In this document: positions 1 to 64,000 of the stretch, piece after piece
How positions within the stretch are numbered: position 1 is the first letter of the stretch
Layout: every line of letters begins with the position of its first letter
Assembly: GCF_039962255.1 (NCBI RefSeq)
Contig: NZ_JAMPKY010000002.1
Coordinates: 372,001-436,000, forward strand
From: Leptolyngbya subtilissima AS-A7
GTDB taxonomy: Bacteria > Cyanobacteriota > Cyanobacteriia > Phormidesmidales > Phormidesmidaceae
Direction of reading: 5' to 3'
Length of the DNA: 64,000 bases
The notes under the pieces: generated by a model
The model's input: only the letters and a program-made list of their open reading frames with translations
What the model was told of the DNA's origin: nothing
Databases searched by the model: none
Position numbers and translations under genes: made by a program

Positions 1-65
1 TGATGGTCCGCTTCATCCTGTTTCTCGGCGTGCAGTGGCACTACATGAAGCGCGCCCACGGCTAG
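1..65 (+). CDS. 3' end of an upstream small protein
   Basis: An open frame enters from the left edge and stops with TAG at 63-65. An ATG at 3 is in frame but the true start may lie outside. The visible 20 residues are hydrophobic then basic (FILFLGVQWH followed by MKRAHG), which would suit the end of a small membrane protein. It is followed at once by a hairpin and then the ATPase gene, so it is probably the previous gene of the same element. Function unknown. Confidence 0.4.
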   Translation, partial: MVRFILFLGVQWHYMKRAHG

Positions 66-79
66 ACAACACGGCAACC

Positions 80-106
80 GGGGGCAACGATGCCCCCTTA
101 CTTTTT
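80..106 (+). terminator. Hairpin terminator/attenuator upstream of the ATPase gene
   Basis: A perfect 7-bp stem (GGGGGCA / TGCCCCC, 4-nt loop ACGA, 80-97) is followed by TTACTTTTT. This has the form of an intrinsic terminator for the gene ending at 65. It lies only 10 bp before the ATG at 116, so it could also act as an attenuator on the ATPase gene. Confidence 0.55.
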
Positions 107-115
107 GGTGAAACC

Positions 116-1561
116 ATGAGCAATTTAGTAGTCAAATCTCACCCCCTCTGGATTGATACCGCCGAGGATGCCGCCGAGGGCATGCACAACCCCAAACTCT
201 ATATCGGGGGCGGCCTGGCCGGTGGTCTCGTGCTCGGTAGCCTGCTGAACCCCCTCTCTGGCGTCGCGGCTCTAGCCTATGGCCTCTACCTAGCCTGGGA
301 TGCCAACGAGCGCAACAGTGACCAGATCGAGGCCGTCAGCGATGGGCTCATCGCTCACCTGCTCGACAAAAAGCAGCTGCGCAAATATCAAGCCGATGTC
401 GGGGCCGACCAGGTGCAGGCCGAGCTAACCCAGGCGATCGCCCGCGACCTGCGCCTGTCAGACGATGCCGAAACGCTGGCCAAGTCGTTGGGCCTGCTGG
501 GCAAACCCAAGGCACTGCCCCAACTGCCCCCAAAGCCCTCAGAGGCAGCAACACCTAGCCCCTCGGCTGATGCTGCCCCGGTGCCCCTCGCCCCCATCAA
601 ACTAGATCCAGACTGCCCCCACTTCCTGCTGCTGGCGGGTAGCCGGGAGGGCAAAAGCAACGCCCTGCGCTGCCTGCTCGATGGCCACGCTCGCGTCAAC
701 TACGTCAGCACTAAGGCCACCGACCAGGTGCCAGCCCACTGGGATGGCTACGTTCTCTGGGGCAAGCCGGAGGAGAAGGGTAAGCAGCTGCAATGGTTGC
801 TCGCCCACTGGGGGGCAAAGCTGGCCGCCCATGCCGAGGGCACCGATACTGAGCCCGAGTGGTTTGTCTTTGATGAGGCGATTCAAATTCGGACCTACGC
901 CAAGCGCTCAAAGGTGAAAGGCCTGGCTGATGCCCTCGCTGGGCTACAGGTTGAAATTGCGACCCAGGGGGCGGCGATCGCAGCCTATGGGGTGCTGCTG
1001 GCCCAGACCAAGAACGCGGGGCCGTTGGGTATCGACCTCGACCTGTTGCAGCAAAATTTCAGGATGGTGCTGCCGCTGAAAAGTAAGCGACGATTGGCCC
1101 TTTCCGTGATTGAAAAGATGGGCGGTCTAAAGCTCACTACTGAGCAACGGGAAGACATTCTCAGCCACCCTAACCGCTACCTCCAACTGTGGTTGGGAGA
1201 GGATGAAGACATCTACCACGATGTCTTGCCCGAGTTCAAAGGGGAGTTAAAGCCGCTGGTTAAATGCCCCACAGAGGATGAGATTAATCGCCCCAAACCT
1301 GCTACTACAGTCATCAACCCAGGCGACGATAAGCAGCTAAATCTTGAGGCGATCGAGGGGATTATTTTTGAGGTTTTAGCCGCGGCCTCTGAGCCGCTGA
1401 AAGCGCACGAAATAAAATCAAAACGGCAAAAGCTAAAAGACCTAGAGGGGGGATTATTTAAAGCGGTTCTGGCGGGCCTAGTTAGGCTCAGCCGGATTCA
1501 CCAGACGCAGGATGAACCACCCCGCTATACCCTACCCCCCGACTCGTCCCCCACCGGATGA
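116..1561 (+). CDS. FtsK/HerA-like P-loop ATPase, possible DNA-packaging or translocating ATPase
   Basis: This is a 481-aa protein if started at the ATG at 116; an in-frame upstream start at 35 overlaps the previous gene and a hairpin and is less likely. A hydrophobic Gly-rich stretch at about residues 28-60 could anchor it in the membrane. A Pro/Ala-rich linker precedes a Walker A motif GSREGKSN at about 175-182. An acidic Walker B strand (FVFDEA) follows at about 250. The last 80 residues look like a winged-helix domain. The order (membrane segment, P-loop ATPase, winged helix) recalls FtsK/HerA-type DNA pumps, including those of tailless viruses, and also Zot-type or plasmid ATPases. It is convergent to the virion-like operon. 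Its role in genome packaging is inferred; the ATPase assignment is firm. Confidence 0.6.
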   Translation: MSNLVVKSHPLWIDTAEDAAEGMHNPKLYIGGGLAGGLVLGSLLNPLSGVAALAYGLYLAWDANERNSDQIEAVSDGLIAHLLDKKQLRKYQADVGADQVQAELTQAIARDLRLSDDAETLAKSLGLLGKPKALPQLPPKPSEAATPSPSADAAPVPLAPIKLDPDCPHFLLLAGSREGKSNALRCLLDGHARVNYVSTKATDQVPAHWDGYVLWGKPEEKGKQLQWLLAHWGAKLAAHAEGTDTEPEWFVFDEAIQIRTYAKRSKVKGLADALAGLQVEIATQGAAIAAYGVLLAQTKNAGPLGIDLDLLQQNFRMVLPLKSKRRLALSVIEKMGGLKLTTEQREDILSHPNRYLQLWLGEDEDIYHDVLPEFKGELKPLVKCPTEDEINRPKPATTVINPGDDKQLNLEAIEGIIFEVLAAASEPLKAHEIKSKRQKLKDLEGGLFKAVLAGLVRLSRIHQTQDEPPRYTLPPDSSPTG

Positions 1562-1680
1562 GAAAAACCATCCGGTGGCATCCGGTCTATATCTGGCAGG
1601 GCATCCGGCCATCTGGTGAGCCTCATCCGGCCATCCTGTAGGACGCCTCACCGGATGCCGCAGGATACCTGCCAGATGGA
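1552..1680. repeat. Cluster of CATCCGG repeats with crossed inverted repeats
   Basis: CATCCGG or its complement recurs about six times around the stop codon of the ATPase gene. Two inverted repeats cross rather than nest: GGCATCCGGT (1577-1586) with ACCGGATGCC (1650-1659), and ATCTGGCAGG (1591-1600) with CCTGCCAGAT (1668-1677). This is more ordered than a simple terminator and resembles an iteron cluster or a recombinase/packaging site. It sits in the gap between two convergent transcription units. Confidence 0.6.
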
Positions 1681-1714
1681 ATGAAATATTGCCTTAAAAT
1701 CAATTCACCACACC

Positions 1715-1746
1715 ACACCTCTAGTTACGGCTGGGGTGTTTTTTAT
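1715..1746 (+). terminator. Intrinsic terminator of the ATPase gene
   Basis: A stem ACACC / GGTGT extended by a wobble pair and a C-G pair is followed by TTTTTTATT on the + strand. It lies about 155 bp after the ATPase stop and just before the 3' end of the convergent operon. Confidence 0.5.
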
Positions 1747-1749
1747 TGT

Positions 1750-2118
1750 CTATCGGCGGTCTCGAATAATGTCTTCGATCGTCTTCTCAACGCACCAATT
1801 CAACGGGCGGCTCAGGTTGCGCTTCATAGTAGCCTCCAACAATCTCGAAGCCACTTCATGACTGTGGGTATACGCCGTTACTTGGCTAATAGCATGTTTG
1901 ACGGCGTGCTCAACTTCTTGGTTGTTTGCGTAAACCATCTGAGCCGATCGCCGAGTCCGCTTTCGGTTGCCTCCACGGCTAAAAAACGGGTGTTTTTTTA
2001 GCCCTAGACGGTGCTGTTGGTCATGCCAAGCCCAGTAGAGCAAAAAAGCTGCAATAGCATAGGCCACCAGATAAATTGGATCGCCATAGCCTGTAGTGGG
2101 AGGGGGATAAGAGGTCAT
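1750..2118 (-). CDS. Small single-pass membrane protein of the virus-like operon
   Basis: This 122-aa product starts with a Pro-rich stretch followed by one hydrophobic helix (about 14-32). A strongly basic segment (KKHPFF through RKRTRR, about 41-57) follows, then a helical C-terminal half. The basic patch after the helix predicts a cytoplasmic C-terminus. It is the last gene of the minus-strand operon, next to the FHA protein gene. I do not recognise the family; a membrane component of the particle or of lysis/assembly is possible but not shown. Confidence 0.5.
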   Translation of the reverse strand: MTSYPPPTTGYGDPIYLVAYAIAAFLLYWAWHDQQHRLGLKKHPFFSRGGNRKRTRRSAQMVYANNQEVEHAVKHAISQVTAYTHSHEVASRLLEATMKRNLSRPLNWCVEKTIEDIIRDRR

Positions 2119-2180
2119 CTGGGATAGAAGCAGCTAGCTAATTTAAACTTCCCAAAAGACTGCTCTAATTCCGTACAAAA

Positions 2181-2795
2181 CTATTTGGTTAGCCAATCCA
2201 TCATCAATATGAAGAACGCCACCCCAGCACCAGCCACAATCAGCCGGTAGATCTTTCCCGCAGTGGTCTGCCCAGAAATGACCCATTGGGTGCCCAGGTA
2301 CAAACTATCCCAAGGGGTTTTGCTCGATGGGGGCGTTGCTGGTTCTAACGTTGGCAGCGGTGGCACTGTTGGGAGCGTCGCCAGAGGCGTAGTGCTAGAG
2401 ATCGTCACCGGTCCCGAATCCTCATTTCTAATCGTGTCGTCCTCATCCTCCACCACCTGAATTTTGCCCTTAGCAGCCAGGTCGATGCGGTCCCTCAGCT
2501 TCAGCTCCACTACCTGGCCAGAGATCATCTTCACCCCGTTGTGAAACGTGCCGTTAGTGCTTTCTAGATCAGCAAGGGTCCATCGGTCTCTGAGGTAGCT
2601 ATAGGCAATCACCGCATGCTTCAAACTCACCTCTTTAATCCTGATGGTGAGATTGCAGTCTGGGGCACGCCCCAGCACCCACTCTCCCCTAGCCGTTGAG
2701 GGGGCCTCTAGGGCATAAACCGTCCCAGCCCAAGCGGGATCGCCAAAGTCGTCGGGAAAGAACAGCGTCAGTTTAGGCACCGGAGGCTCGGCCAT
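2181..2795 (-). CDS. Membrane-anchored FHA-domain protein
   Basis: This 204-aa protein carries a forkhead-associated (FHA) domain that binds phosphothreonine. The FHA signature is visible: LGR at about 41-43, SLKH at 57-60, and STNGTF followed by NG at 79-87. A Pro/Thr-rich linker (about 125-165) leads to a C-terminal transmembrane helix at about 180-202, so the FHA domain should face the cytoplasm as a tail-anchored protein. An FHA protein is unusual inside a virion-like operon. It may read host Ser/Thr kinase signals or organise assembly at the membrane; both are inference. Confidence 0.75.
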   Translation of the reverse strand: MAEPPVPKLTLFFPDDFGDPAWAGTVYALEAPSTARGEWVLGRAPDCNLTIRIKEVSLKHAVIAYSYLRDRWTLADLESTNGTFHNGVKMISGQVVELKLRDRIDLAAKGKIQVVEDEDDTIRNEDSGPVTISSTTPLATLPTVPPLPTLEPATPPSSKTPWDSLYLGTQWVISGQTTAGKIYRLIVAGAGVAFFILMMDWLTK

Positions 2796-2871
2796 GGCAT
2801 TAAGTTATAGGGATGTTTCTTCGTGCTCCGTAAGCGTGAAACCCGTCTCCGGGTGGTAGATGCTAGCCAGC

Positions 2872-3261
2872 CTAGATGTCCAGGGGTTGCGGGGCAGGGA
2901 AGTCAGCAGCGGGTTTTAGGGTGATTGGCAGCTGGGCGAGGAGGCCCACGATCGCATGGTAGGTATCGCTGACCTCTATGCAGTCGGTCAGCAGGGCCGC
3001 CGGTAGCCACATCGCCCCGTCAGCATCGGCCCGGGCATTGACCTGGGTACGTCTGGGCAGTAGCAGCCTCTGGGCCAGGGCGAGCTGCTCGGTGGTGACG
3101 GGGAGATACCGATCTTGCAGGAGTTCCCGCTGTTCAGGGGTGAACTCGCCATCAGGGCGGAGGGTGTCGCGCAGCAGCGATCGCTGGCTTGGGTTGAGCT
3201 GCATCCAAGCTAAAGGAGCAGAGTCGAGCAGTTCCTTTAAGGCGAGCTGGTCGGGGGTCAT
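2872..3261 (-). CDS. Uncharacterised protein coupled to the adhesin gene
   Basis: This 129-aa, mostly helical, Leu/Pro-rich protein has its ATG overlapping the stop of the preceding adhesin gene (TCAT at 3258-3261 on the + strand). That implies translational coupling. Its position directly after a receptor-binding-type protein is where phages often keep a fibre assembly chaperone, but no chaperone family is recognisable. The segment TPDQLALKEL at the N-terminus and the repeated ExxxLxxR pattern suggest a helical bundle. Confidence 0.5.
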   Translation of the reverse strand: MTPDQLALKELLDSAPLAWMQLNPSQRSLLRDTLRPDGEFTPEQRELLQDRYLPVTTEQLALAQRLLLPRRTQVNARADADGAMWLPAALLTDCIEVSDTYHAIVGLLAQLPITLKPAADFPAPQPLDI

Positions 3262-4064
3262 GGTGTCACTCCCAGGTCAGTCATGAGGGTGTTGCAGGCG
3301 GTTCTAAAAGCGCCGGGGTTTGGTAGCGCATCACCAAACCCGCCTAACGATAATCGTCTGTTCGTTATATCGGTTGGGCTGCCGCTACTATTTCGGGTGA
3401 ACATAAGCACATCTAGAAGTAGCGGAACCTGAGAAACAACGGCAGCATTGCCAGATCTACTTCCTGCTATGTAAAAGAATTCGGATCCTTGCGTCCTCTG
3501 GCAGAGTGCAAGGTCAAACTCTGTCCTAGGCCCACCGATGGATATAGCTCCGCTTGAACTACACCTGAAAAACGGCCCGTTGGCGAGCAGGGTATTGTCG
3601 CCCAGTTGTGTAGAGCCTGCGTCACCAAAACCCGTGCCAATATAAACCCCTGGAGCAGCGTAAACATCTGAGTGCCAAACGAAGGCTGACTGGTTGTTTT
3701 GTTGCCCAGCAAGAAACCCCAGGCCGCAATTGATATAGGCCGAGCCATTGCCCTGCAATCCGCTTGCAACCTTCTGCCCCGCCACAAAACCCACGTTTGT
3801 AGGCAGTCCGTTACCACGGGAGATAATCGGCCTGAAGCAACCGCCTAGGCCGCTAAACCCAGCAAAGGCCAGCAGCATTCCATTACTAAACGGGGCAAAA
3901 TTCCCGTCACTTTTGAGCTGGATAAAAAACTTGCTGTACGCCGCTTTAGCCCCATCTGCAAACACTGACCCCGCCGCCTCAACCTGCGCGAACCAGGCCT
4001 CAGCATCGGGATCAAAGCCAGAACGGGCAACAAAGGCCGGATCGAATAGGGTTAAAGTTCTCAC
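3258..4064 (-). CDS. Phage-type adhesin / receptor-binding structural protein
   Basis: This 268-aa protein begins with GTG overlapping the stop of the fibre gene upstream. Its N-terminal third (FDPDAEAWFAQVEAA and a following KSDG) and the TNVGFVAGQ / GNGSAYINCG segments match, from memory, a family of phage structural proteins with the pattern DPDAQAWI..VEAADG, KADG, LVGTAPTN and GDGSTKYLD. That family is thought to form lectin-like beta-sandwich surface proteins. The rest is Gly/Ser/Asn-rich, as in beta-structured tips. It probably decorates the particle and contacts the host surface. A homology search would settle the family. Confidence 0.6.
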   Translation of the reverse strand: MRTLTLFDPAFVARSGFDPDAEAWFAQVEAAGSVFADGAKAAYSKFFIQLKSDGNFAPFSNGMLLAFAGFSGLGGCFRPIISRGNGLPTNVGFVAGQKVASGLQGNGSAYINCGLGFLAGQQNNQSAFVWHSDVYAAPGVYIGTGFGDAGSTQLGDNTLLANGPFFRCSSSGAISIGGPRTEFDLALCQRTQGSEFFYIAGSRSGNAAVVSQVPLLLDVLMFTRNSSGSPTDITNRRLSLGGFGDALPNPGAFRTACNTLMTDLGVTP

Positions 4065-4795
4065 GATTCAACCCCCCACGACGCTACGCCGTCCGAATCG
4101 TTATCCCCAAAAAATGTCAGCGACAAAACTCCCACCTTTGATGCCGCAATATTCGCAGGCTTTGTCCCTAAAAACCGCCAGCCAGCAGGAAAGCTCAACG
4201 TTCGTTGTGTGGAGTCACAAAGCAACCGAATTACTACCTGCCGACCAGTGCCGCGATTGCTTGAGGTGAAGGCAATATTGCCGGTTAGCGAGATGGTTTG
4301 GTGAGTGCCTGCCAGCGTTGCCATATTCAAATTGACCGTCGCCCCGTAGGTAGTATTGCCCTGGCTTACGATCAGCGGGGCCTTGAGGTCTAGGGCCGCT
4401 TGAGTCGCCGTTGAGATAGGCTTGGCGGCGTCTGGGGTGTTATCGACGTTGCCTAGGCCTACGTCAGCCTTGGCCAAAACCACAGCGCCAGTTCGCCCCG
4501 CTACCGCCTGCACCGGGGCCACCAATGCTACTGCCTGGACAAAGTCGGAGATGGTGGCGGCGGATTGGGTGCCCGTGTGGTTGGCCCTGGCTCGATTGGC
4601 TGTATCGCGGGCATTGAGCTGGGTTGTGGTTTCAACGTTGAGTTGGCTCTGAAAAGCGGCTGGCGGGTCATCTTCATTGGCCCGCCCCACGTAGAGCACC
4701 AGGTCAACATCGCTAAAAGCCGCTTCGCCAAAGACCAGGTCATCCGGTGGGCCACTCCCCAGGGTGCGTCTGAGTTGTATTTCACGCTCCGTCAT
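4061..4795 (-). CDS. Tail-fibre/spike-like protein
   Basis: The ATG at 4795 is preferred over an upstream TTG because a G-rich ribosome site precedes it; this gives about 244 aa. The middle contains segments shared by many phage fibre proteins: RANHTGTQSA, VAGRTGAVVL, DVGLGNVDNTPD and STATQAALDLKAP. These form the repetitive trimeric shaft of fibres. The C-terminal half is beta-rich and probably the tip. It overlaps the upstream gene by 14 bp and the adhesin gene by 4 bp, so all three should be made together. This gene is the clearest evidence that the module encodes a virus-like particle. Confidence 0.75.
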   Translation of the reverse strand: MTEREIQLRRTLGSGPPDDLVFGEAAFSDVDLVLYVGRANEDDPPAAFQSQLNVETTTQLNARDTANRARANHTGTQSAATISDFVQAVALVAPVQAVAGRTGAVVLAKADVGLGNVDNTPDAAKPISTATQAALDLKAPLIVSQGNTTYGATVNLNMATLAGTHQTISLTGNIAFTSSNRGTGRQVVIRLLCDSTQRTLSFPAGWRFLGTKPANIAASKVGVLSLTFFGDNDSDGVASWGVES

Positions 4796-5234
4796 ACAGC
4801 CCCCCGTCAATGACTAAATCAGAGATGGACTCATCATCTTTGGTCTCAATCGCAAAACCCATGATGGTGATGAAATACTCAGGCTGAAAGTTTTGGGGGT
4901 AAACCACCGTAGCTTTTAGAACATGGTCAGCGCCCATATAAAAACCCGATTCGTAGCCCAGCAACGGCATCAAATCTACAGGGCTTTCTTGCTTTCTCAC
5001 CCTCACATTGTCTAGCAACCCATATTCTGTCCCGTCTTCGTCTTCGATTGACAACGTAAGGCCATTAATAGCTAGGGAATTAGTCAATATTTGTAGTTGA
5101 ATAATTTTCCCTGCCCAGCGACCACCGGTAAATTCAGCGGTTGGAATCGTACCCGGCTGATAGAGGTCAGTCAAATACGGCATTCCGGTTCTGAATGTCT
5201 TGATGATTTGAACCGTTCTGACCTCTTTTGCCAT
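4782..5234 (-). CDS. Putative minor structural protein
   Basis: This 150-aa protein has alternating hydrophobic/polar beta-strand patterns and no membrane segment or signal. It lies between two structural-type genes, 2 bp from the preceding one and overlapping the fibre gene. The C-terminal half (YPQNFQPEYFITIMG) looks like a beta-barrel strand pair. No family is recognised. Context argues for a particle component such as a spike base or capsid-decoration protein. Confidence 0.5.
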   Translation of the reverse strand: MAKEVRTVQIIKTFRTGMPYLTDLYQPGTIPTAEFTGGRWAGKIIQLQILTNSLAINGLTLSIEDEDGTEYGLLDNVRVRKQESPVDLMPLLGYESGFYMGADHVLKATVVYPQNFQPEYFITIMGFAIETKDDESISDLVIDGGLYDGA

Positions 5235-5236
5235 AG

Positions 5237-5746
5237 TTATCCTATTTTGGCGTCGATGGCTTCGAGCTTAACCCTGATGGCGTCTATCTTGTCTGTCACG
5301 TCATCCCCAATTAGGCCGGAGTAGGAATAGACCACAATGCCAAGGCTGGTTAACCATGGCTTAGGAATAAACGACAGTTTTAAAGTGTCGCTCGACTGAT
5401 TAAAAATGAGGATTTCAAAATCAGCATTCAAGCGAACATATCTTTTATCCAATGTCGCCGTAGGAATGCCAGGAAAGTCATCTTCTATGGTCAGCGTATC
5501 CTTCGGAAAATCGACTATTCGTAAGAGAGTGCCTGCGCTTGACCAGGTGGGCGGGGCGTTGGCCAAGCTGCATTTGATAGCAATCACCTGGGAGTCAATC
5601 AGTACAGGGATGTCGAAGGGTTGAATCCATCGCCGGTTGAGGCGATAGGTAGCTTTGTCCTCTTCGGTAGGAACCTGGACGGCGGCCCATTCAAACTGCC
5701 AGTTCCCGGCGATGCCAATATCAAGGCTTTTGCCTAGAGGCAGCAT
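5237..5746 (-). CDS. Putative structural protein
   Basis: This 169-aa product is rich in beta-strand-like segments (FEWAAVQVP, IDSQVIAIKCS, YVRLNADFEILIF) and ends in a short helical tail (DKIDAIRVKLEAIDAKI) that could form a coiled coil. It overlaps the small gene upstream by 13 bp, indicating coupling. The family is not recognised. A jelly-roll or beta-sandwich particle protein with a C-terminal oligomerisation helix is a reasonable but unproven reading. Confidence 0.5.
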   Translation of the reverse strand: MLPLGKSLDIGIAGNWQFEWAAVQVPTEEDKATYRLNRRWIQPFDIPVLIDSQVIAIKCSLANAPPTWSSAGTLLRIVDFPKDTLTIEDDFPGIPTATLDKRYVRLNADFEILIFNQSSDTLKLSFIPKPWLTSLGIVVYSYSGLIGDDVTDKIDAIRVKLEAIDAKIG

Positions 5747-5982
5747 TGGTGGTTCTCCAGCCCCTCGTGGAAGTCGATCGCATCCACGCCGGTTTGGTCT
5801 AGGGCCGTTAGATAGTCGTCATAGGTGATGTTGCCCTTCAGGTACTCAGCAAGCGCCACCGCCCGCAGGCACATGCCATCCATCAGCACGCTCTGAACGT
5901 GCTCGGGAAGGCGGGGATCGTGAACGTATGGCGTGGCCAGCATGTCGCTGATGTTGTGCCGGGGAATGAGAATTTCAGGCAT
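5734..5982 (-). CDS. Small uncharacterised operon protein
   Basis: This 82-aa acidic, helical protein starts MPEILIPRHN and ends with a Cys pair (NHQCCL). It overlaps the next gene by 13 bp. The ending CCL could bind a metal or be lipid-modified, but nothing proves this. It sits between the candidate coat protein gene (6060-6647) and the beta-rich structural genes. Function unknown. Confidence 0.45.
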   Translation of the reverse strand: MPEILIPRHNISDMLATPYVHDPRLPEHVQSVLMDGMCLRAVALAEYLKGNITYDDYLTALDQTGVDAIDFHEGLENHQCCL

Positions 5983-6059
5983 GACAGTAGGAGGGTGAGA
6001 GGGTGCCCAGGGGGCCAGGGCTGCTGCTAGCCCCCCGGTGGTGATGCTGCGAGTGCTAA

Positions 6060-6647
6060 CTAGATGCTGTAGTTCTCACGCTCGGGCTCGATCCACAGCC
6101 GCCCGTTAGCCCCTAGTGCTGTCGCTACAGCAGTCTTGATGAGCTGGGCCGATGTGCGGAGGTCTTCCAGGGTGATCGCCCCGGTTTTCTCACTCAGGGG
6201 GGCTGTGTAGCTGTTGCGAGCAGCGCCGGTGGCAGTCTTGGTGTACTTAATGACTCGGGTCCCCCAAGGGGTATAGGTCGCGTTTTTGGTGCCGCCCAGC
6301 ACTGCCTTAATTTTGGTGGCCTGGAAATTGGTCACCGGCAGAAATTCGTCAAGATCGACGTACTCCAGCCCCAGCCGAACTGCACCAGCACCAGGCACGG
6401 CATTCTCAGACAGACCCTCGAAGAAGTTCACGGCGGTTTGAGACGCTGAGAGCTGCATCTGAGCGGGGGCAGGTGTAGCCCCAGTTTGAATCATCAGTGA
6501 GCGATAACCTACGTTGATGCGGGGGAGGTCTACAACAGTGGTGTTTTGGGTGTTTGGGTCTAAACCACGGTTAGCGTAATAGTCCTCTCGCTTCTTAGCT
6601 TTTGCAGCGCGATCGGCCAAAATATAACTAGGAACGCGACGGGCCAT
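6060..6647 (-). CDS. Candidate coat protein of the virus-like element
   Basis: This 195-aa protein has a very basic N-terminus (MARRVPS then a KAKKRE stretch) followed by a compact mixed alpha/beta body. A basic arm before a compact domain is common in capsid proteins that contact nucleic acid. It is set off by about 120 AT-rich bp from the gene upstream, so it may have its own promoter, as abundant structural genes often do. No family is recognised; coat protein is inference from arm, size and context. Confidence 0.45.
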   Translation of the reverse strand: MARRVPSYILADRAAKAKKREDYYANRGLDPNTQNTTVVDLPRINVGYRSLMIQTGATPAPAQMQLSASQTAVNFFEGLSENAVPGAGAVRLGLEYVDLDEFLPVTNFQATKIKAVLGGTKNATYTPWGTRVIKYTKTATGAARNSYTAPLSEKTGAITLEDLRTSAQLIKTAVATALGANGRLWIEPERENYSI

Positions 6648-6766
6648 AAGTGTTTGCCTCTGAACTGTGAAGTGATTTGCTCCACAGTTCTAGCCTTGTT
6701 TTAAGCCGTTTTTAGCCCTGGACAAGTATACTTTTCCAGCTCATTTTCTCCGCAATTTTACTTAGT

Positions 6767-7582
6767 TTATACGAGTGGATCGCGTCTCACACCTGTTAAA
6801 TCTACTAGGTTGATTGGGTGAACTAAGCCGTGTACAGAAAGGGTTGCATAGCGAAATTTCACATCGACACGAGGGCGCTGGCGACGCTTCCGCACCGTGC
6901 GGCCCATAATGACTTTGGTTCCAGGGTTGTAGGGAAATCGCTCTGTTGCGTTAACTGGCTCAACGATGTTTAGATTGCTCCAGTCGGGGGTGTCGTTTTG
7001 GATGTCTAAAATATTTTCAATTAAGGCTCTGCCGTCTGTTTCTGTTCTGCACAAAATTCTAAGGTCGTAACCTTTCTCTTTGTCTTGATAAACAACTTTG
7101 TCTGTCCCTTTTTTCCAAACATAGGGAGGGGTGGCAAAAACGGAGCGAATTCTTTGGGCTAATTGTTGAGCCCTGGCCATCGTCATAGTGTTTGTTGTTT
7201 CGTTAAAAATCCTGAAAGTAACTTCGCCTGCAACCGGCTGAAATCCATCAATAACATCGGCTGATGACTCTGAGAAAACCAGTTTTACTTGAGGTTTATA
7301 AACAATCTCAGATTCAAAACTGTCGATGGGGATGCCAAACATCGCCGGGTGCAGCGAGGATGAATGGCGCGCTGTTATCTCGAACAGCATCACCCTAAGC
7401 AGCGTCATGGGTAGACTATCCCTCTCTTCGTGACGGCATGCCACCCGCAGCGAGTTACGAGGGATGGTCAAATCATCCCCTGGGCCTAAGTCGGCGAAGT
7501 GCTCCAACACTTCACGGTTGTACCAGCGCTTCACGGTGTCTTGCAGGTGCTCAGTCGGGCTGAAATTATCAGGGAGTGGCAT
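6767..7582 (-). CDS. Uncharacterised virion-operon protein
   Basis: This 271-aa soluble protein has a basic cluster near its end (about residues 229-245, VRKRRQRPR). Its start overlaps the end of the 829-aa gene by 14 bp, so translation is coupled. The central part alternates strands and helices without Cys pairs or a P-loop. It has no resemblance I can name. Length and position would suit a second coat protein or a connector-type protein. Confidence 0.5.
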   Translation of the reverse strand: MPLPDNFSPTEHLQDTVKRWYNREVLEHFADLGPGDDLTIPRNSLRVACRHEERDSLPMTLLRVMLFEITARHSSSLHPAMFGIPIDSFESEIVYKPQVKLVFSESSADVIDGFQPVAGEVTFRIFNETTNTMTMARAQQLAQRIRSVFATPPYVWKKGTDKVVYQDKEKGYDLRILCRTETDGRALIENILDIQNDTPDWSNLNIVEPVNATERFPYNPGTKVIMGRTVRKRRQRPRVDVKFRYATLSVHGLVHPINLVDLTGVRRDPLV

Positions 7583-10058
7583 TGGCAGGTTCGAGGTCTA
7601 CGGGTTGAGCATTGGGGGCCTGGGATGCTTCGGCAGCGGCACTACTGGCCGTTGCGACGGGTTGGTTTTCGGGTACATCTGTTCGGGGGGGCAGGGTGCC
7701 GAGTTCTTCGATCAGCTTGGCCTTAGCTTGCCCAGCTGCTTGAACCTCTTCCTGCACATCTCGAACAGTCGCCACCGCTGCGTAAAGGGTGCCTACGGTG
7801 TCGTCTACCTGCTCTATCCCGTCTAGAATGCGCTGGGTTTTGCGTCGGGTGGCATCACCAGCACGGTGATTCTCGCTGAAGCGGGGCATGGTCAGAGCAT
7901 CGACTACCTTGCTTTCCCGCAAAGAATTGCCGATTTTGCCCGTGTTGTTGGCGGTGAGTTCGAGTAGATCGGTAGTGGAGTCGGTAATATTGCGAATCGA
8001 CCAGATGACGTTGCTGGCGCTCTGGTAGATGCGGCTGGCCTTGGTTAAAGAGTTGCCGATATTGGTGGCCAGTTTCTCGCCTAAAGCCGCGTTGATGGCG
8101 GCTTTAACTTTTTTGCCCACCATGGCGTTGATATCGAGGGGATTACCCGCTTCGTCGTCGATGCCCACGGTATCGAGCAGCAGGCTGATCATTTCGCCTA
8201 GGGTGGCGCCTACATCGCGGGACAGGTAGTAGGCGTTGTGGAGGGTAGTGACCAGAGTTAAGGCATTAATTGCTTTCTGAAGCTGTGTGGATTTCCACGC
8301 TTTTTCAGCGTAGTTTTGCATGGTTCTTAGGTATGTCAAAACGCCCGCATCACCAGCTGCACTGACACCACCCAGGGCCTTCGTCAGCTTTTCGTCCAGC
8401 TTGTCTAAGCGGTTATTGATAGGGGCGTTGCACCGGCAGGGGTTATCAGTCGGTGGCTGCGATGGCGGCGGCGTCTTGGGTGGCTCTGGGTTAACAAAGC
8501 TACTGGGGTCGGTGGCATTGACCTTAGTGCCCTGCGGAACTTTAGCTACCAATGGCGGGGCCGTGAGCCACCAGGGCAGACCGCCTGCCTTTTTCTCTTC
8601 GGTGACCGTCTCGCCTGGGTTGATAGTTTCGCCATCGGGCGTTTTGACTGGGCGCGGGCTAACCAGCGGCCTGGGGTCACCCATAGGAACTGAAACTTCG
8701 TAGCCGGTGGCAGTTTTGGTGACGGTGGTGCCGCTGGGAAGGGTGGCGGTGCCACCTACAGGCACGTTGTCGGGGGTCGCGTCGGGAGCAGGGTTACCGG
8801 TGGGGCTGCCATCAGGGGCGATCGCCCTTTCGGGAGTGGGTATAGGCGCCGGGGCTACCCTGCGATCGGGCGGGCGATTAGGCGCCGGGTTGTTGGGTTC
8901 AAGCTCTGGGGTAGGAGCTGGCGGGGCAGCTGGGGCAGCTGGGGCGGCTGGAGCCGTGGGTGGCAAGGGAGAAGGATTAAATTCGCCACTTGGCGGCGGT
9001 GGTGCACTGCGCTGCGGTCGTTCGGCGGGGGTAGATACCGGTGGCCCCTGGACATTGCCACCGGTGTCTGGGGCTCCATCCACACGAGTGACAGAGGTTA
9101 TGGACGCTGTTCTGTCTGCATTCCAGACGGTGCCACCAACGCCAGTGAAATACCATTCAGCCCCGGCCTGGGTCGAGCAGGTTGACCCAGGCCCAGGCTC
9201 AGGAACTGAAGTGGCGAAAATCTCAGCTCTTCCTCCCCCTGGAATCGTGATAGTTCTAATTCCACCTATAGGCCCGCGGGCTCTAATTGACTCGTTACTC
9301 CCTTCACCGTTTGTAAAACTTACTAAATAGCAAACGCCAGCGCTTTGACCTCCGGTAAACGCAGGATCTCCATAAGAAGTTTGTGCCTCTCCAGTGACTT
9401 CACTATTGGACTGAGGCGGCGGAACTTCTTGGCATCGGGGGTCATTCACTCCGGCCGACCATGCGTTAAAGCATGCCCAGCGCTTATACCAGCCAGGCTT
9501 TGCGGCAAATTCTTCAGGCGAGTCTTTGATCCCGGTGACGGTTCCCAGACCACGGCCAACAGCTTGGGCAGCTCCGCCCCCAATACGCTCTACTGGAGAG
9601 AGAACTTGACCCAGAACATACGCTCCCACTAACCCGGCTGCTCCGCCCCCAATTGGGCCAAGGCCTGGCCGGGTGCCGGGGATGTTTGCAGTCGGCCTGG
9701 GGGCCGTGGTGGGCTGCAATAGGTTCTGGTTCCACGTCCGTGGCCCAACACCCCCTTTACCGGCTGCGGCTTGAGCGCTAGGAGGAACCGGGGCACCACC
9801 AACGCCAGCACCAGCGGCCCGAGCAGCGGTTCCTCCTTTGCCTGCGATCGCCTCTTGGCTGGGGGTTAGCCCTAACCTCTTCTGTGCCTCTATTTCAGCA
9901 GCTCTAGCTCGCAGGCTAGCGTTAAGCCCCTCAGTCTGGAAATTGCTATAGGTAAAAGGGCCGATGTTACGGCGAGCTGCCTCGGCGGCAAAGTGGCGGG
10001 GCGTAAAGGTGCCCCATTCATTAGGCGGCCTGGGCGGTGGCGGTGGGGTGATAGTCAT
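7569..10058 (-). CDS. Large Pro-rich minor-virion / tape-measure-like protein
   Basis: This 829-aa protein starts with a poly-Pro stretch (MTITPPPPPRPP). A Gly/Ala-rich hydrophobic segment follows at about 135-165, which could cross a membrane. Next comes a Cys-containing region and two long Pro/Thr/Ala-rich linkers (about 330-530). The final 300 residues are helical and begin at a CRC motif, with segments such as TLVTTLHNAYYLSRDVG and NTGKIGNSLR. From memory, this last domain recurs in large hypothetical proteins of other cyanobacteria. The domain plan suits a membrane-penetrating or tape-measure protein of a particle. Function is inferred. Confidence 0.5.
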   Translation of the reverse strand: MTITPPPPPRPPNEWGTFTPRHFAAEAARRNIGPFTYSNFQTEGLNASLRARAAEIEAQKRLGLTPSQEAIAGKGGTAARAAGAGVGGAPVPPSAQAAAGKGGVGPRTWNQNLLQPTTAPRPTANIPGTRPGLGPIGGGAAGLVGAYVLGQVLSPVERIGGGAAQAVGRGLGTVTGIKDSPEEFAAKPGWYKRWACFNAWSAGVNDPRCQEVPPPQSNSEVTGEAQTSYGDPAFTGGQSAGVCYLVSFTNGEGSNESIRARGPIGGIRTITIPGGGRAEIFATSVPEPGPGSTCSTQAGAEWYFTGVGGTVWNADRTASITSVTRVDGAPDTGGNVQGPPVSTPAERPQRSAPPPPSGEFNPSPLPPTAPAAPAAPAAPPAPTPELEPNNPAPNRPPDRRVAPAPIPTPERAIAPDGSPTGNPAPDATPDNVPVGGTATLPSGTTVTKTATGYEVSVPMGDPRPLVSPRPVKTPDGETINPGETVTEEKKAGGLPWWLTAPPLVAKVPQGTKVNATDPSSFVNPEPPKTPPPSQPPTDNPCRCNAPINNRLDKLDEKLTKALGGVSAAGDAGVLTYLRTMQNYAEKAWKSTQLQKAINALTLVTTLHNAYYLSRDVGATLGEMISLLLDTVGIDDEAGNPLDINAMVGKKVKAAINAALGEKLATNIGNSLTKASRIYQSASNVIWSIRNITDSTTDLLELTANNTGKIGNSLRESKVVDALTMPRFSENHRAGDATRRKTQRILDGIEQVDDTVGTLYAAVATVRDVQEEVQAAGQAKAKLIEELGTLPPRTDVPENQPVATASSAAAEASQAPNAQPVDLEPANATP

Positions 10059-10060
10059 AT

Positions 10061-10369
10061 CTAGTCAACCTTAAAAGCAGCAGGAATTTCGACATCACCT
10101 AAAGAGTCGGCAAACGTCCAAAACTTTTGAGTCGTGGCCGTTAGATAATCCTGGTTAATTGGAATGCTGCTACGGGTAATTTGCCGAACCTTTTTATCGG
10201 ATGTTCGAACGATTGAATAGTCAACTACTGGCTGAAGATAAGCCCCTTCAGTCTCTTCATACTCTTTAGAGCCATAAAGGCGCTGAAGCAGAGAGTCTAC
10301 CCAAACTTTCAGTTTTTCAACTGTGTCAATAGCTGCGGGGAGATCCGTTTCGCGATTAAAATCAGTCAT
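10061..10369 (-). CDS. First gene of the virus-like operon, unknown function
   Basis: The ATG at 10369 is preferred over the TTG immediately before it, giving 102 aa. The product is acidic at the N-terminus, helical in the middle and has no membrane segment. It ends 2 bp before the 829-aa gene starts. A palindromic region precedes it, so the operon promoter is probably just upstream. No family recognised. Confidence 0.5.
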   Translation of the reverse strand: MTDFNRETDLPAAIDTVEKLKVWVDSLLQRLYGSKEYEETEGAYLQPVVDYSIVRTSDKKVRQITRSSIPINQDYLTATTQKFWTFADSLGDVEIPAAFKVD

Positions 10370-10383
10370 CAAAAAACCTGCCA

Positions 10384-10461
10384 GATTGGGGGTGAGATTT
10401 CACCTCAATCTTGCCCTAAACCATTCGGTACAACCAAGCAAAAATAGACCTAAAATTAGGC
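10384..10461. promoter_or_regulatory. Candidate operator region of the virus-like operon
   Basis: Two palindromes lie directly upstream of the first operon gene: GATTGGGGGTGA paired with TCACCTCAATC (10384-10410, one bulge) and CCTAAAATTAGG (10450-10461, perfect). They are suitable binding sites for a dimeric repressor. No repressor gene is visible in the window part of the element. Confidence 0.4.
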
Positions 10462-10506
10462 AAGTATTATGCTTTCACCCATAAACCCCTTACTCTTCAA
10501 TGGTTT

Positions 10507-10566
10507 GGCGGCTTTATACTGAGGTCTGCAAAACCTCCACCCCCGGTTCGAATCCGGGTGTCGCCT
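10507..10566 (+). pseudogene. D-arm-less tRNA-Cys(GCA) copy, attachment-site scar
   Basis: The 3' part is an intact tRNA-Cys: anticodon stem GAGGT/ACCTC around loop CTGCAAA (anticodon GCA), T-arm CCCGG-TTCGAAT-CCGGG, and acceptor 3' strand TGTCGCC plus discriminator T. In place of the D-arm there are 8 nt (TTTATACT) after GGCGGC at 10507-10512, which still matches the tRNA-Cys 5' acceptor strand. Normal length would be about 71 nt; this is 60. The simplest reading is the distal att site of the element on its left. The preserved GGCGGC might instead mean a deletion within a second tRNA copy. Confidence 0.7.
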
Positions 10567-11304
10567 TAACGGTAAAACGAGAGCCAAATGGGCTGTATTT
10601 GCAGACTAACTTCGCTTTTGCAAAGACAAAACCAGTTTAGGTTCTCAAACTATTGGGCAGACAGTTTTGCCTCTATTTTGGCTGGCGACGATCCATCGAG
10701 CTTACAGAAGATGAGCTTTAGCGCCTCTTCACAGAGTTTTCGGTAATTTGGAGGGTTAGCTCCAATCTCTTTATTAGTGAGCCCTTGGACGACGAGGTCA
10801 ATACTTTCTGCTTCGCAAGAGGTTATACCGCTGCGTGCAAACCTCACTATTTCAGGATTAGCTCGCAGCGCCACCGGCTTAGACGATAGGTGCAAACACA
10901 ATGGCCCTGGCGGCCAGAGTGTGGAAGTGTTTTGATCAGGCAGCTTGTCTGAAAGGCTCAGCATCTACCGGCAGGCAGCGAAGTACTCGCCTGGGGTTAG
11001 CCATAAGTGACTGCTTAAGGTCGTACTTGTCGAGTTTGAGCGATCGCACCAAAAAGCGACTGTAGCGAGACCTCCACAGCTCTACTCATTCGCAATACCT
11101 CCTACCGTGAGGGCAAAGTGTACCCGTTCGAGGTCTATGCCTGAATGAGGGCAAAGGCTAAATTGCCATTGACGTCATCGAGCAAAGTTGTGAGTCCGCC
11201 ATGCTCGATGCGGTAGTTGCCCTGTGTTTCTTCTCAAGGCGCCCGCGATCGCGTTACAGGAAGGCTAGCACCAACCGTAAGCTCAACCAACCAATTGATT
11301 AAGC
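10567..11304. other. Gene-poor junction between element and chromosome
   Basis: Apart from the LuxR-like remnant described separately, I see no credible gene. Several HIP1 sites are present. The stretch looks like decayed DNA between the tRNA-Cys scar and the first intact chromosomal gene. Confidence 0.4.
10650..10964 (-). pseudogene. Decayed LuxR-type HTH regulator fragment
   Basis: The last 55 residues resemble the LuxR/FixJ DNA-binding domain: AESIDLVVQGLTNKEIG corresponds to the usual E..VL.LVAQGLSNKEIA. LKLIFCKLDGSSPAKIEA corresponds to the usual LK.IFRKLGVSSR..A. The recognition helix between them (ANPPNYRKLCEEA) is degraded, and no receiver domain precedes it. It is best read as a remnant of a response regulator next to the integration scar. 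It is unlikely to bind DNA. Confidence 0.35.
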
Positions 11305-11757
11305 ATGGAACCGTCAACGATGAAACTTTCCGCTGAGCTATCAGATCAAATTACTGAAAATCAGCCTTCTCAACCCGTAATGCTGATCTATTACGCGGCT
11401 GCAGTCTTCTTTAATCTCTGTTTGACCGCTCAAGTTTTAACGGTAGGACTGGCTTACTTTTATAACCCCACCTGGTGGAATCTCCATGTTTGGCTAGTGC
11501 GAGGCTATGGTGGGCTGTCTTTGTTCTTGCTAGTCGGAGCTTGGTACCTACCTCTACCGCAGCGCATTAAGGCTCTTGCCACAGGTTTGCCCGTTCTTCT
11601 AGGACTGCAATTTCTAACCATTCATTTTCAAATGCCGTTTTCAGCGCCAATTCCCCTCGCTGTTTTGCATCCCTTGATTGGATTTTCGCTATTCTCAGCT
11701 TCCACTACGTTGGTGCATCGTATGAGGCATATTGTGTGGCCTCAAACAGCAACCTAA
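11305..11757 (+). CDS. DUF6220-type four-helix membrane protein
   Basis: This 150-aa protein has four hydrophobic helices (about 24-50, 62-84, 91-108 and 116-138). Features typical of DUF6220 proteins are the RGYGGLSLFLL segment, the LPVLLGLQFLTIHF segment with a buried His, and a conserved HPLIGF before the last helix. An alternative ATG lies five codons downstream. The family is small integral membrane proteins of unknown function in bacteria. It is the first intact chromosomal gene after the tRNA-Cys scar and appears monocistronic. Confidence 0.7.
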   Translation: MEPSTMKLSAELSDQITENQPSQPVMLIYYAAAVFFNLCLTAQVLTVGLAYFYNPTWWNLHVWLVRGYGGLSLFLLVGAWYLPLPQRIKALATGLPVLLGLQFLTIHFQMPFSAPIPLAVLHPLIGFSLFSASTTLVHRMRHIVWPQTAT

Positions 11758-11871
11758 ACTCTTAATCCTATGGAGAAGAGAGTTGCTTTAAAGTATTTTG
11801 GCCAGCAGAGATTTCTGCTAGCCAAAATTGCTATCCGACTGCATCTACCACCCGGACTTATTGATAGGATG

Positions 11872-12303
11872 CTAGTCGCCGCCAACGCTAATTGGGGTGC
11901 CTACAATGTCGGCTCCGGTCAAATTGGCATTGAGGAATGATGCTCCAGTCACCTCAGCAAAGTAAAGGGATGCCTCGGTTAGATTAGCCTGGTCAAAAGT
12001 AGTATTTTCGAGCAGGGCGTTGGTCAAAAAAGCTCGGGTGAGGTTAGCACCAGTCAAGTCGGCACCGCTTAAGTCAGCCCCTTCTAGGTTGGATTCTAAG
12101 AGAGTTGCGCCTTCTAAATTAGCATCGCGCAGGTCAGCGCCAATTAGGTGAGCCTGGGTTAGATTGGCCCCCGACAGATCGCAGCTCTGACAGAGGTTGG
12201 TTTCAAGTAGCTGCTGTACGTGGGCTGGGTTTTCGGCCTGAGCGGGTAGACCCATTGCTAACGAAATAGCGACTGCGGTCCCAGCGAGTAGAGTAAATTT
12301 CAT
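11872..12303 (-). CDS. Secreted pentapeptide-repeat protein
   Basis: This 143-aa protein has a Sec signal peptide (MKFTLLAG then a hydrophobic core, cleavage probably after AQA at about residue 23). About 20 A(D/N)LXX pentapeptide repeats follow, which fold as a right-handed beta-helix. A CQSC motif lies just before the repeats. Ribosome site GGAGG precedes the ATG. Such exported pentapeptide proteins are abundant in cyanobacteria and are found in periplasm or thylakoid lumen; the molecular role is unknown. Confidence 0.85.
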   Translation of the reverse strand: MKFTLLAGTAVAISLAMGLPAQAENPAHVQQLLETNLCQSCDLSGANLTQAHLIGADLRDANLEGATLLESNLEGADLSGADLTGANLTRAFLTNALLENTTFDQANLTEASLYFAEVTGASFLNANLTGADIVGTPISVGGD

Positions 12304-12577
12304 GGAGGCATCCTCCGATATATGGTGGTCAGTGCCAGCGCTACATTGTTGGCCCTAGCTGATGGGAGTAGCTTGCTATTACCCCTCAAATCTCGCGTGC
12401 AGTCTGTTTTAAGCAGGGAGGGGAATTGTGTTGCAGCTATACCCAAACTGTATCGGTGGCCTTAGCCCTTGCCATCGGCAGTAAGATAGGTCTTGCGCCT
12501 GTGCTACCCCTCGATCGTAGCCCTTTCTCTAAGCTGCTGGGGCAGGATATCCGTATTGTAAAGATCGTAATTTACCC

Positions 12578-12985
12578 ATGTTTACCGTCATTCACCAGCT
12601 CACCTCCGCCCAGGTTGAGCAGCTTCACCAGATGTATTTGCAGGAGTGGTGGAGCAACAAACGAGCCTTGGCCGATGTGTCGCCCCTGCTGGCCAACAGC
12701 GACCTACTCTTTGGTCTGTGGGACGAGGAGGCGCAGCGGCTGGCAGGCTTTTGTCGAGTCCTGACGGACTGGGTGTATCGGGCGATCGTATTCGATGTAA
12801 TCGTAGCGGCAGACTATCGAGGGCAGGGCTTGGGGGCAGAGCTAATCGAGCATGTCACCACCCACCCCCAGCTCGCCCAGGTGGAGTGCATTCAACTGTT
12901 TTGCACCCCCGAAATGCAGCCCTTTTACGAGAAATATGGCTTTGGTCAGGCGGAGCAGCTGTTGATGGTGCGGCCTTGTGGGTGA
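12578..12985 (+). CDS. GNAT-family N-acetyltransferase
   Basis: This 135-aa protein has the GNAT fold signature. A central strand (FDVIVAADY) is followed by the acetyl-CoA pyrophosphate-binding loop RGQGLG at 81-86 and a helix. The C-terminal strand-helix includes FYEKYGF. It presumably transfers acetyl from acetyl-CoA to a small-molecule or peptide amine; the substrate cannot be told. It is divergent from the pentapeptide-repeat gene, with about 270 bp between them that hold no other gene. Confidence 0.85.
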   Translation: MFTVIHQLTSAQVEQLHQMYLQEWWSNKRALADVSPLLANSDLLFGLWDEEAQRLAGFCRVLTDWVYRAIVFDVIVAADYRGQGLGAELIEHVTTHPQLAQVECIQLFCTPEMQPFYEKYGFGQAEQLLMVRPCG

Positions 12986-13035
12986 AGTAAGGAGCAGGGA
13001 GTGGGAGGCGTTGGAGTTCGCCGACGCGAATGAGC

Positions 13036-13989
13036 TTAGCGGCTGGAACTCTGCAAGATGGTAGGGGCAGGGCAGAGAATTTCTAAAGGCTCTTGGGTGC
13101 GGGGATGGGGAAGAGTTAGATGGTAGGCGTGCAGATGGTAGCCAATGTCGCCGGGGACGGGAACTCTGCCAGTTTCAGACGGTTTAATCGGCAGCGGTAG
13201 GCCGCCGACCCCATAGAGGGGATCCCCGATGAGCGGAAACCCTGCCGCCGCTAGGTGAATGCGAATCTGGTGGGGCCGCCCGGTGCGAATGGTGACTTCT
13301 ACCAGGGTGGAATTTACATTGCGCTGGATAACCAGACCCTCGCTGTAGGAGGGTAGACCAGTGGGTGAAGCCGCGTACACATACCCCAACGCTGGGTGAT
13401 CGACTTTGCCAATGGGGGTTGTGAGGGCGAACTTGTCGGGCAAGTCGCTGACCCCAATTAGGGCTCGATAGGTCTTACGAATAGGGTGTGGGGCCTGGGG
13501 ATCGTGGGCCGTTGCGGTCGAGTCGCGCAGCTGGCGACTGAGCACAGCACGGGCCAGGGGCGATCGCCCCAGCAGCATTACCCCCGACGTTCCCCGCCCC
13601 AGCCGATGTACCGGAATAGGCGGGTTGTCGGGATAGCGCAGCCTGAGCTGGTGCAGCAGCGTATGGGTGAGAAACCCACCGCCAGGCAGCACCGGCAGAC
13701 CCGATGGCTTAGCGATCGCCATCAAATCCTCATCCTCATACAGCACCTTAAACTCCAGCGGTGCCTCCGGCTCCTCCCACGGAGGCCGATGGTAGTTCAG
13801 CTTGTCCCCCGCACTGAGGCGATCGTCGGAGGCTAGAGCAATCCCGTCTTGGCGAATTTGGCCAGCTGTGATGCGATCGCGCCATATCGCCCGGCTAAAG
13901 TACCTGTAGCGATTGCTATAGAAGTCGAGGACGGAGAGTCCGGCTTCGGTGGGGGTGATGCGATCGGTGTAAACCCATCCTTGATTCAT
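13036..13989 (-). CDS. RluA-family pseudouridine synthase with altered catalytic motif
   Basis: This 317-aa protein begins with an S4-like RNA-binding region (about 18-66) and continues with the RluA-type catalytic domain (about 78-305). The RluA motif normally reads HRLDxxTSG, with Asp attacking the uridine C1'. Here it reads HRLGRGTSG at 128-136, so Gly replaces the catalytic Asp. The downstream motifs RKTYRAL, TGRPHQIRIHLA and GDPLYG are intact. From memory, cyanobacterial and plant relatives with HRLGRGTSG exist, so this is probably a divergent subfamily and not a random mutation. Whether it isomerises uridine in rRNA/tRNA or only binds RNA is open. Confidence 0.85.
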   Translation of the reverse strand: MNQGWVYTDRITPTEAGLSVLDFYSNRYRYFSRAIWRDRITAGQIRQDGIALASDDRLSAGDKLNYHRPPWEEPEAPLEFKVLYEDEDLMAIAKPSGLPVLPGGGFLTHTLLHQLRLRYPDNPPIPVHRLGRGTSGVMLLGRSPLARAVLSRQLRDSTATAHDPQAPHPIRKTYRALIGVSDLPDKFALTTPIGKVDHPALGYVYAASPTGLPSYSEGLVIQRNVNSTLVEVTIRTGRPHQIRIHLAAAGFPLIGDPLYGVGGLPLPIKPSETGRVPVPGDIGYHLHAYHLTLPHPRTQEPLEILCPAPTILQSSSR

Positions 13990-14055
13990 ACCAGTTCCGT
14001 TGCTACGAATCCCTTAGACGATGCATCGCTGCGCGGATGCACCCTACGAGACACC

Positions 14056-14766
14056 TTACACCAACCGCTTCAACCGCTCCTTTGCATCAGCCCGGAGCTG
14101 CTTCACCCGCCGAAACAGCTCCGTTCCGGTGTGAATGTAGCTCTCCTCATAGCTCATCGTGAAGCGATCGAGTTCATCTAGCCCATCCTCCAGCAGCCCC
14201 AGACAGTGGTAAATATCCGCCGCCACCCCCGCCATACTCGCCGGATTCGCCATCGAGTTAAACTTGCTCTGGGCCTGCTCCAACCAGGTGCGGCCCTGCT
14301 CCAAATACGTCATAAACCCTTCCATCAGCTCATCGTCGAAGGGGTCAGCCGACAGCTTGCGAATCTCCGTTTTTAAGGGCGACATGATTTTCCCTACTAG
14401 CCTGTCTACCGGGCCGTAAACCAGCTTTAGCCAGGCATCTTCCCGCGCCTCAGACGACTGCGTTGCCTCGCGAGCGTAGCGATACACCGCCTGCATATCC
14501 GCCGTGCGCTTCGTCCGATTAGCGGCACTCTCTATTGGATCAGCGGCTACAAACCCCTGGCGCTGCTGGTCATAAACCGTGCGCCGCGACGGGTCGCCAA
14601 TGACTTCGTAGGCAATGTTGATGCGAGCAATGCGATCGTGGGACGCGCGATCGCTCTTGCTGTCAGGATGATACTCCTTAGCCAGACGACGATAGGCGCG
14701 CTTAATCTCCGCCTGGGTCGCTGACTCTTGAACCTCGAGGGTTTGGTAGTGGGTCTCGTTTGCCAT
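14056..14766 (-). CDS. J-domain (DnaJ-type) co-chaperone
   Basis: This 236-aa protein has a J domain at about 5-72 with the HPD tripeptide (33-35) that stimulates Hsp70 ATPase activity. It lacks the Gly/Phe and zinc-finger regions of DnaJ, so it is a type III J protein. The C-terminal 150 residues are helical and probably bind a specific client or partner. It lies 66 bp from the RluA-type gene on the same strand and may be co-transcribed with it. Confidence 0.85.
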   Translation of the reverse strand: MANETHYQTLEVQESATQAEIKRAYRRLAKEYHPDSKSDRASHDRIARINIAYEVIGDPSRRTVYDQQRQGFVAADPIESAANRTKRTADMQAVYRYAREATQSSEAREDAWLKLVYGPVDRLVGKIMSPLKTEIRKLSADPFDDELMEGFMTYLEQGRTWLEQAQSKFNSMANPASMAGVAADIYHCLGLLEDGLDELDRFTMSYEESYIHTGTELFRRVKQLRADAKERLKRLV

Positions 14767-14774
14767 AGAGACAT

Positions 14775-14860
14775 TTTAGGGGAGGGAGGGGGTGGGGGGT
14801 AAGGGGTAGGGGGTGGATGGGTAGGGAGTGATGGGGTGGGGGGGTGATGGGGTTAGGCTA
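14775..14860. repeat. G-rich short-period repeat tract
   Basis: An intergenic tract of about 85 bp is made of degenerate GGGTGGGG / GGGTAGGG units. Similar tracts recur at 23929-23960, 24940-24975 (complement), 27745-27800 and 28038-28125 (complement). They resemble the short tandemly repeated sequences known from cyanobacterial intergenic regions and have many G-runs that could form quadruplexes. Confidence 0.55.
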
Positions 14861-15302
14861 GGGACTGGTCAATGAAGGTTTGCCAGGTGGGGTTGGGGTG
14901 CCAGATGCGGTGTAGGTCGGCCAAGGCAAGGGCGGGATCAACCTCCAGGCGGAGCACGCGGTAAAGATAGACAAAGGCAGAGACGCGCATATTAAGAGCG
15001 CAGTGAACCAGGACTTTGACGTCGCGGTTGCGATCCATCACTTTAAAGAAGATGGCCAGATCGGCTGAGGTTGGCGCTTCCCACACCACCGGAATGTGAA
15101 AGTAGGTCATACCCAGGCTTTTCACCACTTCTGCTTCGTTGGCAATGGCGTTGTCGGAGGTGGATAACGCCAGATTAACCACGACTGTATAACCGGCCTC
15201 GGCTACCGCCTTAAACTGCTCGGCGGTAGGCTGCCCGGCGGTGCCCAGGGTGGGCGAAAGGGCCAGGTAGTTACGGATAGCCTGCAAAGAATCAGCGGTC
15301 AT
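14853..15302 (-). CDS. Tyrosine-phosphatase-like protein (DUF442-type)
   Basis: This 149-aa protein has the dual-specificity-phosphatase-like fold of the DUF442/beta-lactamase-hydrolase-like family: SPTLGTAGQP at 16-25 and the P-loop-like HCALNMRVS at 100-108. Canonical phosphatases have C-x5-R; here Cys101 and Arg106 are separated by only four residues, as I recall for this bacterial subfamily. The Cys and Arg are present, so a catalytic role is plausible, but phosphatase activity should not be assumed. It is divergent from the thioredoxin-like gene across 51 bp. Confidence 0.75.
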   Translation of the reverse strand: MTADSLQAIRNYLALSPTLGTAGQPTAEQFKAVAEAGYTVVVNLALSTSDNAIANEAEVVKSLGMTYFHIPVVWEAPTSADLAIFFKVMDRNRDVKVLVHCALNMRVSAFVYLYRVLRLEVDPALALADLHRIWHPNPTWQTFIDQSLA

Positions 15303-15353
15303 AGCCAGATCCCTCGGTACGATAAAGAAAACTCACCCTGGAGACTTCATCCC

Positions 15354-15935
15354 ATGGCTATGGTGGAATCTACCATGCTGCCCCTGGGCACCGCTGCCCC
15401 CCACTTTGAGCTGAGAGACGTCGTCAGCGGCCAAACCATTAACCTCGGCACGTTTGCTGATGCTCCAGCCCTGCTGGTGATGTTTATCTGTCGCCACTGC
15501 CCTTTCGTTAAGCATGTGGAGCAAGAGCTGGCCCGCCTCGGGCGAGACTACAGTCCTAGAGGCGTGGGCATCGTTGCCATCAGCGCCAACAGCCTACAAA
15601 CCCACCCTCAAGATGGTTCAGAACACCTTAAGGCCCAGGCCCAAGATGTAGGTTTCACCTTTCCCTACTGCTTCGACGAAACCCAGGAGGTTGCCAAGGC
15701 CTACACCGCCGCCTGTACCCCCGATTTCTTTGTGTTTGACGAGGCTAAAACCTTGGCCTACCGAGGTCAGCTCGACGATAGCCGCCCGGGCAACAACTTA
15801 CCGGTTACGGGCGCAGATCTGCGGGCGGCGCTAGATGCAGTGCTAGCGGCTGAAGCCATGCCTGGCCACCAAAAACCTAGCATTGGCTGCAACATCAAGT
15901 GGACACCGGGAAATGAGCCAGACTACTTTGGGTAG
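15354..15935 (+). CDS. Thioredoxin-family / AhpC-TSA-type protein
   Basis: This 193-aa protein has an AhpC/TSA-type fold: the N-terminal GTAAPHFELRDV, then FICRHCPFVKH at 45-55 with a CRHC redox pair (Cys46, Cys49). A cis-Pro region follows at TPDFFVFD. The fold and motif match the cytosolic thioredoxin-like family widespread in cyanobacteria. It probably reduces or oxidises thiols of unknown partners. There is no signal peptide. The C-terminal GCNIKW motif is typical of this subfamily. Confidence 0.85.
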   Translation: MAMVESTMLPLGTAAPHFELRDVVSGQTINLGTFADAPALLVMFICRHCPFVKHVEQELARLGRDYSPRGVGIVAISANSLQTHPQDGSEHLKAQAQDVGFTFPYCFDETQEVAKAYTAACTPDFFVFDEAKTLAYRGQLDDSRPGNNLPVTGADLRAALDAVLAAEAMPGHQKPSIGCNIKWTPGNEPDYFG

Positions 15936-16079
15936 CGCGATCGCCCCCAATAGCCCTGCAGCAGCCCAAACGTCACAGAATACAAAGAAGATCTGGATTG
16001 TTAAAGCCATCGATCTAAGCTGCAAACACTGGTGCAGAGTTTCGGGTAGAAATCTCGCTCAACCTGTTTGTGGATCTTT

Positions 16080-16958
16080 ATGAGTCGTCTGCGTCGTTTC
16101 TTTAAATCATGCCTGGTGGGTCTAATGGCGGTGGTGCTGCTCCAGGCGATCGGCTGTGGCCCAGCCAAAGTATCCGACCAGCCACTGCGACTCACCATAG
16201 GGTTGGTGAGCTACGACGACGGCGCTAGCTCGTTAGAAAAGTATCAGCGATTCCAAACCTACCTGGCCGAGCAGCTTAAGGCGATCGTTGAGCTAGAGCC
16301 AGTGTTTAACGAAATTCGCGCCGTTGAGCAAATTCGTGAGGCCAACTGGTCACTGGTGTTTGCGCCCTCAGGGTTAGCGGCGATCGCCATGGCCGAAGCC
16401 AACTATCTACCCATTTTCCCCATGCTGGGTGCCCCCAACCAAAAGTCGGTGCTGGTGGTGCGCAACGATAGCTCGTTTCAGACGCTGGGCGACCTCGCCA
16501 ACCAAACCCTTGCCCTCGGAGAAGCGGGCTCCGCTACGGGCTACTATCTGCCCCTCTACGACCTCTACGGCCTCACCCTTAAGGCCATTGAGTTTGCCTC
16601 TACCCCCGCTACAGCGTTGGAGTGGATTGCCAACGGCCGAGTGGCCGCAGGGGCCATGTCAGAAGATGCTTTCCAGCAGTATCGCAGCGCGTTTGAGGGC
16701 AATACCTTTCGCATTCTGCACGCCAGTCGCGCCATTCCTCCTGGGGCGGTCTTGATTAGCCCCAACGTCGATCGCAACCAGCAGCAGTACCTTGAGCGGG
16801 CCATGCAGAATGCCCCATCCAACCTCACCGCTGATGCGGGCTATGTTCCGAACGCGCCTCCACCCGACTTAAGCCAGCTGATTGCCTTAGTCAACAAAGT
16901 GCGGCCGTTAGAGTCTCGTGTCAAAGAGCAGCCTGCGGTGCTCACCCTAGGGTCATAA
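16080..16958 (+). CDS. PhnD-like periplasmic substrate-binding lipoprotein
   Basis: The ATG at 16080 is preferred over an in-frame TTG at 16068; this gives 292 aa. The N-terminus is a lipoprotein signal with lipobox AIGC (Cys26). The mature part is a type 2 periplasmic-binding protein of the phosphate/phosphite/phosphonate (PhnD) group: a GLVSYDDGASS start, SLVFAPSGLAAI, and the hinge segment LGEAGSATGYYLP. No ABC permease or ATPase gene is adjacent, so it may be an orphan binding protein or a sensor input. The ligand is not predictable. Confidence 0.8.
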   Translation: MSRLRRFFKSCLVGLMAVVLLQAIGCGPAKVSDQPLRLTIGLVSYDDGASSLEKYQRFQTYLAEQLKAIVELEPVFNEIRAVEQIREANWSLVFAPSGLAAIAMAEANYLPIFPMLGAPNQKSVLVVRNDSSFQTLGDLANQTLALGEAGSATGYYLPLYDLYGLTLKAIEFASTPATALEWIANGRVAAGAMSEDAFQQYRSAFEGNTFRILHASRAIPPGAVLISPNVDRNQQQYLERAMQNAPSNLTADAGYVPNAPPPDLSQLIALVNKVRPLESRVKEQPAVLTLGS

Positions 16959-17292
16959 GGCATAGAAAACGCGCCCTAAATTTCTTGCATATCGCCTTTG
17001 CTGAGATGCCTAGATCGTGAGTTGTGAGACGGCGAGGGACCTGTTGGTAGGCTAGAATTAGGGCCAAAGCCATTTTCTGAGGGTCATTGTTCACCGCATT
17101 GTTTGCCGGTGTTTTGCTGTTAAAACAGCTTTTAAAACAATGAATCTCAGGCTGTAGGGGTGCGGGCCATACCATCATTACCGTCTTGGATGCCTTTAGA
17201 AAATTGCGGCGCATTGGGTGAGGTTCACCGTAGTCAACCGCATCGGTCCGTTAGCTATTAGACGTCTCTAGCAACCCTCGGAGCTGACTCGT
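16959..17292. other. Intergenic region without a credible gene
   Basis: About 330 bp upstream of the cyclase-kinase gene. The only open frame (minus strand, 90 codons) has atypical composition and no recognisable motif. The promoter of the downstream gene should lie here. Confidence 0.4.
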
Positions 17293-19332
17293 GTGAGCCA
17301 CGGACATCGCACCCTAGCCGCTATTATGCTGACCGATGCGGTCGGCTTTAGCGCCCGCATGTCAGTACAGGAAGAATTAACCCTCTCCCAGCTCCAGCGT
17401 GACCAGGCGCTGATGGAAGCGCTCTGCGATCAGTTTGAGGGCAAAGTGCTGAAATCGACTGGCGATGGCCTGCTGATGTATTTTGCCAGTGCAGTACAAG
17501 CCGTTACCTGCGGGCTCGAAATTCAAAAAGAACTGCACCGCATCAATGCCACTGCTGGGGATGAGCCAGCCCTGCTGCACCGCATCGGTATCCATTTAGG
17601 GGATGTGTTTTTTAGTCAGTCTGACGTGATGGGCAACGGGGTCAACATTGCCGCCCGCCTCCAGACCGAAGCGCGCCCCAGCGGAATTTGCATTTCTAAA
17701 ATTGTCTATGACGTGGTCAAGTCACGCCTAGATTTAGACACCACCTACGCCGGGCCGCTCCAGCTTAAAAACATTCAAGAGCTAGTGCCGGCCTACCACG
17801 TCCATGCCTTGCCGCGGGAGGCAAATGAGGCCAGCCCCTCGGCAATCACCACCGAAGAAGGGCTTGAGCTAACTCGTGAAGCATCTATAGACCGCAAGCT
17901 CCTAGCTCCCGGCACTAAGGTGGGCGGTCGTTACATCGTTCAGCGAGTGCTAGGGCAGGGCGGCTTTGGCCGGTCCTATTTAGTAGAAGACTCTCAGCGC
18001 TTTGGTGAGGCCTGCGTGCTGAAGGAGTTTTTCCCCACCAAAAAGTCTGGGAGCAACCTGCAAAAGGCTCTGGATTTATTCAAGCGCGAGGCCAAAACCC
18101 TATACCAGCTCGACCATCCCCAGGTGCCCAAGTTTCTGGCCTGCTTTACCCAGAAAGAGCGCCTGTTTATTGTGCAGGAATATATCGATGGCGTCCCCTA
18201 TTCTCAGCTGATTAAGCAGCGCCGCCAGCAAAACAGCCAGTTTTCTGAGGCTGAGGTCGTCCAGTGGCTAATGCAGATGCTGCAGGTGCTGGATTACCTC
18301 CACGGTCTGAATATTGTGCACCGCGATATTTCGCCGGACAACATTATGTACTGTCGCGATCGCAGCCTGCCGGTGCTGATCGATTTCGGCCTAGTCAGCG
18401 ACGCCATTAGCACCCTGCTTTCTGACGAGGTGACCGCAGCCGACGATGCCCAACCCGCCACCATGGTGGGCAAATTTGGCTATTCACCACCGGAGCAAAT
18501 TCATTTGGGCCAGAGTTTTCCCTCCAGTGACCTCTATGCGTTGGGGGTGACGGCGATCGTCCTGCTGACCGGCCGCTACCCCCGCGACCTGATCGATCGA
18601 GAGTCGCTGGAGTGGCACTGGCAGACCTACACCAGCGTGAGCCCAAGTTTGGCCACCATTCTCACCCAGTTGGTGCAGCAGAAACCAAAAGCCCGGTTTC
18701 AAACGGCCCGCGATATAATGCAGCGCTTAGCGCCCCTGGCCAAGACGATTAAAGCTCCCATCTCTCCCCTCACTATTGAACCGGCTTGGACTCCAACTGT
18801 CAATCGGCTCAATGCCCCAGGGGCCACACCAAAGACCGCCCTTCCCCAGCAGCGCAATCCTTCATTTATGGAGGCCTGCCGTCAGGAACTCGCCCGCTGC
18901 ATTGGCCCCATGGCCAGCGTGATTGTCGAAGACATGATCGAGCAACACCCCCAGGCTACACCGGAGGAATTTGTTGAAATTTTGGCCAGTCAGCTATCCA
19001 ACGGACGTCAGGCCACAGATTTTGTCAGCCGCATTCAGGTCGCTGTAGACGACAATGCCGCCAGCCTAATCGATCATTCCCAGGAGCTTACGGCGGCCGA
19101 TCCAGAGTCAATATTGGATATCGTCACCCCAGCCGCAGAGCGCCCCAGCCCAGAATTTTTGAACCGCTGTCGGCAAACCCTGACCCGCTGCATTGGCCCC
19201 ATGGCCAACTACCTAATCGAGGACACCCTGGCCGACTTTCCTCAGCTTTCGCCTCAAGAGCTGATTAACCGCCTCGCCGCTGAAATTCCTGACTCCAAAA
19301 AGGCAGAGGAATTTTGCCGACAAATGCAGTAG
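17293..19332 (+). CDS. Fusion of class III nucleotide cyclase and Ser/Thr protein kinase
   Basis: This 679-aa protein (GTG start) joins two signalling enzymes. Residues about 5-170 form a class III adenylate/guanylate cyclase domain. Both metal-binding Asp residues are present (Asp15 in MLTDAVGF, Asp58 in TGDG), with a preceding Lys and the NIAARL transition-state motif, so it should make cAMP or cGMP. Residues about 205-465 form a Hanks-type kinase with GQGGFG, the catalytic Lys in VLKEF, HRDISPDN, and DFG. The C-terminus carries two copies (about 523-580 and 619-678) of a helical repeat containing RCIGPMA. It is convergent with a haem-sensor gene and probably links second-messenger production to phosphorylation in the cytoplasm. 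Confidence 0.9.
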   Translation: MSHGHRTLAAIMLTDAVGFSARMSVQEELTLSQLQRDQALMEALCDQFEGKVLKSTGDGLLMYFASAVQAVTCGLEIQKELHRINATAGDEPALLHRIGIHLGDVFFSQSDVMGNGVNIAARLQTEARPSGICISKIVYDVVKSRLDLDTTYAGPLQLKNIQELVPAYHVHALPREANEASPSAITTEEGLELTREASIDRKLLAPGTKVGGRYIVQRVLGQGGFGRSYLVEDSQRFGEACVLKEFFPTKKSGSNLQKALDLFKREAKTLYQLDHPQVPKFLACFTQKERLFIVQEYIDGVPYSQLIKQRRQQNSQFSEAEVVQWLMQMLQVLDYLHGLNIVHRDISPDNIMYCRDRSLPVLIDFGLVSDAISTLLSDEVTAADDAQPATMVGKFGYSPPEQIHLGQSFPSSDLYALGVTAIVLLTGRYPRDLIDRESLEWHWQTYTSVSPSLATILTQLVQQKPKARFQTARDIMQRLAPLAKTIKAPISPLTIEPAWTPTVNRLNAPGATPKTALPQQRNPSFMEACRQELARCIGPMASVIVEDMIEQHPQATPEEFVEILASQLSNGRQATDFVSRIQVAVDDNAASLIDHSQELTAADPESILDIVTPAAERPSPEFLNRCRQTLTRCIGPMANYLIEDTLADFPQLSPQELINRLAAEIPDSKKAEEFCRQMQ

Positions 19333-19396
19333 AACCCAGTAGGCTGAGCCCCGATAAAAGTACTTGATGTTTAATTTGGGCTGACGTCATCGATAT

Positions 19397-20344
19397 CTAT
19401 TGTTTACCCGAAAAATCCCCTGAGCTGCGTCGCCCTTCCCGGTAGCGCTCTAGACGCTGCATGGCCATCTGTAGACTCATTTGCATGCGGTTGAAGGCCA
19501 CTGCTAACTTGCCGACTTCATCGTTAGAGTCTTGGCTAAACTCCGCCACCGGGTCGCCCATGCTGGCCGCTTCCGCCGCCAACGCCATGCGGTTGAGGGG
19601 GCGCACCACGTAGCGCTTGAGCCAGAGGTTGACCAGCACGATCGCCAGCGAAAACGCAATCACAAAAATGCCGAGGATCAGCACCAGAGACTGACGGGCA
19701 CTCTTCAGCACCTTTTCAGCCGGCACGGAGATCATCTGGGCACCAATAATTTCATCTAGATGCCAGCCAAACCCATTGTTGGCACCGTAGCGCCCGATCA
19801 TGCTGGCCGGGGCAGCAGCTGGGGTGCTGTGGCATTCTAGGCAGCTTGGCTTAGTAATTTTGATTGGTCGGGCAATGTAGTAAATATCGCCTGCTGGAGT
19901 ACTGCGAAAGCCGCTGGTTTCATGAGCATTGCCCTGCTGCTTAAACTGCTCGACTAATTGGGCCTCAAAGCTATCGGCCTTGTCTCTTAAATTGGTGGGA
20001 TTGAGGGTGGCCTCTTTGTAGAAAAAGTCAGCATAGATGGGGTTGCCGCGAAAAGTTTCAAACACCTCCCGCGCCGAGTAGGCAGGTATCGTTTCGGGCA
20101 AAAATTCTACCGCCAGGCGATCGGCCAGTTCGGGGTTGACCTGGTTGGTGGTGTAGTCACGCACTGAGTTCATGGTCTCCATCAACATCAGTGCGTTGGT
20201 GGTGAGCTGAGCCTGGGCGTTGCGGTTTAATACCGAAGACAGAGCGACACTGCTGACAATAATGCCGCCCAAAAAGACGAGCACCAGCAGCAGCGTAAAT
20301 TTTTGGCCCAGTTGCAGGTTGGCAAGTTTTGACATTTTCGACAT
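19397..20344 (-). CDS. Tll0287-like haem-binding sensor with HAMP domain
   Basis: This 315-aa membrane protein has a first helix at about 16-38, then a periplasmic DUF3365/Tll0287-like domain with a c-type haem motif CLECH (168-172). A second helix at about 216-238 is followed by a HAMP domain (about 240-295). No kinase or methyl-accepting domain follows, so the signal must pass to a separate partner. Tll0287-type domains are proposed redox or gas sensors in cyanobacteria. The convergent cyclase-kinase gene ends 64 bp away and is a plausible partner; that link is inference. Confidence 0.85.
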   Translation of the reverse strand: MSKMSKLANLQLGQKFTLLLVLVFLGGIIVSSVALSSVLNRNAQAQLTTNALMLMETMNSVRDYTTNQVNPELADRLAVEFLPETIPAYSAREVFETFRGNPIYADFFYKEATLNPTNLRDKADSFEAQLVEQFKQQGNAHETSGFRSTPAGDIYYIARPIKITKPSCLECHSTPAAAPASMIGRYGANNGFGWHLDEIIGAQMISVPAEKVLKSARQSLVLILGIFVIAFSLAIVLVNLWLKRYVVRPLNRMALAAEAASMGDPVAEFSQDSNDEVGKLAVAFNRMQMSLQMAMQRLERYREGRRSSGDFSGKQ

Positions 20345-20599
20345 GGCGCAGTGACGGGGTGGGTTTCGTCATCAGATACACTTGCACCCAGCTTGCTTCC
20401 GGAGATGCCAGAGGTTTCGCAAAGAAGAGCAATACTCTACTCTGCCCACCGTGGTCTTTGGAACAGATGCTGCTGATTGTAAGGTGAAGTCTGCTACACC
20501 TATGGCAATTGGTAACAGTTCCTCACCTGAGGCGGGTCAGGGGATGGGTGGCTGTGGCGCACTGCCCTTATCATTCACTGCTCGGTACAAACTAGGCCC

Positions 20600-21700
20600 C
20601 TACTTGAGTTGGGCTAGCTTTTGGTTAGCAGATCTGAGCATTTCGCTGGCCCGAGCGTGGCTGGTGGTGTTGGGCTGAACTTTTTCTAGGTCACTGATGA
20701 TGTCTTGGAGCAGGCTAGCAATCTGGTTGCGCTCCATACCCTCCAGGTTTTGGGCCAGCATGGCGGTGCTTTTTGCGGTGGCGCGATCAAAGGCCGCGAC
20801 TGAGGACTCTTCTTTGGCAATGTTTTCTTGAACGATGCCGAGATTGGTTTGGTATTGGGCGAGCAGGGTCTGGGCTTCGCTGTAGCCAGGGTCTTCGATG
20901 GGGATGTCGTCTAGGCGGGCGATCGCCGTTTCCCAAAGCCCCGCAACGGTTTCCCAACGAGCGGCACTGTGGGGCGGGTTTTGGCCAGCGACAGCAGCTT
21001 CATACCCAAAGGCTTTAGCCGCATCGACCAATGTGCCAGAGCGGTTGCCTCCGGCGACGTTGCCCGCCACCTGCTGATAGTCGCGCTGGTAGGCGTCTAG
21101 CTTGGTAGCCGACTGCCTCCCCGCCAATGTCTCGGGCGGAATTTCGCTCAGTCGATCCATCCCCTGCTGCCAGGTGATGAGAGCTGTGGCTCGGTCGGAG
21201 CTAGATGCCGCCGTTTGAAATGCCTGCTGTGCCCCATCAACGGCTGTTGTCCCTGCTGTCAGTAGGATTTGGGCGTTGCGCTCTTGAAACACGACGGCCT
21301 CCATGCGGCCAATTTCGGCGCGAGCGGTCTCAAACTCATCTAGGGTAAACCGCCAGCTACAGCCCACGAAGCCGCAGTAGCCCTGGGGATAGTAGCCCAA
21401 AAACCACACTGGCAGCCCGTCTAAATGTGTCTGGGCCTGGGTGACTTTTTCTTCGCCTAGTTCAATATCTTGGGCTGAGGTGGCCTGATTCACCAATTGG
21501 TCGGCCTGCTCTACCAGCGACACCGCTTGCCGGTAGTCGTGATCCATTTTGATGTAGCTGGGCAGCAGAATTAGGGGGACCGTCTTGGCTACGGGCCAGC
21601 GAATCATGGGATAGGGTAGGTTGAGTACCCACGTTACCCCGGCTAGCCCCGCCACCGTAACCAGGGCAGAACCCAAACAACCAAATGTACGAGCCACCAT
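20600..21700 (-). CDS. Membrane-anchored coiled-coil protein of unknown function
   Basis: This 366-aa protein has one N-terminal membrane helix (about 8-28). A conserved aromatic/Cys segment (GYYPQGYCGFVGCSWRF, about 104-120) follows, then long helical, Gln/Ala-rich regions typical of coiled coils. It probably faces the periplasm. From memory, similar proteins are common in cyanobacteria without known role. The YCGFVGCSWRF segment with two Cys is the most distinctive part. It follows the haem-sensor gene at a distance of about 255 bp with no other gene between. Confidence 0.6.
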   Translation of the reverse strand: MVARTFGCLGSALVTVAGLAGVTWVLNLPYPMIRWPVAKTVPLILLPSYIKMDHDYRQAVSLVEQADQLVNQATSAQDIELGEEKVTQAQTHLDGLPVWFLGYYPQGYCGFVGCSWRFTLDEFETARAEIGRMEAVVFQERNAQILLTAGTTAVDGAQQAFQTAASSSDRATALITWQQGMDRLSEIPPETLAGRQSATKLDAYQRDYQQVAGNVAGGNRSGTLVDAAKAFGYEAAVAGQNPPHSAARWETVAGLWETAIARLDDIPIEDPGYSEAQTLLAQYQTNLGIVQENIAKEESSVAAFDRATAKSTAMLAQNLEGMERNQIASLLQDIISDLEKVQPNTTSHARASEMLRSANQKLAQLK

Positions 21701-21827
21701 AACCGTCGTTTCTCGATCAGCGCAAAAGCTATTTCAGTGTTCCCTGGGGGCTTAGCTCTGTTGCTTTGAGTAGCCATCTAGTTGTGTTGATTCAGCGATC
21801 GCTCAAACCGCCTCAAATTTGGCAAAA

Positions 21828-21861
21828 AAACCCCTGCATCCCAGATTGAATGCAGGGGTTT
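21828..21861 (-). terminator. Intrinsic terminator of the small gene at 21,886
   Basis: A perfect 12-bp stem (AAACCCCTGCAT / ATGCAGGGGTTT, 10-nt loop) is followed on the minus strand by a run of seven T in all. It ends the transcript of the small minus-strand gene 24 bp away. Confidence 0.85.
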
Positions 21862-21885
21862 CGCAATTAAATAGCTAAACCCAGG

Positions 21886-22173
21886 CTACTTGCCGCCGTA
21901 GAAGTAGGCGATCTCTTTGTCTTTGAGGGGCGCAAAGTCGGCCGCTTGCAGCATGGCGTTGAGGTCATCGACGGCGAAGTGCTTGGCCCCAATGCGCACA
22001 ATGCGCGATCGCATCGAGTTTGACACCCCACTGCGCTGCCGCCCGGCTTCCTTTGCCATCACGGTGTGGTAGAGCTCGAGCTTGGCGGCGGGAATGGGGG
22101 TGCCATCGAGGTCAATGCCCTCGGCGATCGCGGCATCGACGGCATCAGCCCCGGTGGTTGGCGTTTGAGACAT
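21886..22173 (-). CDS. Small conserved hypothetical protein
   Basis: The ATG giving MSQTPTTG (22173) is preferred over one 11 codons upstream, whose extra residues look like untranslated leader. The 95-aa product is soluble and mostly helical with a basic centre (RQRSGVSNSMRSR) and ends FYGGK. It has its own terminator. No domain is recognised. It lies downstream of a GntR regulator on the same strand. Confidence 0.6.
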   Translation of the reverse strand: MSQTPTTGADAVDAAIAEGIDLDGTPIPAAKLELYHTVMAKEAGRQRSGVSNSMRSRIVRIGAKHFAVDDLNAMLQAADFAPLKDKEIAYFYGGK

Positions 22174-22254
22174 GGTGGCTAGTCCTGCTAACGTGAGTAG
22201 TCCCAAAATCCTACCAGACCGCGATCCCCGCGTTGCCTGGGGCAGAGTCAGCGG

Positions 22255-22959
22255 TTATAACTTTGTCGCCACCGGCTGGTGGCCCTCGATTTCTTTGACC
22301 ACGCGGGTCTTACTAGCGCGCAGGTGTTGGCTAACAGCCGCCACCGCCACATCGGGATCGCGGCTGAGAATGGCCTCGTAGATTTGGCGATGCTCTAGGC
22401 GAATGTCGAGCACGTTGGGGTTTTGCTGCAGGGTCTGAATGCGCAGCAGCGCCATGGCGTCAAACAAGCTATCTAACAGCGACACCAGCCGCCGATTGCC
22501 CGACCCCTCGGCAATGAGATGGTGAAACTGGTAGTCAACATCGAGCAGGCTCTCGGCCGAGAGGCTACCGTGGCTGTTGGCGATGGCCCCTTCAGCCTTG
22601 GCCACGCAGGCTGCAATCGCTTCGAGCTGCTCTTCAGTGGCGTGGGTGCAGGCCCCAGCCACCGCCAGCGCCTCTAGGGCCAGGCGACAGTCGTAGAGAT
22701 CTTCGGCATCGGCGGCGGTAATGGTGGTCACCCGCAGGCCGCCGCTAACATCAGCGGTCACTAAACCGTCTTGTTGAAGCTGGCGTAGGGCCTCACGCAA
22801 GGGGGTGCGGCTAACCTGGAGCCACTCGGCTAGCTGGGTTTCTACTAGGCGATCGCCCGGCGAAAGCGCCCCGGTCAAAATGGCCGATCGCAGCGCATGG
22901 TAAACCTGCTCATACAGAGACTTGCCGCGGTTGATAGTAGGGGGAGACGATAAAATCAC
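22255..22959 (-). CDS. GntR-family regulator, FadR/FCD subfamily
   Basis: This 234-aa regulator (GTG start) has an N-terminal winged helix (about 12-75) with the signature SLYEQVYHALRSAILTG and VSRTPLREALRQL. An all-helical FCD ligand-binding domain follows (about 85-220), with the metal-binding pattern D...H (LLDVDYQFHHLI) and later His residues. FCD regulators usually sense organic acids or similar metabolites and act as repressors. The target is unknown; the next gene on the same strand is the small gene at 21,886. Confidence 0.9.
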   Translation of the reverse strand: MILSSPPTINRGKSLYEQVYHALRSAILTGALSPGDRLVETQLAEWLQVSRTPLREALRQLQQDGLVTADVSGGLRVTTITAADAEDLYDCRLALEALAVAGACTHATEEQLEAIAACVAKAEGAIANSHGSLSAESLLDVDYQFHHLIAEGSGNRRLVSLLDSLFDAMALLRIQTLQQNPNVLDIRLEHRQIYEAILSRDPDVAVAAVSQHLRASKTRVVKEIEGHQPVATKL

Positions 22960-23241
22960 TGGGGGCTTAACCTCTGGAGCAGGGCGAATACTGGCCCAAC
23001 GAACTGCCGTGACGCGGGGTGCAGCTACGACGGCAATACTTCCTAATCATACAAAGTTGACCCGTAATGAGGGCTTAAAAAGTTCTCAAGGTGCAGAAAC
23101 GCTGTCCTAAAGCGGCAACAACGCCATCAGAGCCTAGCTGTCATTGCCCCAGTCTTTTCCCGACCCAGTATCCTATCGCTAGCCTCAGCGCCGGCCAGCC
23201 AAGGCCTCAGGAGAATCTCAGCTCGTTGCCGTAAGCTGATA

Positions 23242-23928
23242 ATGAGATCAACCGTAACGAACGTAACTATGCAAATTGTGCGCAGGCTGCTGTTGGGCCT
23301 ACTGCTGCTAGCCACCCTAGGGCTGATATGGGATGCCCTACCCTTCTACGCCAATGCCGACTCGATGCCCGAGTCCGCTACAGTCTCTGACCCCAGCTTA
23401 GCCACCGCCACTTTTGCCGGGGGCTGTTTTTGGTGCATGGAAGGCCCCTTTGACAAGCTAGACGGCGTAATTTCAACCACCTCTGGCTATACCGGCGGTA
23501 CCAAGGTTAACCCCACCTACTCCGAAGTCTCCGCTGGGAGCACTGGCCACGTGGAAGCGGTGCAAGTGGTCTACGACCCTGCAAAAGTCAGCTACGACAA
23601 GCTGCTTCAGGTGTTTTGGCAGAATGTAGACCCAGTAGATAATCGAGGCCAGTTCTGCGACAAGGGCAGCCAGTATCGGGCCAAAATCTTTGTCCACGAC
23701 GACGATCAGCAGGCGTTGGCAGAACAGTCTAAACAGGTGCTCAGCGCCGGGCCGAAGTTTCGGAAAACTCCCATCGTGACGGCCATTGAGCCCGCCCAGA
23801 CCTTTTACCCCGCTGAAGACTACCACCAGGACTATTACCTCAAGCACCCGCTGCGCTACAAGTATTACCGCACGGCATGCGGGCGCGACCAGCGGTTGGC
23901 TGAAGTTTGGGGCGCTGACGGGGAGTAG
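23242..23928 (+). CDS. msrA: Peptide methionine sulfoxide reductase MsrA with membrane signal
   Basis: This 228-aa protein has an N-terminal hydrophobic segment (about 12-30) and then the MsrA domain with the catalytic GCFWC motif (Cys62). Other conserved parts are SGYTGG, GHVEAV, FWQNVDP and QFCDKGSQYR. It reduces the S-epimer of methionine sulfoxide using thioredoxin. The signal or anchor predicts action in periplasm or thylakoid lumen, not cytosol. An in-frame ATG at 23269 is an alternative start that keeps the hydrophobic segment. Confidence 0.93.
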   Translation: MRSTVTNVTMQIVRRLLLGLLLLATLGLIWDALPFYANADSMPESATVSDPSLATATFAGGCFWCMEGPFDKLDGVISTTSGYTGGTKVNPTYSEVSAGSTGHVEAVQVVYDPAKVSYDKLLQVFWQNVDPVDNRGQFCDKGSQYRAKIFVHDDDQQALAEQSKQVLSAGPKFRKTPIVTAIEPAQTFYPAEDYHQDYYLKHPLRYKYYRTACGRDQRLAEVWGADGE

Positions 23929-23971
23929 ATAGGTGAATGGGTAGGCGGGTGGATGAGCAGGATACAACGTT

Positions 23972-24859
23972 GTGCAGGGATTTTTGAATTTCTATAAACC
24001 CCAGGGCATGAGTTCCCACGATTGTGTGGGGGCGGTGCGGCGGCTGACGGGCATTAGAAAAGTAGGCCACGGAGGTACGTTAGACCCTTTGGCCGAGGGC
24101 GTTTTGCCCATAGCTGTGGGCCGGGCCACGCGCCTGCTGCCCTACCTGCCCGAGGGCAAAGCCTATCGTGCAATCATTCGCTTTGGCCTCACCACCACCA
24201 CCGACGATCTAGAAGGGGAAATGCTGACCCAGCAAGCCGCCGATCGCCTGACGGTAGAGGAGATTGCAGCCTGCCTACCCGAGTTTGAAGGAACAATCGA
24301 TCAAGTGCCCCCGGCCTTTAGCGCCATTCAGGTGCAGGGGCAGCGGCTCTACGATCTGGCGCGCAAGGGTCGGGTTGTAACGCCACCTTCGCGCGTGGTG
24401 ACAATCCACCAACTAACGGTACAGCACTGGCAGCCGGGTGAGCAGCCGGAGCTAACGCTGGATGTAGACTGCGGACCTGGCACCTACATTCGCTCGATCG
24501 CACGGGATTTGGGCGATCGCCTCGGCACCGGAGCCACCTTGGCCCACTTAATCCGCACTCGCAGCGGCGGCTTTGACTCGTCGCACAGTCTCACGCTAAA
24601 CGATGTGACGAATTTGCTGGAGAAGCAGACGCTTGAGCTAGTGGACCCAGCGATCGCCCTGGAGCATTTGCCGGCGATCGCCCTCCCCGCCGAGCTTGCC
24701 CTGCGCTGGCAGCAGGGGCAAAAGTTTCCACCCACCATGGTGATACCACCCAACACTCCCTACCGAGTCCTCAACGAGCCAGACGGCACCTTTCTAGGCA
24801 TCGCCCAGCTCGAAGAGCGGGAAGAAGGGCCGATTCTCAAAGCCAAAATGGTGCTCTAG
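23972..24859 (+). CDS. truB: tRNA pseudouridine(55) synthase TruB
   Basis: This 295-aa enzyme (GTG start) isomerises U55 in the T-loop of tRNAs. The TruB signature is intact: GFLNFYKPQGMSSHD at the N-terminus and the GGTLDPLAEGVLP motif with catalytic Asp38. YRAIIRFG and the CGPGTYIRSIARDLG segment follow. The C-terminal extension (about 215-295) is the usual PUA-like part. A G-rich repeat tract separates it from msrA by about 40 bp, so the two may share a transcript. Confidence 0.95.
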   Translation: MQGFLNFYKPQGMSSHDCVGAVRRLTGIRKVGHGGTLDPLAEGVLPIAVGRATRLLPYLPEGKAYRAIIRFGLTTTTDDLEGEMLTQQAADRLTVEEIAACLPEFEGTIDQVPPAFSAIQVQGQRLYDLARKGRVVTPPSRVVTIHQLTVQHWQPGEQPELTLDVDCGPGTYIRSIARDLGDRLGTGATLAHLIRTRSGGFDSSHSLTLNDVTNLLEKQTLELVDPAIALEHLPAIALPAELALRWQQGQKFPPTMVIPPNTPYRVLNEPDGTFLGIAQLEEREEGPILKAKMVL

Positions 24860-24967
24860 GGACAGGTAGAGTGCTTGCTATATCTCCGTTGGAATCATCT
24901 TCTAACCGGACGCTATAGCTGCCCTGGGCGAATGGCATTCGCCCCTACCCATCCACCCGCTACCCAT

Positions 24968-26446
24968 CTACTCCTTCGGCACCCACACCGAAACTGAACC
25001 CGCCTGACAGCTAAACTCAGCCCAGCCCTCGTCGTTGGTGGTGACCGGCTCCTGAATGTGTTCAGTAATATCGTAGTAGACGCAGTTGGCTCGGCCCACC
25101 TCCATCCATTTGTGGCCGTCGCCGCCGTTGGTTAGCACCACGGCCATACCGCCGGGGTTGGCCTCGGTGCCAAGCCTGGTCCAGCCAATGGTGCTGGGGT
25201 GGTCGAAGTAGTCGTACTGGTCGCCAAAGGCGTAGGTGCTGCGGGCATACAAGAACTTATCGATCAGCCACTTGTGGCTATCGAGCCAGATCTCATATTC
25301 GCCGCCGTCGTTGCCAGTGTCTTTGTAGTGGGCCCCGTAGTAGTCGGCGTAGAAAATGCAGGGGTAGCCATCCTGGCGCAGCAAAATCAGCGCGTAGGCC
25401 AGGGGCTTAAACCAGGGCTCCACTACCGATTCGAGCGATTGCAAGGGTTGCGAGTCGTGGTTGTCGACTAGGGTAACGGCGAGAGCGGGCTGCTCTTTGA
25501 CCAGGGTGTTGTCAAAAATGGTGGTGAGGTCGTAGTCGCCACCGGCTTTGCTGGCCTCGCTGAAGTTGTAGTGCAAGGGTGCATCAAATAGATGCACATC
25601 GCCTTCGGTTACTTCAATAAAGTGGTGCAGCGCCTCAATTTCGTAGGACCAATATTCGCCCACCGCGAACAGCCTGCGGCCCGCCTGGTATCGGCAGTGC
25701 TGCAGCCAGTGGGGGAAAAAACCGGCTCGCACGTGCTTGACCGCATCAAAGCGAAAGCCATCGACCTGGGTGGTGTCGGTGTACCAAGTTCCCCACTCCT
25801 TGAGGGCGTTGCGCACCTCATCCGATTCCATGTCGAGGTCGCAGCCCATTAGGTAGTCAAAGGCACCTTTTTCAAGGTCCACATTTTCGTCAAAAGATTT
25901 GCCTTTGAAGAGATAAACCGCGTCGTAATTGGGATCGTTTTCGTCGTGGTCAACGGCATCAAAATGCCACCAATGCCACTCCATGTCAGAATACTTGCCC
26001 TGGCGACCGGGGAATTTGAAGTGTGTCCACACTTTGACCATGCGATTTTCGTCAATTTGCTCATGACGATTGTCGTGGCTCATGGGAGTAGCTTCGACTT
26101 CTTCGGCTTCATCGCCGCCCATCATATGGTTAAATACCACGTCGGCGTAGACGCGAATGCCAGCCTCTTTGGCAGTTTTGATGGCTTGGATATATTCGTC
26201 TTTGGTGCCGTATTTAGTGCGAACGCTGCCTTTTTGGTCAAATTCGCCGAGATCGTATAGATCGTAGACGCTATAACCTACGTCATAACCACCGGCGCTA
26301 CCTTTGTAGGCCGGAGGTAACCAAAGTGAGGTGATGCCTGCTTCTGCCAAGTCCTTAGCGTTGTTGGCCAGCTCGTTCCAAAGGTTACCATCGGGCTCAA
26401 TGTACCAATGGAAATACTGCATCATCACGCCATTCGGCTCAGACAT
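24968..26446 (-). CDS. Cytoplasmic alpha-amylase, glycoside hydrolase family 13
   Basis: This 492-aa enzyme lacks a signal peptide and matches bacterial cytoplasmic alpha-amylases (GH13 subfamily 5 type): VMMQYFHWY at the N-terminus and ADVVFNH at 101-107. The nucleophile is Asp234 in GFRFDAVKH, the acid/base Glu264 in VGEYW, and the third carboxylate Asp331 in LVDNHDSQ. All catalytic residues are present. It hydrolyses alpha-1,4-glucan, probably in glycogen turnover. The C-terminal part is the usual beta-sandwich domain C. Confidence 0.95.
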   Translation of the reverse strand: MSEPNGVMMQYFHWYIEPDGNLWNELANNAKDLAEAGITSLWLPPAYKGSAGGYDVGYSVYDLYDLGEFDQKGSVRTKYGTKDEYIQAIKTAKEAGIRVYADVVFNHMMGGDEAEEVEATPMSHDNRHEQIDENRMVKVWTHFKFPGRQGKYSDMEWHWWHFDAVDHDENDPNYDAVYLFKGKSFDENVDLEKGAFDYLMGCDLDMESDEVRNALKEWGTWYTDTTQVDGFRFDAVKHVRAGFFPHWLQHCRYQAGRRLFAVGEYWSYEIEALHHFIEVTEGDVHLFDAPLHYNFSEASKAGGDYDLTTIFDNTLVKEQPALAVTLVDNHDSQPLQSLESVVEPWFKPLAYALILLRQDGYPCIFYADYYGAHYKDTGNDGGEYEIWLDSHKWLIDKFLYARSTYAFGDQYDYFDHPSTIGWTRLGTEANPGGMAVVLTNGGDGHKWMEVGRANCVYYDITEHIQEPVTTNDEGWAEFSCQAGSVSVWVPKE

Positions 26447-26605
26447 AACCCGTGGGCTCCGTTAAATAATAAGAAATGTTAGCTCCGCGATTATGGCAGA
26501 TGTTTTTGGTTTTCCAGTCTGCCTATTGGAGTATTGCCAAAGGTTCTAATTTCTGCTTAGCTGTTTACTGTTGCGCTTTTGGGTAGGAAGGGCGTGCTGC
26601 TTTAT
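26447..26605. other. Upstream region of the amylase gene
   Basis: AT-rich stretch that should hold the amylase promoter. No gene or clear repeat was seen. Confidence 0.3.
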
Positions 26606-26986
26606 TTAGTTTCTAGACATCATTAAATAAGGCATCTTCACACGCATTACCTGATACGTAGACGCATTCTTTTTTGTGAATGAATAGAACTTAGCGAGCG
26701 TCAGTTTCAGCCGGTCATTTTCAAGGCAGCGGGGAACGCGATCGCACCCCTCCAGCGTCTCAATCGCTGCTCTCAATTCTTTGAACTTACGCGTTGTCAC
26801 TAGCACCCGGTTCTCCACACAGCCCGTCGTCTGGTTAAAGGCTTTAACCAAACCGCAAACTCGGGAAAATTCTCAAACTGATCCCAGTAGGCCTTGGCTC
26901 CGCGATGGATGAGGTGGGTGCGACAAAAATGCGGTGAGTTCTAAGCTCAGTACCAGGCCTAAAATTATGCTGATCGCCGCTGGCAT
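26606..26986 (-). pseudogene. Frameshifted remnant of an unknown gene
   Basis: Three minus-strand pieces in different frames look like one broken protein. First is a hydrophobic start (MPAAISIILGLVL, ATG at 26986). Next is a piece with HRGAKAYWDQFENFPEF and LKPLTRR. Last is an 81-codon frame with RVLVTTRKFKELRAA. The composition of the middle piece is clearly protein-like, but stops and frame changes separate the parts. Family unknown. The rest of the gap to 27,247 has no gene. Confidence 0.35.
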
Positions 26987-27247
26987 CTCAGTTCTCCTGG
27001 GCTAAGCCCCGCCCTACTCATCTCGACCCCCAGACCGCCGGGGTAAGCGTATGCTACACGCAGCCTGGAGGCTTTACCGCTTCGCGGGATATCTCGTTCT
27101 GCCATGGCTCTGAGCAGCTTCCCTAAAGGAATGTATTGATCAAATCGTTACCAGCCATCGTTGGCAGGCCTAGCGGTTTACCGGTAAGCCAGTTCATACT
27201 GCGATCGCGCCCGAACCCATGTTTTCATCCAGCCTGAATTAGAGCAT

Positions 27248-27745
27248 ATGACCTCCACCGCCGATCGCCCGCTTGAGATTCGCCCCGCCACTCCTGCCGA
27301 TGTGCCAGCCCTAGTGGACTTGATCAAAGCCCTAGCCGATTACGAAAAGCTGGCCCACGAGGTGACCGGCAGCCCCGACGATTTGGCCGCTGCTCTGTTT
27401 GGCGATCGCCCCTACGCCGAAGCCCTGCTGGCCTGGGTTGACGACCAGCCAGCGGGCATGGCCCTGTTCTTCCACAACTTTTCGACCTTTTTAATGAAGC
27501 CCGGCATTTATCTGGAAGATCTCTTTGTCTACCCCGACTACCGCCGCCAGGGTATTGGCAAAGCGTTGCTAGTGCATTTGGGCAAGCTGGCCCTTGAGCG
27601 CGGCTGCGGTCGCTTTGAGTGGAGCGTGCTCGACTGGAACACCCCCGCGATCGAGTTTTACCAAAGCATGGGCGCTGAGATTAAGCCCGAGTGGCAGACC
27701 TGCCGGGTGGCGGGGACGGCGTTGGAGAGGTTTGGGGGGATGTAG
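27248..27745 (+). CDS. GNAT-family acetyltransferase, SSAT/thialysine-acetyltransferase-like
   Basis: This 165-aa protein has the full GNAT fold with acetyl-CoA loop RRQGIG at about 98-103. Its signature segments LADYEKLAHEV, GMALFFHNFSTF, GIYLEDLFVYPDYR and RFEWSVLDWNTPAIEFY are those of the spermidine/thialysine N-acetyltransferase-like group. The substrate is probably a small amine or amino-acid analogue. A G-rich repeat tract follows directly after the stop. Confidence 0.9.
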   Translation: MTSTADRPLEIRPATPADVPALVDLIKALADYEKLAHEVTGSPDDLAAALFGDRPYAEALLAWVDDQPAGMALFFHNFSTFLMKPGIYLEDLFVYPDYRRQGIGKALLVHLGKLALERGCGRFEWSVLDWNTPAIEFYQSMGAEIKPEWQTCRVAGTALERFGGM

Positions 27746-28166
27746 AGAGTGGGCGAGTGGGAGGGTAGGCGAGTGGGAGGGTGGATGGGTGGATGAGCAG
27801 GAAACGAGTGGGAAGGGAGGGGCAGAAGACCATGCAGATTCAGGCTGAAACTTTGAATATTGATATTTCTAGAGCACCGGTAAAGTATCTAGATGACAGC
27901 CCCCATTCTGCTGCCCTAGCTCTTCTGCCTAAGCACCTTGGTTTCGCGGCTCCGCCGCCCGCAAAACCTCCGACGAGCATTCCAATGCAGAGCACTGTAA
28001 AGGACAGCAAATATTGAACCAGCGCTTTAAACTCAAACCTTTTCCACCCCCCCCTTCCGCCTACCCATCTACCTGCCTACCTTCCCACTCGCCTACCCGC
28101 CTACCCCTCCACTTCCCCATTTCCCAGGTATGATTCTGGCCAGAGAGTCTCAGAATTCGGTTCTAT
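27746..28166. repeat. Intergenic region framed by inverted G-rich and C-rich repeat tracts
   Basis: G-rich units (GTGGGAGGG, GTGGATGGG) occupy 27745-27800, and complementary C-rich units (CTACCCGCCTACCC) occupy 28038-28125. The two tracts can pair and would form a long stem around about 240 bp. The only open frame between them (to 28017) is not convincing as a gene. Confidence 0.45.
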
Positions 28167-29525
28167 ATGGCACAGATTTTTATCTCGGCGGGCCACGGCG
28201 GCTTTGAGAATGGGGTGGTAGACCCCGGTGCCGTGCTGCCCAACACCACCGAAGCGGCGGAGATGATTCAGATTCGCGATTTGGTGGTGGCTGAGCTCAG
28301 GTCGCGCCAGCTAGCCGTGCTGTCTGTGCCCGATGACCTCAGCGCCGCCGCAACCCTAGCCTGGATCAACGCCCGCTGTCGCCCTGAGGATGTGGCCATC
28401 GAAATCCATGCCGGGGTCTACAGTGACCCAGCGGTGAGGGGTTCGGCAGTGTTTTATATTGCTAAAAACGACACGCGCCGCACCCATGCTGAGATTGTGC
28501 TGCTGGCTCTGCTGCGCCGCATACCCCAGGTGCCTAGCCGAGGCGTTAAGCCCGACACCGAATCGCCGACGGGTCTGTTGCCCTTTTGTCGCAACTTGGG
28601 CTGCCCTTCGCTGCTAATGGAGGTGGGTTACCTGAGCAATCCCCAAGATTTGGCCGTCATTCAGCGGCAGCGGCGCGATGTGGCCCTGGGTGTTGCCGAT
28701 GGGCTGGCCTCCTGGAGCCGGGCGGTAGGCAGCGGTACCCCCACTGCGCCTGGGAGCAACCTGCCCGAAATTCGCATTAACCTCAACGGCGGGATTTACC
28801 CAGAGACCGGCATCATCGTCAACGGCAATGCCTACGTGCCCGTCGACATTGCCGACTTGCTGGGGGTAGACGCGACCAGTTCTCCCAACATCACCCGCAT
28901 TCGCTACGCCAACGTGGTCTACATCAAAGCGGTGGATCTGCAAAACTACAACGTGACGGTGACCTGGGATGCAGCGAGCCGCACGATTCGGCTGCGATCG
29001 CGCACGGGCACTCAATTTTGCCCTGGCTCGATGGATCGCATCATGGGCAACGGCAGCACGTCGGATACACAGTTGACCCTGTTTTTGCAGAGCGTCAACC
29101 AGGGTGCCGTCAATACCTACCGCGACCTGCCCAAGCTCTACCGAGAAGAAGCGGCGATCGAAGGGGTCAACCACGACATTGCCTTTTGCCAAATGCTGGT
29201 CGAAACCAACTCCCTCAACTTTGGCGGCAGCCTCAACCCGGCCCAAAACAACTTTGGCGGCATTGGTTCACCCACGGGCGGGCCAGAGGGGTCATCGTTC
29301 CCCAGCGCTCGGGTGGGGGTGCGGGCGCAGATTCAGCACCTCAAGGCCTACGCTAGCCTCGACCCCCTGGTGCAGCGCCAGGTCGATCCTCGCTTTTTGT
29401 TTGTGGTGCGGGGAGTTGCCCCCCTAGTGGATCAGCTCAGCGGCCGCTGGAGCGCCGACCCAGAATATGGCCGCAAAATTATGGCCTTTCTGCGAAGGCT
29501 TTACGAGCCTATCGTGCCGCCCTAA
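28167..29525 (+). CDS. Peptidoglycan hydrolase: amidase_3 plus glucosaminidase domains
   Basis: This 452-aa protein has an N-acetylmuramoyl-L-alanine amidase domain at about 1-185. The zinc ligands His10 (SAGHGG), Glu29 and His81 (EIHAG) and the catalytic Glu152 (MEVGYLSN) are all visible. A copper-amine-oxidase-N-like repeat region follows at about 205-285. An endo-beta-N-acetylglucosaminidase-type domain comes last (about 320-450, AFCQMLVETN and NNFGGIG). It should cut both the peptide link and the glycan strand of peptidoglycan. No signal peptide precedes the amidase domain, so the export route is unclear. Confidence 0.9.
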   Translation: MAQIFISAGHGGFENGVVDPGAVLPNTTEAAEMIQIRDLVVAELRSRQLAVLSVPDDLSAAATLAWINARCRPEDVAIEIHAGVYSDPAVRGSAVFYIAKNDTRRTHAEIVLLALLRRIPQVPSRGVKPDTESPTGLLPFCRNLGCPSLLMEVGYLSNPQDLAVIQRQRRDVALGVADGLASWSRAVGSGTPTAPGSNLPEIRINLNGGIYPETGIIVNGNAYVPVDIADLLGVDATSSPNITRIRYANVVYIKAVDLQNYNVTVTWDAASRTIRLRSRTGTQFCPGSMDRIMGNGSTSDTQLTLFLQSVNQGAVNTYRDLPKLYREEAAIEGVNHDIAFCQMLVETNSLNFGGSLNPAQNNFGGIGSPTGGPEGSSFPSARVGVRAQIQHLKAYASLDPLVQRQVDPRFLFVVRGVAPLVDQLSGRWSADPEYGRKIMAFLRRLYEPIVPP

Positions 29526-29682
29526 GCGACCAGTTTGATCGCTGTCCCTTTTGGGGCAACTTGTATGTACCGAGATCGTCACAGGGATGATTGGATCCTA
29601 ATGTGCCGGGCTGAGCCATCGGTGATACCGTAAAAAGCGCTGTCCGGTGATCCCACACGTTCTCTACGTTTTGCCGCAACCG

Positions 29683-30897
29683 ATGACTTTACTTCGCCAA
29701 CCCCTGTTTGGGCTGCTGCTCAGCCGCTCCCGAGGCTTTCTTAAACATGGCATTAGCCTATCGGTGCTGTGGTGGCTGGCGACGCTGCCGGTGCAGGCGG
29801 CGGTCGAAATGCGGGTAGCTGTGGGCGATCGCCTCAATCAAGCGGTGGTGGGCAGCTCTACCCCAGCGGTGGTTAAAAACGGGACGGGCCAGGGAGTGGG
29901 CCAGATTCCCCAGGGGCGATCGGTCACCGTCACTCCCCAGGGAGGCGGGCTGAAGCTAGCCGACTGGCAAGGGCAAGCCTTTTGGGTAGAGCCGACCGGT
30001 GGCGGCTACATCTTTATCAACGACAAATGGTACCGGGGTAAGGTGCTGGTAGTGCCCATTGAGGGCAAAGTGACCGCCGTCAACTGGGTGGATCTCGAAG
30101 CCTATCTCTACGGCGTTGTTGGCGGCGAAATGCCTGCTAGCTGGCCCCAGGAAGCACTCAAGGCCCAGGCGGTAGCCGCTCGCTCCTATGCCCTTTATCG
30201 GCGCGATCGCACCCAGGGCGACCTATTTGATGTAGGGGGCACCACGGCCCACCAGGTTTATGGCGGGCTAGCAGCCGAAGCTCCCTCTGTACAAGCTGCA
30301 GTCAACGCTACCCAGGGCCAGGTGCTGACCTACGGCGGTCGGGTAATTGAGGCCGTGTTCCACTCCTCCTCCGGCGGCTATACCGAAAATTCCGAAGATA
30401 TTTGGCAGCGCGCTACCCCCTACCTGCGCGGCGTGGCCGACTACGACCAAGAGGCCCCGGTATTTCAGTGGTCTGAAACCTTTTCAACCCAGCAAGTTGC
30501 GCAGCGCATTACCGGCATTGGCCGCCTGACCGGAGTTGTCACTGAGCGCGCCACTCCCCAGGGGCGCATCACCTCCATCCGGCTTCAGGGCACCCAGGGC
30601 AGCCGCACCATGACCGGCACCGAACTACGTCAGGCGTTAGGGCTGCGCAGCTCACTGTGCTCTCTTACCCTGGCGGGCGACACCCTACGGGTTGACGGGC
30701 GCGGCTATGGTCACGGCCTGGGGATGAGCCAGTGGGGCGCGCGCGGGCTGGCTACTCGAGGCCACAACTACCAGCAAATTTTGGCCCACTACTACCAGGG
30801 CACTGCTCTTTCTAATCTGCGAGTAGCCGCTACCCCCAAGCAAGATGCGCCGCTGCTGCTAAATCCCAAAGGGCTTCAACCTGGCTTGGCTCGCTAA
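29683..30897 (+). CDS. SpoIID/LytB-domain protein
   Basis: Of two in-frame starts, the ATG at 29683 gives a clean N-terminal signal segment ending near VQAAVE; the upstream one (29647) is a GTG. The SpoIID/LytB domain is clear: YLYGVVGGEMP, EALKAQAVAARSYAL, VFHSSSGGYT, and the C-terminal GYGHGLGMSQWGA. Relatives in spore formers are lytic transglycosylases of peptidoglycan; in cyanobacteria the role is wall remodelling or amidase activation. It lies just after the amidase/glucosaminidase gene on the same strand. Confidence 0.92.
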   Translation: MTLLRQPLFGLLLSRSRGFLKHGISLSVLWWLATLPVQAAVEMRVAVGDRLNQAVVGSSTPAVVKNGTGQGVGQIPQGRSVTVTPQGGGLKLADWQGQAFWVEPTGGGYIFINDKWYRGKVLVVPIEGKVTAVNWVDLEAYLYGVVGGEMPASWPQEALKAQAVAARSYALYRRDRTQGDLFDVGGTTAHQVYGGLAAEAPSVQAAVNATQGQVLTYGGRVIEAVFHSSSGGYTENSEDIWQRATPYLRGVADYDQEAPVFQWSETFSTQQVAQRITGIGRLTGVVTERATPQGRITSIRLQGTQGSRTMTGTELRQALGLRSSLCSLTLAGDTLRVDGRGYGHGLGMSQWGARGLATRGHNYQQILAHYYQGTALSNLRVAATPKQDAPLLLNPKGLQPGLAR

Positions 30898-30956
30898 ATC
30901 GGCGGTGGTAGAGGTTGCGATCGCGCCGCCCGATATGCCAACTTCTATGTCTGCCT

Positions 30957-31006
30957 GGACGTATGGTGTAGTTGATTAGAGCACCACGTTGAAACCGTGG
31001 GAGTAG
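30957..31006 (+). pseudogene. Decayed 5' half of tRNA-Val
   Basis: This segment matches the first 50 nt of the intact tRNA-Val at 32,143, sharing GGACGTAT, AGTTG, TTAGAGCACCACGTTGA and GTGGG. The D-stem is broken, the anticodon loop is changed and the T-arm is missing. The preceding 70 bp (about 30,885-30,956) also match the 70 bp before the intact tRNA, so it is a segmental duplication about 1.19 kb upstream, not an integration scar. Confidence 0.7.
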
Positions 31007-31017
31007 TAAGCCCTTAG

Positions 31018-31141
31018 AACGCTTGAAAATTAGAGCGTTTTATGTTTCATACAGCAACTAGTGTGTCTCAGTTGCATCTCTAAACCACATCTTTCTAAGA
31101 AACTTTCAACCCCTGCCTTGTTCGCTTAGTAGGGGTTGAAA
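31018..31141. other. Two hairpins after the tRNA-Val remnant
   Basis: AACGCT/AGCGTT (31018-31039) followed by TT could end transcription from the SpoIID gene. TTTCAACCCCT/AGGGGTTGAAA (31104-31114 and 31131-31141) is a perfect 11-bp inverted repeat without a clear T-run. No gene lies between 30,898 and 31,290. Confidence 0.4.
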
Positions 31142-31290
31142 AAGTGATGCCAGTGACAGACATACCAGAGCGGAGTACTTAGGATAGGAGTTCTGTGAGC
31201 GAAAGTATTAATTTGATTAAAGATTATTCTTTCTACTCCAATCCATCGGATTCTTTAGGGAAGACTTGAGAAGCACCCGCTAGGCTCAAT

Positions 31291-31671
31291 ATGCTCAAAC
31301 ATTCATTGGTTCTTGGTACGGCTTTAGCCGTCCTTTTCCCCGCAGCCGCCCAAGCGCAGACTATCCCCTATAACAATTTAGAAAGCGTTTGTGAAGGTCG
31401 GGTAATTAACTCAAATATCTGCGTAAAATCTGTAGATGATAATGAATTCAGATATCTAACTGTTAATTCTGACCAGGGTCTAGTCACTATAGGCGTAAGC
31501 ATCATCTCAGAACGCCCTCTCATGTCAATCAAGCTAGAAGGCGAAGAGGATTTACGCTTTGTCCTATTGGATAAAGAGGGCGACCTGTACTACGAGTCAG
31601 AACAAGGTACCTATGATGCCTTTAATAGATATTATTCAAATGAATTTGTCTATTTGTTTGACTCCTATTAA
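31291..31671 (+). CDS. Secreted hypothetical protein
   Basis: This 126-aa protein has a clear Sec signal peptide (MLKHSLVLG, hydrophobic core, probable cleavage after AQA at about residue 22). The mature 100 residues are acidic and beta-rich and contain a Cys pair (at about 34 and 44) that could form a disulfide in the periplasm. It is the only gene in the 1.2-kb interval between the two tRNA-Val copies. No family recognised. Confidence 0.6.
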   Translation: MLKHSLVLGTALAVLFPAAAQAQTIPYNNLESVCEGRVINSNICVKSVDDNEFRYLTVNSDQGLVTIGVSIISERPLMSIKLEGEEDLRFVLLDKEGDLYYESEQGTYDAFNRYYSNEFVYLFDSY

Positions 31672-32142
31672 CTTACTGTTGTGAAATAAAGAAATATTAG
31701 TGTGGAACCCTCTGGCTGTTGTGAGCTGTCCACAAGCTATCTACAACAACCTTAACTAGCTTCAGTACCGCCATTCACACCCCTACTAATACTGTCCCTT
31801 AGCTATGGCTGAGGGTGTTCTATTTACTACGCACCCAAATAATGAGTGGCACGTTAGTTGTCAGCCATTTCGTCTCCTAAAGTGAAGTTGTTACCCCCTG
31901 CTTGATCAGCACACTAGCGATCGCGATCACCCACGAAACGATTGCACCGACACCGACCCCTTGCAAGAACGCCCACCAGTTATAAGATATATCTCTTACA
32001 TGTCTCTATAATCCTCCTGAAACGTCTATTTCGTGGGCGCCTTGGACAACTACGCTCCCCCTTAGCCTGCTCTGGCTCGTTAGATCGGTGGCGATAGAGG
32101 TTGCGATCGCCCCACCCATTGTGCTAATTTCTATATCTGCCC
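31672..32142. other. Intergenic region with duplicated tRNA-Val leader
   Basis: No gene seen. The last 70 bp (about 32,072-32,142) duplicate the segment before the tRNA-Val remnant at 30,957. Confidence 0.5.
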
Positions 32143-32216
32143 GGACGTATAGCTCAGTTGGTTAGAGCACCACGTTGACATCGTGGGGGTCACTGGTTCG
32201 AGTCCAGTTACGTCCA
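32143..32216 (+). tRNA. tRNA-Val(GAC)
   Basis: A 74-nt tRNA with acceptor GGACGTA/TACGTCC and D-arm GCTCAGTTGGTTAGAGC. The anticodon stem CCACG/CGTGG encloses loop TTGACAT (GAC at 32177-32179), and the T-arm is CTGG-TTCGAGT-CCAG. CCA is partly encoded by the final TCCA. The tRNA is the left attachment site of the island; most of it from the D-arm on was re-supplied by the element. A hairpin CCTTGAAA/TTTCAAGG (32219-32242) follows and may end the transcript. Confidence 0.95.
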
Positions 32217-32220
32217 TTCC
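32162..32220 (+). repeat. attL: left 59-bp direct repeat in tRNA-Val
   Basis: The repeat begins at TTAGAGCACC in the D-arm and runs through the tRNA 3' end to ATTCC. It is identical to 56499-56557. Similarity continues imperfectly for about 22 bp more (hairpin GAAAAGCC...TTTCAAGG). Confidence 0.93.
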
Positions 32221-32394
32221 TTGAAAAGCCTACATTTCAAGGCATCTAGGGCTTGGCCCAATTGCTCGTACTACATAGTCAAAAAGTCCACCGCCATTTT
32301 GCCGCCATTCTCAAGAAGCGGTTTAGGTTTTGCTGGAGTCTAGAAAGCTCGTGGCTCGGCTAGGAGCCGCGATCGCACTGCTGATGATTGTATT

Positions 32395-32720
32395 TTGCTT
32401 CGTACGATTGAACATGAACGGCTTGAGGGTGTTTGGCAGCGTCTCTCTACGGAGGCTGAGGGCTGTACTGATATCGACAAGCTGGTTAAGCTCACTACAG
32501 CAATGCACCGCAATAGTGAGCTGAGGCAGCGCCTGCATGGCCTGGAGCAGTCGAAACAGGATTTGGCTGACCAGAATTAGCTGACTCCATCGATCAGTTT
32601 GTAGGGCATCTGGTGGGGAGACTGTCTCCCAGTGCCTTCCAAGAACTGCTTGAAATTATTGGCGATGAGCTGAGGGATGAGAATCTGCCTGCGATCGCGG
32701 TGTCTGCCGAGGTGGTCTAG
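32395..32720 (+). pseudogene. Decayed second copy of the terminase-small-like HTH gene
   Basis: Two frames joined by a frameshift near 32,580 encode pieces matching the intact gene at 54,357. RLEGVWQRLS and LTTAMHRNSELRQRLHGLE correspond to RLDGIWLKLS and LTQQLHRNIELRMRLYGLE. The second piece (AFQELLEIIGDELRDE) corresponds to TYQEILNAIDKISDLYE. The N-terminal HTH part is missing. It lies just inside attL, so each end of the island has one copy. Confidence 0.7.
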
Positions 32721-32942
32721 CTAGGGGACAGTCTTTCCAAAGGCGACTGGAGTCCTCATGACTACCCAGATTTGATAGAGCACAACAGTCCCTTACCCTC
32801 TCGATGGGAACGTCCATGACTACTTAACTAAGACTTGGGCATCCTAGGTAAAGACGCCTTGATTGTGTTTCGTTGTCCGGGTAGTCCAACACCGACAGCG
32901 ATCAATAAGATAGAGACTTTCCCTACCGACCGATCGCCCACT

Positions 32943-35027
32943 ATGCCTGACACCGCCCACAAGCAAAACATCCTTCAATACGAGTCAATCATTTGGTCAA
33001 CGGCTGACCTGTTACGGGGCTGTGGCATCAAGGAGTCAGACTGGCCGTCACACATGATGCCGTTCTTTGCCCTGGTGATGATTGAGAGCCGTCTACTCAG
33101 GATGTTTGATGAGCTAAAGGCAGAACTAGGGGAAGACACCGTTGATGAGATTGAGCCAGATGAGCTGATCGAACTGATTCAGGATAAAGGGCAGGGCTAC
33201 AACACCTACATCTTTGAGAAGCACCAGACCTTAAAGGATATCTGCCAGAACGATAAATCCTTTGATGTTGACTTTGATGCTTATCTAAAAGGCTTCGACG
33301 GTGAAACCAAAGACCTGCTTGGGGTAGATGCCTTTGAGGGGGAAAAGTTTCTTGATATCAAAGGGGTGATCACCAGTCTTAAGAAAAAGAGAGTGCTGTT
33401 TAGCTATGTTAAGGCGTGGAGCAGCATTGACCTGAAGCCGTTTAACAACTCTGCCATCACAACCTTAGAGGAACACATCAAACGCCGATGGGCGGATATC
33501 TCAGCAGACACAGCGGGAGAACAGTACACACCAGATGATGTGATCGCCCTGATCGCGGAGATTATCGCCTCTAAGATTGAGGATTCGGATCGCCTGCTGA
33601 AAATCTACGACTGTACCTGTGGGGGTGGCAACCTGCTGTTTGGGGTGGAAGACCGGATTAAGGAAAAGGTGAACCGCCTGACTCAGACCTTTGGGCAAGA
33701 CTGGAATGACGCCCTATACGCTCTGGCCAAGATTGAAAGTCGGTTTCGGGTAGATTCTAAAATCGAGCATGGCAACACCCTAACCGATGACAAGTTCTTT
33801 GATGATGAGTTTGACGTGGTGGTGGCGAATCCGCCCTATGGGGTGGACTGGAAAGGCTTTCAGAAAGATATTCGCAATGATAAGACCCAACGCTTTCACC
33901 ATCTGCCCTCAGTGGGAGATGGCCAGTTGTTGTTTATGCAACACCTAATCTCGAAGATGAATGCCACGAGTATGGGGGTAGTAGTTCACAATGGCTCGAC
34001 CCTGTTTAGTGGAGATGCCGGATCGGGGGAAAGCAATATCCGTAAATGGATGCTGGATAACGATTTGGTGGAAGCGGTGATCCAGTTGCCTACGGATGAG
34101 TTTTTTAACACCAATATCTACACCTATCTGTGGGTGCTGAATAAGCAGAAACCCGATGGGCGGAAGGATCAGGTGATGTTGATTAATGCCAGTGAGAAGT
34201 TTAAGCCCCTGAAGAAGAGCAAAGGCTCGAAACGGAAAGAGGTGGATGAAGCTAACCGTTTAGAGATTGTAGACACCCTCGATAAGTGGACGGATCACGA
34301 CTATGCAAGGGTGTTTGATAAGGAGTTTTTCTATTTTAATAAGCAGGCAATTATGCTCACGAATGTGGATGAGCATGGCAAAACGTTTGCGGATCGCTTG
34401 AAGGAAGGGAAAAAGAGCCTAAAGCTCACACCTGTGAAGTTAGATAATGGGGAGCGGACACTCACCGAGTTTACAATTTTGAGTCCTCCTAATGCTGAAT
34501 TAGAAGAAGGAATTGATAACGAGAAAGTCTTGGCGGTGTATCACGAGTTGGATATTAAGCCTTTTGTGAGTTCGTTGGACTATCAGGAACAGCGGTTGGT
34601 GGTGGCAACTGAGGAGGCACAATACAGCTTTGATGCTGACCGAGAAACGCTGATTAAGGAAGTATTAGGTAAGCGGGAAGCATTGGGCTGTGGAAAGATT
34701 GTGGTGAAGTCTGCGTTTAAGAAAAGGACAAAAACAAAACCGGAAAGCATTGTGATTACGGTGGAGCTAACGCCGGACTATCAGAAGGATTATGAGATTA
34801 TTCCTTATCATCGTGACCCGGATGAGAATTGGGCGGCAATTGAGGCGTTTATGGCAAAGTATATTACGAAGCCGTTTGAGTATTTGGACAATGTGTTGGG
34901 GGTAGAGATCAACTTTAACAAGGTATTTTACAAGTCTGAACAGTTAAGAAGCGTGGAAGAAATCTTAGGTGAGATAGACGCTTTGAATGATGAATTAAAA
35001 GTGTTAGAAGAGGAGCTAACGCTATGA
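32943..35027 (+). CDS. hsdM: Type I restriction-modification DNA methyltransferase subunit HsdM
   Basis: The ATG at 32943 is chosen because upstream in-frame codons are not protein-like; this gives 694 aa. It is an N6-adenine methyltransferase: the SAM-binding motif CTCGGGNLL is at about 223 and the catalytic NPPYG motif at about 294. Helical N- and C-terminal regions bind HsdS. It transfers methyl groups from SAM to adenine in both strands of the bipartite target. Its stop overlaps the HsdS start by 4 bp (ATGA). It is the first gene of the operon hsdM-hsdS-hsdR. Confidence 0.95.
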   Translation: MPDTAHKQNILQYESIIWSTADLLRGCGIKESDWPSHMMPFFALVMIESRLLRMFDELKAELGEDTVDEIEPDELIELIQDKGQGYNTYIFEKHQTLKDICQNDKSFDVDFDAYLKGFDGETKDLLGVDAFEGEKFLDIKGVITSLKKKRVLFSYVKAWSSIDLKPFNNSAITTLEEHIKRRWADISADTAGEQYTPDDVIALIAEIIASKIEDSDRLLKIYDCTCGGGNLLFGVEDRIKEKVNRLTQTFGQDWNDALYALAKIESRFRVDSKIEHGNTLTDDKFFDDEFDVVVANPPYGVDWKGFQKDIRNDKTQRFHHLPSVGDGQLLFMQHLISKMNATSMGVVVHNGSTLFSGDAGSGESNIRKWMLDNDLVEAVIQLPTDEFFNTNIYTYLWVLNKQKPDGRKDQVMLINASEKFKPLKKSKGSKRKEVDEANRLEIVDTLDKWTDHDYARVFDKEFFYFNKQAIMLTNVDEHGKTFADRLKEGKKSLKLTPVKLDNGERTLTEFTILSPPNAELEEGIDNEKVLAVYHELDIKPFVSSLDYQEQRLVVATEEAQYSFDADRETLIKEVLGKREALGCGKIVVKSAFKKRTKTKPESIVITVELTPDYQKDYEIIPYHRDPDENWAAIEAFMAKYITKPFEYLDNVLGVEINFNKVFYKSEQLRSVEEILGEIDALNDELKVLEEELTL

Positions 35028-36367
35028 GAGAGGCACTACAGACTTATGAAGAATACAAAGATAGTGGGCTTGCTTGGCTAGGTGACATCCCCAAAGACTG
35101 GAAATTAAATTTTTTAGTCAAAGTTTTATCTTCACTTGTGGACTACAGAGGGCGAACTCCCAAAAAAGTAGGTTTTGATGAAAATGGAATGCTTCTCGTC
35201 ACAGCAAAGAATATTAAACAGGGAAGTATTGACTATTCACTTTCAGAAGAATTTGTAGATATTGATGATGTTCAATCTTTACTCAATAGGGGAAAGCCAG
35301 AAGTTGGCGACGTATTATTTACTACAGAAGCTCCACTTGGCGAGGTGGCTAATGTTGATAGAACTGGTTTTGCCCTTGCTCAGAGAATTATCAAGTTTCG
35401 GGGGAACGAAAAAGCCCTCGATAACTACTTCATGAAATATTGGTTGATGTCATCAACCTTTCAATACAGCTTACAGCGTCATGCAACAGGGTCTACTGCT
35501 CAGGGGTTAAAAGGTAGTAAGGTCAGGCTACTGAATATTGTCCTTCCTAGCCTCACTGAACAGAAGGCGATCGCCCACTACCTCGACACCAAAATCGCCC
35601 AGATTGATTGCAAAATTGACTTGCTCATCCAAAAATCCCAACGCTACCAGGAACTAAAAAGAACGCTTATTAACGAAACCGTTACACGCGGTCTTGATAA
35701 GTCTGCGTCCATGAAAGATAGCGGCATCGAGTGGATAGGAGAGATTCCTGAGCATTGGTATATATATAGAATCAAAGATTTCACCTATGTCAAAGGTCGG
35801 ATTGGTTGGCAGGGTCTTCGCAGTTCAGATTTTCTAGACACAGGTGATCACTACTGCGTAACTGGTACTGACCTTATCAATGGCTTAGTTAATTGGTCAG
35901 ACTGTTACTTTGTCTCAAAGGCGAGATACGAACAAGACAAGTACATACAGCTTAATATTGGTGATCTTTTGATCACAAAAGATGGAACCATAGGAAAGAC
36001 AGCCTTAGTAGATGTATTGCCCAGAAAAGCAACATTGAATAGTGGGCTATTTGTCACAAGGCCTTTGAAAGGCAAATACTTAAACATTTTTCTATACTGG
36101 GTACTTAATTCATCCGTTTTTAGGAATTACATTGACTTAACTAAGGGTGGCTCTACAATACAGCACTTATATCAAAACGTTTTTGATCGTTTTTTGTACT
36201 GCTGTCCTCCATTGACTGAGCAGCAGGAGATCTCCAATTATCTATCTCAAAAAACCAATCATATTGATCGGATGATCGAGAATGTCAATTCAAAAATTGA
36301 AATTCAAAAAGAACTTCGCAAAACACTAATTAATGATGTCGTAACAGGCAAAATCAAGGTAACCTAA
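35024..36367 (+). CDS. hsdS: Type I restriction-modification specificity subunit HsdS
   Basis: This 447-aa protein has two target-recognition domains (about 20-185 and 240-405). Each is followed by a conserved helical spacer: LTEQKAIAHYLDTKIAQID and LTEQQEISNYLSQKTNHID, each ending near RTLIN/KTLIN. The duplicated architecture means each half reads one part of a split DNA target, spaced by the helices. Both halves are intact, so the system should be functional. The recognition sequence cannot be predicted. Translation is coupled to hsdM by a 4-bp overlap. Confidence 0.93.
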   Translation: MREALQTYEEYKDSGLAWLGDIPKDWKLNFLVKVLSSLVDYRGRTPKKVGFDENGMLLVTAKNIKQGSIDYSLSEEFVDIDDVQSLLNRGKPEVGDVLFTTEAPLGEVANVDRTGFALAQRIIKFRGNEKALDNYFMKYWLMSSTFQYSLQRHATGSTAQGLKGSKVRLLNIVLPSLTEQKAIAHYLDTKIAQIDCKIDLLIQKSQRYQELKRTLINETVTRGLDKSASMKDSGIEWIGEIPEHWYIYRIKDFTYVKGRIGWQGLRSSDFLDTGDHYCVTGTDLINGLVNWSDCYFVSKARYEQDKYIQLNIGDLLITKDGTIGKTALVDVLPRKATLNSGLFVTRPLKGKYLNIFLYWVLNSSVFRNYIDLTKGGSTIQHLYQNVFDRFLYCCPPLTEQQEISNYLSQKTNHIDRMIENVNSKIEIQKELRKTLINDVVTGKIKVT

Positions 36368-36370
36368 CTC

Positions 36371-39300
36371 ATGAGTGAACTACACCTCCAAGACAAATTC
36401 CTCATCCCCTTCATCAAGTCAGAGTTAGGCTACCGGGAAGTCAAACCCAATACTGTTACCAGTTCCCTCTTCATTGAGGAAGACCTGCAAGCCTTTATTT
36501 CCGCCACAGAACTCAATCAAAAATCCTACGAAACTCTGCTCCAAAAATATAGTGGTGATGCCAAAAAGCTTCTGGCTGACCTCATCGGTCTCATTCAAGA
36601 ACGGATCGCTAGCAGTCGGAACATGGCATTGTTCATCAATGCCAATAAATCCGTTACCCTTCGAGGAGTTAAGCTCCACCTCTTCTATACCGACGACAGC
36701 GTTATCCACGACAGCGAACTATTCAACCAAAATATTTTTTCTGTTATTCAAGAATTACCTTACAAATACGAGTATGAAGGCAAGCGTATTTTTTCCTTCC
36801 GCCCTGACCTGACCTTCTTTGTCAATGGTCTATATCTTGGCTATAGCGAACTCAAAGCTAACTTCAGCAACCAGACTGCGAAGAAAAACGGACGGGGCAA
36901 AGTCACTAAAGACTACTTTGAAGCCGTCAGAAAGTATTATGAGGTTTTCGATCAAAATTCTCACCTCAGCGACTCCGAAAAAGAACGCTACCGCCGAGAC
37001 TTACTCAAAATCTTCGAGAAAGCAATTCACATCACCACCACTGACATTGCTGAAACCTACGTTATTCGCACCATTGACCAGTTCTTTGATGAAGCCCTAG
37101 ACACTTGTAGAAAAGGTAAGTTTGATCGTGAAGAATACGATAAACACGTTTTTGAAGTCTTCAAACCTTATCCGCTTCTCAACTCTGATGCCGGCAAAAA
37201 AGACAAGCTAAAAGAGCTATTCAGCTTCCACTATGGCAAAAGCTTTATCGAAAAAGAAATTCTCTATTACAATTTCATCGAGCGAGAAGTTTACACCGTC
37301 AACGGCAAAAAGGAACTCAAAGACGAGAAAGGGCAACTCATTTGCCCCCGTCCTAAACAAAAATTTGGCACCGATAAGATCCTGGCAAAGATAGACGAGT
37401 TCCTAGAACACGAAACTGAAGATGACTACTTCATTCATCAGCTAGAGCAACAGCTTGCCCACGTTGCCCCTACAAAACGCGCCGAACTAATCGAAAAGCG
37501 CAAAACCTACGCCAACAACAAAAACGTTTATTCCCTGTTGCTGCAATATGCCGCTGGCTTTGGCAAATCTAACATTATCGGTTGGACGGCTCTACAACTC
37601 AAAGACCTCCGCCGTAATGGTGGGTATGTCTACGATAAGGTCATGATCGTGGTTGATCGCCTGCAACTCCGTAGCCAGATTGACGCCAAAATGCGGAACA
37701 TGAACATAGAAAATTCTATGTTCCTTGAGGCCCACGACAAGAAGACCTTTCAGGAAGCCCTTACTTCCGATAAACGCTTAGTCATCATCAACCTACAAAA
37801 ATTCCAAGACGTACGGAATATTCTCGATGCCGATACCCTACAAGCTTTGGCCAATCTCCGCACCGTTTTTCTAATTGACGAAATTCACCGCTCCAACAGG
37901 GGAAGCCAACACGAAGAAATGATCAATATCTTCGATGTATTACAAACGCCCTTTGATGCCAACGACACCTACAACCAAACCCGCACGAAGAAAAATCTGA
38001 TCATCGGCTTTACAGCCACCCCAGACGATAACACCCTGGCACGATTCGGAGAATTTAGCGGCTATGCCGAAAGCGAAAAGCTGTGGGTGCCCTTCGACGC
38101 TTACACCATGAATGAAGCTATCAAAGACGGGTTCATCCTCAACCCCATCAAAAATATTGTCCCCGTTGCTTCGAAGATGCTGTTTGACGTTCCCAACAAT
38201 GAGCTAGAGGGCTTTGAGGAACCAAATTACAAAGACGCTGAAAAAAAGCAAATCTACGAAGAGCCCGAACGGATAGACGCAATCAGCAGATACATTGCTG
38301 ATTTACTCGTCAAAGATGTCTATCGACAAGTCAGAGGTACGGGCAAGGCCATGCTAGCGGTATACTCCATTAAAGCCGCGATCGCCTACGCAGAAGCCGT
38401 TAAACGCCATTTTCAGGAGATCACTCAACAGCTCAAATACGCTAAATATGCGGATGCCCCGATCTATGTCGTCTATTCCAGCAGTCAAGATCAGCAAAGC
38501 GCCACTGGGTTAAATGATGGGCTTAGCGAAGAAAAAGTCTTAGAAAACTTTGCCTTGCGAAAAAACGGCTTAATTATTGTCGTTGCCAAGCTACAAACAG
38601 GGTTTGATGAGAGACGACTACACACCCTATTCCTCGATAAAGAAATTAAAGGTATTCCCGCAATTCAAGCCATTTCACGGGTAGACCGAACTGCCAAATA
38701 TAAAAACGACTGTAAGATCGTTGACTTCTCCTACAACAACGTCAACGTCCAAAATATCAAAGAGGCCTTCGAGCATTTTTCTGATGTCGTGGTGAGTGAC
38801 TTCGACCCATTCAGTGATCAACGGGTTTTAGACATCGTCTTTTCGGAACTCAAAAAGTCTGGGGTTTACAACCAGTTCTTTGATCTCTTCCTGCAAATCT
38901 TCAATGATGATGCCAAACGCAATGATCCAGAAAGCTACCTTGACCTAGAAAGCAGCATTGAGAAACACATCTCAGCCAACCCTCAGCATACGGCTGATGC
39001 CAAAGCGAAAGCGGCTCAATACTTCACTATCCTCAACCGTATCGAATATGTCATCACATTAGATGATAAATACAAAGAGCCAACCTTTCTGGCATTCTTA
39101 CGCTTATTTAATAGGCTCTATAATCAGTTGCATCGCACCGATGATGTAAAAGATCCCATTGAAGTCTACTTTGATAATCAGATCGGCATTATCGAAGTTG
39201 AACTACAAGAAACTGAGCAAAAAGAGAAACGAGAGACCAAAGTTGCTAAGGGCAAGGAACTCAGCAGCACAGTCTACCAATTTGACATTCTAACAATTAT

Positions 39301-39595
39301 TGAAGCCCGTAATGAGCAAGAAGAACTCAAAGCCGAACGTATTAAAGAGTTTGAGTCAAAAATCCAAGATTTATTCAAATATGTTAGGGGATCTGAAGAA
39401 GGGAAACGCCTGATCGTCAAAATCAATTCTGACGTATCCGAAGATGAAATCTATGATGACTTCGCCAAAATCTACCGAAAATATAAAATCCTTAATCGGA
39501 AGACCGTAGGAGAGTATTTTTTCAGAGAAATGGAAGATCTCGTCAACAAACTCTGTGATGACTTTGAAGCCATGATACTTAATTCCAGCAAATAA
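36371..39595 (+). CDS. hsdR: Type I restriction-modification motor/endonuclease subunit HsdR
   Basis: This 1074-aa protein starts 3 bp after hsdS. The N-terminal nuclease domain has the PD-(D/E)xK pattern (RPDLTFF, then SELK, at about 142-160). The SF2 translocase follows with a variant Walker A (AGFGKSN, about 395), DEIH (about 503) and GFTATP (about 550). Later helicase motifs and a helical C-terminal domain complete it. It pumps DNA and cuts at a distance when the HsdS target is unmethylated. It is full-length with no frameshift. Confidence 0.93.
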   Translation: MSELHLQDKFLIPFIKSELGYREVKPNTVTSSLFIEEDLQAFISATELNQKSYETLLQKYSGDAKKLLADLIGLIQERIASSRNMALFINANKSVTLRGVKLHLFYTDDSVIHDSELFNQNIFSVIQELPYKYEYEGKRIFSFRPDLTFFVNGLYLGYSELKANFSNQTAKKNGRGKVTKDYFEAVRKYYEVFDQNSHLSDSEKERYRRDLLKIFEKAIHITTTDIAETYVIRTIDQFFDEALDTCRKGKFDREEYDKHVFEVFKPYPLLNSDAGKKDKLKELFSFHYGKSFIEKEILYYNFIEREVYTVNGKKELKDEKGQLICPRPKQKFGTDKILAKIDEFLEHETEDDYFIHQLEQQLAHVAPTKRAELIEKRKTYANNKNVYSLLLQYAAGFGKSNIIGWTALQLKDLRRNGGYVYDKVMIVVDRLQLRSQIDAKMRNMNIENSMFLEAHDKKTFQEALTSDKRLVIINLQKFQDVRNILDADTLQALANLRTVFLIDEIHRSNRGSQHEEMINIFDVLQTPFDANDTYNQTRTKKNLIIGFTATPDDNTLARFGEFSGYAESEKLWVPFDAYTMNEAIKDGFILNPIKNIVPVASKMLFDVPNNELEGFEEPNYKDAEKKQIYEEPERIDAISRYIADLLVKDVYRQVRGTGKAMLAVYSIKAAIAYAEAVKRHFQEITQQLKYAKYADAPIYVVYSSSQDQQSATGLNDGLSEEKVLENFALRKNGLIIVVAKLQTGFDERRLHTLFLDKEIKGIPAIQAISRVDRTAKYKNDCKIVDFSYNNVNVQNIKEAFEHFSDVVVSDFDPFSDQRVLDIVFSELKKSGVYNQFFDLFLQIFNDDAKRNDPESYLDLESSIEKHISANPQHTADAKAKAAQYFTILNRIEYVITLDDKYKEPTFLAFLRLFNRLYNQLHRTDDVKDPIEVYFDNQIGIIEVELQETEQKEKRETKVAKGKELSSTVYQFDILTIIEARNEQEELKAERIKEFESKIQDLFKYVRGSEEGKRLIVKINSDVSEDEIYDDFAKIYRKYKILNRKTVGEYFFREMEDLVNKLCDDFEAMILNSSK

Positions 39596-39689
39596 TATTG
39601 GCAGAGAAACTGTAAATGAAACAAGAAAAAGCAGTTATAAGAACAGTTGCATAATTAGAGTTAGATATATCTAATCAGCTATAGAAATA

Positions 39690-40520
39690 CTATATTTCTG
39701 CGATTAAAAATTGGATAATTTCCTTTGCACATTCTAAATCTATCTCAAAAAATTCGCCTGCTTTCTTGAAGTTAGCAAGCTCTTCATGGATACGTTGCTC
39801 AACGATATATGGATCTTTTGTTCGCCAGTAATCGACGACCTTAAATGATGTCGGTAGTCCATACTGTTCGCTCAGTTCCCTTGCGCGTTTATCAGGATTT
39901 CGGGCTGTGAAACCAATTTTGTACACACCTGGCATAAGATCATTAGCTAGGAGATAAACGAAACCTTCCTCGACCTTACTATGGTTTATATCAATTGATT
40001 CCCATTTGCGTCTTTGCTGAGTTATCTGAAGATGTGTTTCTTCACGCTTTGCTATTTTCTCCCTGTTTTGAGCTTCTCGTGCATCAGCAATGTAATTTAG
40101 AAGTGCTTGGCAATGGGACTGGCCTGTATCCATAAAGTTTTTTACTTCATCGATTACCTTTAGAATTTCTACAGGAGCTTTACTAGCATTGTAAATCTCA
40201 AAAAGCTCTTCCCAGCTCTCGTTTAGTCTTGCCCAAGTATGTCCTGATTGCCAGTCAATATCTAGTTCGCCGATTCTTGATAAATCAATTGTTCCAGCAT
40301 TAATTCGCTTGATATAGAGATTTTGCGTTTTTATCTTGGTTAGAGCCATCTCGCCCATGCTACAGATGTAGTACATGACCCTGCTTCCAGCCTCACTATG
40401 GCTACATATTTTTTCTAGATAGTCAAATCCATAAGTTTTCTCATATCTTTCTTGCCACTCCTCAGTGTACTTCCATGAGTCGGGGCAATCTAATTTTTCT
40501 GGAAGGTTAATTAAGCTCAT
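39690..40520 (-). CDS. T5orf172 / GIY-YIG-type nuclease-domain protein
   Basis: This 276-aa protein has a helical N-terminal half and a C-terminal T5orf172 (MUG113-like) domain of the GIY-YIG superfamily, at about 185-275. The signature is GFVYLL, then GVYKIGFT, a conserved Arg in RARELS, and the metal-binding Glu in EQRIHEEL. The final EFFEIDLE is typical. Such domains occur in phage and mobile-element proteins; nicking or regulatory roles are suspected. It is convergent with the type I restriction operon and could be an accessory nuclease. Confidence 0.8.
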   Translation of the reverse strand: MSLINLPEKLDCPDSWKYTEEWQERYEKTYGFDYLEKICSHSEAGSRVMYYICSMGEMALTKIKTQNLYIKRINAGTIDLSRIGELDIDWQSGHTWARLNESWEELFEIYNASKAPVEILKVIDEVKNFMDTGQSHCQALLNYIADAREAQNREKIAKREETHLQITQQRRKWESIDINHSKVEEGFVYLLANDLMPGVYKIGFTARNPDKRARELSEQYGLPTSFKVVDYWRTKDPYIVEQRIHEELANFKKAGEFFEIDLECAKEIIQFLIAEI

Positions 40521-40640
40521 TGTGCTTTTTTCAAGCTCTGGATAGTCTTGTCAATATTTTGTTGATACCCACATGATGGCCTAACTCAATCCGTCTTGCC
40601 AAGGACATGGGAGAGTTGCTCCCATATCCTTGCGCTGGAA

Positions 40641-41264
40641 CTACGCTACTCTCTCAAACGGAATTAGATCGTCATGAGTGTTACACAGCACCATTAGATC
40701 AGGCTTGCCCCATATCTTTGCTTGGCATTCTGGACACTGATACACAACCTTATTGCGGCTAGGTTGTCGCTGCATTCCTGGCCCAGCTAGCCAGGGCAAC
40801 CGTAGATCATCAGGCGTAGCCTCAAAAACCCGCTTGAAGGCTCCAGCTTGATCAATATAGTGCGACATACTAGAGCCTGTTTTCTTGCCTCCTGGTTGAG
40901 CTATATCGCTGGGTATAAGACCGATCGCAATCATCTTATCTGACCATTCCCGGTTGTGGTATCCGCCTTTGCTAGGTGTGCCAAAATCTTGCTGCCACTG
41001 GTGAGCCATCTCATGAACCAGCGTAGAAAAGATGTCTTCTAGTGGGCGTTCAAGCAAATCAGGGTTAAGGCTAATCTCGTGGGTGTAATGAGTGCCATCA
41101 GACCAGCGCTCTGAAGCAAAAAAACCTAGCGCTTTAGATTTGCGGCTGAAGTTGAGTAGGCAAGGGTTAAGGCTGTTTTCAAATAGTGTTTCATTGAAAT
41201 AGTCGTAAGCGTTTTGATATGCCCCAAACTGGGCAGTTGTCGGCGGTGCTGGTTTCATCGTCAT
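40641..41264 (-). CDS. SprT-like zinc metalloprotease-domain protein
   Basis: This 207-aa protein has a SprT-like domain with the HExxH motif (HEMAHQW at about 98-104), so zinc and catalytic residues are present. A C-terminal zinc-ribbon-like region follows (CPEC, then LCNTHDD). SprT-like proteins of mobile elements resemble the proteases that cleave DNA-protein crosslinks, and the zinc ribbon may bind DNA. It is one of a run of five minus-strand plasmid-type genes (40,641-42,824) that probably form an operon. Confidence 0.8.
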   Translation of the reverse strand: MTMKPAPPTTAQFGAYQNAYDYFNETLFENSLNPCLLNFSRKSKALGFFASERWSDGTHYTHEISLNPDLLERPLEDIFSTLVHEMAHQWQQDFGTPSKGGYHNREWSDKMIAIGLIPSDIAQPGGKKTGSSMSHYIDQAGAFKRVFEATPDDLRLPWLAGPGMQRQPSRNKVVYQCPECQAKIWGKPDLMVLCNTHDDLIPFERVA

Positions 41265-41333
41265 TTCCCAGAGTTGAGTCGTACGATTAAAAACAAATAG
41301 GACAGCTCAAAAGAACTGCCCTGTGGATGTGGT

Positions 41334-41669
41334 TTAGTATTCGCTGGGTAGCAGGATCGTTGTGTATCCGCCATCGCCTAGATAGGTACTCACCCAAACA
41401 GGCTTATCATTAATGCAGTAGTACGACATCACCCGACCGTCACCCATTTTGATGGCGATTGCATTGAGTTTGCCATCGTCGCTAGTCGCTAGAGCCTGCA
41501 AAGCAATCTCTTCTTCTGTCAGGCTAGGAAGTATTTCGTTATAGTGCCCAGCCTTACCAAAGTCGCCTGAAACGTGGCGTCTGAGTAAATTGCTAGGGGA
41601 AATACCCGCTTGTTCTAATACATCTAGGGCGGCTGGTGTAGCGGTGCAGTGTTGAAGGTTAAAAAGCAT
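41334..41669 (-). CDS. Plasmid-type small protein ending TTILLPSEY
   Basis: This 111-aa soluble protein has RHVSGDFG near residue 32 and the C-terminal TTILLPSEY. From memory, this combination is typical of small proteins carried by plasmids and integrative elements next to SprT-like genes. Their function is unknown; some database entries mislabel them as restriction subunits. It lies 69 bp upstream of the SprT-like gene on the same strand. Confidence 0.65.
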   Translation of the reverse strand: MLFNLQHCTATPAALDVLEQAGISPSNLLRRHVSGDFGKAGHYNEILPSLTEEEIALQALATSDDGKLNAIAIKMGDGRVMSYYCINDKPVWVSTYLGDGGYTTILLPSEY

Positions 41670-41734
41670 GGTGCAATCCTCAAATGAAGGGAGTAGAGGG
41701 ATAAGGCAGACGCGATCGCCTGCCCTGAGAATGA

Positions 41735-42175
41735 CTAACGGATCATTTTGTTGGCTTCGATGAATAGGCTTGCGGCGGTGCTATGTAGCAGCTCTGGCAA
41801 TGCCTGAAGCTCATCTTCTGAGTAGTCAGCAGACCAAACCTGTTTGGCCTTGGTAATGCAAGCTTGATATCGGTTAGATACCCGCTCTAGGGCCGATAGA
41901 TACGCCTCTCTAGCACTGGCTGGGGATTCATGCCCCGGCGCTGGTGTAGTGGCCTGTGGAGCATTCTCAATCAAGCTCAGCTTGCCTTTAGAATCTCGCG
42001 TGAGCTGAATGGTTGCCCCTTCCCTTAAAGCAGTTAACGTTGAATCGTTAGCGGGTCGCCATAGGGTCTGTTCGGTACCATCCTCAAGCCGGATATCAGC
42101 CACAGTGCGAGAACCATGCTTAGTGTTGACTTGTCGAGGTGTCTTAGCCAGGGTTGCAATGAGTAGTTGTGCCAT
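41735..42175 (-). CDS. Putative OB-fold-like accessory protein
   Basis: This 146-aa protein has a beta-rich N-terminal half (QLLIATLAKTPRQV, ADIRLEDGTEQTLWRP, GATIQLTRD) that looks like a small OB-type barrel. A Pro/Ala linker and a helical C-terminus follow. OB-fold proteins of mobile elements often bind single-stranded DNA, which would suit replication, but the assignment is by pattern only. It is third in the run of minus-strand accessory genes. Confidence 0.45.
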   Translation of the reverse strand: MAQLLIATLAKTPRQVNTKHGSRTVADIRLEDGTEQTLWRPANDSTLTALREGATIQLTRDSKGKLSLIENAPQATTPAPGHESPASAREAYLSALERVSNRYQACITKAKQVWSADYSEDELQALPELLHSTAASLFIEANKMIR

Positions 42176-42232
42176 TGTTTTGAAGACTGTAAATGGATGG
42201 AGGGTAAGGGAGGGAAAGCCCTCCCCAGGTGG

Positions 42233-42514
42233 CTAAAATTCGCCGATTTCGCTTGTGTTGGAGCTGTCGAAGCTAGCGCCCCATGACCCGAAAGCGTGGG
42301 TCTGTTGCTGGTGATATCGGCCTCTCATTTCAGCCGACATTTTCAGCAGCTCCTTAACCAGCGATGCCCGATAGAGCGGATCTTCAACGATGCGCGTGTA
42401 GTCGGGTAGCCCTTTGATGGCATCCTCTACGCCCTGCTCAATGCTGGAGTTAATACAATCCTGTTCAAGCTGGGCTTGTTTGGCCTGTTCGTAGTTAGCT
42501 AGAGAAACTATCAT
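42233..42514 (-). CDS. Small helical hypothetical protein
   Basis: This 93-aa, Gln/Glu-rich, helical protein contains a repeated Ala-Gln-Leu-Glu-type heptad near the N-terminus and a Ser/His/Gly-rich tail. No domain is recognised. It is in the accessory operon of the island, 57 bp upstream of the OB-like gene. Confidence 0.45.
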   Translation of the reverse strand: MIVSLANYEQAKQAQLEQDCINSSIEQGVEDAIKGLPDYTRIVEDPLYRASLVKELLKMSAEMRGRYHQQQTHAFGSWGASFDSSNTSEIGEF

Positions 42515-42587
42515 TGACGTTAGACCTATGTAGTAGTGGGTTTAGGGGGGAGAGCAAGCCGCCAAGCATCTGCTCTCCCTTTGTCGT

Positions 42588-42824
42588 TCAGTATTTTTTG
42601 ATCCATTCCAGGGCTTCACTCTCAGAGGTGAACCCTTTCCAGATCGATGCCCCGGTCGCCTTGGTTAGGCGTTCCATAATGAAGTGGATGCACGATCGAC
42701 GTTCTAGCCAGAAGGCGTAGACATCGGTTTCTGAATGGAGCGGTACTCCGATTGATACTCCTCGAATCATTGGGTTTTTCCTCAAATGATCATTGTCTAA
42801 ATTGCTTTGTCGCTGGGGTTGCAT
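42588..42824 (-). CDS. Small hypothetical protein, first gene of the accessory operon
   Basis: This 78-aa protein has a basic N-terminus and a compact alpha/beta C-terminal half (FWLERRSCIHFIMERL, then WKGFTSESEALEWIKKY). A later ATG at 42770 would remove the first 18 residues. It is the most upstream gene of the minus-strand run, divergent from the XRE regulator across a region with palindromes. Family unknown. Confidence 0.45.
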   Translation of the reverse strand: MQPQRQSNLDNDHLRKNPMIRGVSIGVPLHSETDVYAFWLERRSCIHFIMERLTKATGASIWKGFTSESEALEWIKKY

Positions 42825-42896
42825 CCCGTTGGCACCGTTTGCCGTGGCTGTGGCTCCTCATCCCACCGGCTTGCTTGTTTTCATACCCTTATTGTA

Positions 42897-42964
42897 ATTC
42901 ATCGAAACGGTGAATGTCAACATCATTTCGGTTGTTTGAGAATATGTTACGATGAATTAATTCA
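42897..42964. promoter_or_regulatory. Operator palindromes between divergent XRE and accessory operon
   Basis: ATTCATCGAAACGGTGAAT (42897-42915, imperfect palindrome) and TGAATTAATTCA (42953-42964, perfect) share ATTCA/TGAAT half-sites. They lie 30-100 bp before the XRE gene. This is the expected layout for autoregulation by the XRE protein and control of the divergent operon. Confidence 0.55.
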
Positions 42965-42993
42965 CCGATAGAATGAATCGAGGTAGAGTAACC

Positions 42994-43230
42994 ATGTTGA
43001 TAACCATGCTCCCTGATATGCCCATTAAGTGGAGGCTTGCGGCTGTAATGGCAGACCGTGAGATAGATAACCAAAAGCTGCATGAACTCACGGGATTGCA
43101 TTTAGGGACAATCTCGAAGTTAAGGAACAATCCACCTAGGAGGGTGGATGTAGAAACCTTAGAGCTTTTGTGTAAAGTGCTGGATTGTCAGCCAGGGGAT
43201 CTGTTGAGGTATATCCCTGGAGCTGATTAA
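42994..43230 (+). CDS. XRE-family HTH regulator
   Basis: The ATG at 42994 is preferred because GAGGT lies 9 bp before it; this gives 78 aa. The product is a Cro/C1-type HTH of the small YozG-like class: IKWRLAAVMADREI, then ELTGLHLGTISKLRNN as helix-turn-helix, and ending in CQPGDLLRY. It is probably the repressor controlling island functions, binding the palindromes upstream. Confidence 0.85.
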   Translation: MLITMLPDMPIKWRLAAVMADREIDNQKLHELTGLHLGTISKLRNNPPRRVDVETLELLCKVLDCQPGDLLRYIPGAD

Positions 43231-43231
43231 G

Positions 43232-43366
43232 TTGGCGATCGCTGCGATCGATGGCGTAGCTGATGAGCTTGGGCTTACCCGCTCTGAAGTGTTGGAGCGG
43301 TTAGCTAGATCACCAGGCTTGAATGCTGATGGACTGAAAGAAATTTCTGGGGAGAGTCAAGGCTGA
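43232..43366 (+). CDS. Short remnant with ribbon-helix-helix-like pattern
   Basis: A 44-codon frame with TTG start follows the XRE stop directly. Its centre (VADELGLTRSEVLERLAR) looks like a small DNA-binding or antitoxin-type helix pair. It has no ribosome site and could be a remnant. From 43,367 to 43,984 I see no gene; the stretch is AT-rich with a GGAGG-like element but no good open frame. Confidence 0.3.
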   Translation: MAIAAIDGVADELGLTRSEVLERLARSPGLNADGLKEISGESQG

Positions 43367-43984
43367 CCCCTCCCCCTCGGGCTGCGGGCACCCCTGATCT
43401 GGCTAATACCTAGCCGTTCCCCAGGTGCCTGTCTTGCAAGGTGCAAACGCCCTGAAATTAAAAAGGAGGTTATCTCAGAAAGGGAACTCTAATTTTTTAC
43501 AGTAGAAAATTTTAGGTTCAAATTTTTCTGAGGCGATAGCATCCTTCGGTCAAGGAGGACTCGTATGATTCAGAAGATGATATTTCTACAATCTGTGGAA
43601 AGATCTAATAGTATTCAGATCCATTCCTGGTTTAGCTTTGAAGTAAGTAGATAAGAGGATAAAGTATCCCCCTAACTGCTTTGGATGAGTTCTACAGCCT
43701 CAGCCAGCCCAACTGGAATCGGCTGACCTTAACTATCGTCTACCTCTCGATAATTCGAGCTTGTTTAGGTGGCCAAACAAAAATTTAGAAATTCAGGAAT
43801 GAGAGGGTAATGCAAGACTGCGGTAATTGATAGATGAAATGAGTATTTGAGGTCAAGTGATATTGAGTAAGTTTATGTGATTGCTCTTAGCGCTTATCCT
43901 AACGTTCACAATCACCGGGCGCAGATCACTTCTGCTAGCAAGCAGTATGAGTTCCGGCAGATTGCGGTTGTTAGAATGCGCTAA

Positions 43985-44446
43985 CTAGATGAAAATCTTC
44001 TGCAAATGCGCTCTCAAATTATCAATGCTATCCCATTTTTTCATCAAACTGGGACTCTCTAACAACTTTGCTTTTGTATCATACCAGCTCCATTCAGCTT
44101 GCATAACATCCTGGTCAGCAGGCATCTTTTCAACGTTGCTAAAATCTGCTATCCAACAAATTTTTACCCAGCGAACTATGCCCCACGGCCCCAAGTCCCA
44201 CTGAGGTTTATCTTCATTATGTTCATTGCACAGTTCAACAACGTGAGTAAGATAACGCTTACTTTGATTTGGGGGTTTCTGAGAAAGAATAATCAGAGAG
44301 CCTTTGGGTAAATTGGAGGCATGAGCCTCTACGCCATCACCTCTCTTAAAATTTAGAGGGAAGTAAGAACAAACTGGATATTCTTTATAGGCCCAATCTG
44401 TCTCATCATTAATATTCTTTATGTACACCAAACGAGAAAAATCCAT
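43985..44446 (-). CDS. Putative EVE/PUA-like domain protein
   Basis: This 153-aa protein has the strand order of EVE/PUA-like folds. KGSLIILSQK is a beta-strand with a conserved polar end, and RYLTHVVELCN is the T-H-V-V-E strand. WVKICWIADF is a final strand before a helical tail. EVE-type domains bind modified bases in DNA or RNA and often sit in restriction or defence loci. Similarity here is by pattern and not certain. It lies in the defence part of the island, on the same strand as the ApeA-like gene 244 bp away. Confidence 0.4.
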   Translation of the reverse strand: MDFSRLVYIKNINDETDWAYKEYPVCSYFPLNFKRGDGVEAHASNLPKGSLIILSQKPPNQSKRYLTHVVELCNEHNEDKPQWDLGPWGIVRWVKICWIADFSNVEKMPADQDVMQAEWSWYDTKAKLLESPSLMKKWDSIDNLRAHLQKIFI

Positions 44447-44690
44447 TATTCAACCTAATTGATTGATAGAAATAAACAGAAAAATCAGACTAAAACAATA
44501 TGGGTCTTGATAACTTTGTCAGGATTTAATTCCAACAAGCTACTTTATAATAAAAATTGGCAGCACTTAAACGTTTCCAATCACCCACCGCAGACGATCT
44601 CTGATCCTTGCAAATAACCTCTCGACGGTCGGCATGAATTGGGTTTTTTATGTCGGAAAGACCACGACAATCTCTTTATCATTTCCTCAA

Positions 44691-46274
44691 TCATCTATTC
44701 TTAGAAGTAATTGTTTTTACGTCTACATCCTCCAAACCTAATTGTTTGAGCAAGCAGACTTCTAGCAAGACTCTTAACTTTCTACTCAAAACTAACAAAT
44801 CTTGACCAGAAGCCACGTACTCATCCTGCTCAGAAGATAAATGAGTCAAATAATTTCTTGTTTTCCTAATCTTTTTAAGAAAATCGCTCTGCTCCTCTGG
44901 GGACGCAAAGAAATTATCAGGCAAACAAAAGCGATATTCACTTATTATCTCCTCTAAACGTTCTCTTAAAGAGAAACTATTTAAATGTGAAAGTTTTTCC
45001 TCCTTCAAAATTCTTTTGTATTCTCTTAAATCTAAACTTTCCTCTGTTTCGTTTTCTAGAGCAATAGAGTCTGGAATGGAATTTACAGCTTCTTCTAATG
45101 TCTTTCGTACTACCTTCTTGTAAATCCTTTTATCTATGTGTCTCCCAGAGTGTGCAAGGCTATGAAATGCTTCAATGGCTTGAGCAAGACTAAGAAAAAA
45201 GTCATTAATATGCCGTCTTGGTATATAGGTCAATCTTAGGTATAGGTCGATGATTGACTCCAATTCTTTTGAATTCTGTTCCCAAAGTCTTAGAAGTTCA
45301 GTGAATTGATCTTTTACGTCCTTGAAGCTAAATAAGACTCTCTGAGAATTGAACTTAGCATCTAAATCTTCTGATTCTCCAACTTGGAAATATATCTCAA
45401 GTGGAATAAACTTCTCCTTTTCTTCTTCAATAGCTTTCACCTCTTCACCAAAATCATGTATTTCAAAACCCAAATCACTTTTTGCAGTACGCTCAGGCTT
45501 GATTAAGCCTGCCATTAAAGCAAAATTGAGATGATCAGGTATCCTAACTTCTTTTTCTATAACTACAATGCCTGATTGAATTTCATATGGATACGTCATT
45601 TGACCAGATGCAAAAATTAGCAGCTCTTGAAATAAGTAGATAACATCAACAACGTCTTCTAATCTTTTTTCATTATCTGCTCGAATAATAATAGATTTCC
45701 TCTCTTCAAGAGAAACCTTCCTGCCTATATTTCCAAAAAAACCAGCTATTTGTAGTCTTTCCAGCTCAACTGGCTTGTCATAAAGAACCAAAGAAAAATC
45801 TAGTAGTTTGCCAAGTTCAATAGGTTCTAGTGTTACCTGTTTTACATTGATTTCTTTGACCTGATTATGTTCATCGTTGGTAGACCAATTAATCTCAAAG
45901 TTCGGCAAGTCTACCCAGTCTTCTAAATTTTTATATCTTAAAGAAACACCTTTCAAGAGAATTTCTTCTAACGTCTTGAAGTGATGCCCAATTATCAGAT
46001 ACTTTGCATGAACTGTACTAGTTTGAATACCTGTTTTAAATCCTATGGGCTGAAAACAATTACATAAAGTGACCTTCTTCCCGTTGACTAAATATCCATT
46101 TACAATATCAAATTCCAATCTTTGAGGAATCGTATTATCAAATTTAATTTCTTGTAGCTGATCAAGTAGATAGAGTTTTGGAGGCTCTTCAGCGGAGAAT
46201 GTAAGCCGACCGGATATTTCCTTATCTGGATTATTGGGAAGGAACCAAACGCCGTCTTCTTCAATGCTTTTCAT
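44691..46274 (-). CDS. apeA: ApeA-like antiphage HEPN protein
   Basis: This 527-aa protein has the ApeA layout. A beta-rich N-terminal sensor region (about 1-190, starting DGVWFLPNNPDKEISGRLTF) is followed by a middle domain and a C-terminal HEPN domain. The HEPN region contains FFLSLAQAIEAFHSL and the catalytic RNYLTH (R473-x4-H478). ApeA proteins are single-gene abortive-infection systems; the HEPN domain is a ribonuclease that cleaves host tRNA or other RNA when phage is sensed. The R-x4-H motif is intact, so activity is plausible. It is monocistronic in the island. Confidence 0.75.
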   Translation of the reverse strand: MKSIEEDGVWFLPNNPDKEISGRLTFSAEEPPKLYLLDQLQEIKFDNTIPQRLEFDIVNGYLVNGKKVTLCNCFQPIGFKTGIQTSTVHAKYLIIGHHFKTLEEILLKGVSLRYKNLEDWVDLPNFEINWSTNDEHNQVKEINVKQVTLEPIELGKLLDFSLVLYDKPVELERLQIAGFFGNIGRKVSLEERKSIIIRADNEKRLEDVVDVIYLFQELLIFASGQMTYPYEIQSGIVVIEKEVRIPDHLNFALMAGLIKPERTAKSDLGFEIHDFGEEVKAIEEEKEKFIPLEIYFQVGESEDLDAKFNSQRVLFSFKDVKDQFTELLRLWEQNSKELESIIDLYLRLTYIPRRHINDFFLSLAQAIEAFHSLAHSGRHIDKRIYKKVVRKTLEEAVNSIPDSIALENETEESLDLREYKRILKEEKLSHLNSFSLRERLEEIISEYRFCLPDNFFASPEEQSDFLKKIRKTRNYLTHLSSEQDEYVASGQDLLVLSRKLRVLLEVCLLKQLGLEDVDVKTITSKNR

Positions 46275-46624
46275 AGCTTCACTTTGGACAACTTATCCTG
46301 ATTGTACTATGGTAAATGCGGATGATGATGATGCCTCAACACTTGATTCCTACAGAAGGAATTTTGGTTGTGCCAGTGTCAATATTTCACTAAGCAAAAT
46401 TATGCTATCTAGTTTGTAGAGAAAAACTTCGTGAAGCTGTATCTAGCAATCCTGATGGCAACTACCGCGATCGCTGCTGGCTACAGTAAGTAGAAACCAA
46501 CCGACCATAAAACAATGCTCCTACTCTTCTCTGCGATCGCCACCGATTCATCTTGGGAAGAGTAGGAGCTGTAGTGTTGTTCTTTAGTGATTCTTACTTG
46601 TGCTCTAAGCACTGCCAAGCATAA
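46275..46624. other. Intergenic region upstream of the apeA-like gene
   Basis: About 350 bp with no credible gene. It holds the promoter side of the apeA-like gene and a strong hairpin (46516-46568, separate entry). Confidence 0.4.
46516..46568 (-). terminator. Strong hairpin after the small minus-strand gene
   Basis: A perfect 13-bp stem (GCTCCTACTCTTC / GAAGAGTAGGAGC, 27-nt loop) is followed on the minus strand by ATTGTTTTA. It could end transcription of the gene at 46,625. Confidence 0.5.
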
Positions 46625-46879
46625 TCACTCAATAATCACATATCGAGTTAAGACTCTCATAACCTCGTTCACCTTACCTGTCGGTACAGGTTTGCTCCAT
46701 TCGCGTACCTCTGCGAATCCAACTCGGTACAGTTCATGGATCACTCGTTCTATGGCGAAAGCGGAACCTGTGAGAGTAAGCAAGACCTTTTCTCTACCAG
46801 GTTCGGCGGTGGATTCGGTGGTCATAGGTGCCTGGGTATTGGCACTGGGTAGGGAAGAAGGCAGGAAGGCTTGAGGCAT
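46625..46879 (-). CDS. Small conserved cyanobacterial protein, divergent from XRE gene
   Basis: This 84-aa protein ends in a compact alpha/beta domain: VLLTLTGSAFAIERVIHELYRVGFAEVREWSKP is the core (here split as VLLTLTGSAF, IERVIHELYRVGF and REWSKPVP). From memory, close versions occur in many cyanobacteria beside XRE-type genes. The pattern beta-alpha-beta with GFAEV looks like a small ferredoxin-like fold. It is divergent from the XRE gene at 46,910 with only 30 bp between, so the two are co-regulated. Confidence 0.6.
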   Translation of the reverse strand: MPQAFLPSSLPSANTQAPMTTESTAEPGREKVLLTLTGSAFAIERVIHELYRVGFAEVREWSKPVPTGKVNEVMRVLTRYVIIE

Positions 46880-46909
46880 AGGGATACTCCTTGAATGTAA
46901 TCGCTTAAG

Positions 46910-47251
46910 ATGACAAACGCATCATACCGCACCCCTCTAGAGAATGTCATCTCTTGCGATTACATTTACGATCCCATGCTTCTTTGGGACGATGGGGACA
47001 TGGGAAGAGCAGGAAAAGCGCTACGGGAAGTCCTCACGCAGTACGGCATTAGCCAAAACAGCCTTGCTGTAAAAATGGGCTTGCAGCGATCGGCTATCTA
47101 CAAGTGGTTCCATGAGGAACGCGATCCGACAGCAGAGACAGTTGCGGACATTGTGGAAGCTCTAAAAGGCTTAAACGGCGAGGCCGCCGAAGCTTTCGTC
47201 GATTTCTACCTAGGCAATATGCTCAAAAACCAAGACCTTAATCAACCGTAG
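46910..47251 (+). CDS. XRE-family HTH regulator
   Basis: This 113-aa protein has a Cro/C1-type HTH at about 35-90: LREVLTQYGISQNSLAVKMG, then SAIYKWFHEERDPTAETVADIVEAL. Upstream residues (DYIYDPMLLWDDGD) are conserved-looking and may be functional. It could be the regulator or antitoxin partner of the HEPN-motif protein 116 bp downstream, and is divergent from the small gene at 46,625. Confidence 0.85.
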   Translation: MTNASYRTPLENVISCDYIYDPMLLWDDGDMGRAGKALREVLTQYGISQNSLAVKMGLQRSAIYKWFHEERDPTAETVADIVEALKGLNGEAAEAFVDFYLGNMLKNQDLNQP

Positions 47252-47261
47252 CAGCCGTAGG

Positions 47262-47285
47262 ATGGATTAACGCAGCATAATCCAT
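47262..47285. repeat. REP-like palindrome
   Basis: ATGGATTA-acgcagca-TAATCCAT, with the flank GTAGG before it, matches the dispersed palindromic unit often seen as GGTGGGTTA...TAACCCACC in bacterial intergenic DNA. It lies between the XRE and HEPN genes. Confidence 0.5.
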
Positions 47286-47367
47286 GCGGGAAGCACCTTT
47301 TGGCTAGGGAAAATACATAGCGTTGATGCGTTACGCTATCGATAACACCTCCTACACACTGTTTAGC

Positions 47368-48012
47368 ATGTCGAAATCAATACCCGAAAATGAGGATTAT
47401 TATATAGCGCCAGGAATTTTAGGCTTCTACGAAGAGGGAGTTCCTGTAGCTTTGGATGAAAGCAGTGATCAAAGATTAGATCCTGAAAATATAGATGACA
47501 AAATAAAAATTTATGAGAGAGAGGTGAGCGGATGGTTTTTGAATAAGGCTGAAGCGATTTTGCAAGATCATTCAACACAATATGGATTTGTTGCTTTAAT
47601 GATCTGTATTTCTTACTTTGAAGGAGTTGAGCAATACAAGACGGGGATTTCAAGTCATGGAAAAAGTGGAGATTTCTTTGCAAATTCAGTTAGGAGGCTA
47701 TATGGAGATAAATTCAAAAAAGATGAAATAGATTTCTTGTATTCTAGTGCCAGATGTGGACTTTTTCACAATGGAATGATTAAAGGTCAAATTGTCCTGA
47801 ACTGTGATTTTCAAGATTCAATTAAAATTGATGAAATCACACATTTGCGGAAAACAAAAGGGAAAAAAGAAAAGAAATTTGCTTGCCATATTAATCCCAG
47901 AAAAATGCTAGAAGATATAAAAGAAGATTTTTGCGCTTTTGTGAGGGAGCTGCGTGATGAGAATAATAAAATTTTGAGAGAAAACTTTGATCGCATGTTT
48001 GAGATTCTTTAA
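47368..48012 (+). CDS. HEPN-motif protein, candidate ribonuclease effector
   Basis: The ATG at 47368 (MSKSIPENED) is preferred because the 15 codons before it overlap repeat DNA; this gives 214 aa. The second half is helical and holds ARCGLFHNG, with R129 and H134 forming R-x4-H, the catalytic signature of HEPN ribonucleases. GFVALMICISYFEGVEQY before it is the usual first long helix. It may be a toxin or defence effector controlled by the XRE gene upstream. The family is not one I can name; the motif is clear. Confidence 0.6.
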   Translation: MSKSIPENEDYYIAPGILGFYEEGVPVALDESSDQRLDPENIDDKIKIYEREVSGWFLNKAEAILQDHSTQYGFVALMICISYFEGVEQYKTGISSHGKSGDFFANSVRRLYGDKFKKDEIDFLYSSARCGLFHNGMIKGQIVLNCDFQDSIKIDEITHLRKTKGKKEKKFACHINPRKMLEDIKEDFCAFVRELRDENNKILRENFDRMFEIL

Positions 48013-48089
48013 AATTAAATTTGATTTTAGTTTTACTTTGATAGGGTAAATGGATGTTATTCATCATTAAATGTAAGCTGTTCTAATAA

Positions 48090-48209
48090 GTAAGTAGGGT
48101 GGGCATTGCCCACCATTAAAATTAAAATGCCCCAGTTGGTCTAATCTTCCTTAAAACCAGGCCAGTTCAGCAGGTTGCATTGGGGCGATCGCCCATTCTC
48201 TTTGCTGGG
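48090..48209. repeat. Direct repeat 1 flanking the IRG-type GTPase gene
   Basis: About 120 bp nearly repeat at 49782-49902. Shared blocks include GTAAGTAGGGT, TGCCCACCATTAAA, AGTTCAGCAGGTTGCATTGG and GGCGATCGCCCATT. It starts with a GTGGGCATTGCCCAC palindrome. Confidence 0.85.
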
Positions 48210-48399
48210 CATAGGAAGTCTTATTGCCCGGATCTTCTGAATTGAGAATTGTTTTGCTGTCGGTTGTAGATTGGTCGAAATTAGTAGGGCGAGCTAAAGA
48301 CCTGTGGATTAGCCCACTGCTGATAAACAATATCCATTCCCCATCACCACAAACCTTGATGGGAAGATCAACATGTCTATCCACAGCGGAAATCAGCAT
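48151..48399 (-). pseudogene. Remnant of a small protein ending EWAIAPMQPAELAWF
   Basis: An 82-codon frame whose last third lies in direct repeat 1. The same C-terminal sequence (WAIAPMQPAELAWF) is encoded again in direct repeat 2, without the upstream part. The N-terminal two-thirds has weak coding character. Probably the end of a once intact gene that was duplicated. Confidence 0.35.
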
Positions 48400-48454
48400 T
48401 AAGGTTTTTCTTGCCCTGTCGTCTACATAATATTAATAATCTTATTTTTGAATC

Positions 48455-49558
48455 TTATATTAGTTCGCTCAGAATTTCCTTAGCTAAATCTTCTGCTTCT
48501 TCAACGATTTGTTCGCATAGCCAAAAAGTCGCTGTCCCCCCTATGCCAGCAGCAACGAGCTGGCCAACAATTGGAATCCATTTGGTTGTTTGTTTTGCTA
48601 CCTGGCGAGTAGCAGTTTTCTTTAGTAGTAATACCAATCCTTCCTTCGCTAAATATTTAGCAGAAAATTGAGTGATTTTAGCCAGCAAGCCCGGAACGGC
48701 ACCCGCGCCTAAAAGTCTTTTGATGTACTCAAATTGACTTGATGTAAGCCCATAGATATTAGCAACTTCATTCCCAAACTTCAGCAAAAGACTCATGTCT
48801 ACAGCGATGTCAACTCCAATAATTGGATTGACTCCATTAGCTGCGGCCAGAAATGCATATAAAGGAATCCTATCTCTAGCAAGCTTGCCCTTTTTTTGAA
48901 GAGCCTCTTGACTATAAGTACCCATATCAGCTACAAATCTTTGTTGCTTCAATCCATCCAAAGCCTCAGCGATATCGCGAAGAAGATTGCCTAGGTCATA
49001 CTCTGTGGGTTTACGAGCAGATATAAGATATATTTTTTCGGGACGTGATGGAGAGAGGTTCACTAAAATATCATTAGTAATTATTTTTCTGGTTTCATCT
49101 TCTGAGTGCCCATTATCATACATTCCATCCTCAACGGCAGTATCAAACTTGTTGCGGATGACAAAGCAGAGTTTTCCTATTTTGGAAAGCTCCTGAAAAA
49201 GGAATACATCATTTTCTGTAAAACGATTTGCTGTGACGAGTAAAAAGCAGTCATAGGTAGTTAATTTTAGATTCTCTATGTACCCTTCTCGAGGGAACTT
49301 AAGTGTTCCACACCCAGGAAGATCAACAAATCTAATGCCTTGATGAACAAATGCCTGCGCTTCCAGAGTGGTTTCGACAACCCCGACTGCTGATACCTTT
49401 TCCCCAGCTATGGCATTGATGAGCGATGATTTTCCACTTCCAGATGCGCCTATTAAGCCACACAAAACCTCTGCTTCATCAAATTCATTAATTTTCTTCC
49501 TGCACTGTTCTGCAAAAGCTACAACTTCAGCAATCAAGCTTTCTGGAGTGGTCGTCAT
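48455..49558 (-). CDS. IRG-type (interferon-inducible-like) GTPase
   Basis: This 367-aa dynamin-related GTPase of the immunity-related (IRG/IIGP) type has G1 GASGSGKS (37-44) and VVETT at 60-64, the IRG switch I feature. DLPGCG at 79-84 is G3, and NRFTENDVFL at 111-120 is the characteristic IRG helix. G4 is RNKFD at 135-139. The C-terminal half (about 210-367) is helical with hydrophobic stretches (IVGQLVAAGIGGTATFW) that could insert into membrane. In animals IRGs attack vacuoles of intracellular pathogens; bacterial homologues have unproven roles. Here it lies in a defence-rich island between two direct repeats. Confidence 0.85.
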   Translation of the reverse strand: MTTTPESLIAEVVAFAEQCRKKINEFDEAEVLCGLIGASGSGKSSLINAIAGEKVSAVGVVETTLEAQAFVHQGIRFVDLPGCGTLKFPREGYIENLKLTTYDCFLLVTANRFTENDVFLFQELSKIGKLCFVIRNKFDTAVEDGMYDNGHSEDETRKIITNDILVNLSPSRPEKIYLISARKPTEYDLGNLLRDIAEALDGLKQQRFVADMGTYSQEALQKKGKLARDRIPLYAFLAAANGVNPIIGVDIAVDMSLLLKFGNEVANIYGLTSSQFEYIKRLLGAGAVPGLLAKITQFSAKYLAKEGLVLLLKKTATRQVAKQTTKWIPIVGQLVAAGIGGTATFWLCEQIVEEAEDLAKEILSELI

Positions 49559-50038
49559 GGTTTGCCTTAAAGAGATTCAAAGGGATAGTGACATATATTC
49601 ACTCTTCCCAAGATCGCGGGTTGTAGGCCTAGCTCAGGATAATCATCTACTTTTTATGACAAAAGTTTAAATTTTCGACTTAGAAAGATATATTCGTAGC
49701 CAAAGACACAAAAGCGTCTAGATCGCATAGATGATCGCTTCCAACAAGAGAAAATCATCTTCTTTGGCAGCTACGCCCGTAGTAAGTAGGGTCGGCACTG
49801 CCCACCATTAAATTTAAGCTGCCCTAGTCAGCCCAGTCTTCCTTGAAACCAGGCAAGTTCAGCAGGTTGCATTGGGGCGATCGCCCATTGTCTCTACTGG
49901 TGGGCAGTGCCCACTCTACCGTGGCTGCGTGCACTTCGAAGCCCGAGCTGCAGTTCTAGAGACAGAACTGGCACAGCTCAAAAATGTGCTTGAGCAACTT
50001 GCCTATACCTCATACGATTGAGAACCGCTATAAATATT
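49559..50038. other. Gap with repeat 2 and a coiled-coil protein remnant
   Basis: Direct repeat 2 occupies 49782-49902. Just after it a short + strand frame (about 49,929-50,024) ends in a heptad pattern (AVLETELAQLKNVLEQL). That pattern resembles the C-terminus of Uma2-type or transposase-like proteins. No intact gene. Confidence 0.4.
49782..49902. repeat. Direct repeat 2 flanking the IRG-type GTPase gene
   Basis: Second copy of the repeat at 48090-48209, about 85 percent identical by eye. It is followed by another palindrome of the GTGGGCAGTGCCCAC type, so the copy is bounded on both sides by such palindromes. Confidence 0.85.
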
Positions 50039-50077
50039 AAAAGACCGATTAGAGATATTAATCCTGATCGGTCTTTT
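50039..50077 (-). terminator. Bidirectional-looking terminator of the replication gene
   Basis: Perfect 11-bp inverted repeat AAAAGACCGAT / ATCGGTCTTTT with a 17-nt loop. It ends in T-runs on both strands, about 100 bp after the stop of the primase/helicase gene. Confidence 0.85.
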
Positions 50078-50179
50078 AGTACGAATTTTAATAGATAAGC
50101 CAAGGGGTATCAATCCTCAACTTACCACCAGTATACGAAATTGTTAATAAGCTATCAATGCTGATTAGCTATTTGCTTT

Positions 50180-53071
50180 TCAGAACTCGATTATAAGATT
50201 GTCGTCATCCTCTTCTCCTAAAGTATGTTCTCTAGGGAAATAGTCTTCTAACTCATTGCGGAACTGATCACTGAAATAGTGAGGACTCAAAGCCTCTTTT
50301 AATTGAGAAGGGCGACCTAAATCTAGAGTGTCTTTTGTAGGCACTACCTGAACTTCTGCTCTCTTCAACTCTCGGCGCTGAATGACCTCCTCAAAGTATT
50401 CATCGATATTAACCTCGGGAATCTGAAATTCTTTACCGTCAGCATAATGTCTCTTGCTAACCACCTTCAGACCTACACAGGCAAGAATCTTACGAGCGAT
50501 GGCGTTTTCTTTTTTCAACTTGCTGATATCAATACCGAAGAGAAGCTTGATGTCTGCTGAGTGCTCCCTAGCAACCTCTACTAGCTCTTTAATGTCTTCA
50601 ACGGTAATAGACTGAGCATTGTCCCTAAAATAGCCTAGGTTAAGGTCACAGGCCAGTCTGACGGTATCAAGGCAGAAGTCCTTATCAGGAGCGTAATAAT
50701 CTTTCTGCCACTCATCTTTCTGCTCAGCCAACTTGGGGTCGTTCAGATACTCAACCAAACGAATGGCTTGCCAATTGTCATCTTTCTGGTAGAATTTTAC
50801 ATCTTCTTTAATAACATCATTAATAACCAGCGATCGCCTGATGAGACACTTTATCAAACTAGCACTCTCGTCCGGTGTCAACTCTTTCTTTTCTTGAAGA
50901 ACTTCTATGTCTACATCTTCAGCATTGATGATGGACTCAATCTTAGAAACCTTGATAAACTCTTTAGCCTGCTTGTAGATGATGTCTAATTCAGTCATCT
51001 CACCATCAAGGAGTTCAGTCTCAGTGACAAAGTACCCTTCAGCACGGAATTTCTCACGCATCGCTTGGAGGGGGAAAGCGTGTTGGCGAGAGTTCTTAGC
51101 CATCATTGCGGCCTTAAGACGATCGAACGGAGTAGCTACAGCCTTCTTCGGTACATCGTTCAAATCAAAAACTTTTTGTTGTGCAGACAAAATATCAGCT
51201 AAACATTCCGCTTCAGTCTTCGCTAGTTTAGGATTAGTGGTTGATACACACCATACGACGCGATCGCAACCAGAACGTACCCTATGTAGCCCCTGAGCAA
51301 ACATCTCAATGGTTGTAAGTTTCAGTTGGTAGATACCACCTACAAAGTTGAAATGACCGTTGGTGAGGCTGATAGCAGTTGCTACAGAAGGAGAACCAAT
51401 CGATCCAGCAGGACGATAGTTATCAGGGTCGTTGAAGATTTGAGGATAATTAGCTTTTGTGTCACTGGTTATAGCGTCAAACTCAGGGTAGATAGTACCA
51501 AGGATGGTAACCGTCGCCGCAAGATCACAGTAGATGAAAGGAGTGCGACATTTAATAGTGTTGTCAAGGTCTGTCAGTACCGCCTCCATATTTTTGCTGG
51601 TACGAATCTCCAGGTTAGTCATTCCACCTGCTTTCCCCTTATGAGCTAGAGGCTGGTACATATTTACCAGGAACTCTCCACCTTCGGTGAGTTCGTTGAT
51701 GTAGTTGTAGGTGGCTTCCGATATGTCAGCATCTAGGTACAGTAAACCCTCACAGGTTGAGACCATTTCCTCTAGAGCCATCCTAACTTCATTACGATTA
51801 GATCCAAATGTGCTGCTAAGGGTCAGGTCATTCAGAGTGCTCTCCACTTCATCGATGATGGTTACACAGCCAGAACGCATCTCAGCAGGGATATGAGGAA
51901 TCGAGTTTATACAGATGACATAACGACCACCCCTGCGGTAATCACCGCCTTTGACGTTGCGGTAGTCCACAAACCCTAGATCGTTCACCAACTTATCTAC
52001 GATGGACTGACGGTTAGAGACGACCAGAACCATCTTGGGATCATTGAACTGATTCACCCATCGTTTGATGAGGGTGGTCTTGCCAGTACCCTTGGCAGCC
52101 TTGATTCCCAACTTAGGGTGATTCTCAACTGGGTAGTTTGAGGTGTACTCCTGGTTTAGTACGATCGCATTTTCAGGAGCGTTGTACTTATAGATAACAG
52201 GAACCCAATACTCGTCGTAGTTGGTGGTCGAGTAAGACCAGGTGCCATATTGGTCAGCCCAGCGATGGTAGAGGTCATTGATTCTCTCTAAGGTGTCGTC
52301 AGTGATGTCAGGTATGAACTTCTCGATGTCACTGAAAACTTCCGAGAGAGGAACACCGTAATGAATGAGTTTGCAAGCTAGGTAAATGCTGTAGTTGTAA
52401 CGATTGCCTTCTTCGTACTTACCAGCGCGATCGTTTGCGTACCCTATGCAGTTCTCAATGACCTCCTCAAGCGTTGCTGCAAAAGTACCTGTCGGAATAT
52501 CCTCGATCTCACCCAACTCAGGTTCGGGGCCAACGACAACAGGGCAGGACTCCCAATCTTCTCTTATCCAAAGCTCAGGGTCATAAGAGAGGAAGTTAAG
52601 CCGTCCAATATTTGAACATTGAGGATCAAGTTTAATACCTCTGGCCTCAAACCGTATGCTGAGTTCACGGAAAGCACTCTTGTAGTTACCCTCATAGAAA
52701 GCAAGAAAGCCGTATCCCGCTCCAGAAACACTCTTCCAGCAGGCTACAACTTCAGGGTATTGGACGATTTGATCGAGAGTGATGTCTAGTTCATCTTTGT
52801 CCAGGTACATCACTCCGCTGACTTTATCTATACAGTCATCTTTGCGGATAGGGAAGGTTCCAGCCCAGGTAATGCCAGGTAGTTTCTTCTTTTCAGCTTT
52901 ATAATGCTTGCTTTTGCCTTCCTTCTGGTAAATATCTCTTACAATTTTTGCCTGTTCATTAGTGCGAATACTGTCCAGCGCATCTAATATTGCGGTGGTG
53001 TGAGCAGGTACAGTAGAGTTCTCGTGTGAAAACTTGAAAACTGATACTGGTGATTCGAGAATGGATTTCAT
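50180..53071 (-). CDS. Primase/helicase-like replication protein of the element
   Basis: This 963-aa protein has an N-terminal region (about 1-180) like the VirE_N/BT4734-type primase-associated domain: TWAGTFPIRKDD, VMYLDKDELD, and SVSGAGYGFLAFYEG. A helicase-type ATPase follows, with Walker A GTGKTT at about 326-331 and a DEVE box (VTIIDEVESTL) at about 402. Later motifs (AQGLHRVRSGC) resemble UL9/origin-binding SF2 helicases. The last 300 residues are helical. It probably initiates replication of the excised element at a nearby origin. Similar proteins are known from cyanobacterial plasmids and satellites. Assignment is by motif. Confidence 0.75.
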   Translation of the reverse strand: MKSILESPVSVFKFSHENSTVPAHTTAILDALDSIRTNEQAKIVRDIYQKEGKSKHYKAEKKKLPGITWAGTFPIRKDDCIDKVSGVMYLDKDELDITLDQIVQYPEVVACWKSVSGAGYGFLAFYEGNYKSAFRELSIRFEARGIKLDPQCSNIGRLNFLSYDPELWIREDWESCPVVVGPEPELGEIEDIPTGTFAATLEEVIENCIGYANDRAGKYEEGNRYNYSIYLACKLIHYGVPLSEVFSDIEKFIPDITDDTLERINDLYHRWADQYGTWSYSTTNYDEYWVPVIYKYNAPENAIVLNQEYTSNYPVENHPKLGIKAAKGTGKTTLIKRWVNQFNDPKMVLVVSNRQSIVDKLVNDLGFVDYRNVKGGDYRRGGRYVICINSIPHIPAEMRSGCVTIIDEVESTLNDLTLSSTFGSNRNEVRMALEEMVSTCEGLLYLDADISEATYNYINELTEGGEFLVNMYQPLAHKGKAGGMTNLEIRTSKNMEAVLTDLDNTIKCRTPFIYCDLAATVTILGTIYPEFDAITSDTKANYPQIFNDPDNYRPAGSIGSPSVATAISLTNGHFNFVGGIYQLKLTTIEMFAQGLHRVRSGCDRVVWCVSTTNPKLAKTEAECLADILSAQQKVFDLNDVPKKAVATPFDRLKAAMMAKNSRQHAFPLQAMREKFRAEGYFVTETELLDGEMTELDIIYKQAKEFIKVSKIESIINAEDVDIEVLQEKKELTPDESASLIKCLIRRSLVINDVIKEDVKFYQKDDNWQAIRLVEYLNDPKLAEQKDEWQKDYYAPDKDFCLDTVRLACDLNLGYFRDNAQSITVEDIKELVEVAREHSADIKLLFGIDISKLKKENAIARKILACVGLKVVSKRHYADGKEFQIPEVNIDEYFEEVIQRRELKRAEVQVVPTKDTLDLGRPSQLKEALSPHYFSDQFRNELEDYFPREHTLGEEDDDNLIIEF

Positions 53072-53572
53072 CGGTTGATACCTTTACAATTCGTACTCTT
53101 TCAATTTAGTTTCTCTAATACAAGGAGAAACTATCTTTTAGCTAGTTCGAGAAAGCAGAACTAACATACTGACTTCATCTATATTGATAGTTCCACGCTA
53201 TAAGGGGAAAGCGATCATTTTTATTTTTTCGAGGGCTTGACCGGAAAAAGTTACTCTAAATATAGGAATTGGTGCAGTTTTAAGTAAGTTTTTCCGGTCT
53301 TGAGTGATTCAGATCACAAATTTGCTCGATAATCTCGAACAAGCACCACAAGTCATTTAATATCTATCGAATTGGATTAGAGAACTTCACCGGCTCCCCC
53401 ATACACAAGCGAATAGGAAGGTTACCAATAAAGATCAAAAATAAAATAGTTCCAGAAATGGAAGTACCACGGGTAACGTCTTATGTATAGACAGTCCCCC
53501 CCTTATTCCTTATCGCGTTTGTATATAGGGGATTAAAGCTTTGTATATCAATACTTCTAGCGATCGCACTTA
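53072..53572. other. Intergenic region, candidate replication origin
   Basis: AT-rich 500 bp upstream of the replication gene. It contains the 17-bp inverted repeat entered separately and no credible gene. Confidence 0.5.
53239..53299. repeat. 17-bp inverted repeat upstream of the replication gene
   Basis: GACCGGAAAAA (53239-53249) is perfectly complementary to TTTTTCCGGTC (53289-53299). After one mismatch, TTACT pairs too, giving 17-bp arms and a 27-bp AT-rich spacer. The position 170 bp before the primase/helicase start suits an origin or an autoregulatory site. Confidence 0.7.
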
Positions 53573-54030
53573 CTAGAAAAGCATCGGTATATTGTTTGAA
53601 CCTTTAATACATCCAGAGTAATAGCGATAAATCACAGCAACACTATCGCCAACGCAGGCTGCAACATCGATCGGATGAATACCCGACTGTAGGGCGTCAC
53701 TAATAAATGTGCTTCTAGTCCTATAGAACGTACGATGACGCACATCTGCCGCCACAAAAGACTTATTCCATATCCTTTGGCTAAAGTTGTGATCGTCCAA
53801 ATAGCTTCCACGACGAGGAGCAGGAAAGACCAGTTCATTAGATGAGATATATGACGAGCGAACATCGTCTCGCGCACCTCACAGGGCAGCACAAGCGTCC
53901 TAGACTTATTCATCTTGGCTAACTTGATATATTTCTTTCGACTGTAGGACTCTCCTATCCATACAGAGGAACAGTCATCAGAAAAATGCTTCCACTTCAA
54001 CGCTATGGATTCACGAGGGCGAGTTCCCAT
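53573..54030 (-). pseudogene. Frameshifted C-terminal half of a tyrosine recombinase
   Basis: Two overlapping minus-strand frames together align with the C-terminal half of the intact integrase at 55,277. ESIALKWKHFSDDCSSVWIGE corresponds to EANGLRWRHLNEDCTVIWFGE (shown here as short blocks only). Then STFISDALQSGIHPIDVAA corresponds to HTFISHALESGMNPVEVAA. The catalytic His of GHD is replaced by Asp (VGDS), and the N-terminal half is absent. It is inactive and is evidence for an earlier, related element. Confidence 0.8.
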
Positions 54031-54356
54031 ACGGAACTGCTACGAGATAAAAATATTTTTTTTATTTTTTCTAAATTCCTCAAGGATTTTCAATTTCATC
54101 TATGACGTTGTCTACCCAAATGCCCCTTGGTGTTTGTCTCTCCCAAGGGGGCGTTTTGTGTGGGTACTCTCTAGACGAGTTACCGGGGCTGTCCCAAACG
54201 TCGAAGTAAACCCCGGCGCTGCTCACTCCCTCTTCGATGCCGCGCCCTTTCTGCTAATCTCTTGATTTTGCCTGATTCAATAATGGTGAATCGCTATTCA
54301 GAAGTTTCTCAGGCTTGTAATTGGAGACAATCAATTTAACTGATAGGTGATTTAAC
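54031..54356. other. Gap with a long hairpin
   Basis: Between the recombinase remnant and the HTH gene. Holds the 54112-54167 hairpin; otherwise no gene seen. Confidence 0.4.
54112..54167 (+). terminator. Long two-part hairpin with T-rich arm
   Basis: Inner stem AAATGCCCC-TTGG / CCAAGGGGGCGTTT (one bulge, one G-T) is capped by an 11-nt loop and extended by an outer TACCC/GGGTA pair. GTTTTG follows the inner stem. It may be a terminator or part of a former attachment region. Confidence 0.45.
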
Positions 54357-54875
54357 ATGCCAGGTGGAAAGTTAAGCCCAGACCAATGCAGTCTAGCCAT
54401 TAGAAAAGAAAAAGCCTCTGAACTAAGGCTCAAAGGCTACACCTTTAGACAAATCGGCGAAGAATTAGGGGTTTCTCACGTTCAAGCCTTTCAAGATGTC
54501 CAGGTATCTCTCTCTGAGACTAGATCTCATACGGCTGAAATATGTGAAAACCTTCGAGAACTCGAAGGTCAACGGCTGGATGGCATTTGGCTAAAACTGT
54601 CCACCACACTAGTCAGCACTGGAAGCCCTAGCGATCTGGCTAAACTCACTCAACAGTTACATCGAAACATTGAGTTAAGGATGAGGCTCTATGGCCTAGA
54701 AAGCGCTAAACGTCTTGAGATTCAAAACATGATGGACGTGCAAGTTACTGAGTTCATCAATGTTCTGGAGAAAATATTACCTGAAGACACCTACCAAGAG
54801 ATTTTGAATGCGATCGATAAAATCTCTGATCTTTACGAGCAGCCTTCCATAACAGTAATTCCCAATGAAAGCTAG
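54357..54875 (+). CDS. Terminase-small-subunit-like HTH protein
   Basis: This 172-aa protein has an N-terminal helix-turn-helix (about 20-45, ELRLKGYTFRQIGEELGVSH) of the type found in small terminase subunits and in replication or transposition regulators. A helical body follows with LTQQLHRNIELRMRLYGLE. No large terminase subunit is present, so a DNA-recognition role other than packaging, or helper-phage-dependent packaging, is possible. A decayed homologue lies at 32,395 at the other end of the element. Confidence 0.6.
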   Translation: MPGGKLSPDQCSLAIRKEKASELRLKGYTFRQIGEELGVSHVQAFQDVQVSLSETRSHTAEICENLRELEGQRLDGIWLKLSTTLVSTGSPSDLAKLTQQLHRNIELRMRLYGLESAKRLEIQNMMDVQVTEFINVLEKILPEDTYQEILNAIDKISDLYEQPSITVIPNES

Positions 54876-55007
54876 CCATCAGAGGAGAGATGCTATGCCG
54901 CCCTAAGTAACCACAACTTAAGTGAAAGGTAAATATAACCTTTTAAGCCGCTGCTAAGACAATTACCTATATACGACCTAGGCATTTTACAATAATTTAG
55001 ATCGACG

Positions 55008-55280
55008 ATGAAAATGAATTGTACTCTACTAACTTCCGAAGAAGCTTGTGAATTTCTAAAATGCGAAAAGGATACCCTCAAGAGCTTAAGGGAGCACTGG
55101 ATTGAAGGCGTTCACTATTTTAAGAGAGGCAAAGGACTCACAGCACCAATTTTATTTAATAGAGAGTTGATTTTTGATTGGTTAGCAAACCAGTCCTCTC
55201 CTCATGCCCACCAAGTTGCCATAGAAAACTTTCGGCGATCGCTACCTAGTGGGCAGAAGCGCAATAGAAAAGCCAGTTAA
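55008..55280 (+). CDS. Excisionase-like small DNA-binding protein
   Basis: This 90-aa protein starts with a winged-helix/HTH_17-like pattern: LTSEEACEFLKCEKDTLKSLREHW, then a wing (VHYFKRGKGLTAPILFN) and a short helix. Its 3' end overlaps the convergent integrase 3' end by about 3 bp. Size, fold pattern and position beside the integrase fit a recombination directionality factor that promotes excision. An equivalent role as a regulator is possible. Confidence 0.6.
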   Translation: MKMNCTLLTSEEACEFLKCEKDTLKSLREHWIEGVHYFKRGKGLTAPILFNRELIFDWLANQSSPHAHQVAIENFRRSLPSGQKRNRKAS

Positions 55281-56374
55281 AACAACTCCGGTGTTTTTGG
55301 ATGGCTTTTGATCAATCCGGCATAGTTTTGGTACAGTGTCTTGACATCATGCCCAGTAATCGCCGCTACCTCTACCGGGTTCATACCTGATTCAAGAGCA
55401 TGAGAGATAAACGTGTGGCGAGTATTATAGTAACGACGGTAGGGCACTCCCTGAGCCTCTAAAACCTTCCGCCATCCACGCTTACCAAAGTTACCCTCTG
55501 TGATTGCACCGCCCTTTGGTGCTGGAAATACCAAACTATCAGGGTCAACGTTGGTAGGTCTACGAAAACGCAACATTGCCCCCAGGCTGTCAGATAGCTT
55601 CACGTCTCGATCCTTGCCAGTCTTGGTTTCCTTGAACTCGCCATGAGTATGAGCTTCACCAAACCAAATCACAGTGCAATCTTCGTTCAAGTGTCGCCAG
55701 CGAAGACCATTAGCCTCTCCAGTTCGACAACCACAGCTAAATTTGAATCTCACATAGTCGGTGTAGTGGTTATAGCGACAATGTTCCGCAAAACCCTTGA
55801 GTATGCGCTGTACTTCGTCCTTAGTAAAGGCTTTGGGCTTCTGCTTAGGCCGATTCCTGACCCTCAGTTCTACCCAAGGGTTATCCTTCACGAGTTCTTG
55901 CTTGATTCCCCATTTCCAGCCAGATTTCAGCAACCCTAGCCTTTCTTGGCTGGTGACTGGTTCCATATTCTCATTGAGCCAGTGAATGAAGTCCTCAGCA
56001 TCCTTCTCCGTAGCAGGGCGATCGCCATAGAACTCTCTAAGCCAAGTCAGCAGCCCTTTATATTTTTCTAAAGTTCTATGCTGTACCTTCTTGGTCTTGA
56101 ACTCGATGAACCGCTCAAACAGCTTCACAGCCCCTAGATCCTTGGCTGGCTCAAGACTGCGATCGCCCTTGTACTTCTTAAGACTTGGATCAAAGTTACC
56201 GCTGATTATGTCCAACTTGATCTGGTGGGCCAACTGGTGGGCCACTGCCAGGTTGATCGGTTCATACCGTAGACCAGGGCTGAACCACTTCCGCTTACCC
56301 TCGTAGCGCCATACAAGCTGAATCCAACCGTCACTGTCATTTATGCTGATTTCGCCCTTAGGAGTCCTAGGCAT
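55277..56374 (-). CDS. int: Tyrosine recombinase (integrase) of the tRNA-Val element
   Basis: This 365-aa integrase has a short Arm-binding-like N-terminus (MPRTPKGEISIN, about 1-65), a core-binding SAM-like domain (about 78-170) and the catalytic domain. The catalytic residues are Arg217 (CRTGEA), Arg319 (YNTRHTF), His342 (TGHD) and nucleophile Tyr351 (YQNYAG). The usual HxxR His is Tyr316 here. It should recombine the 59-bp repeats at tRNA-Val to integrate and, with the small excisionase-like protein, excise the element. It starts 125 bp inside attR, as expected for tRNA-targeting elements. Confidence 0.93.
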   Translation of the reverse strand: MPRTPKGEISINDSDGWIQLVWRYEGKRKWFSPGLRYEPINLAVAHQLAHQIKLDIISGNFDPSLKKYKGDRSLEPAKDLGAVKLFERFIEFKTKKVQHRTLEKYKGLLTWLREFYGDRPATEKDAEDFIHWLNENMEPVTSQERLGLLKSGWKWGIKQELVKDNPWVELRVRNRPKQKPKAFTKDEVQRILKGFAEHCRYNHYTDYVRFKFSCGCRTGEANGLRWRHLNEDCTVIWFGEAHTHGEFKETKTGKDRDVKLSDSLGAMLRFRRPTNVDPDSLVFPAPKGGAITEGNFGKRGWRKVLEAQGVPYRRYYNTRHTFISHALESGMNPVEVAAITGHDVKTLYQNYAGLIKSHPKTPELF

Positions 56375-56498
56375 GCCTTCTACACCGCCATTACACCTCC
56401 ATTAAACCACTAAAACCCCTATAATTCCGTTACTTTCCGACAAGCCCTAACACCGCTGAAACCTCTCAAAAGCCTTGTAATCAATACATTTGAGCCAT

Positions 56499-56557
56499 TT
56501 AGAGCACCACGTTGACATCGTGGGGGTCACTGGTTCGAGTCCAGTTACGTCCATTCC
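56499..56557 (+). repeat. attR: right 59-bp direct repeat, 3' part of tRNA-Val
   Basis: Identical to 32162-32220. It contains only the tRNA sequence from the D-arm to the 3' end, so it is not a functional tRNA. It marks the right boundary of the island. Confidence 0.93.
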
Positions 56558-56695
56558 CTGAAAAGCCGCCATTTCAAGGCCTTTAATGATTGACACTGGG
56601 GTGCGATCGCATTTAGAAACGGGTGTGCACTTAACGGATTTAAACGGAACGATCAGGGTTTTAGCGCTTCAATGGGTACAGAATGGGTACCCGAA

Positions 56696-56783
56696 ATGGC
56701 TAGAACTCCCAAAGGTGAAGTTTCAATTGGGAACATAGACGGCTGGATTCGCCCGAGGTGGCGGCATCAGGGGCAGCGCAAGA
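56696..56783 (+). pseudogene. N-terminal remnant of a second integrase
   Basis: MARTPKGEVSI-N-DGWI-RWR-GQRK matches the first 30 residues of the intact integrase (MPRTPKGEISI, DGWIQLVWRYEGKRK). After that the frame loses similarity. It lies outside attR on the opposite strand to the intact gene. Remnant of another element at the same tRNA. Confidence 0.7.
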
Positions 56784-56849
56784 CGATGAGGATCGCAGCC
56801 TCGAACCCCGCTATCGATGCACCGGGGATGACGGAACTGATTAAGAGCA

Positions 56850-57116
56850 GAGCGGGAGATGCTGGCCTACCTGGAGCGCAAATGCCTACCTGCGATCGCA
56901 CCCTTGGGCTTCGCTGAGCATCAGGCCAGTGCCCTGGACAGCTTCTGCTACAACGTGGGTCCGCACCAGTTTATAGGCAGCGAAATCTACCTCCACGCAC
57001 AGGCGAGCAACCGCCAAGCCGATGCCCTAATGAGCTGAACAAAGGCCGGGGGCAAGGTGCTACTGGGCTTAGTCAAGCGCCGCGAGAAAGAGCGAGCCGT
57101 TTACTTCGGAGGTTAA
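56850..57116 (+). pseudogene. GH24 phage lysozyme pseudogene
   Basis: The frame encodes the C-terminal two-thirds of a GH24 endolysin: GFAEHQASALDSFCYNVG, and after an internal TGA (57036-57038) KAGGKVLLGLVKRREKERA. In intact relatives the stop position is Trp (RWTKAGGKVLPGLVRRRE), so a TGG-to-TGA change is likely. The N-terminal catalytic part is lost. It is prophage debris next to the tRNA-Val hotspot. Confidence 0.75.
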
Positions 57117-58270
57117 CCCCTATTTCGGGCCTTGTTATGAGATATGAGTTTACTGAGTTTGACGTTGTTATAACGCTGAACGCGACCGACCCCAATCAAT
57201 CAACGGTGATTGAGTACGAGGGGAGGAAGATGCGGTCTATTTTTACAGAACGCTGATCTCAGAATCTTACGGTATGTTCGGCCATCCTATTGGAGAAAAA
57301 TCACCCCGATGGATCTGAATTTTGCAATTCAGCAGTTATTTGATGGCATGTATAACTTATTAGATGAAAATGTTTTAGATGCGTATAAGTTGTTAGAAAT
57401 TACTGATGAATCTGTCGTTTGGTTGTGCCTCCTCAATAACTGAGCGTGTTACTTCGTATATGGAGAAAACCAACTGACGCAGCATTGAGAGGAATGGCAA
57501 ATGATGAACAACGAATTTCGAATTTTGATAGAAGCCTACACTCAGGCTTCGAATGACGGGGACACGGCTACTGCTGAAACGCTGATGAAAGAGCTAGATG
57601 GCATAGTTGTACTATCCCAGCACGATCGCTTGAACGCAGAAAAAAACAAGGGATGGACGGTGGGTAGTGCCCGTCGAGATTCGCTGCCTCAAAGCAGGCA
57701 ACCACGCCAGCGAAGCATCAAAAATGAACATTGACATTCAAACCTTAGAACAAATTCTTAACCGCATCTTGCACGCCGAACCCGCCGACAAAGCTTAAGC
57801 AGCGCTGTTAGATAAAACCTGCGCAGGCATCGAAAACGTGAGCATAATATTGGAGCAATTGAAGGCAAAATAGGGCCAACGGAACTTCACTTTAGCCTCT
57901 GGTCAGCGTTGGGGCTTTTTGCTGCCTACGTCCGCTAGCCACACCAGCACAGCAACGCCCATCAGCTAGAGCAGGTCAAGGCCCAGCACGGTATACATTA
58001 GCCAATCAGATGGCCATTTCCCAGAATCCATAGCCACACCCGTCGTAACCCGCCAATGGTGCCCAAAACAAAGCTCCCAACAGGCCAGCGGTGCCGGTGA
58101 GGGTTAAGGCATCAGGTTGCATCTACACGAGTAGCGATCGCCGCGGTGGAGCGATGGTGCCCTGCTTGCTGGTTACAGTAGCAGGAGACAAATGTGATCG
58201 GCCAGTTGGCTTACTCGATGGAACGGGTATTTTGCCCGTGCAGGCGAAATGCCTAACCCTACAGCACGGT
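57117..58270. other. Prophage-debris region with short frames
   Basis: Short + strand frames occur at 57137-57256 (39 codons), 57309-57443 (44 codons, MDLNFAIQQLFDGMY) and 57724-57798. On the minus strand near 58,110 a small membrane-type frame (LTGTAGLLGALFWAPL) is cut by stops. No intact recognisable gene except possibly the one at 57,501. Confidence 0.4.
57501..57734 (+). CDS. Small hypothetical protein in the prophage-debris region
   Basis: This 77-aa frame has a helical first part (IEAYTQASNDGDTATAETLMKELD), with a pattern like small bacterial helical hairpins, and a basic, low-complexity tail. A weak GAGAGG-like ribosome site precedes the ATG. The C-terminal third may be read-through of intergenic repeat (GTGGGTAGTGCCCGT is inside it). 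Function unknown; doubtful as intact gene. Confidence 0.3.
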   Translation: MMNNEFRILIEAYTQASNDGDTATAETLMKELDGIVVLSQHDRLNAEKNKGWTVGSARRDSLPQSRQPRQRSIKNEH

Positions 58271-61200
58271 TTACATGGAGTCGCTATGGACTGACACGAT
58301 CGCTCTGATGAGGTCTTCTGGGTCCACAGGTTTCGCCAGATGGCGCTGGAACCCGGCGGCGATCGCCCGTTGTCGGTCGGCTTCATCCACATAAGCCGTC
58401 AGCGCGATGGCTGGAATTTGCCCGCCGGCATCTGCACTCAGCGCTCGCACTTGCTGAATCAACCAATAGCCGTCTTTCTCGGGCATGCCAATATCGCAAA
58501 TTAGCACGTTGTACCGATTGGGATTGTCATTCAGAGCCGCTAGGGCTTCGCTGGCAGAGGCCACAGTTAGCACCTTAGCCCCATAGTTTCCTAGCACAAA
58601 TTTGAATAGCTCAAGGGTATCAATTTCGTCATCGACGGCCAAAATTTGCAGGCCGTCTACCGACGCAACTGGGGCGCTTGAACTCTCTGATGCAGGCGAC
58701 TCTACACTGAATGGCGGCGCTCCCAAGCGCCCGTCCAGCGGCAACCTGACGATGAACGTGGCGCCTTGTCCTTCGCCGGGGCTGGTGGCTTGCATGGTGC
58801 CGCCGTGGAGTTCTACCAGCTGCTGGGCGATCGCGAGCCCTAGGCCCAAACCGGGCTTTGCTTTGGTGGTGCTAGAGTCGCCCTGCCGGAAGCGCTCAAA
58901 AACATGCGGCAATAAATCGGCTGTAATGCCCTGCCCGGTGTCAGTAACCCGAATTTGAGCCTGCCCCTGCACCCGCTCTAGGGTGATTTCAATGCGCCCG
59001 TTGGGCGGGGTAAATTTAATCGCGTTTGACAGCAAATTCCAAAAGACTTGCTGCAATCGATTGGCATCCCCGACTACCGTTTCAGCATTGAGCTGAGCCA
59101 CAATTTCAATCTGTTTGGCGTCGGCTGAAAGTTGAACGGTCTCGATCGCAGCCTGCACCACTGAGCGCAGTTCGAGCGGAGCCGGGCGAAGAATGAGCCT
59201 GCCGTTAACAATCCGAGAGGTATCTAAAATGTCCTCAATCAGTTGGGATTGCATCCTGGCATTGCGCTCAATTGTCTCTAAAGCACGGATAATAGTCGTT
59301 TCTTCGAGGGCGCGCGCACGAAGCTGCTGCGCCCAGCCGAGTATGGCGTTGAGAGGATTGCGGAGTTCGTGGGAGAGGTTGGAGAGAAACTCATCTTTGG
59401 CGAGGTTGGCCGTTTCGGCCTGCTGACGGGCGACCTGTTCTTGGGCGAGGAGTTGGGAGCGCTCGCTTTCAAACCGCTGGCGCTCGGTAATGTCTTCGAT
59501 CGCGAGCAAAACCATCGCCGTCTCATCGTCACGCTGTAGCTTGCAGGCATTGAGCAGCAGCGTTTTTTGCCCAATTCGTTCAGACCAATAGTCCATCTCA
59601 AAATTTTGCAGCCGACTATCATGGCTGAGCACGTCTGCTAAGCGCGATCGCAGTTGAGGACTATTCCACTGCCCGTTGCTGAGGTCAAACAGGGACGAGC
59701 GCACAAACGTTGATGCTGACGTCTGAAACATGTCGCGGAACGCGCGATTGACCATGTCCACTCGAAGAGCGGCATCCAGCACAACTAAGGGGGTGGGCAC
59801 CGTCTCAATGATCGCTTCTGCATAGTCACGAGCCGCCTCCAAGATGGCAGCATGGCGTTTGAGCGCGTCGATGTCGAGAAAAACTATGGTTACGCCGTCA
59901 ATCAGGTTTTCTGTCGTGCGATAGGGACGAATCCGCAGGGAGTACCAATAGCCGGTTCGAGTTTGAATTTCTTGTTCTTTGGTGTTGAGCGTCTCTAGCA
60001 CTTCTAACGCCATAGACTCTAGGCTGGAAACGTCAAAATCGGTGCAAAGGTCGCTAAACGGTCTGCCGACATCGCTAGGAATGAAGTTGAACAGACGCTG
60101 TGCTGTGGATGTAAGCCGACGAATTTCCAGCTTATTGTTGAGCATTAGGATCGGCACACTGATGCTATCAACCAGGTTGTTGAGATCACTGTTGTCTCGA
60201 ATTTGTTGCAGGTGGCGGCTGCGCAGTTCGTCGTTGGTGGTGGAGAGTTCTTCGTTAGTAGCCTGAATCTCTTCTTTAGCCGTCTGGAGCTCTTCGTTGG
60301 TGCTCTGCAACTCCTCATTGCTCGACAGAATTTCTTCATTGGCCACTCGCAGATTTTGGTTGAGGTGGCTGTGTTCCTCAATCACCGCCTGCAAATGCGC
60401 CTGCGCCGAAAGTTCTCGCTGGATCGCAGCGGACAGAGCTTGACGAAGCTGCAATATTTCACGCTCTAGGTCTTCCGGTTCCTGACGCTCAGCTGCCGCT
60501 GAGGCGGGGAGAACCGGTAGCAAAACCGCTTCAAAGATCACCAAAAAATAAACTGTGGCGGCAGTGGTCGGCTGAAATGGAATTACTTCTAGGTTGAGGT
60601 ACGCTGAGTCCTCACCCGAGTCCAGCTGAACCTGTTCTTGTCGCACCACAATGTTTTGAGTTTGAGCTTGGTAGATAGCGGTGCGCAGGGGCAGTATTAG
60701 CCCTTCTCGGGCCATCATCAACACGTTGAGGTCAGTGGTGCCGGTGGGTAGCTTCAGATAGGGGTCGGTGTCGCCGCGCAGGTGGAGAATCTGCATTTGG
60801 TCGTTGATAATTACAGACACTGGGGCGTAGCGAGCGGCGATTAGCTGGTCAACTTCTCGCACTACATCAAAATTATTGCTGGTGGTTTCAATCACTCGCG
60901 GCGGGCGCTCGCCACCGACAGCCGGGTGAACCCTGGTGGTGAATGAAAACAGGGGACGAGTCAAGGTCAGCTTGCGCGCATAAATTTTGGCGGGCTCGTG
61001 AACCGACGTAAATAGGTCTGAGGCGGTTTTGACGCTTTCAGACATGCCCAGCATGAGAAAGCCGTTGAGGTTGAGACTGTAGTGAAAAATAGCGATGATG
61101 CGCTCTTGCAACGCACTCGATAGATAAATCAGCACGTTGCGACAGCTAATCAGGTCGAGATTAGAGAACGGCGGATCGCTGCCTAAATCGTGCCGCGCAA

Positions 61201-62410
61201 AGATACAGAGTTCACGGACAGCGCTGCTAATTTGGTATCCTCCGGCGGCCACCGGAAAGAAAAAGCGGCTGAGCCGCTCGGGCGAGACGCCCCCCATTTG
61301 GCTTTCTAAGTAAACGCCTGCCCTAGCTTTGGCGATCGCGGCTTCGCTGATGTCGGTGGCAAAAATCTGAATCGTCGGGATGGTGGCGCGATCGCTAAAA
61401 AACTCTAGCAAGCAAATGGCGATCGAGTAGACTTCTTCCCCCGTCGAGCACCCCGCCACCCAGATTCGAATGGGCGTGTCTGCGGCTTTGTTTTGACTAA
61501 TGGTTGGAAAAACCTGTGCTTTGAGCTGCTCAAAGGTATCTGGATCCCGGAAGAAACTCGTGACGTGGATCAGAATCTCATCATGTAGAGCTTGAACCTC
61601 AGCCGGGTGCTCTTGCAGGTGCTGAGCATAGTTTTCCAGGGTGTCGAGCTTATACAGCAGCATCCGGCGCTGCATGCGGCGATCGATCGTCTTAGATTTG
61701 TAAAACGTGAAGTCAACGCCCTTCATCGTGCGCAGCAGCGCAAAAATGGTGGTCAGGGCATCGTCCGCCTGAGGCAGCTCCTTTACGCCCTGAAGCGGCT
61801 CTGAGACGGTCAACAGCGGGCTGCGGCTGATGTTGACCAGCTCTGCGGCGATCGCCTCGGGCGGCAGCACAAAATCAACGTCTCCGGTAGCAACCGCCGT
61901 ATTCGGCATACTGTCATACCTGGCGCTGTCTTCGCACTGGGCAAAGGTCACACCGCCCGCCACCTTAATCGCTTTTAACCCCTGCGAACCGTCGCCATCC
62001 ATGCCTGACAGCACGACTGCGATCGCTTTATTGCCCCAATCCGCGGCCAACGACTCAAAAAACGCATCCCCCGGCATATATTTGCCCTGAGTTTTCTGGC
62101 GCGCCGCCAGACAAAAGGCCCCATCTATCAATGTCATTTGGGTGTTGGGCGGAATCACGTAAATCTGGTTGGGCGCGATCGCCATCTGGTCTTGCACCTG
62201 CTGCACCGCCATTGGGGTGACTCTACCTAAGATCTCAGCCAGTTGGCTCTCATGGTCAGGCGCTAGATGCTGAATCAGCACAAATGCCATACCCGTGTCG
62301 GCTGGCAAGTTAGAGATCAAGTTTATGAACGCTTCCAGGCCACCCGCAGAAGCAGCCATCCCCACAACCGGAAACGGCGCATCGGTTCTAACTGAAGGAT
62401 TTAAATCCAT
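58271..62410 (-). CDS. CheB/CheR fusion with PAS, histidine kinase and receiver domains
   Basis: This 1379-aa hybrid starts with a CheB-type methylesterase domain (about 12-195: GMAASAGGLEAF, QHLAPDHES, SGMDGDGS). A CheR-type methyltransferase follows (about 215-490: VAGCSTGEEVYSIA, SCRNVLIYL). Then comes a heptad-repeat coiled coil (NEELQSTNEELQTA, about 680-735), two PAS-type domains (about 740-990), and HisKA with FLSNLSHELRNPLN (about 1030). HATPase_c has NLLSNAIKF, DTGQGI and GLGLAIAQQL. A C-terminal receiver has VDDE and phospho-acceptor CDIGMP (about 1305). It probably integrates methylation-type and light/redox-type signals in a phosphorelay. Monocistronic. Confidence 0.95.
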   Translation of the reverse strand: MDLNPSVRTDAPFPVVGMAASAGGLEAFINLISNLPADTGMAFVLIQHLAPDHESQLAEILGRVTPMAVQQVQDQMAIAPNQIYVIPPNTQMTLIDGAFCLAARQKTQGKYMPGDAFFESLAADWGNKAIAVVLSGMDGDGSQGLKAIKVAGGVTFAQCEDSARYDSMPNTAVATGDVDFVLPPEAIAAELVNISRSPLLTVSEPLQGVKELPQADDALTTIFALLRTMKGVDFTFYKSKTIDRRMQRRMLLYKLDTLENYAQHLQEHPAEVQALHDEILIHVTSFFRDPDTFEQLKAQVFPTISQNKAADTPIRIWVAGCSTGEEVYSIAICLLEFFSDRATIPTIQIFATDISEAAIAKARAGVYLESQMGGVSPERLSRFFFPVAAGGYQISSAVRELCIFARHDLGSDPPFSNLDLISCRNVLIYLSSALQERIIAIFHYSLNLNGFLMLGMSESVKTASDLFTSVHEPAKIYARKLTLTRPLFSFTTRVHPAVGGERPPRVIETTSNNFDVVREVDQLIAARYAPVSVIINDQMQILHLRGDTDPYLKLPTGTTDLNVLMMAREGLILPLRTAIYQAQTQNIVVRQEQVQLDSGEDSAYLNLEVIPFQPTTAATVYFLVIFEAVLLPVLPASAAAERQEPEDLEREILQLRQALSAAIQRELSAQAHLQAVIEEHSHLNQNLRVANEEILSSNEELQSTNEELQTAKEEIQATNEELSTTNDELRSRHLQQIRDNSDLNNLVDSISVPILMLNNKLEIRRLTSTAQRLFNFIPSDVGRPFSDLCTDFDVSSLESMALEVLETLNTKEQEIQTRTGYWYSLRIRPYRTTENLIDGVTIVFLDIDALKRHAAILEAARDYAEAIIETVPTPLVVLDAALRVDMVNRAFRDMFQTSASTFVRSSLFDLSNGQWNSPQLRSRLADVLSHDSRLQNFEMDYWSERIGQKTLLLNACKLQRDDETAMVLLAIEDITERQRFESERSQLLAQEQVARQQAETANLAKDEFLSNLSHELRNPLNAILGWAQQLRARALEETTIIRALETIERNARMQSQLIEDILDTSRIVNGRLILRPAPLELRSVVQAAIETVQLSADAKQIEIVAQLNAETVVGDANRLQQVFWNLLSNAIKFTPPNGRIEITLERVQGQAQIRVTDTGQGITADLLPHVFERFRQGDSSTTKAKPGLGLGLAIAQQLVELHGGTMQATSPGEGQGATFIVRLPLDGRLGAPPFSVESPASESSSAPVASVDGLQILAVDDEIDTLELFKFVLGNYGAKVLTVASASEALAALNDNPNRYNVLICDIGMPEKDGYWLIQQVRALSADAGGQIPAIALTAYVDEADRQRAIAAGFQRHLAKPVDPEDLIRAIVSVHSDSM

Positions 62411-63032
62411 GAAAGCAAAAATGATGTACTAAGTAATTTGTTAAAAGAAGTGACGAACAATACAAGCACGCTGAGTTTCAGAACTAAAAATGTTCTGAAA
62501 CGTTATATCTACCATTGTGCTCTTCTGGAACAACTATATAGATCGAGAAGTTTCAGCACATCTCCCTTTTGAGGCGAAAGTATCCGGGCATCAGCCGTGC
62601 CCTTGACGACGTAGGAAAAAGCTGATGCCAACCTTCAAGATCATGGTGAAGTGTTTTTTCCTTAAGACTCCAGAGCCTGGAGTGACCCCAGAGCAGGCCA
62701 TAGAGTGGCCCAGAGTAGTTGCCCCGCGCCACAGAGCAGCAACACAATCTCTCTCAGCAGCTCTTTCGTGAAACGTTCCAAAATTTGTCCACCACTGTGC
62801 TCGACAGTAGGAACAAAGCTAAGCAAACCAGCACATAGACAATGCCGCTGATTTGGGCAAGCAGACAAACGCTCCTAGTGATTCTTTTTTAGACAGAACA
62901 AGATAGGACAGGGTAAGTACTAAAAAGACCCGCGATCGCCCTCACTCAGAGCCGTACTAGAAGACGAAACGGCGATCGCAGTGAATCGAGCCGCTCAACC
63001 AGCACCAGCAGGGCTGCTAGGAGGAAAAATGG
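62411..63032. other. Intergenic region without a recognised gene
   Basis: About 620 bp upstream of the hybrid kinase gene, with two short minus-strand frames lacking any recognisable domain. It should contain the hybrid kinase promoter. HIP1 sites are present near 62,930. Confidence 0.4.
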
Positions 63033-63542
63033 CTAAGCATCAATTTGGTTACGCGTCATGAGAAAACCTAATCCAATCAACACAAAGCCGATTAGAAAAA
63101 AGGCCGCGTCGTAGACTAAATAATTAGGTCCCGGCCGGATGTGGTGCAGCCCCAGCAGAGCGTGAAAAAAGACGCTGTCGAAGAGCTGGAATCCGCCCCA
63201 CCCCATCAAAATCCATCCCACAAAAGCTGAGGTGGTGAGGGGCACAATGGGGACCTGCTGCATACCGCGCCACAGCACAGCCAGCCCAACCACGATGACC
63301 AACCACATGCCAGCGCTCAAAACTCCATCCCAAAAAACGTTGCGCTGCAAACCTACCAAAGTGTTCATTGGTACCCGGCCCGAAACCAGGTGGTGCCACT
63401 GCAACAGCATGTGCAAAACAATGGCGTCAATAAAGCCGCCCAGACCAAACCCGATCAAAAACCCGGCCACCTTAAACGGCCTAACGTTGATCGGAAAAGC
63501 ACTGGGCTTTTCTGCCGTACCTGAGGAAGGAGAGTCGATCAT
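63033..63542 (-). CDS. DUF2243 membrane protein
   Basis: The ATG at 63542 (MIDSPSSGTA) is preferred over an upstream GTG at 63599, which would add a 19-residue non-conserved leader; this gives 169 aa. It has four membrane helices. The DUF2243 signature is clear: GFGLGGFIDAIVLHMLLQWHHL in the first helix region and GGFQLFDSVFFHALLGLHHIRPG in the third, with conserved His and Asp that may bind metal. The family is of unknown function, common in proteobacteria and cyanobacteria. Confidence 0.85.
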   Translation of the reverse strand: MIDSPSSGTAEKPSAFPINVRPFKVAGFLIGFGLGGFIDAIVLHMLLQWHHLVSGRVPMNTLVGLQRNVFWDGVLSAGMWLVIVVGLAVLWRGMQQVPIVPLTTSAFVGWILMGWGGFQLFDSVFFHALLGLHHIRPGPNYLVYDAAFFLIGFVLIGLGFLMTRNQIDA

Positions 63543-63814
63543 GGCTAATAGTGGTGGCTCTAGCTTGCAAAACAGCCTCGCCAACACCTCAGCGCGCACC
63601 TGCTGCGATCGCGGCTTTGGTCTCAGTCACGACTTGTCGAGGAAGGCTAAGATCGCGTTAGAAAGGCTTTATCTAGGTCGTCGTTTTCAGTCTAGAAATG
63701 GGAGTCTAGGACATCCTCATTAGAAAGGAATAGATTGACGTTTAGGCGATCGCCCAACTAATCTAAAAGCTACCAATCGCCTCTAGCGCAATCGTTCTTT
63801 CCAATTAGAATCGA
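63543..63814. other. Intergenic region
   Basis: No gene seen. Contains the promoter side of the DUF2243 gene and HIP1 sites. Confidence 0.3.
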
Positions 63815-64000
63815 CTACTTAGAATCGACTTCAGACTGCGGCATGGGATAGACATCCCAGGTTTGAATGCTGTGGCCAGCTAAAACCGACTCAGCCTGGC
63901 TCACTTCCTCCTGACTGCCATCGACAATCACCATAAACTCTGCGCCAATTAAGCGATCGCTAAAGACTCCAGCCTGGTCTTCGGAAACGCCTAAAGAACG
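63815..64000 (-). CDS. 3' end of a general-stress-type protein
   Basis: A minus-strand frame enters from the right edge and ends with TAG at 63815; 61 residues are visible. The pattern LGVSEDQAGVFSDRLIGAEFMVIVDGS and the final WDVYPMPQ match, from memory, the second half of cyanobacterial general-stress / low-temperature-induced proteins (usually GVPEDRA..YSDRV..GDYLVMVDGT..WGVYD). The N-terminus is outside the window. Confidence 0.6.
   Translation of the reverse strand, partial: RSLGVSEDQAGVFSDRLIGAEFMVIVDGSQEEVSQAESVLAGHSIQTWDVYPMPQSEVDSK

Follow-up and report, generated by a model that had tools for sequence, protein, structure and literature searches.

The window, which is the whole 64,000-nucleotide stretch of DNA that was analysed, carries at 48455..49558 on the (-) strand a complete gene (ATG to stop) for a 367-aa GTPase of the IRG family (PF05049, IIGP). 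The original prediction had placed this gene between 120-bp direct repeats with palindromes at them, and both are present. The repeats lie at 48089..48208 and 49781..49900 on the (+) strand and are 87% identical in the same orientation; with a whole-genome E value of 1.8e-35, the second copy is not due to chance. The first copy starts with a GTAG-type REP palindrome and serves both as right border of a slot holding ORF1 and as left border of the IRG segment. The upstream-side copy is closed by another palindrome, in inverted orientation, at 49895-49919, whose 25-nt arms are 88% complementary. The slot is headed by a divergent gene pair: X (46628..46879, (-) strand), an 84-aa protein of unknown fold with no match in Pfam, NCBIfam or PHROG, and a 113-aa helix-turn-helix (HTH) regulator of the Xre/Cro type (46910..47251, (+) strand; PF01381, 1.2e-9). 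Inverted repeats at 46894-46915/46945-46966, at the 5' end of the HTH gene, look like an operator. ORF1 (47323..48012, (+) strand; 229 aa, TTG start) is the first cargo behind the HTH gene and had no match in Pfam, PADLOC, NCBIfam or PHROGs. The IRG gene follows between the first and the second repeat and, unlike most slot cargo, does not share the strand of the HTH gene. The gene content and a GCGATCGC motif are presumably marks of a cyanobacterial host.

The assignment to the IRG family, also part of the original prediction, was upheld by several comparisons. The GTPase matched PF05049 with 113.4 bits (E=1.7e-32) against a cut-off of 24, the last ~80 residues being left uncovered. In a single-sequence phmmer search of the PDB, the top match was mouse Irga6 (3.4e-25); IRGs took the first 13 places, the weakest of them at 3.1e-17, with Der at 7.9e-4 as the first non-IRG. 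A profile built from eight bacterial relatives likewise ranked IRGs first (1.5e-41 to 2.4e-35), followed by Der at 1.7e-14, and its best IRG alignment covered profile positions 5-280, past the G domain. Membership thus follows from a family cut-off that is exceeded and from nearest known structures that are IRGs beyond the G domain. The protein is predicted to consist of an N-terminal helix, a G domain at about residues 30-185 and a helical C-terminal part. An AlphaFold model made from two sequences had a mean pLDDT of 54.6 and was confident in the G domain only, residues 211-367 of the helical part falling below 50. The top 38 Foldseek matches of this model were all IRG chains (9.7e-14 to 3.7e-10), and the next was GIMAP7 (5e-8). 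The GTPase belongs to the IRG GTPases as a bacterial member or is very closely related to them.

The motifs read GASGSGKSS (P-loop), DLPGCGTxxFP, NRFTEND and NKFD (G4). The prediction that the IRG-specific switch and G4 region are kept agrees with the alignment to mouse Irga6, in which DLPGxGxxxFP and RFxxND are common to both proteins, with the caveat that G4 is NKFD here and TKVD in Irga6. Vertebrate IRG (p47) GTPases (Irga6/IIGP1, IRGB10, IRGB6) resemble the bacterial protein in a GxxGSGKSS P-loop, in DLPGxG, FP and RFxxND, and in a helical part that can be aligned in part, and they supply its best PDB and Foldseek matches; their PDB chains are longer (about 411-423 aa versus 367 aa). At the position equivalent to Ras Gln61 the GTPase has Cys83 and no Gln. 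Cys is also found there in the copy of a congener (G572) and in four Flavobacterium copies, and Tyr in those of Azospirillum and Deinococcus. A passage of PMC1297648 describes IRGs with a large hydrophobic residue at this position, from which the Cys of this GTPase differs. Compared with the 87% identical G572 copy, the gene has 143 synonymous and 52 nonsynonymous differences (dN 0.065, dS 0.967, dN/dS 0.067) and is therefore under strong purifying selection between the two species.

The gene is located on an integrative island. A tRNA-Val (gac) gene predicted by ARAGORN at 32143..32216 on the (+) strand is the integration target. Its 3' part and downstream DNA form attL (32162..32255, (+) strand), a 94-nt sequence starting inside the tRNA that is duplicated with 91% identity as attR (56499..56592, (+) strand), 24,337 bp away. 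A tyrosine integrase gene adjoins attR (55277..56374, (-) strand; PF00589, 2.9e-15; PHROG integrase, 1.4e-45), and a primase/helicase-like replication protein is encoded at 50180..53071 on the (-) strand (PF08800, 5.3e-11; PHROG replication, 4.4e-22). The G+C content of the island is 0.433, compared with 0.562 and 0.546 in the two flanking stretches. In a congener (G522, locus L190) the left flank (96% identity), the tRNA-Val (100%) and the right flank (97%) are contiguous, with a single att copy (98% over 82 nt) and no island, and this locus is therefore an empty site. Four further congeners (L193, L194, L201, L207) have a related integrase gene (68-70% at the DNA level) beside the same tRNA, which makes tRNA-Val a recurrent target. 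An integrase, an att duplication of the tRNA 3' end and an empty site in a relative identify a tRNA-targeted integrative island, of which the IRG gene is cargo; this 24.3-kb island is the demonstrable mobile unit.

The placement of the IRG gene among antiphage genes, as predicted, was confirmed on the same island. An ApeA (HEPN) antiphage protein is encoded 2.2 kb from it, at 44691..46274 on the (-) strand (PF18862, 3.3e-37; HEPN_Apea, 1.2e-23; also called by PADLOC). A type I restriction-modification system occupies 32835..39595 on the (+) strand, with HsdM at 32835-35027, HsdS at 35024-36367 and HsdR at 36371-39595 (PADLOC; Pfam for HsdM). A T5orf172/MUG113 nuclease-like protein, which is the PADLOC candidate PDC-S57, is found at 39690..40520 on the (-) strand. 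Exchangeable cargo in defence hotspots and on integrative islands is a known pattern; the defence islands of E. coli are treated in PMC10121019. The present island is like these in its tRNA integration, its integrase, its clustered defence genes and the syntenic flanks around variable cargo, and differs in slots that have the divergent X-HTH pair at the head and a specific repeat at the end.

The suggestion that the same repeats should be sought around other cargo genes proved productive. Across 26 genomes of the genus, with up to 33 candidates scored per genome, the 120-bp repeat gave at least 25 matches at 1e-10 in at least 17 genomes. Five matches (one each in G572, G560 and G615, two in G631) were uninformative, as no more than 2.1 kb of contig lies upstream of them. 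Of the 20 informative copies, 18 had an X-HTH pair upstream on the same strand at a distance of no more than 2.8 kb; the exceptions were L130, with a fragment of X only, and L159, with neither gene. A profile search of 39 loci gave 40 repeat matches at 1e-3. The 32 that fell in 18 HTH-oriented loci all lay downstream of the HTH gene and shared its strand; the other eight were in loci lacking HTH that were oriented by the repeat itself and so prove nothing about strand. In one set, 18 of 20 loci had been picked for carrying the repeat, and a reverse count was made on 18 loci picked for an HTH gene with no listed repeat (L141, L142 and 16 others). Eight of these had a close X (at least 55% identity). 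Four of the eight end no further than about 1 kb from the module (L141, L149, L150, L154); among the other four, the repeat was present in three (L142, L143, L147) and it was absent from one (L144). None of the ten loci with a diverged X (below 50%) had the repeat, which ties it to one X subtype. At a threshold of 1e-6, 111 of the 388 genomes of the class had homologues of X, often in several copies.

One orthologous site was compared in five species (L123, L124, L129, L131, L133). The left flank, X and HTH were 84-92% identical at the DNA level and the right flank 87-95%. The likeness ended in or near the 3' end of the HTH gene in nine of ten pairs and restarted at the repeat in all ten, usually with more unshared DNA before the right flank. 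L124 and L133 had about 210 bp more in common, which is the start of related cargo ORFs. L134 matched L131 on both flanks and adds a sixth species; L127 has only the right flank of the site. A second site (L128, L132, L136, L143, L144) also had common flanks and different cargo and was less clean, the repeat aligning in some pairs only and being absent from L144. Two of the 18 HTH-oriented slots were empty, the repeat following the end of the HTH match after 14 bp in L125 and after 36 bp in L126. Among the 16 filled slots, five carried recognised antiphage families, namely AAA + DUF4435 (AriA/AriB, PARIS-like; L132), Mrr_cat (L134), HsdS/HsdM (L135), AAA_21 with AbiLi as best PADLOC model (L137), and GmrSD_N + RiboL-PSP HEPN (L143); the family scan left out the second cargo ORF of L134 and a 72-aa ORF of L123. 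The ten diverged modules included TIR and pentapeptide genes (L153), NACHT (L146) and AIPR (L157, L158), and a nitrogenase-type oxidoreductase was found near that of L156. The remaining cargo had no recognised function or did not resemble defence genes, and included an ankyrin protein (L127), a pentapeptide protein (L147) and a Y1 transposase (L142; 22.7 bits, below the cut-off). The X-HTH pair is thus the head of a cargo slot, and elsewhere in the genus the repeats act as borders of exchangeable cargo. No report of such slots was found in a literature search of incomplete coverage.

The palindromes GTGGGCATTGCCCAC and GTCGGCACTGCCCAC were found at the repeats. The pattern GTAGGGTGGGCANTGCCCAC, with up to two mismatches, occurred at 68 genome sites (38 + 30), compared with 0 + 0 for the reversed pattern, so that the palindrome by itself is a dispersed repeat without specificity for the IRG gene. 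A GTAG-tagged short palindrome in many dispersed copies is a GTAG-type REP. Such elements are known, also from cyanobacteria, and a part of PMC3733652 proposes that they are moved by Y1-type transposases. The palindromes here are like those treated in that part in their GTAG tag, their short palindrome and their dispersed copies, some in inverted pairs, and are unlike them in lying inside a longer repeat of 120-140 bp that is tied to X-HTH cargo slots. In L123 the repeat is followed after 112 bp by a Y1_Tnp ORF (25 bits versus a cut-off of 23, which the match in L142 does not reach).

Relatives of the GTPase were sought in several collections. Among 388 genomes of the class, 16 had a match at 1e-8 and two, the own genome and G572 of the same genus, had it over the full length; the other 14 matched at 3.2e-11 or weaker with 25-29% identity. 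No close copy was found in 20 other members of the genus among those listed. In a sample of the phylum, 164 of 386 genomes matched PF05049 at 1e-3 and 91 exceeded the cut-off, the best match outside the own genome having 40 bits versus 113.7 for the own genome; these weak matches were excluded on score alone. Plasmid records contained relatives in Azospirillum thermophilum (37.7% identity) and Deinococcus sp. QL22 (27.9%), both across 95% of the query. In a species-level genome collection at least nine loci matched, and among the matches listed only that of Flavobacterium saccharophilum (L063, 41% identity) aligned over nearly the whole query; one was an N-terminal match at a contig end (L064, residues 9-68), and the other seven covered parts of residues 6-121. 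A family search of 299 genomes of the genus Flavobacterium gave four with a match at 1e-10, F. saccharophilum among them. IRG relatives are rare among the searched genomes and scattered over four phyla. A scan of viral contigs gave two pattern matches, neither of them a relative, and in a phage search the one match, in a record without annotation, was partial (residues 212-363).

The prediction had also staked itself on bacterial IRG homologues being found near defence genes, and for the eight IRG genes whose neighbours were inspected this held in part. Defence genes within 10 kb were clear in two of the eight and marginal in one, three more had only a defence-type regulator or slot, and two had neither; these are raw counts from part of the neighbouring ORFs and not an enrichment against matched controls. 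Besides the present locus, the Deinococcus copy is flanked by pglZ and brxC in a BREX locus, with DarT and McrBC. A second GTPase that follows the Deinococcus IRG is weakly IRG-like (17.6 bits, below the cut-off). Three of the four Flavobacterium copies adjoin genes for WYL regulators. In L063 and L089 a WYL-WCX regulator lies tail to tail with the IRG gene at 49 and 44 bp, respectively, and in L091 it lies 461 bp upstream; L091 also has a DUF559 gene. The locus counted as marginal is L089, with an AAA_21 gene about 5 kb away, next to an ORF whose RloB match is below threshold. In L090, whose contig starts 567 bp upstream, no defence neighbour was seen. The 3.6-kb contig of G572 contains an X-HTH pair, the IRG gene tail to tail with the HTH gene of that pair, and then an LRAT-domain gene. 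No recognised defence neighbour adjoined the Azospirillum copy, which sits between phospholipid-synthesis and ABC-transporter genes. The setting of the IRG relatives is suggestive of defence, and the tail-to-tail regulators in G572, L063 and L089 suggest that IRG expression is regulated, in some hosts by Xre-type and in others by WYL-type proteins. WYL regulators are reported, in a section of PMC9122601, to co-localise with phage defence and to act as regulators of phage-defence loci.

The reading that we prefer, at a probability of roughly 0.55, is that the IRG GTPase is horizontally moved antiphage cargo of the tRNA-Val island, beside an X-HTH pair of the kind that heads exchangeable and often antiphage slots. 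The original prediction went further and had the gene moving, or being lost, as a cassette; its mobility stands at the level of the island, and a unit bounded by the repeats does not, because no allele was found that lacks the IRG gene between the two repeats and the island with its empty site explains the mobility. That the IRG segment itself moves by recombination at the 120-bp repeats, in an integron-like or repeat-mediated manner, is rather unlikely. It would account for the same-orientation repeats on both sides of the gene, for the repeat as right border of exchangeable cargo on the HTH strand throughout the genus, for multi-repeat arrays such as that of L137, and for the two empty slots. 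In addition, the G572 gene lies directly behind a different HTH paralogue, again on the opposite strand, and the gene has therefore changed slot or slot type between two species. This change was not demonstrably made by the repeats: the DNA likeness of the two IRG segments begins 10 bp beyond the stop codon and ends about 120 bp before the start codon, short of the repeats, and the G572 copy has no repeat in the 312 bp assembled upstream, where the contig ends. An integron was considered because the repeat has complementary arms and the genus has integron integrases (13 of its 26 genomes have one that exceeds the family cut-off). Core sites of attC read RYYYAAC/GTTRRRY, and the arms GCCCAAT/ATTGGGGC lack AAC/GTT; an attC identity was not supported. 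Pairing of these arms is kept in 25-30 of 30-32 copies; four cells carry changes on both sides, and there are several breaks. An alignment of 34 copies of the repeat had no conserved secondary structure (alifold energy -0.44, with an unfavourable covariation term). None of eight integrase neighbourhoods contained the repeat, a simple attC scan (a script, not IntegronFinder) found near these integrases one isolated hairpin (L188) and no array, and the integron integrase gene of the own genome is fragmented.

Two further explanations concern function. A housekeeping or membrane-maintenance GTPase hitch-hiking on the island would fit the surroundings of the Azospirillum copy and the resemblance of the G domain to the Era, Der and YsxC models, all of which scored below their cut-offs. 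It is improbable in view of the sporadic distribution (2/388 genomes of the class, 4/299 of the Flavobacterium sample), the placement inside BREX and beside X-HTH, and the fact that, among proteins of known structure, IRGs match far better than housekeeping GTPases. We consider it more improbable still that the IRG protein, instead of being an effector, forms a pair with ORF1 or X-HTH in which it has the regulatory or antitoxin-like role. ORF1 and the IRG gene are neighbours here and a regulator is adjacent in three of the loci described above, but the G572 contig has no ORF1 and no partner gene was common to the IRG neighbourhoods viewed.

For the GTPase as antiphage cargo, a mechanism can be proposed in outline. 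The protein would be kept low by the neighbouring regulator, here putatively X-HTH, or by low affinity. During infection it may oligomerise with GTP through its G domains, and the helical C-terminal part may then act on a membrane, with abortive arrest of the infected cell or disturbed phage assembly as the possible outcome that would protect against phage. GTP-driven oligomerisation on a membrane is what would be expected from the animal IRGs; since the structural model is confident for the G domain only, membrane action is proposed by analogy.

Several animal immune proteins, among them STING, viperin and gasdermins, have bacterial counterparts, and if the GTPase protects against phage, IRGs would join them. 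We tentatively suggest, at odds clearly below even, that bacteria (Cyanobacteria, Bacteroidota, Pseudomonadota and Deinococcota) have an IRG-type antiphage immune GTPase as the prokaryotic counterpart of animal IRG immunity, and that the genus studied here carries it, like many other defence genes, in previously unrecognised slots with an X-HTH head, freely exchanged cargo and a 120-bp repeat as tail. Such slots would guide the discovery of unknown defence genes in the genus, by reading the DNA between the HTH gene and the repeat. In the literature searched, which took in few subscription papers, no report of bacterial IRGs in phage defence was found. Cyanobacterial IRG-like GTPases were noted by Bekpen et al. 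in 2005, with a relationship that could not be established (PMC1297648). Those proteins are like the present one in being bacterial, cyanobacterial and IRG-like in the G domain; the passage concerned differs in leaving the relationship open and gives no defence context. If the GTPase is protective, function can be tested along with the question of 2005, namely whether the IRG-like GTPases of bacteria are truly related to IRGs.

The logic of a large GTPase is also common to the bacterial dynamin-like phage-resistance proteins, represented by DynA and by the LeoA/LeoBC models of PADLOC. DynA is described in part of PMC8844932 as a bacterial dynamin-like protein in phage resistance. A dynamin identity of the present GTPase was rejected, as Dynamin_N scored 25.6 bits, below the Pfam cut-off of 27. 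The PADLOC LeoA model matched its G domain at 5e-8.

Variable cargo, often antiphage, is headed in the genus by a divergent regulator pair consisting of X and an HTH gene, which lies at 46628-47251 in the window (X on the minus strand, HTH on the plus strand) and recurs at loci L123-L158. In the window, the pair is accompanied by an inverted repeat that resembles an operator. X belongs to a multi-copy family found in 111 of the 388 genomes of the class, and gave no match to Pfam, NCBIfam, or PHROG. A short ORF at 48166-48411 on the minus strand, which ends in MQPAELAWF and has its stop codon within the 120-bp repeat, had no match in Pfam. Arrays in which the repeats share one orientation, with genes between them that were named by eye as toxin-antitoxin-like, were seen at loci L137, L139, and L140. 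A similar ORF at locus L128, the only one scored, reached 20.7 bits for PIN, below the cut-off of 23.6.

A 172-aa ORF near the right end of the tRNA-Val island (54357-54875) matched PHROG 645, annotated as RNase E, and a broken relative was recognized by eye at the left end (about 32380-32590), so the island may descend from a phage or a satellite. The 5' portion of tRNA-Val is contained in the segment 32066-32190; 1.2 kb upstream of that segment, the stretch at 30880-31004 matches it with 80% identity and is perhaps the scar of an earlier insertion.

Directly behind the IRG relative of Deinococcus sp. QL22, inside the BREX locus, is a second small GTPase (L060:11553-12257), a possible partner.

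Integron integrases (TIGR02249) were above the cut-off in 13 of the 26 genus genomes (loci L171-L188 and G000:C4:261773-262710). A simple scan of eight integrase neighbourhoods found no attC array, and the integrase gene of strain AS-A7 itself (G000) is fragmented.
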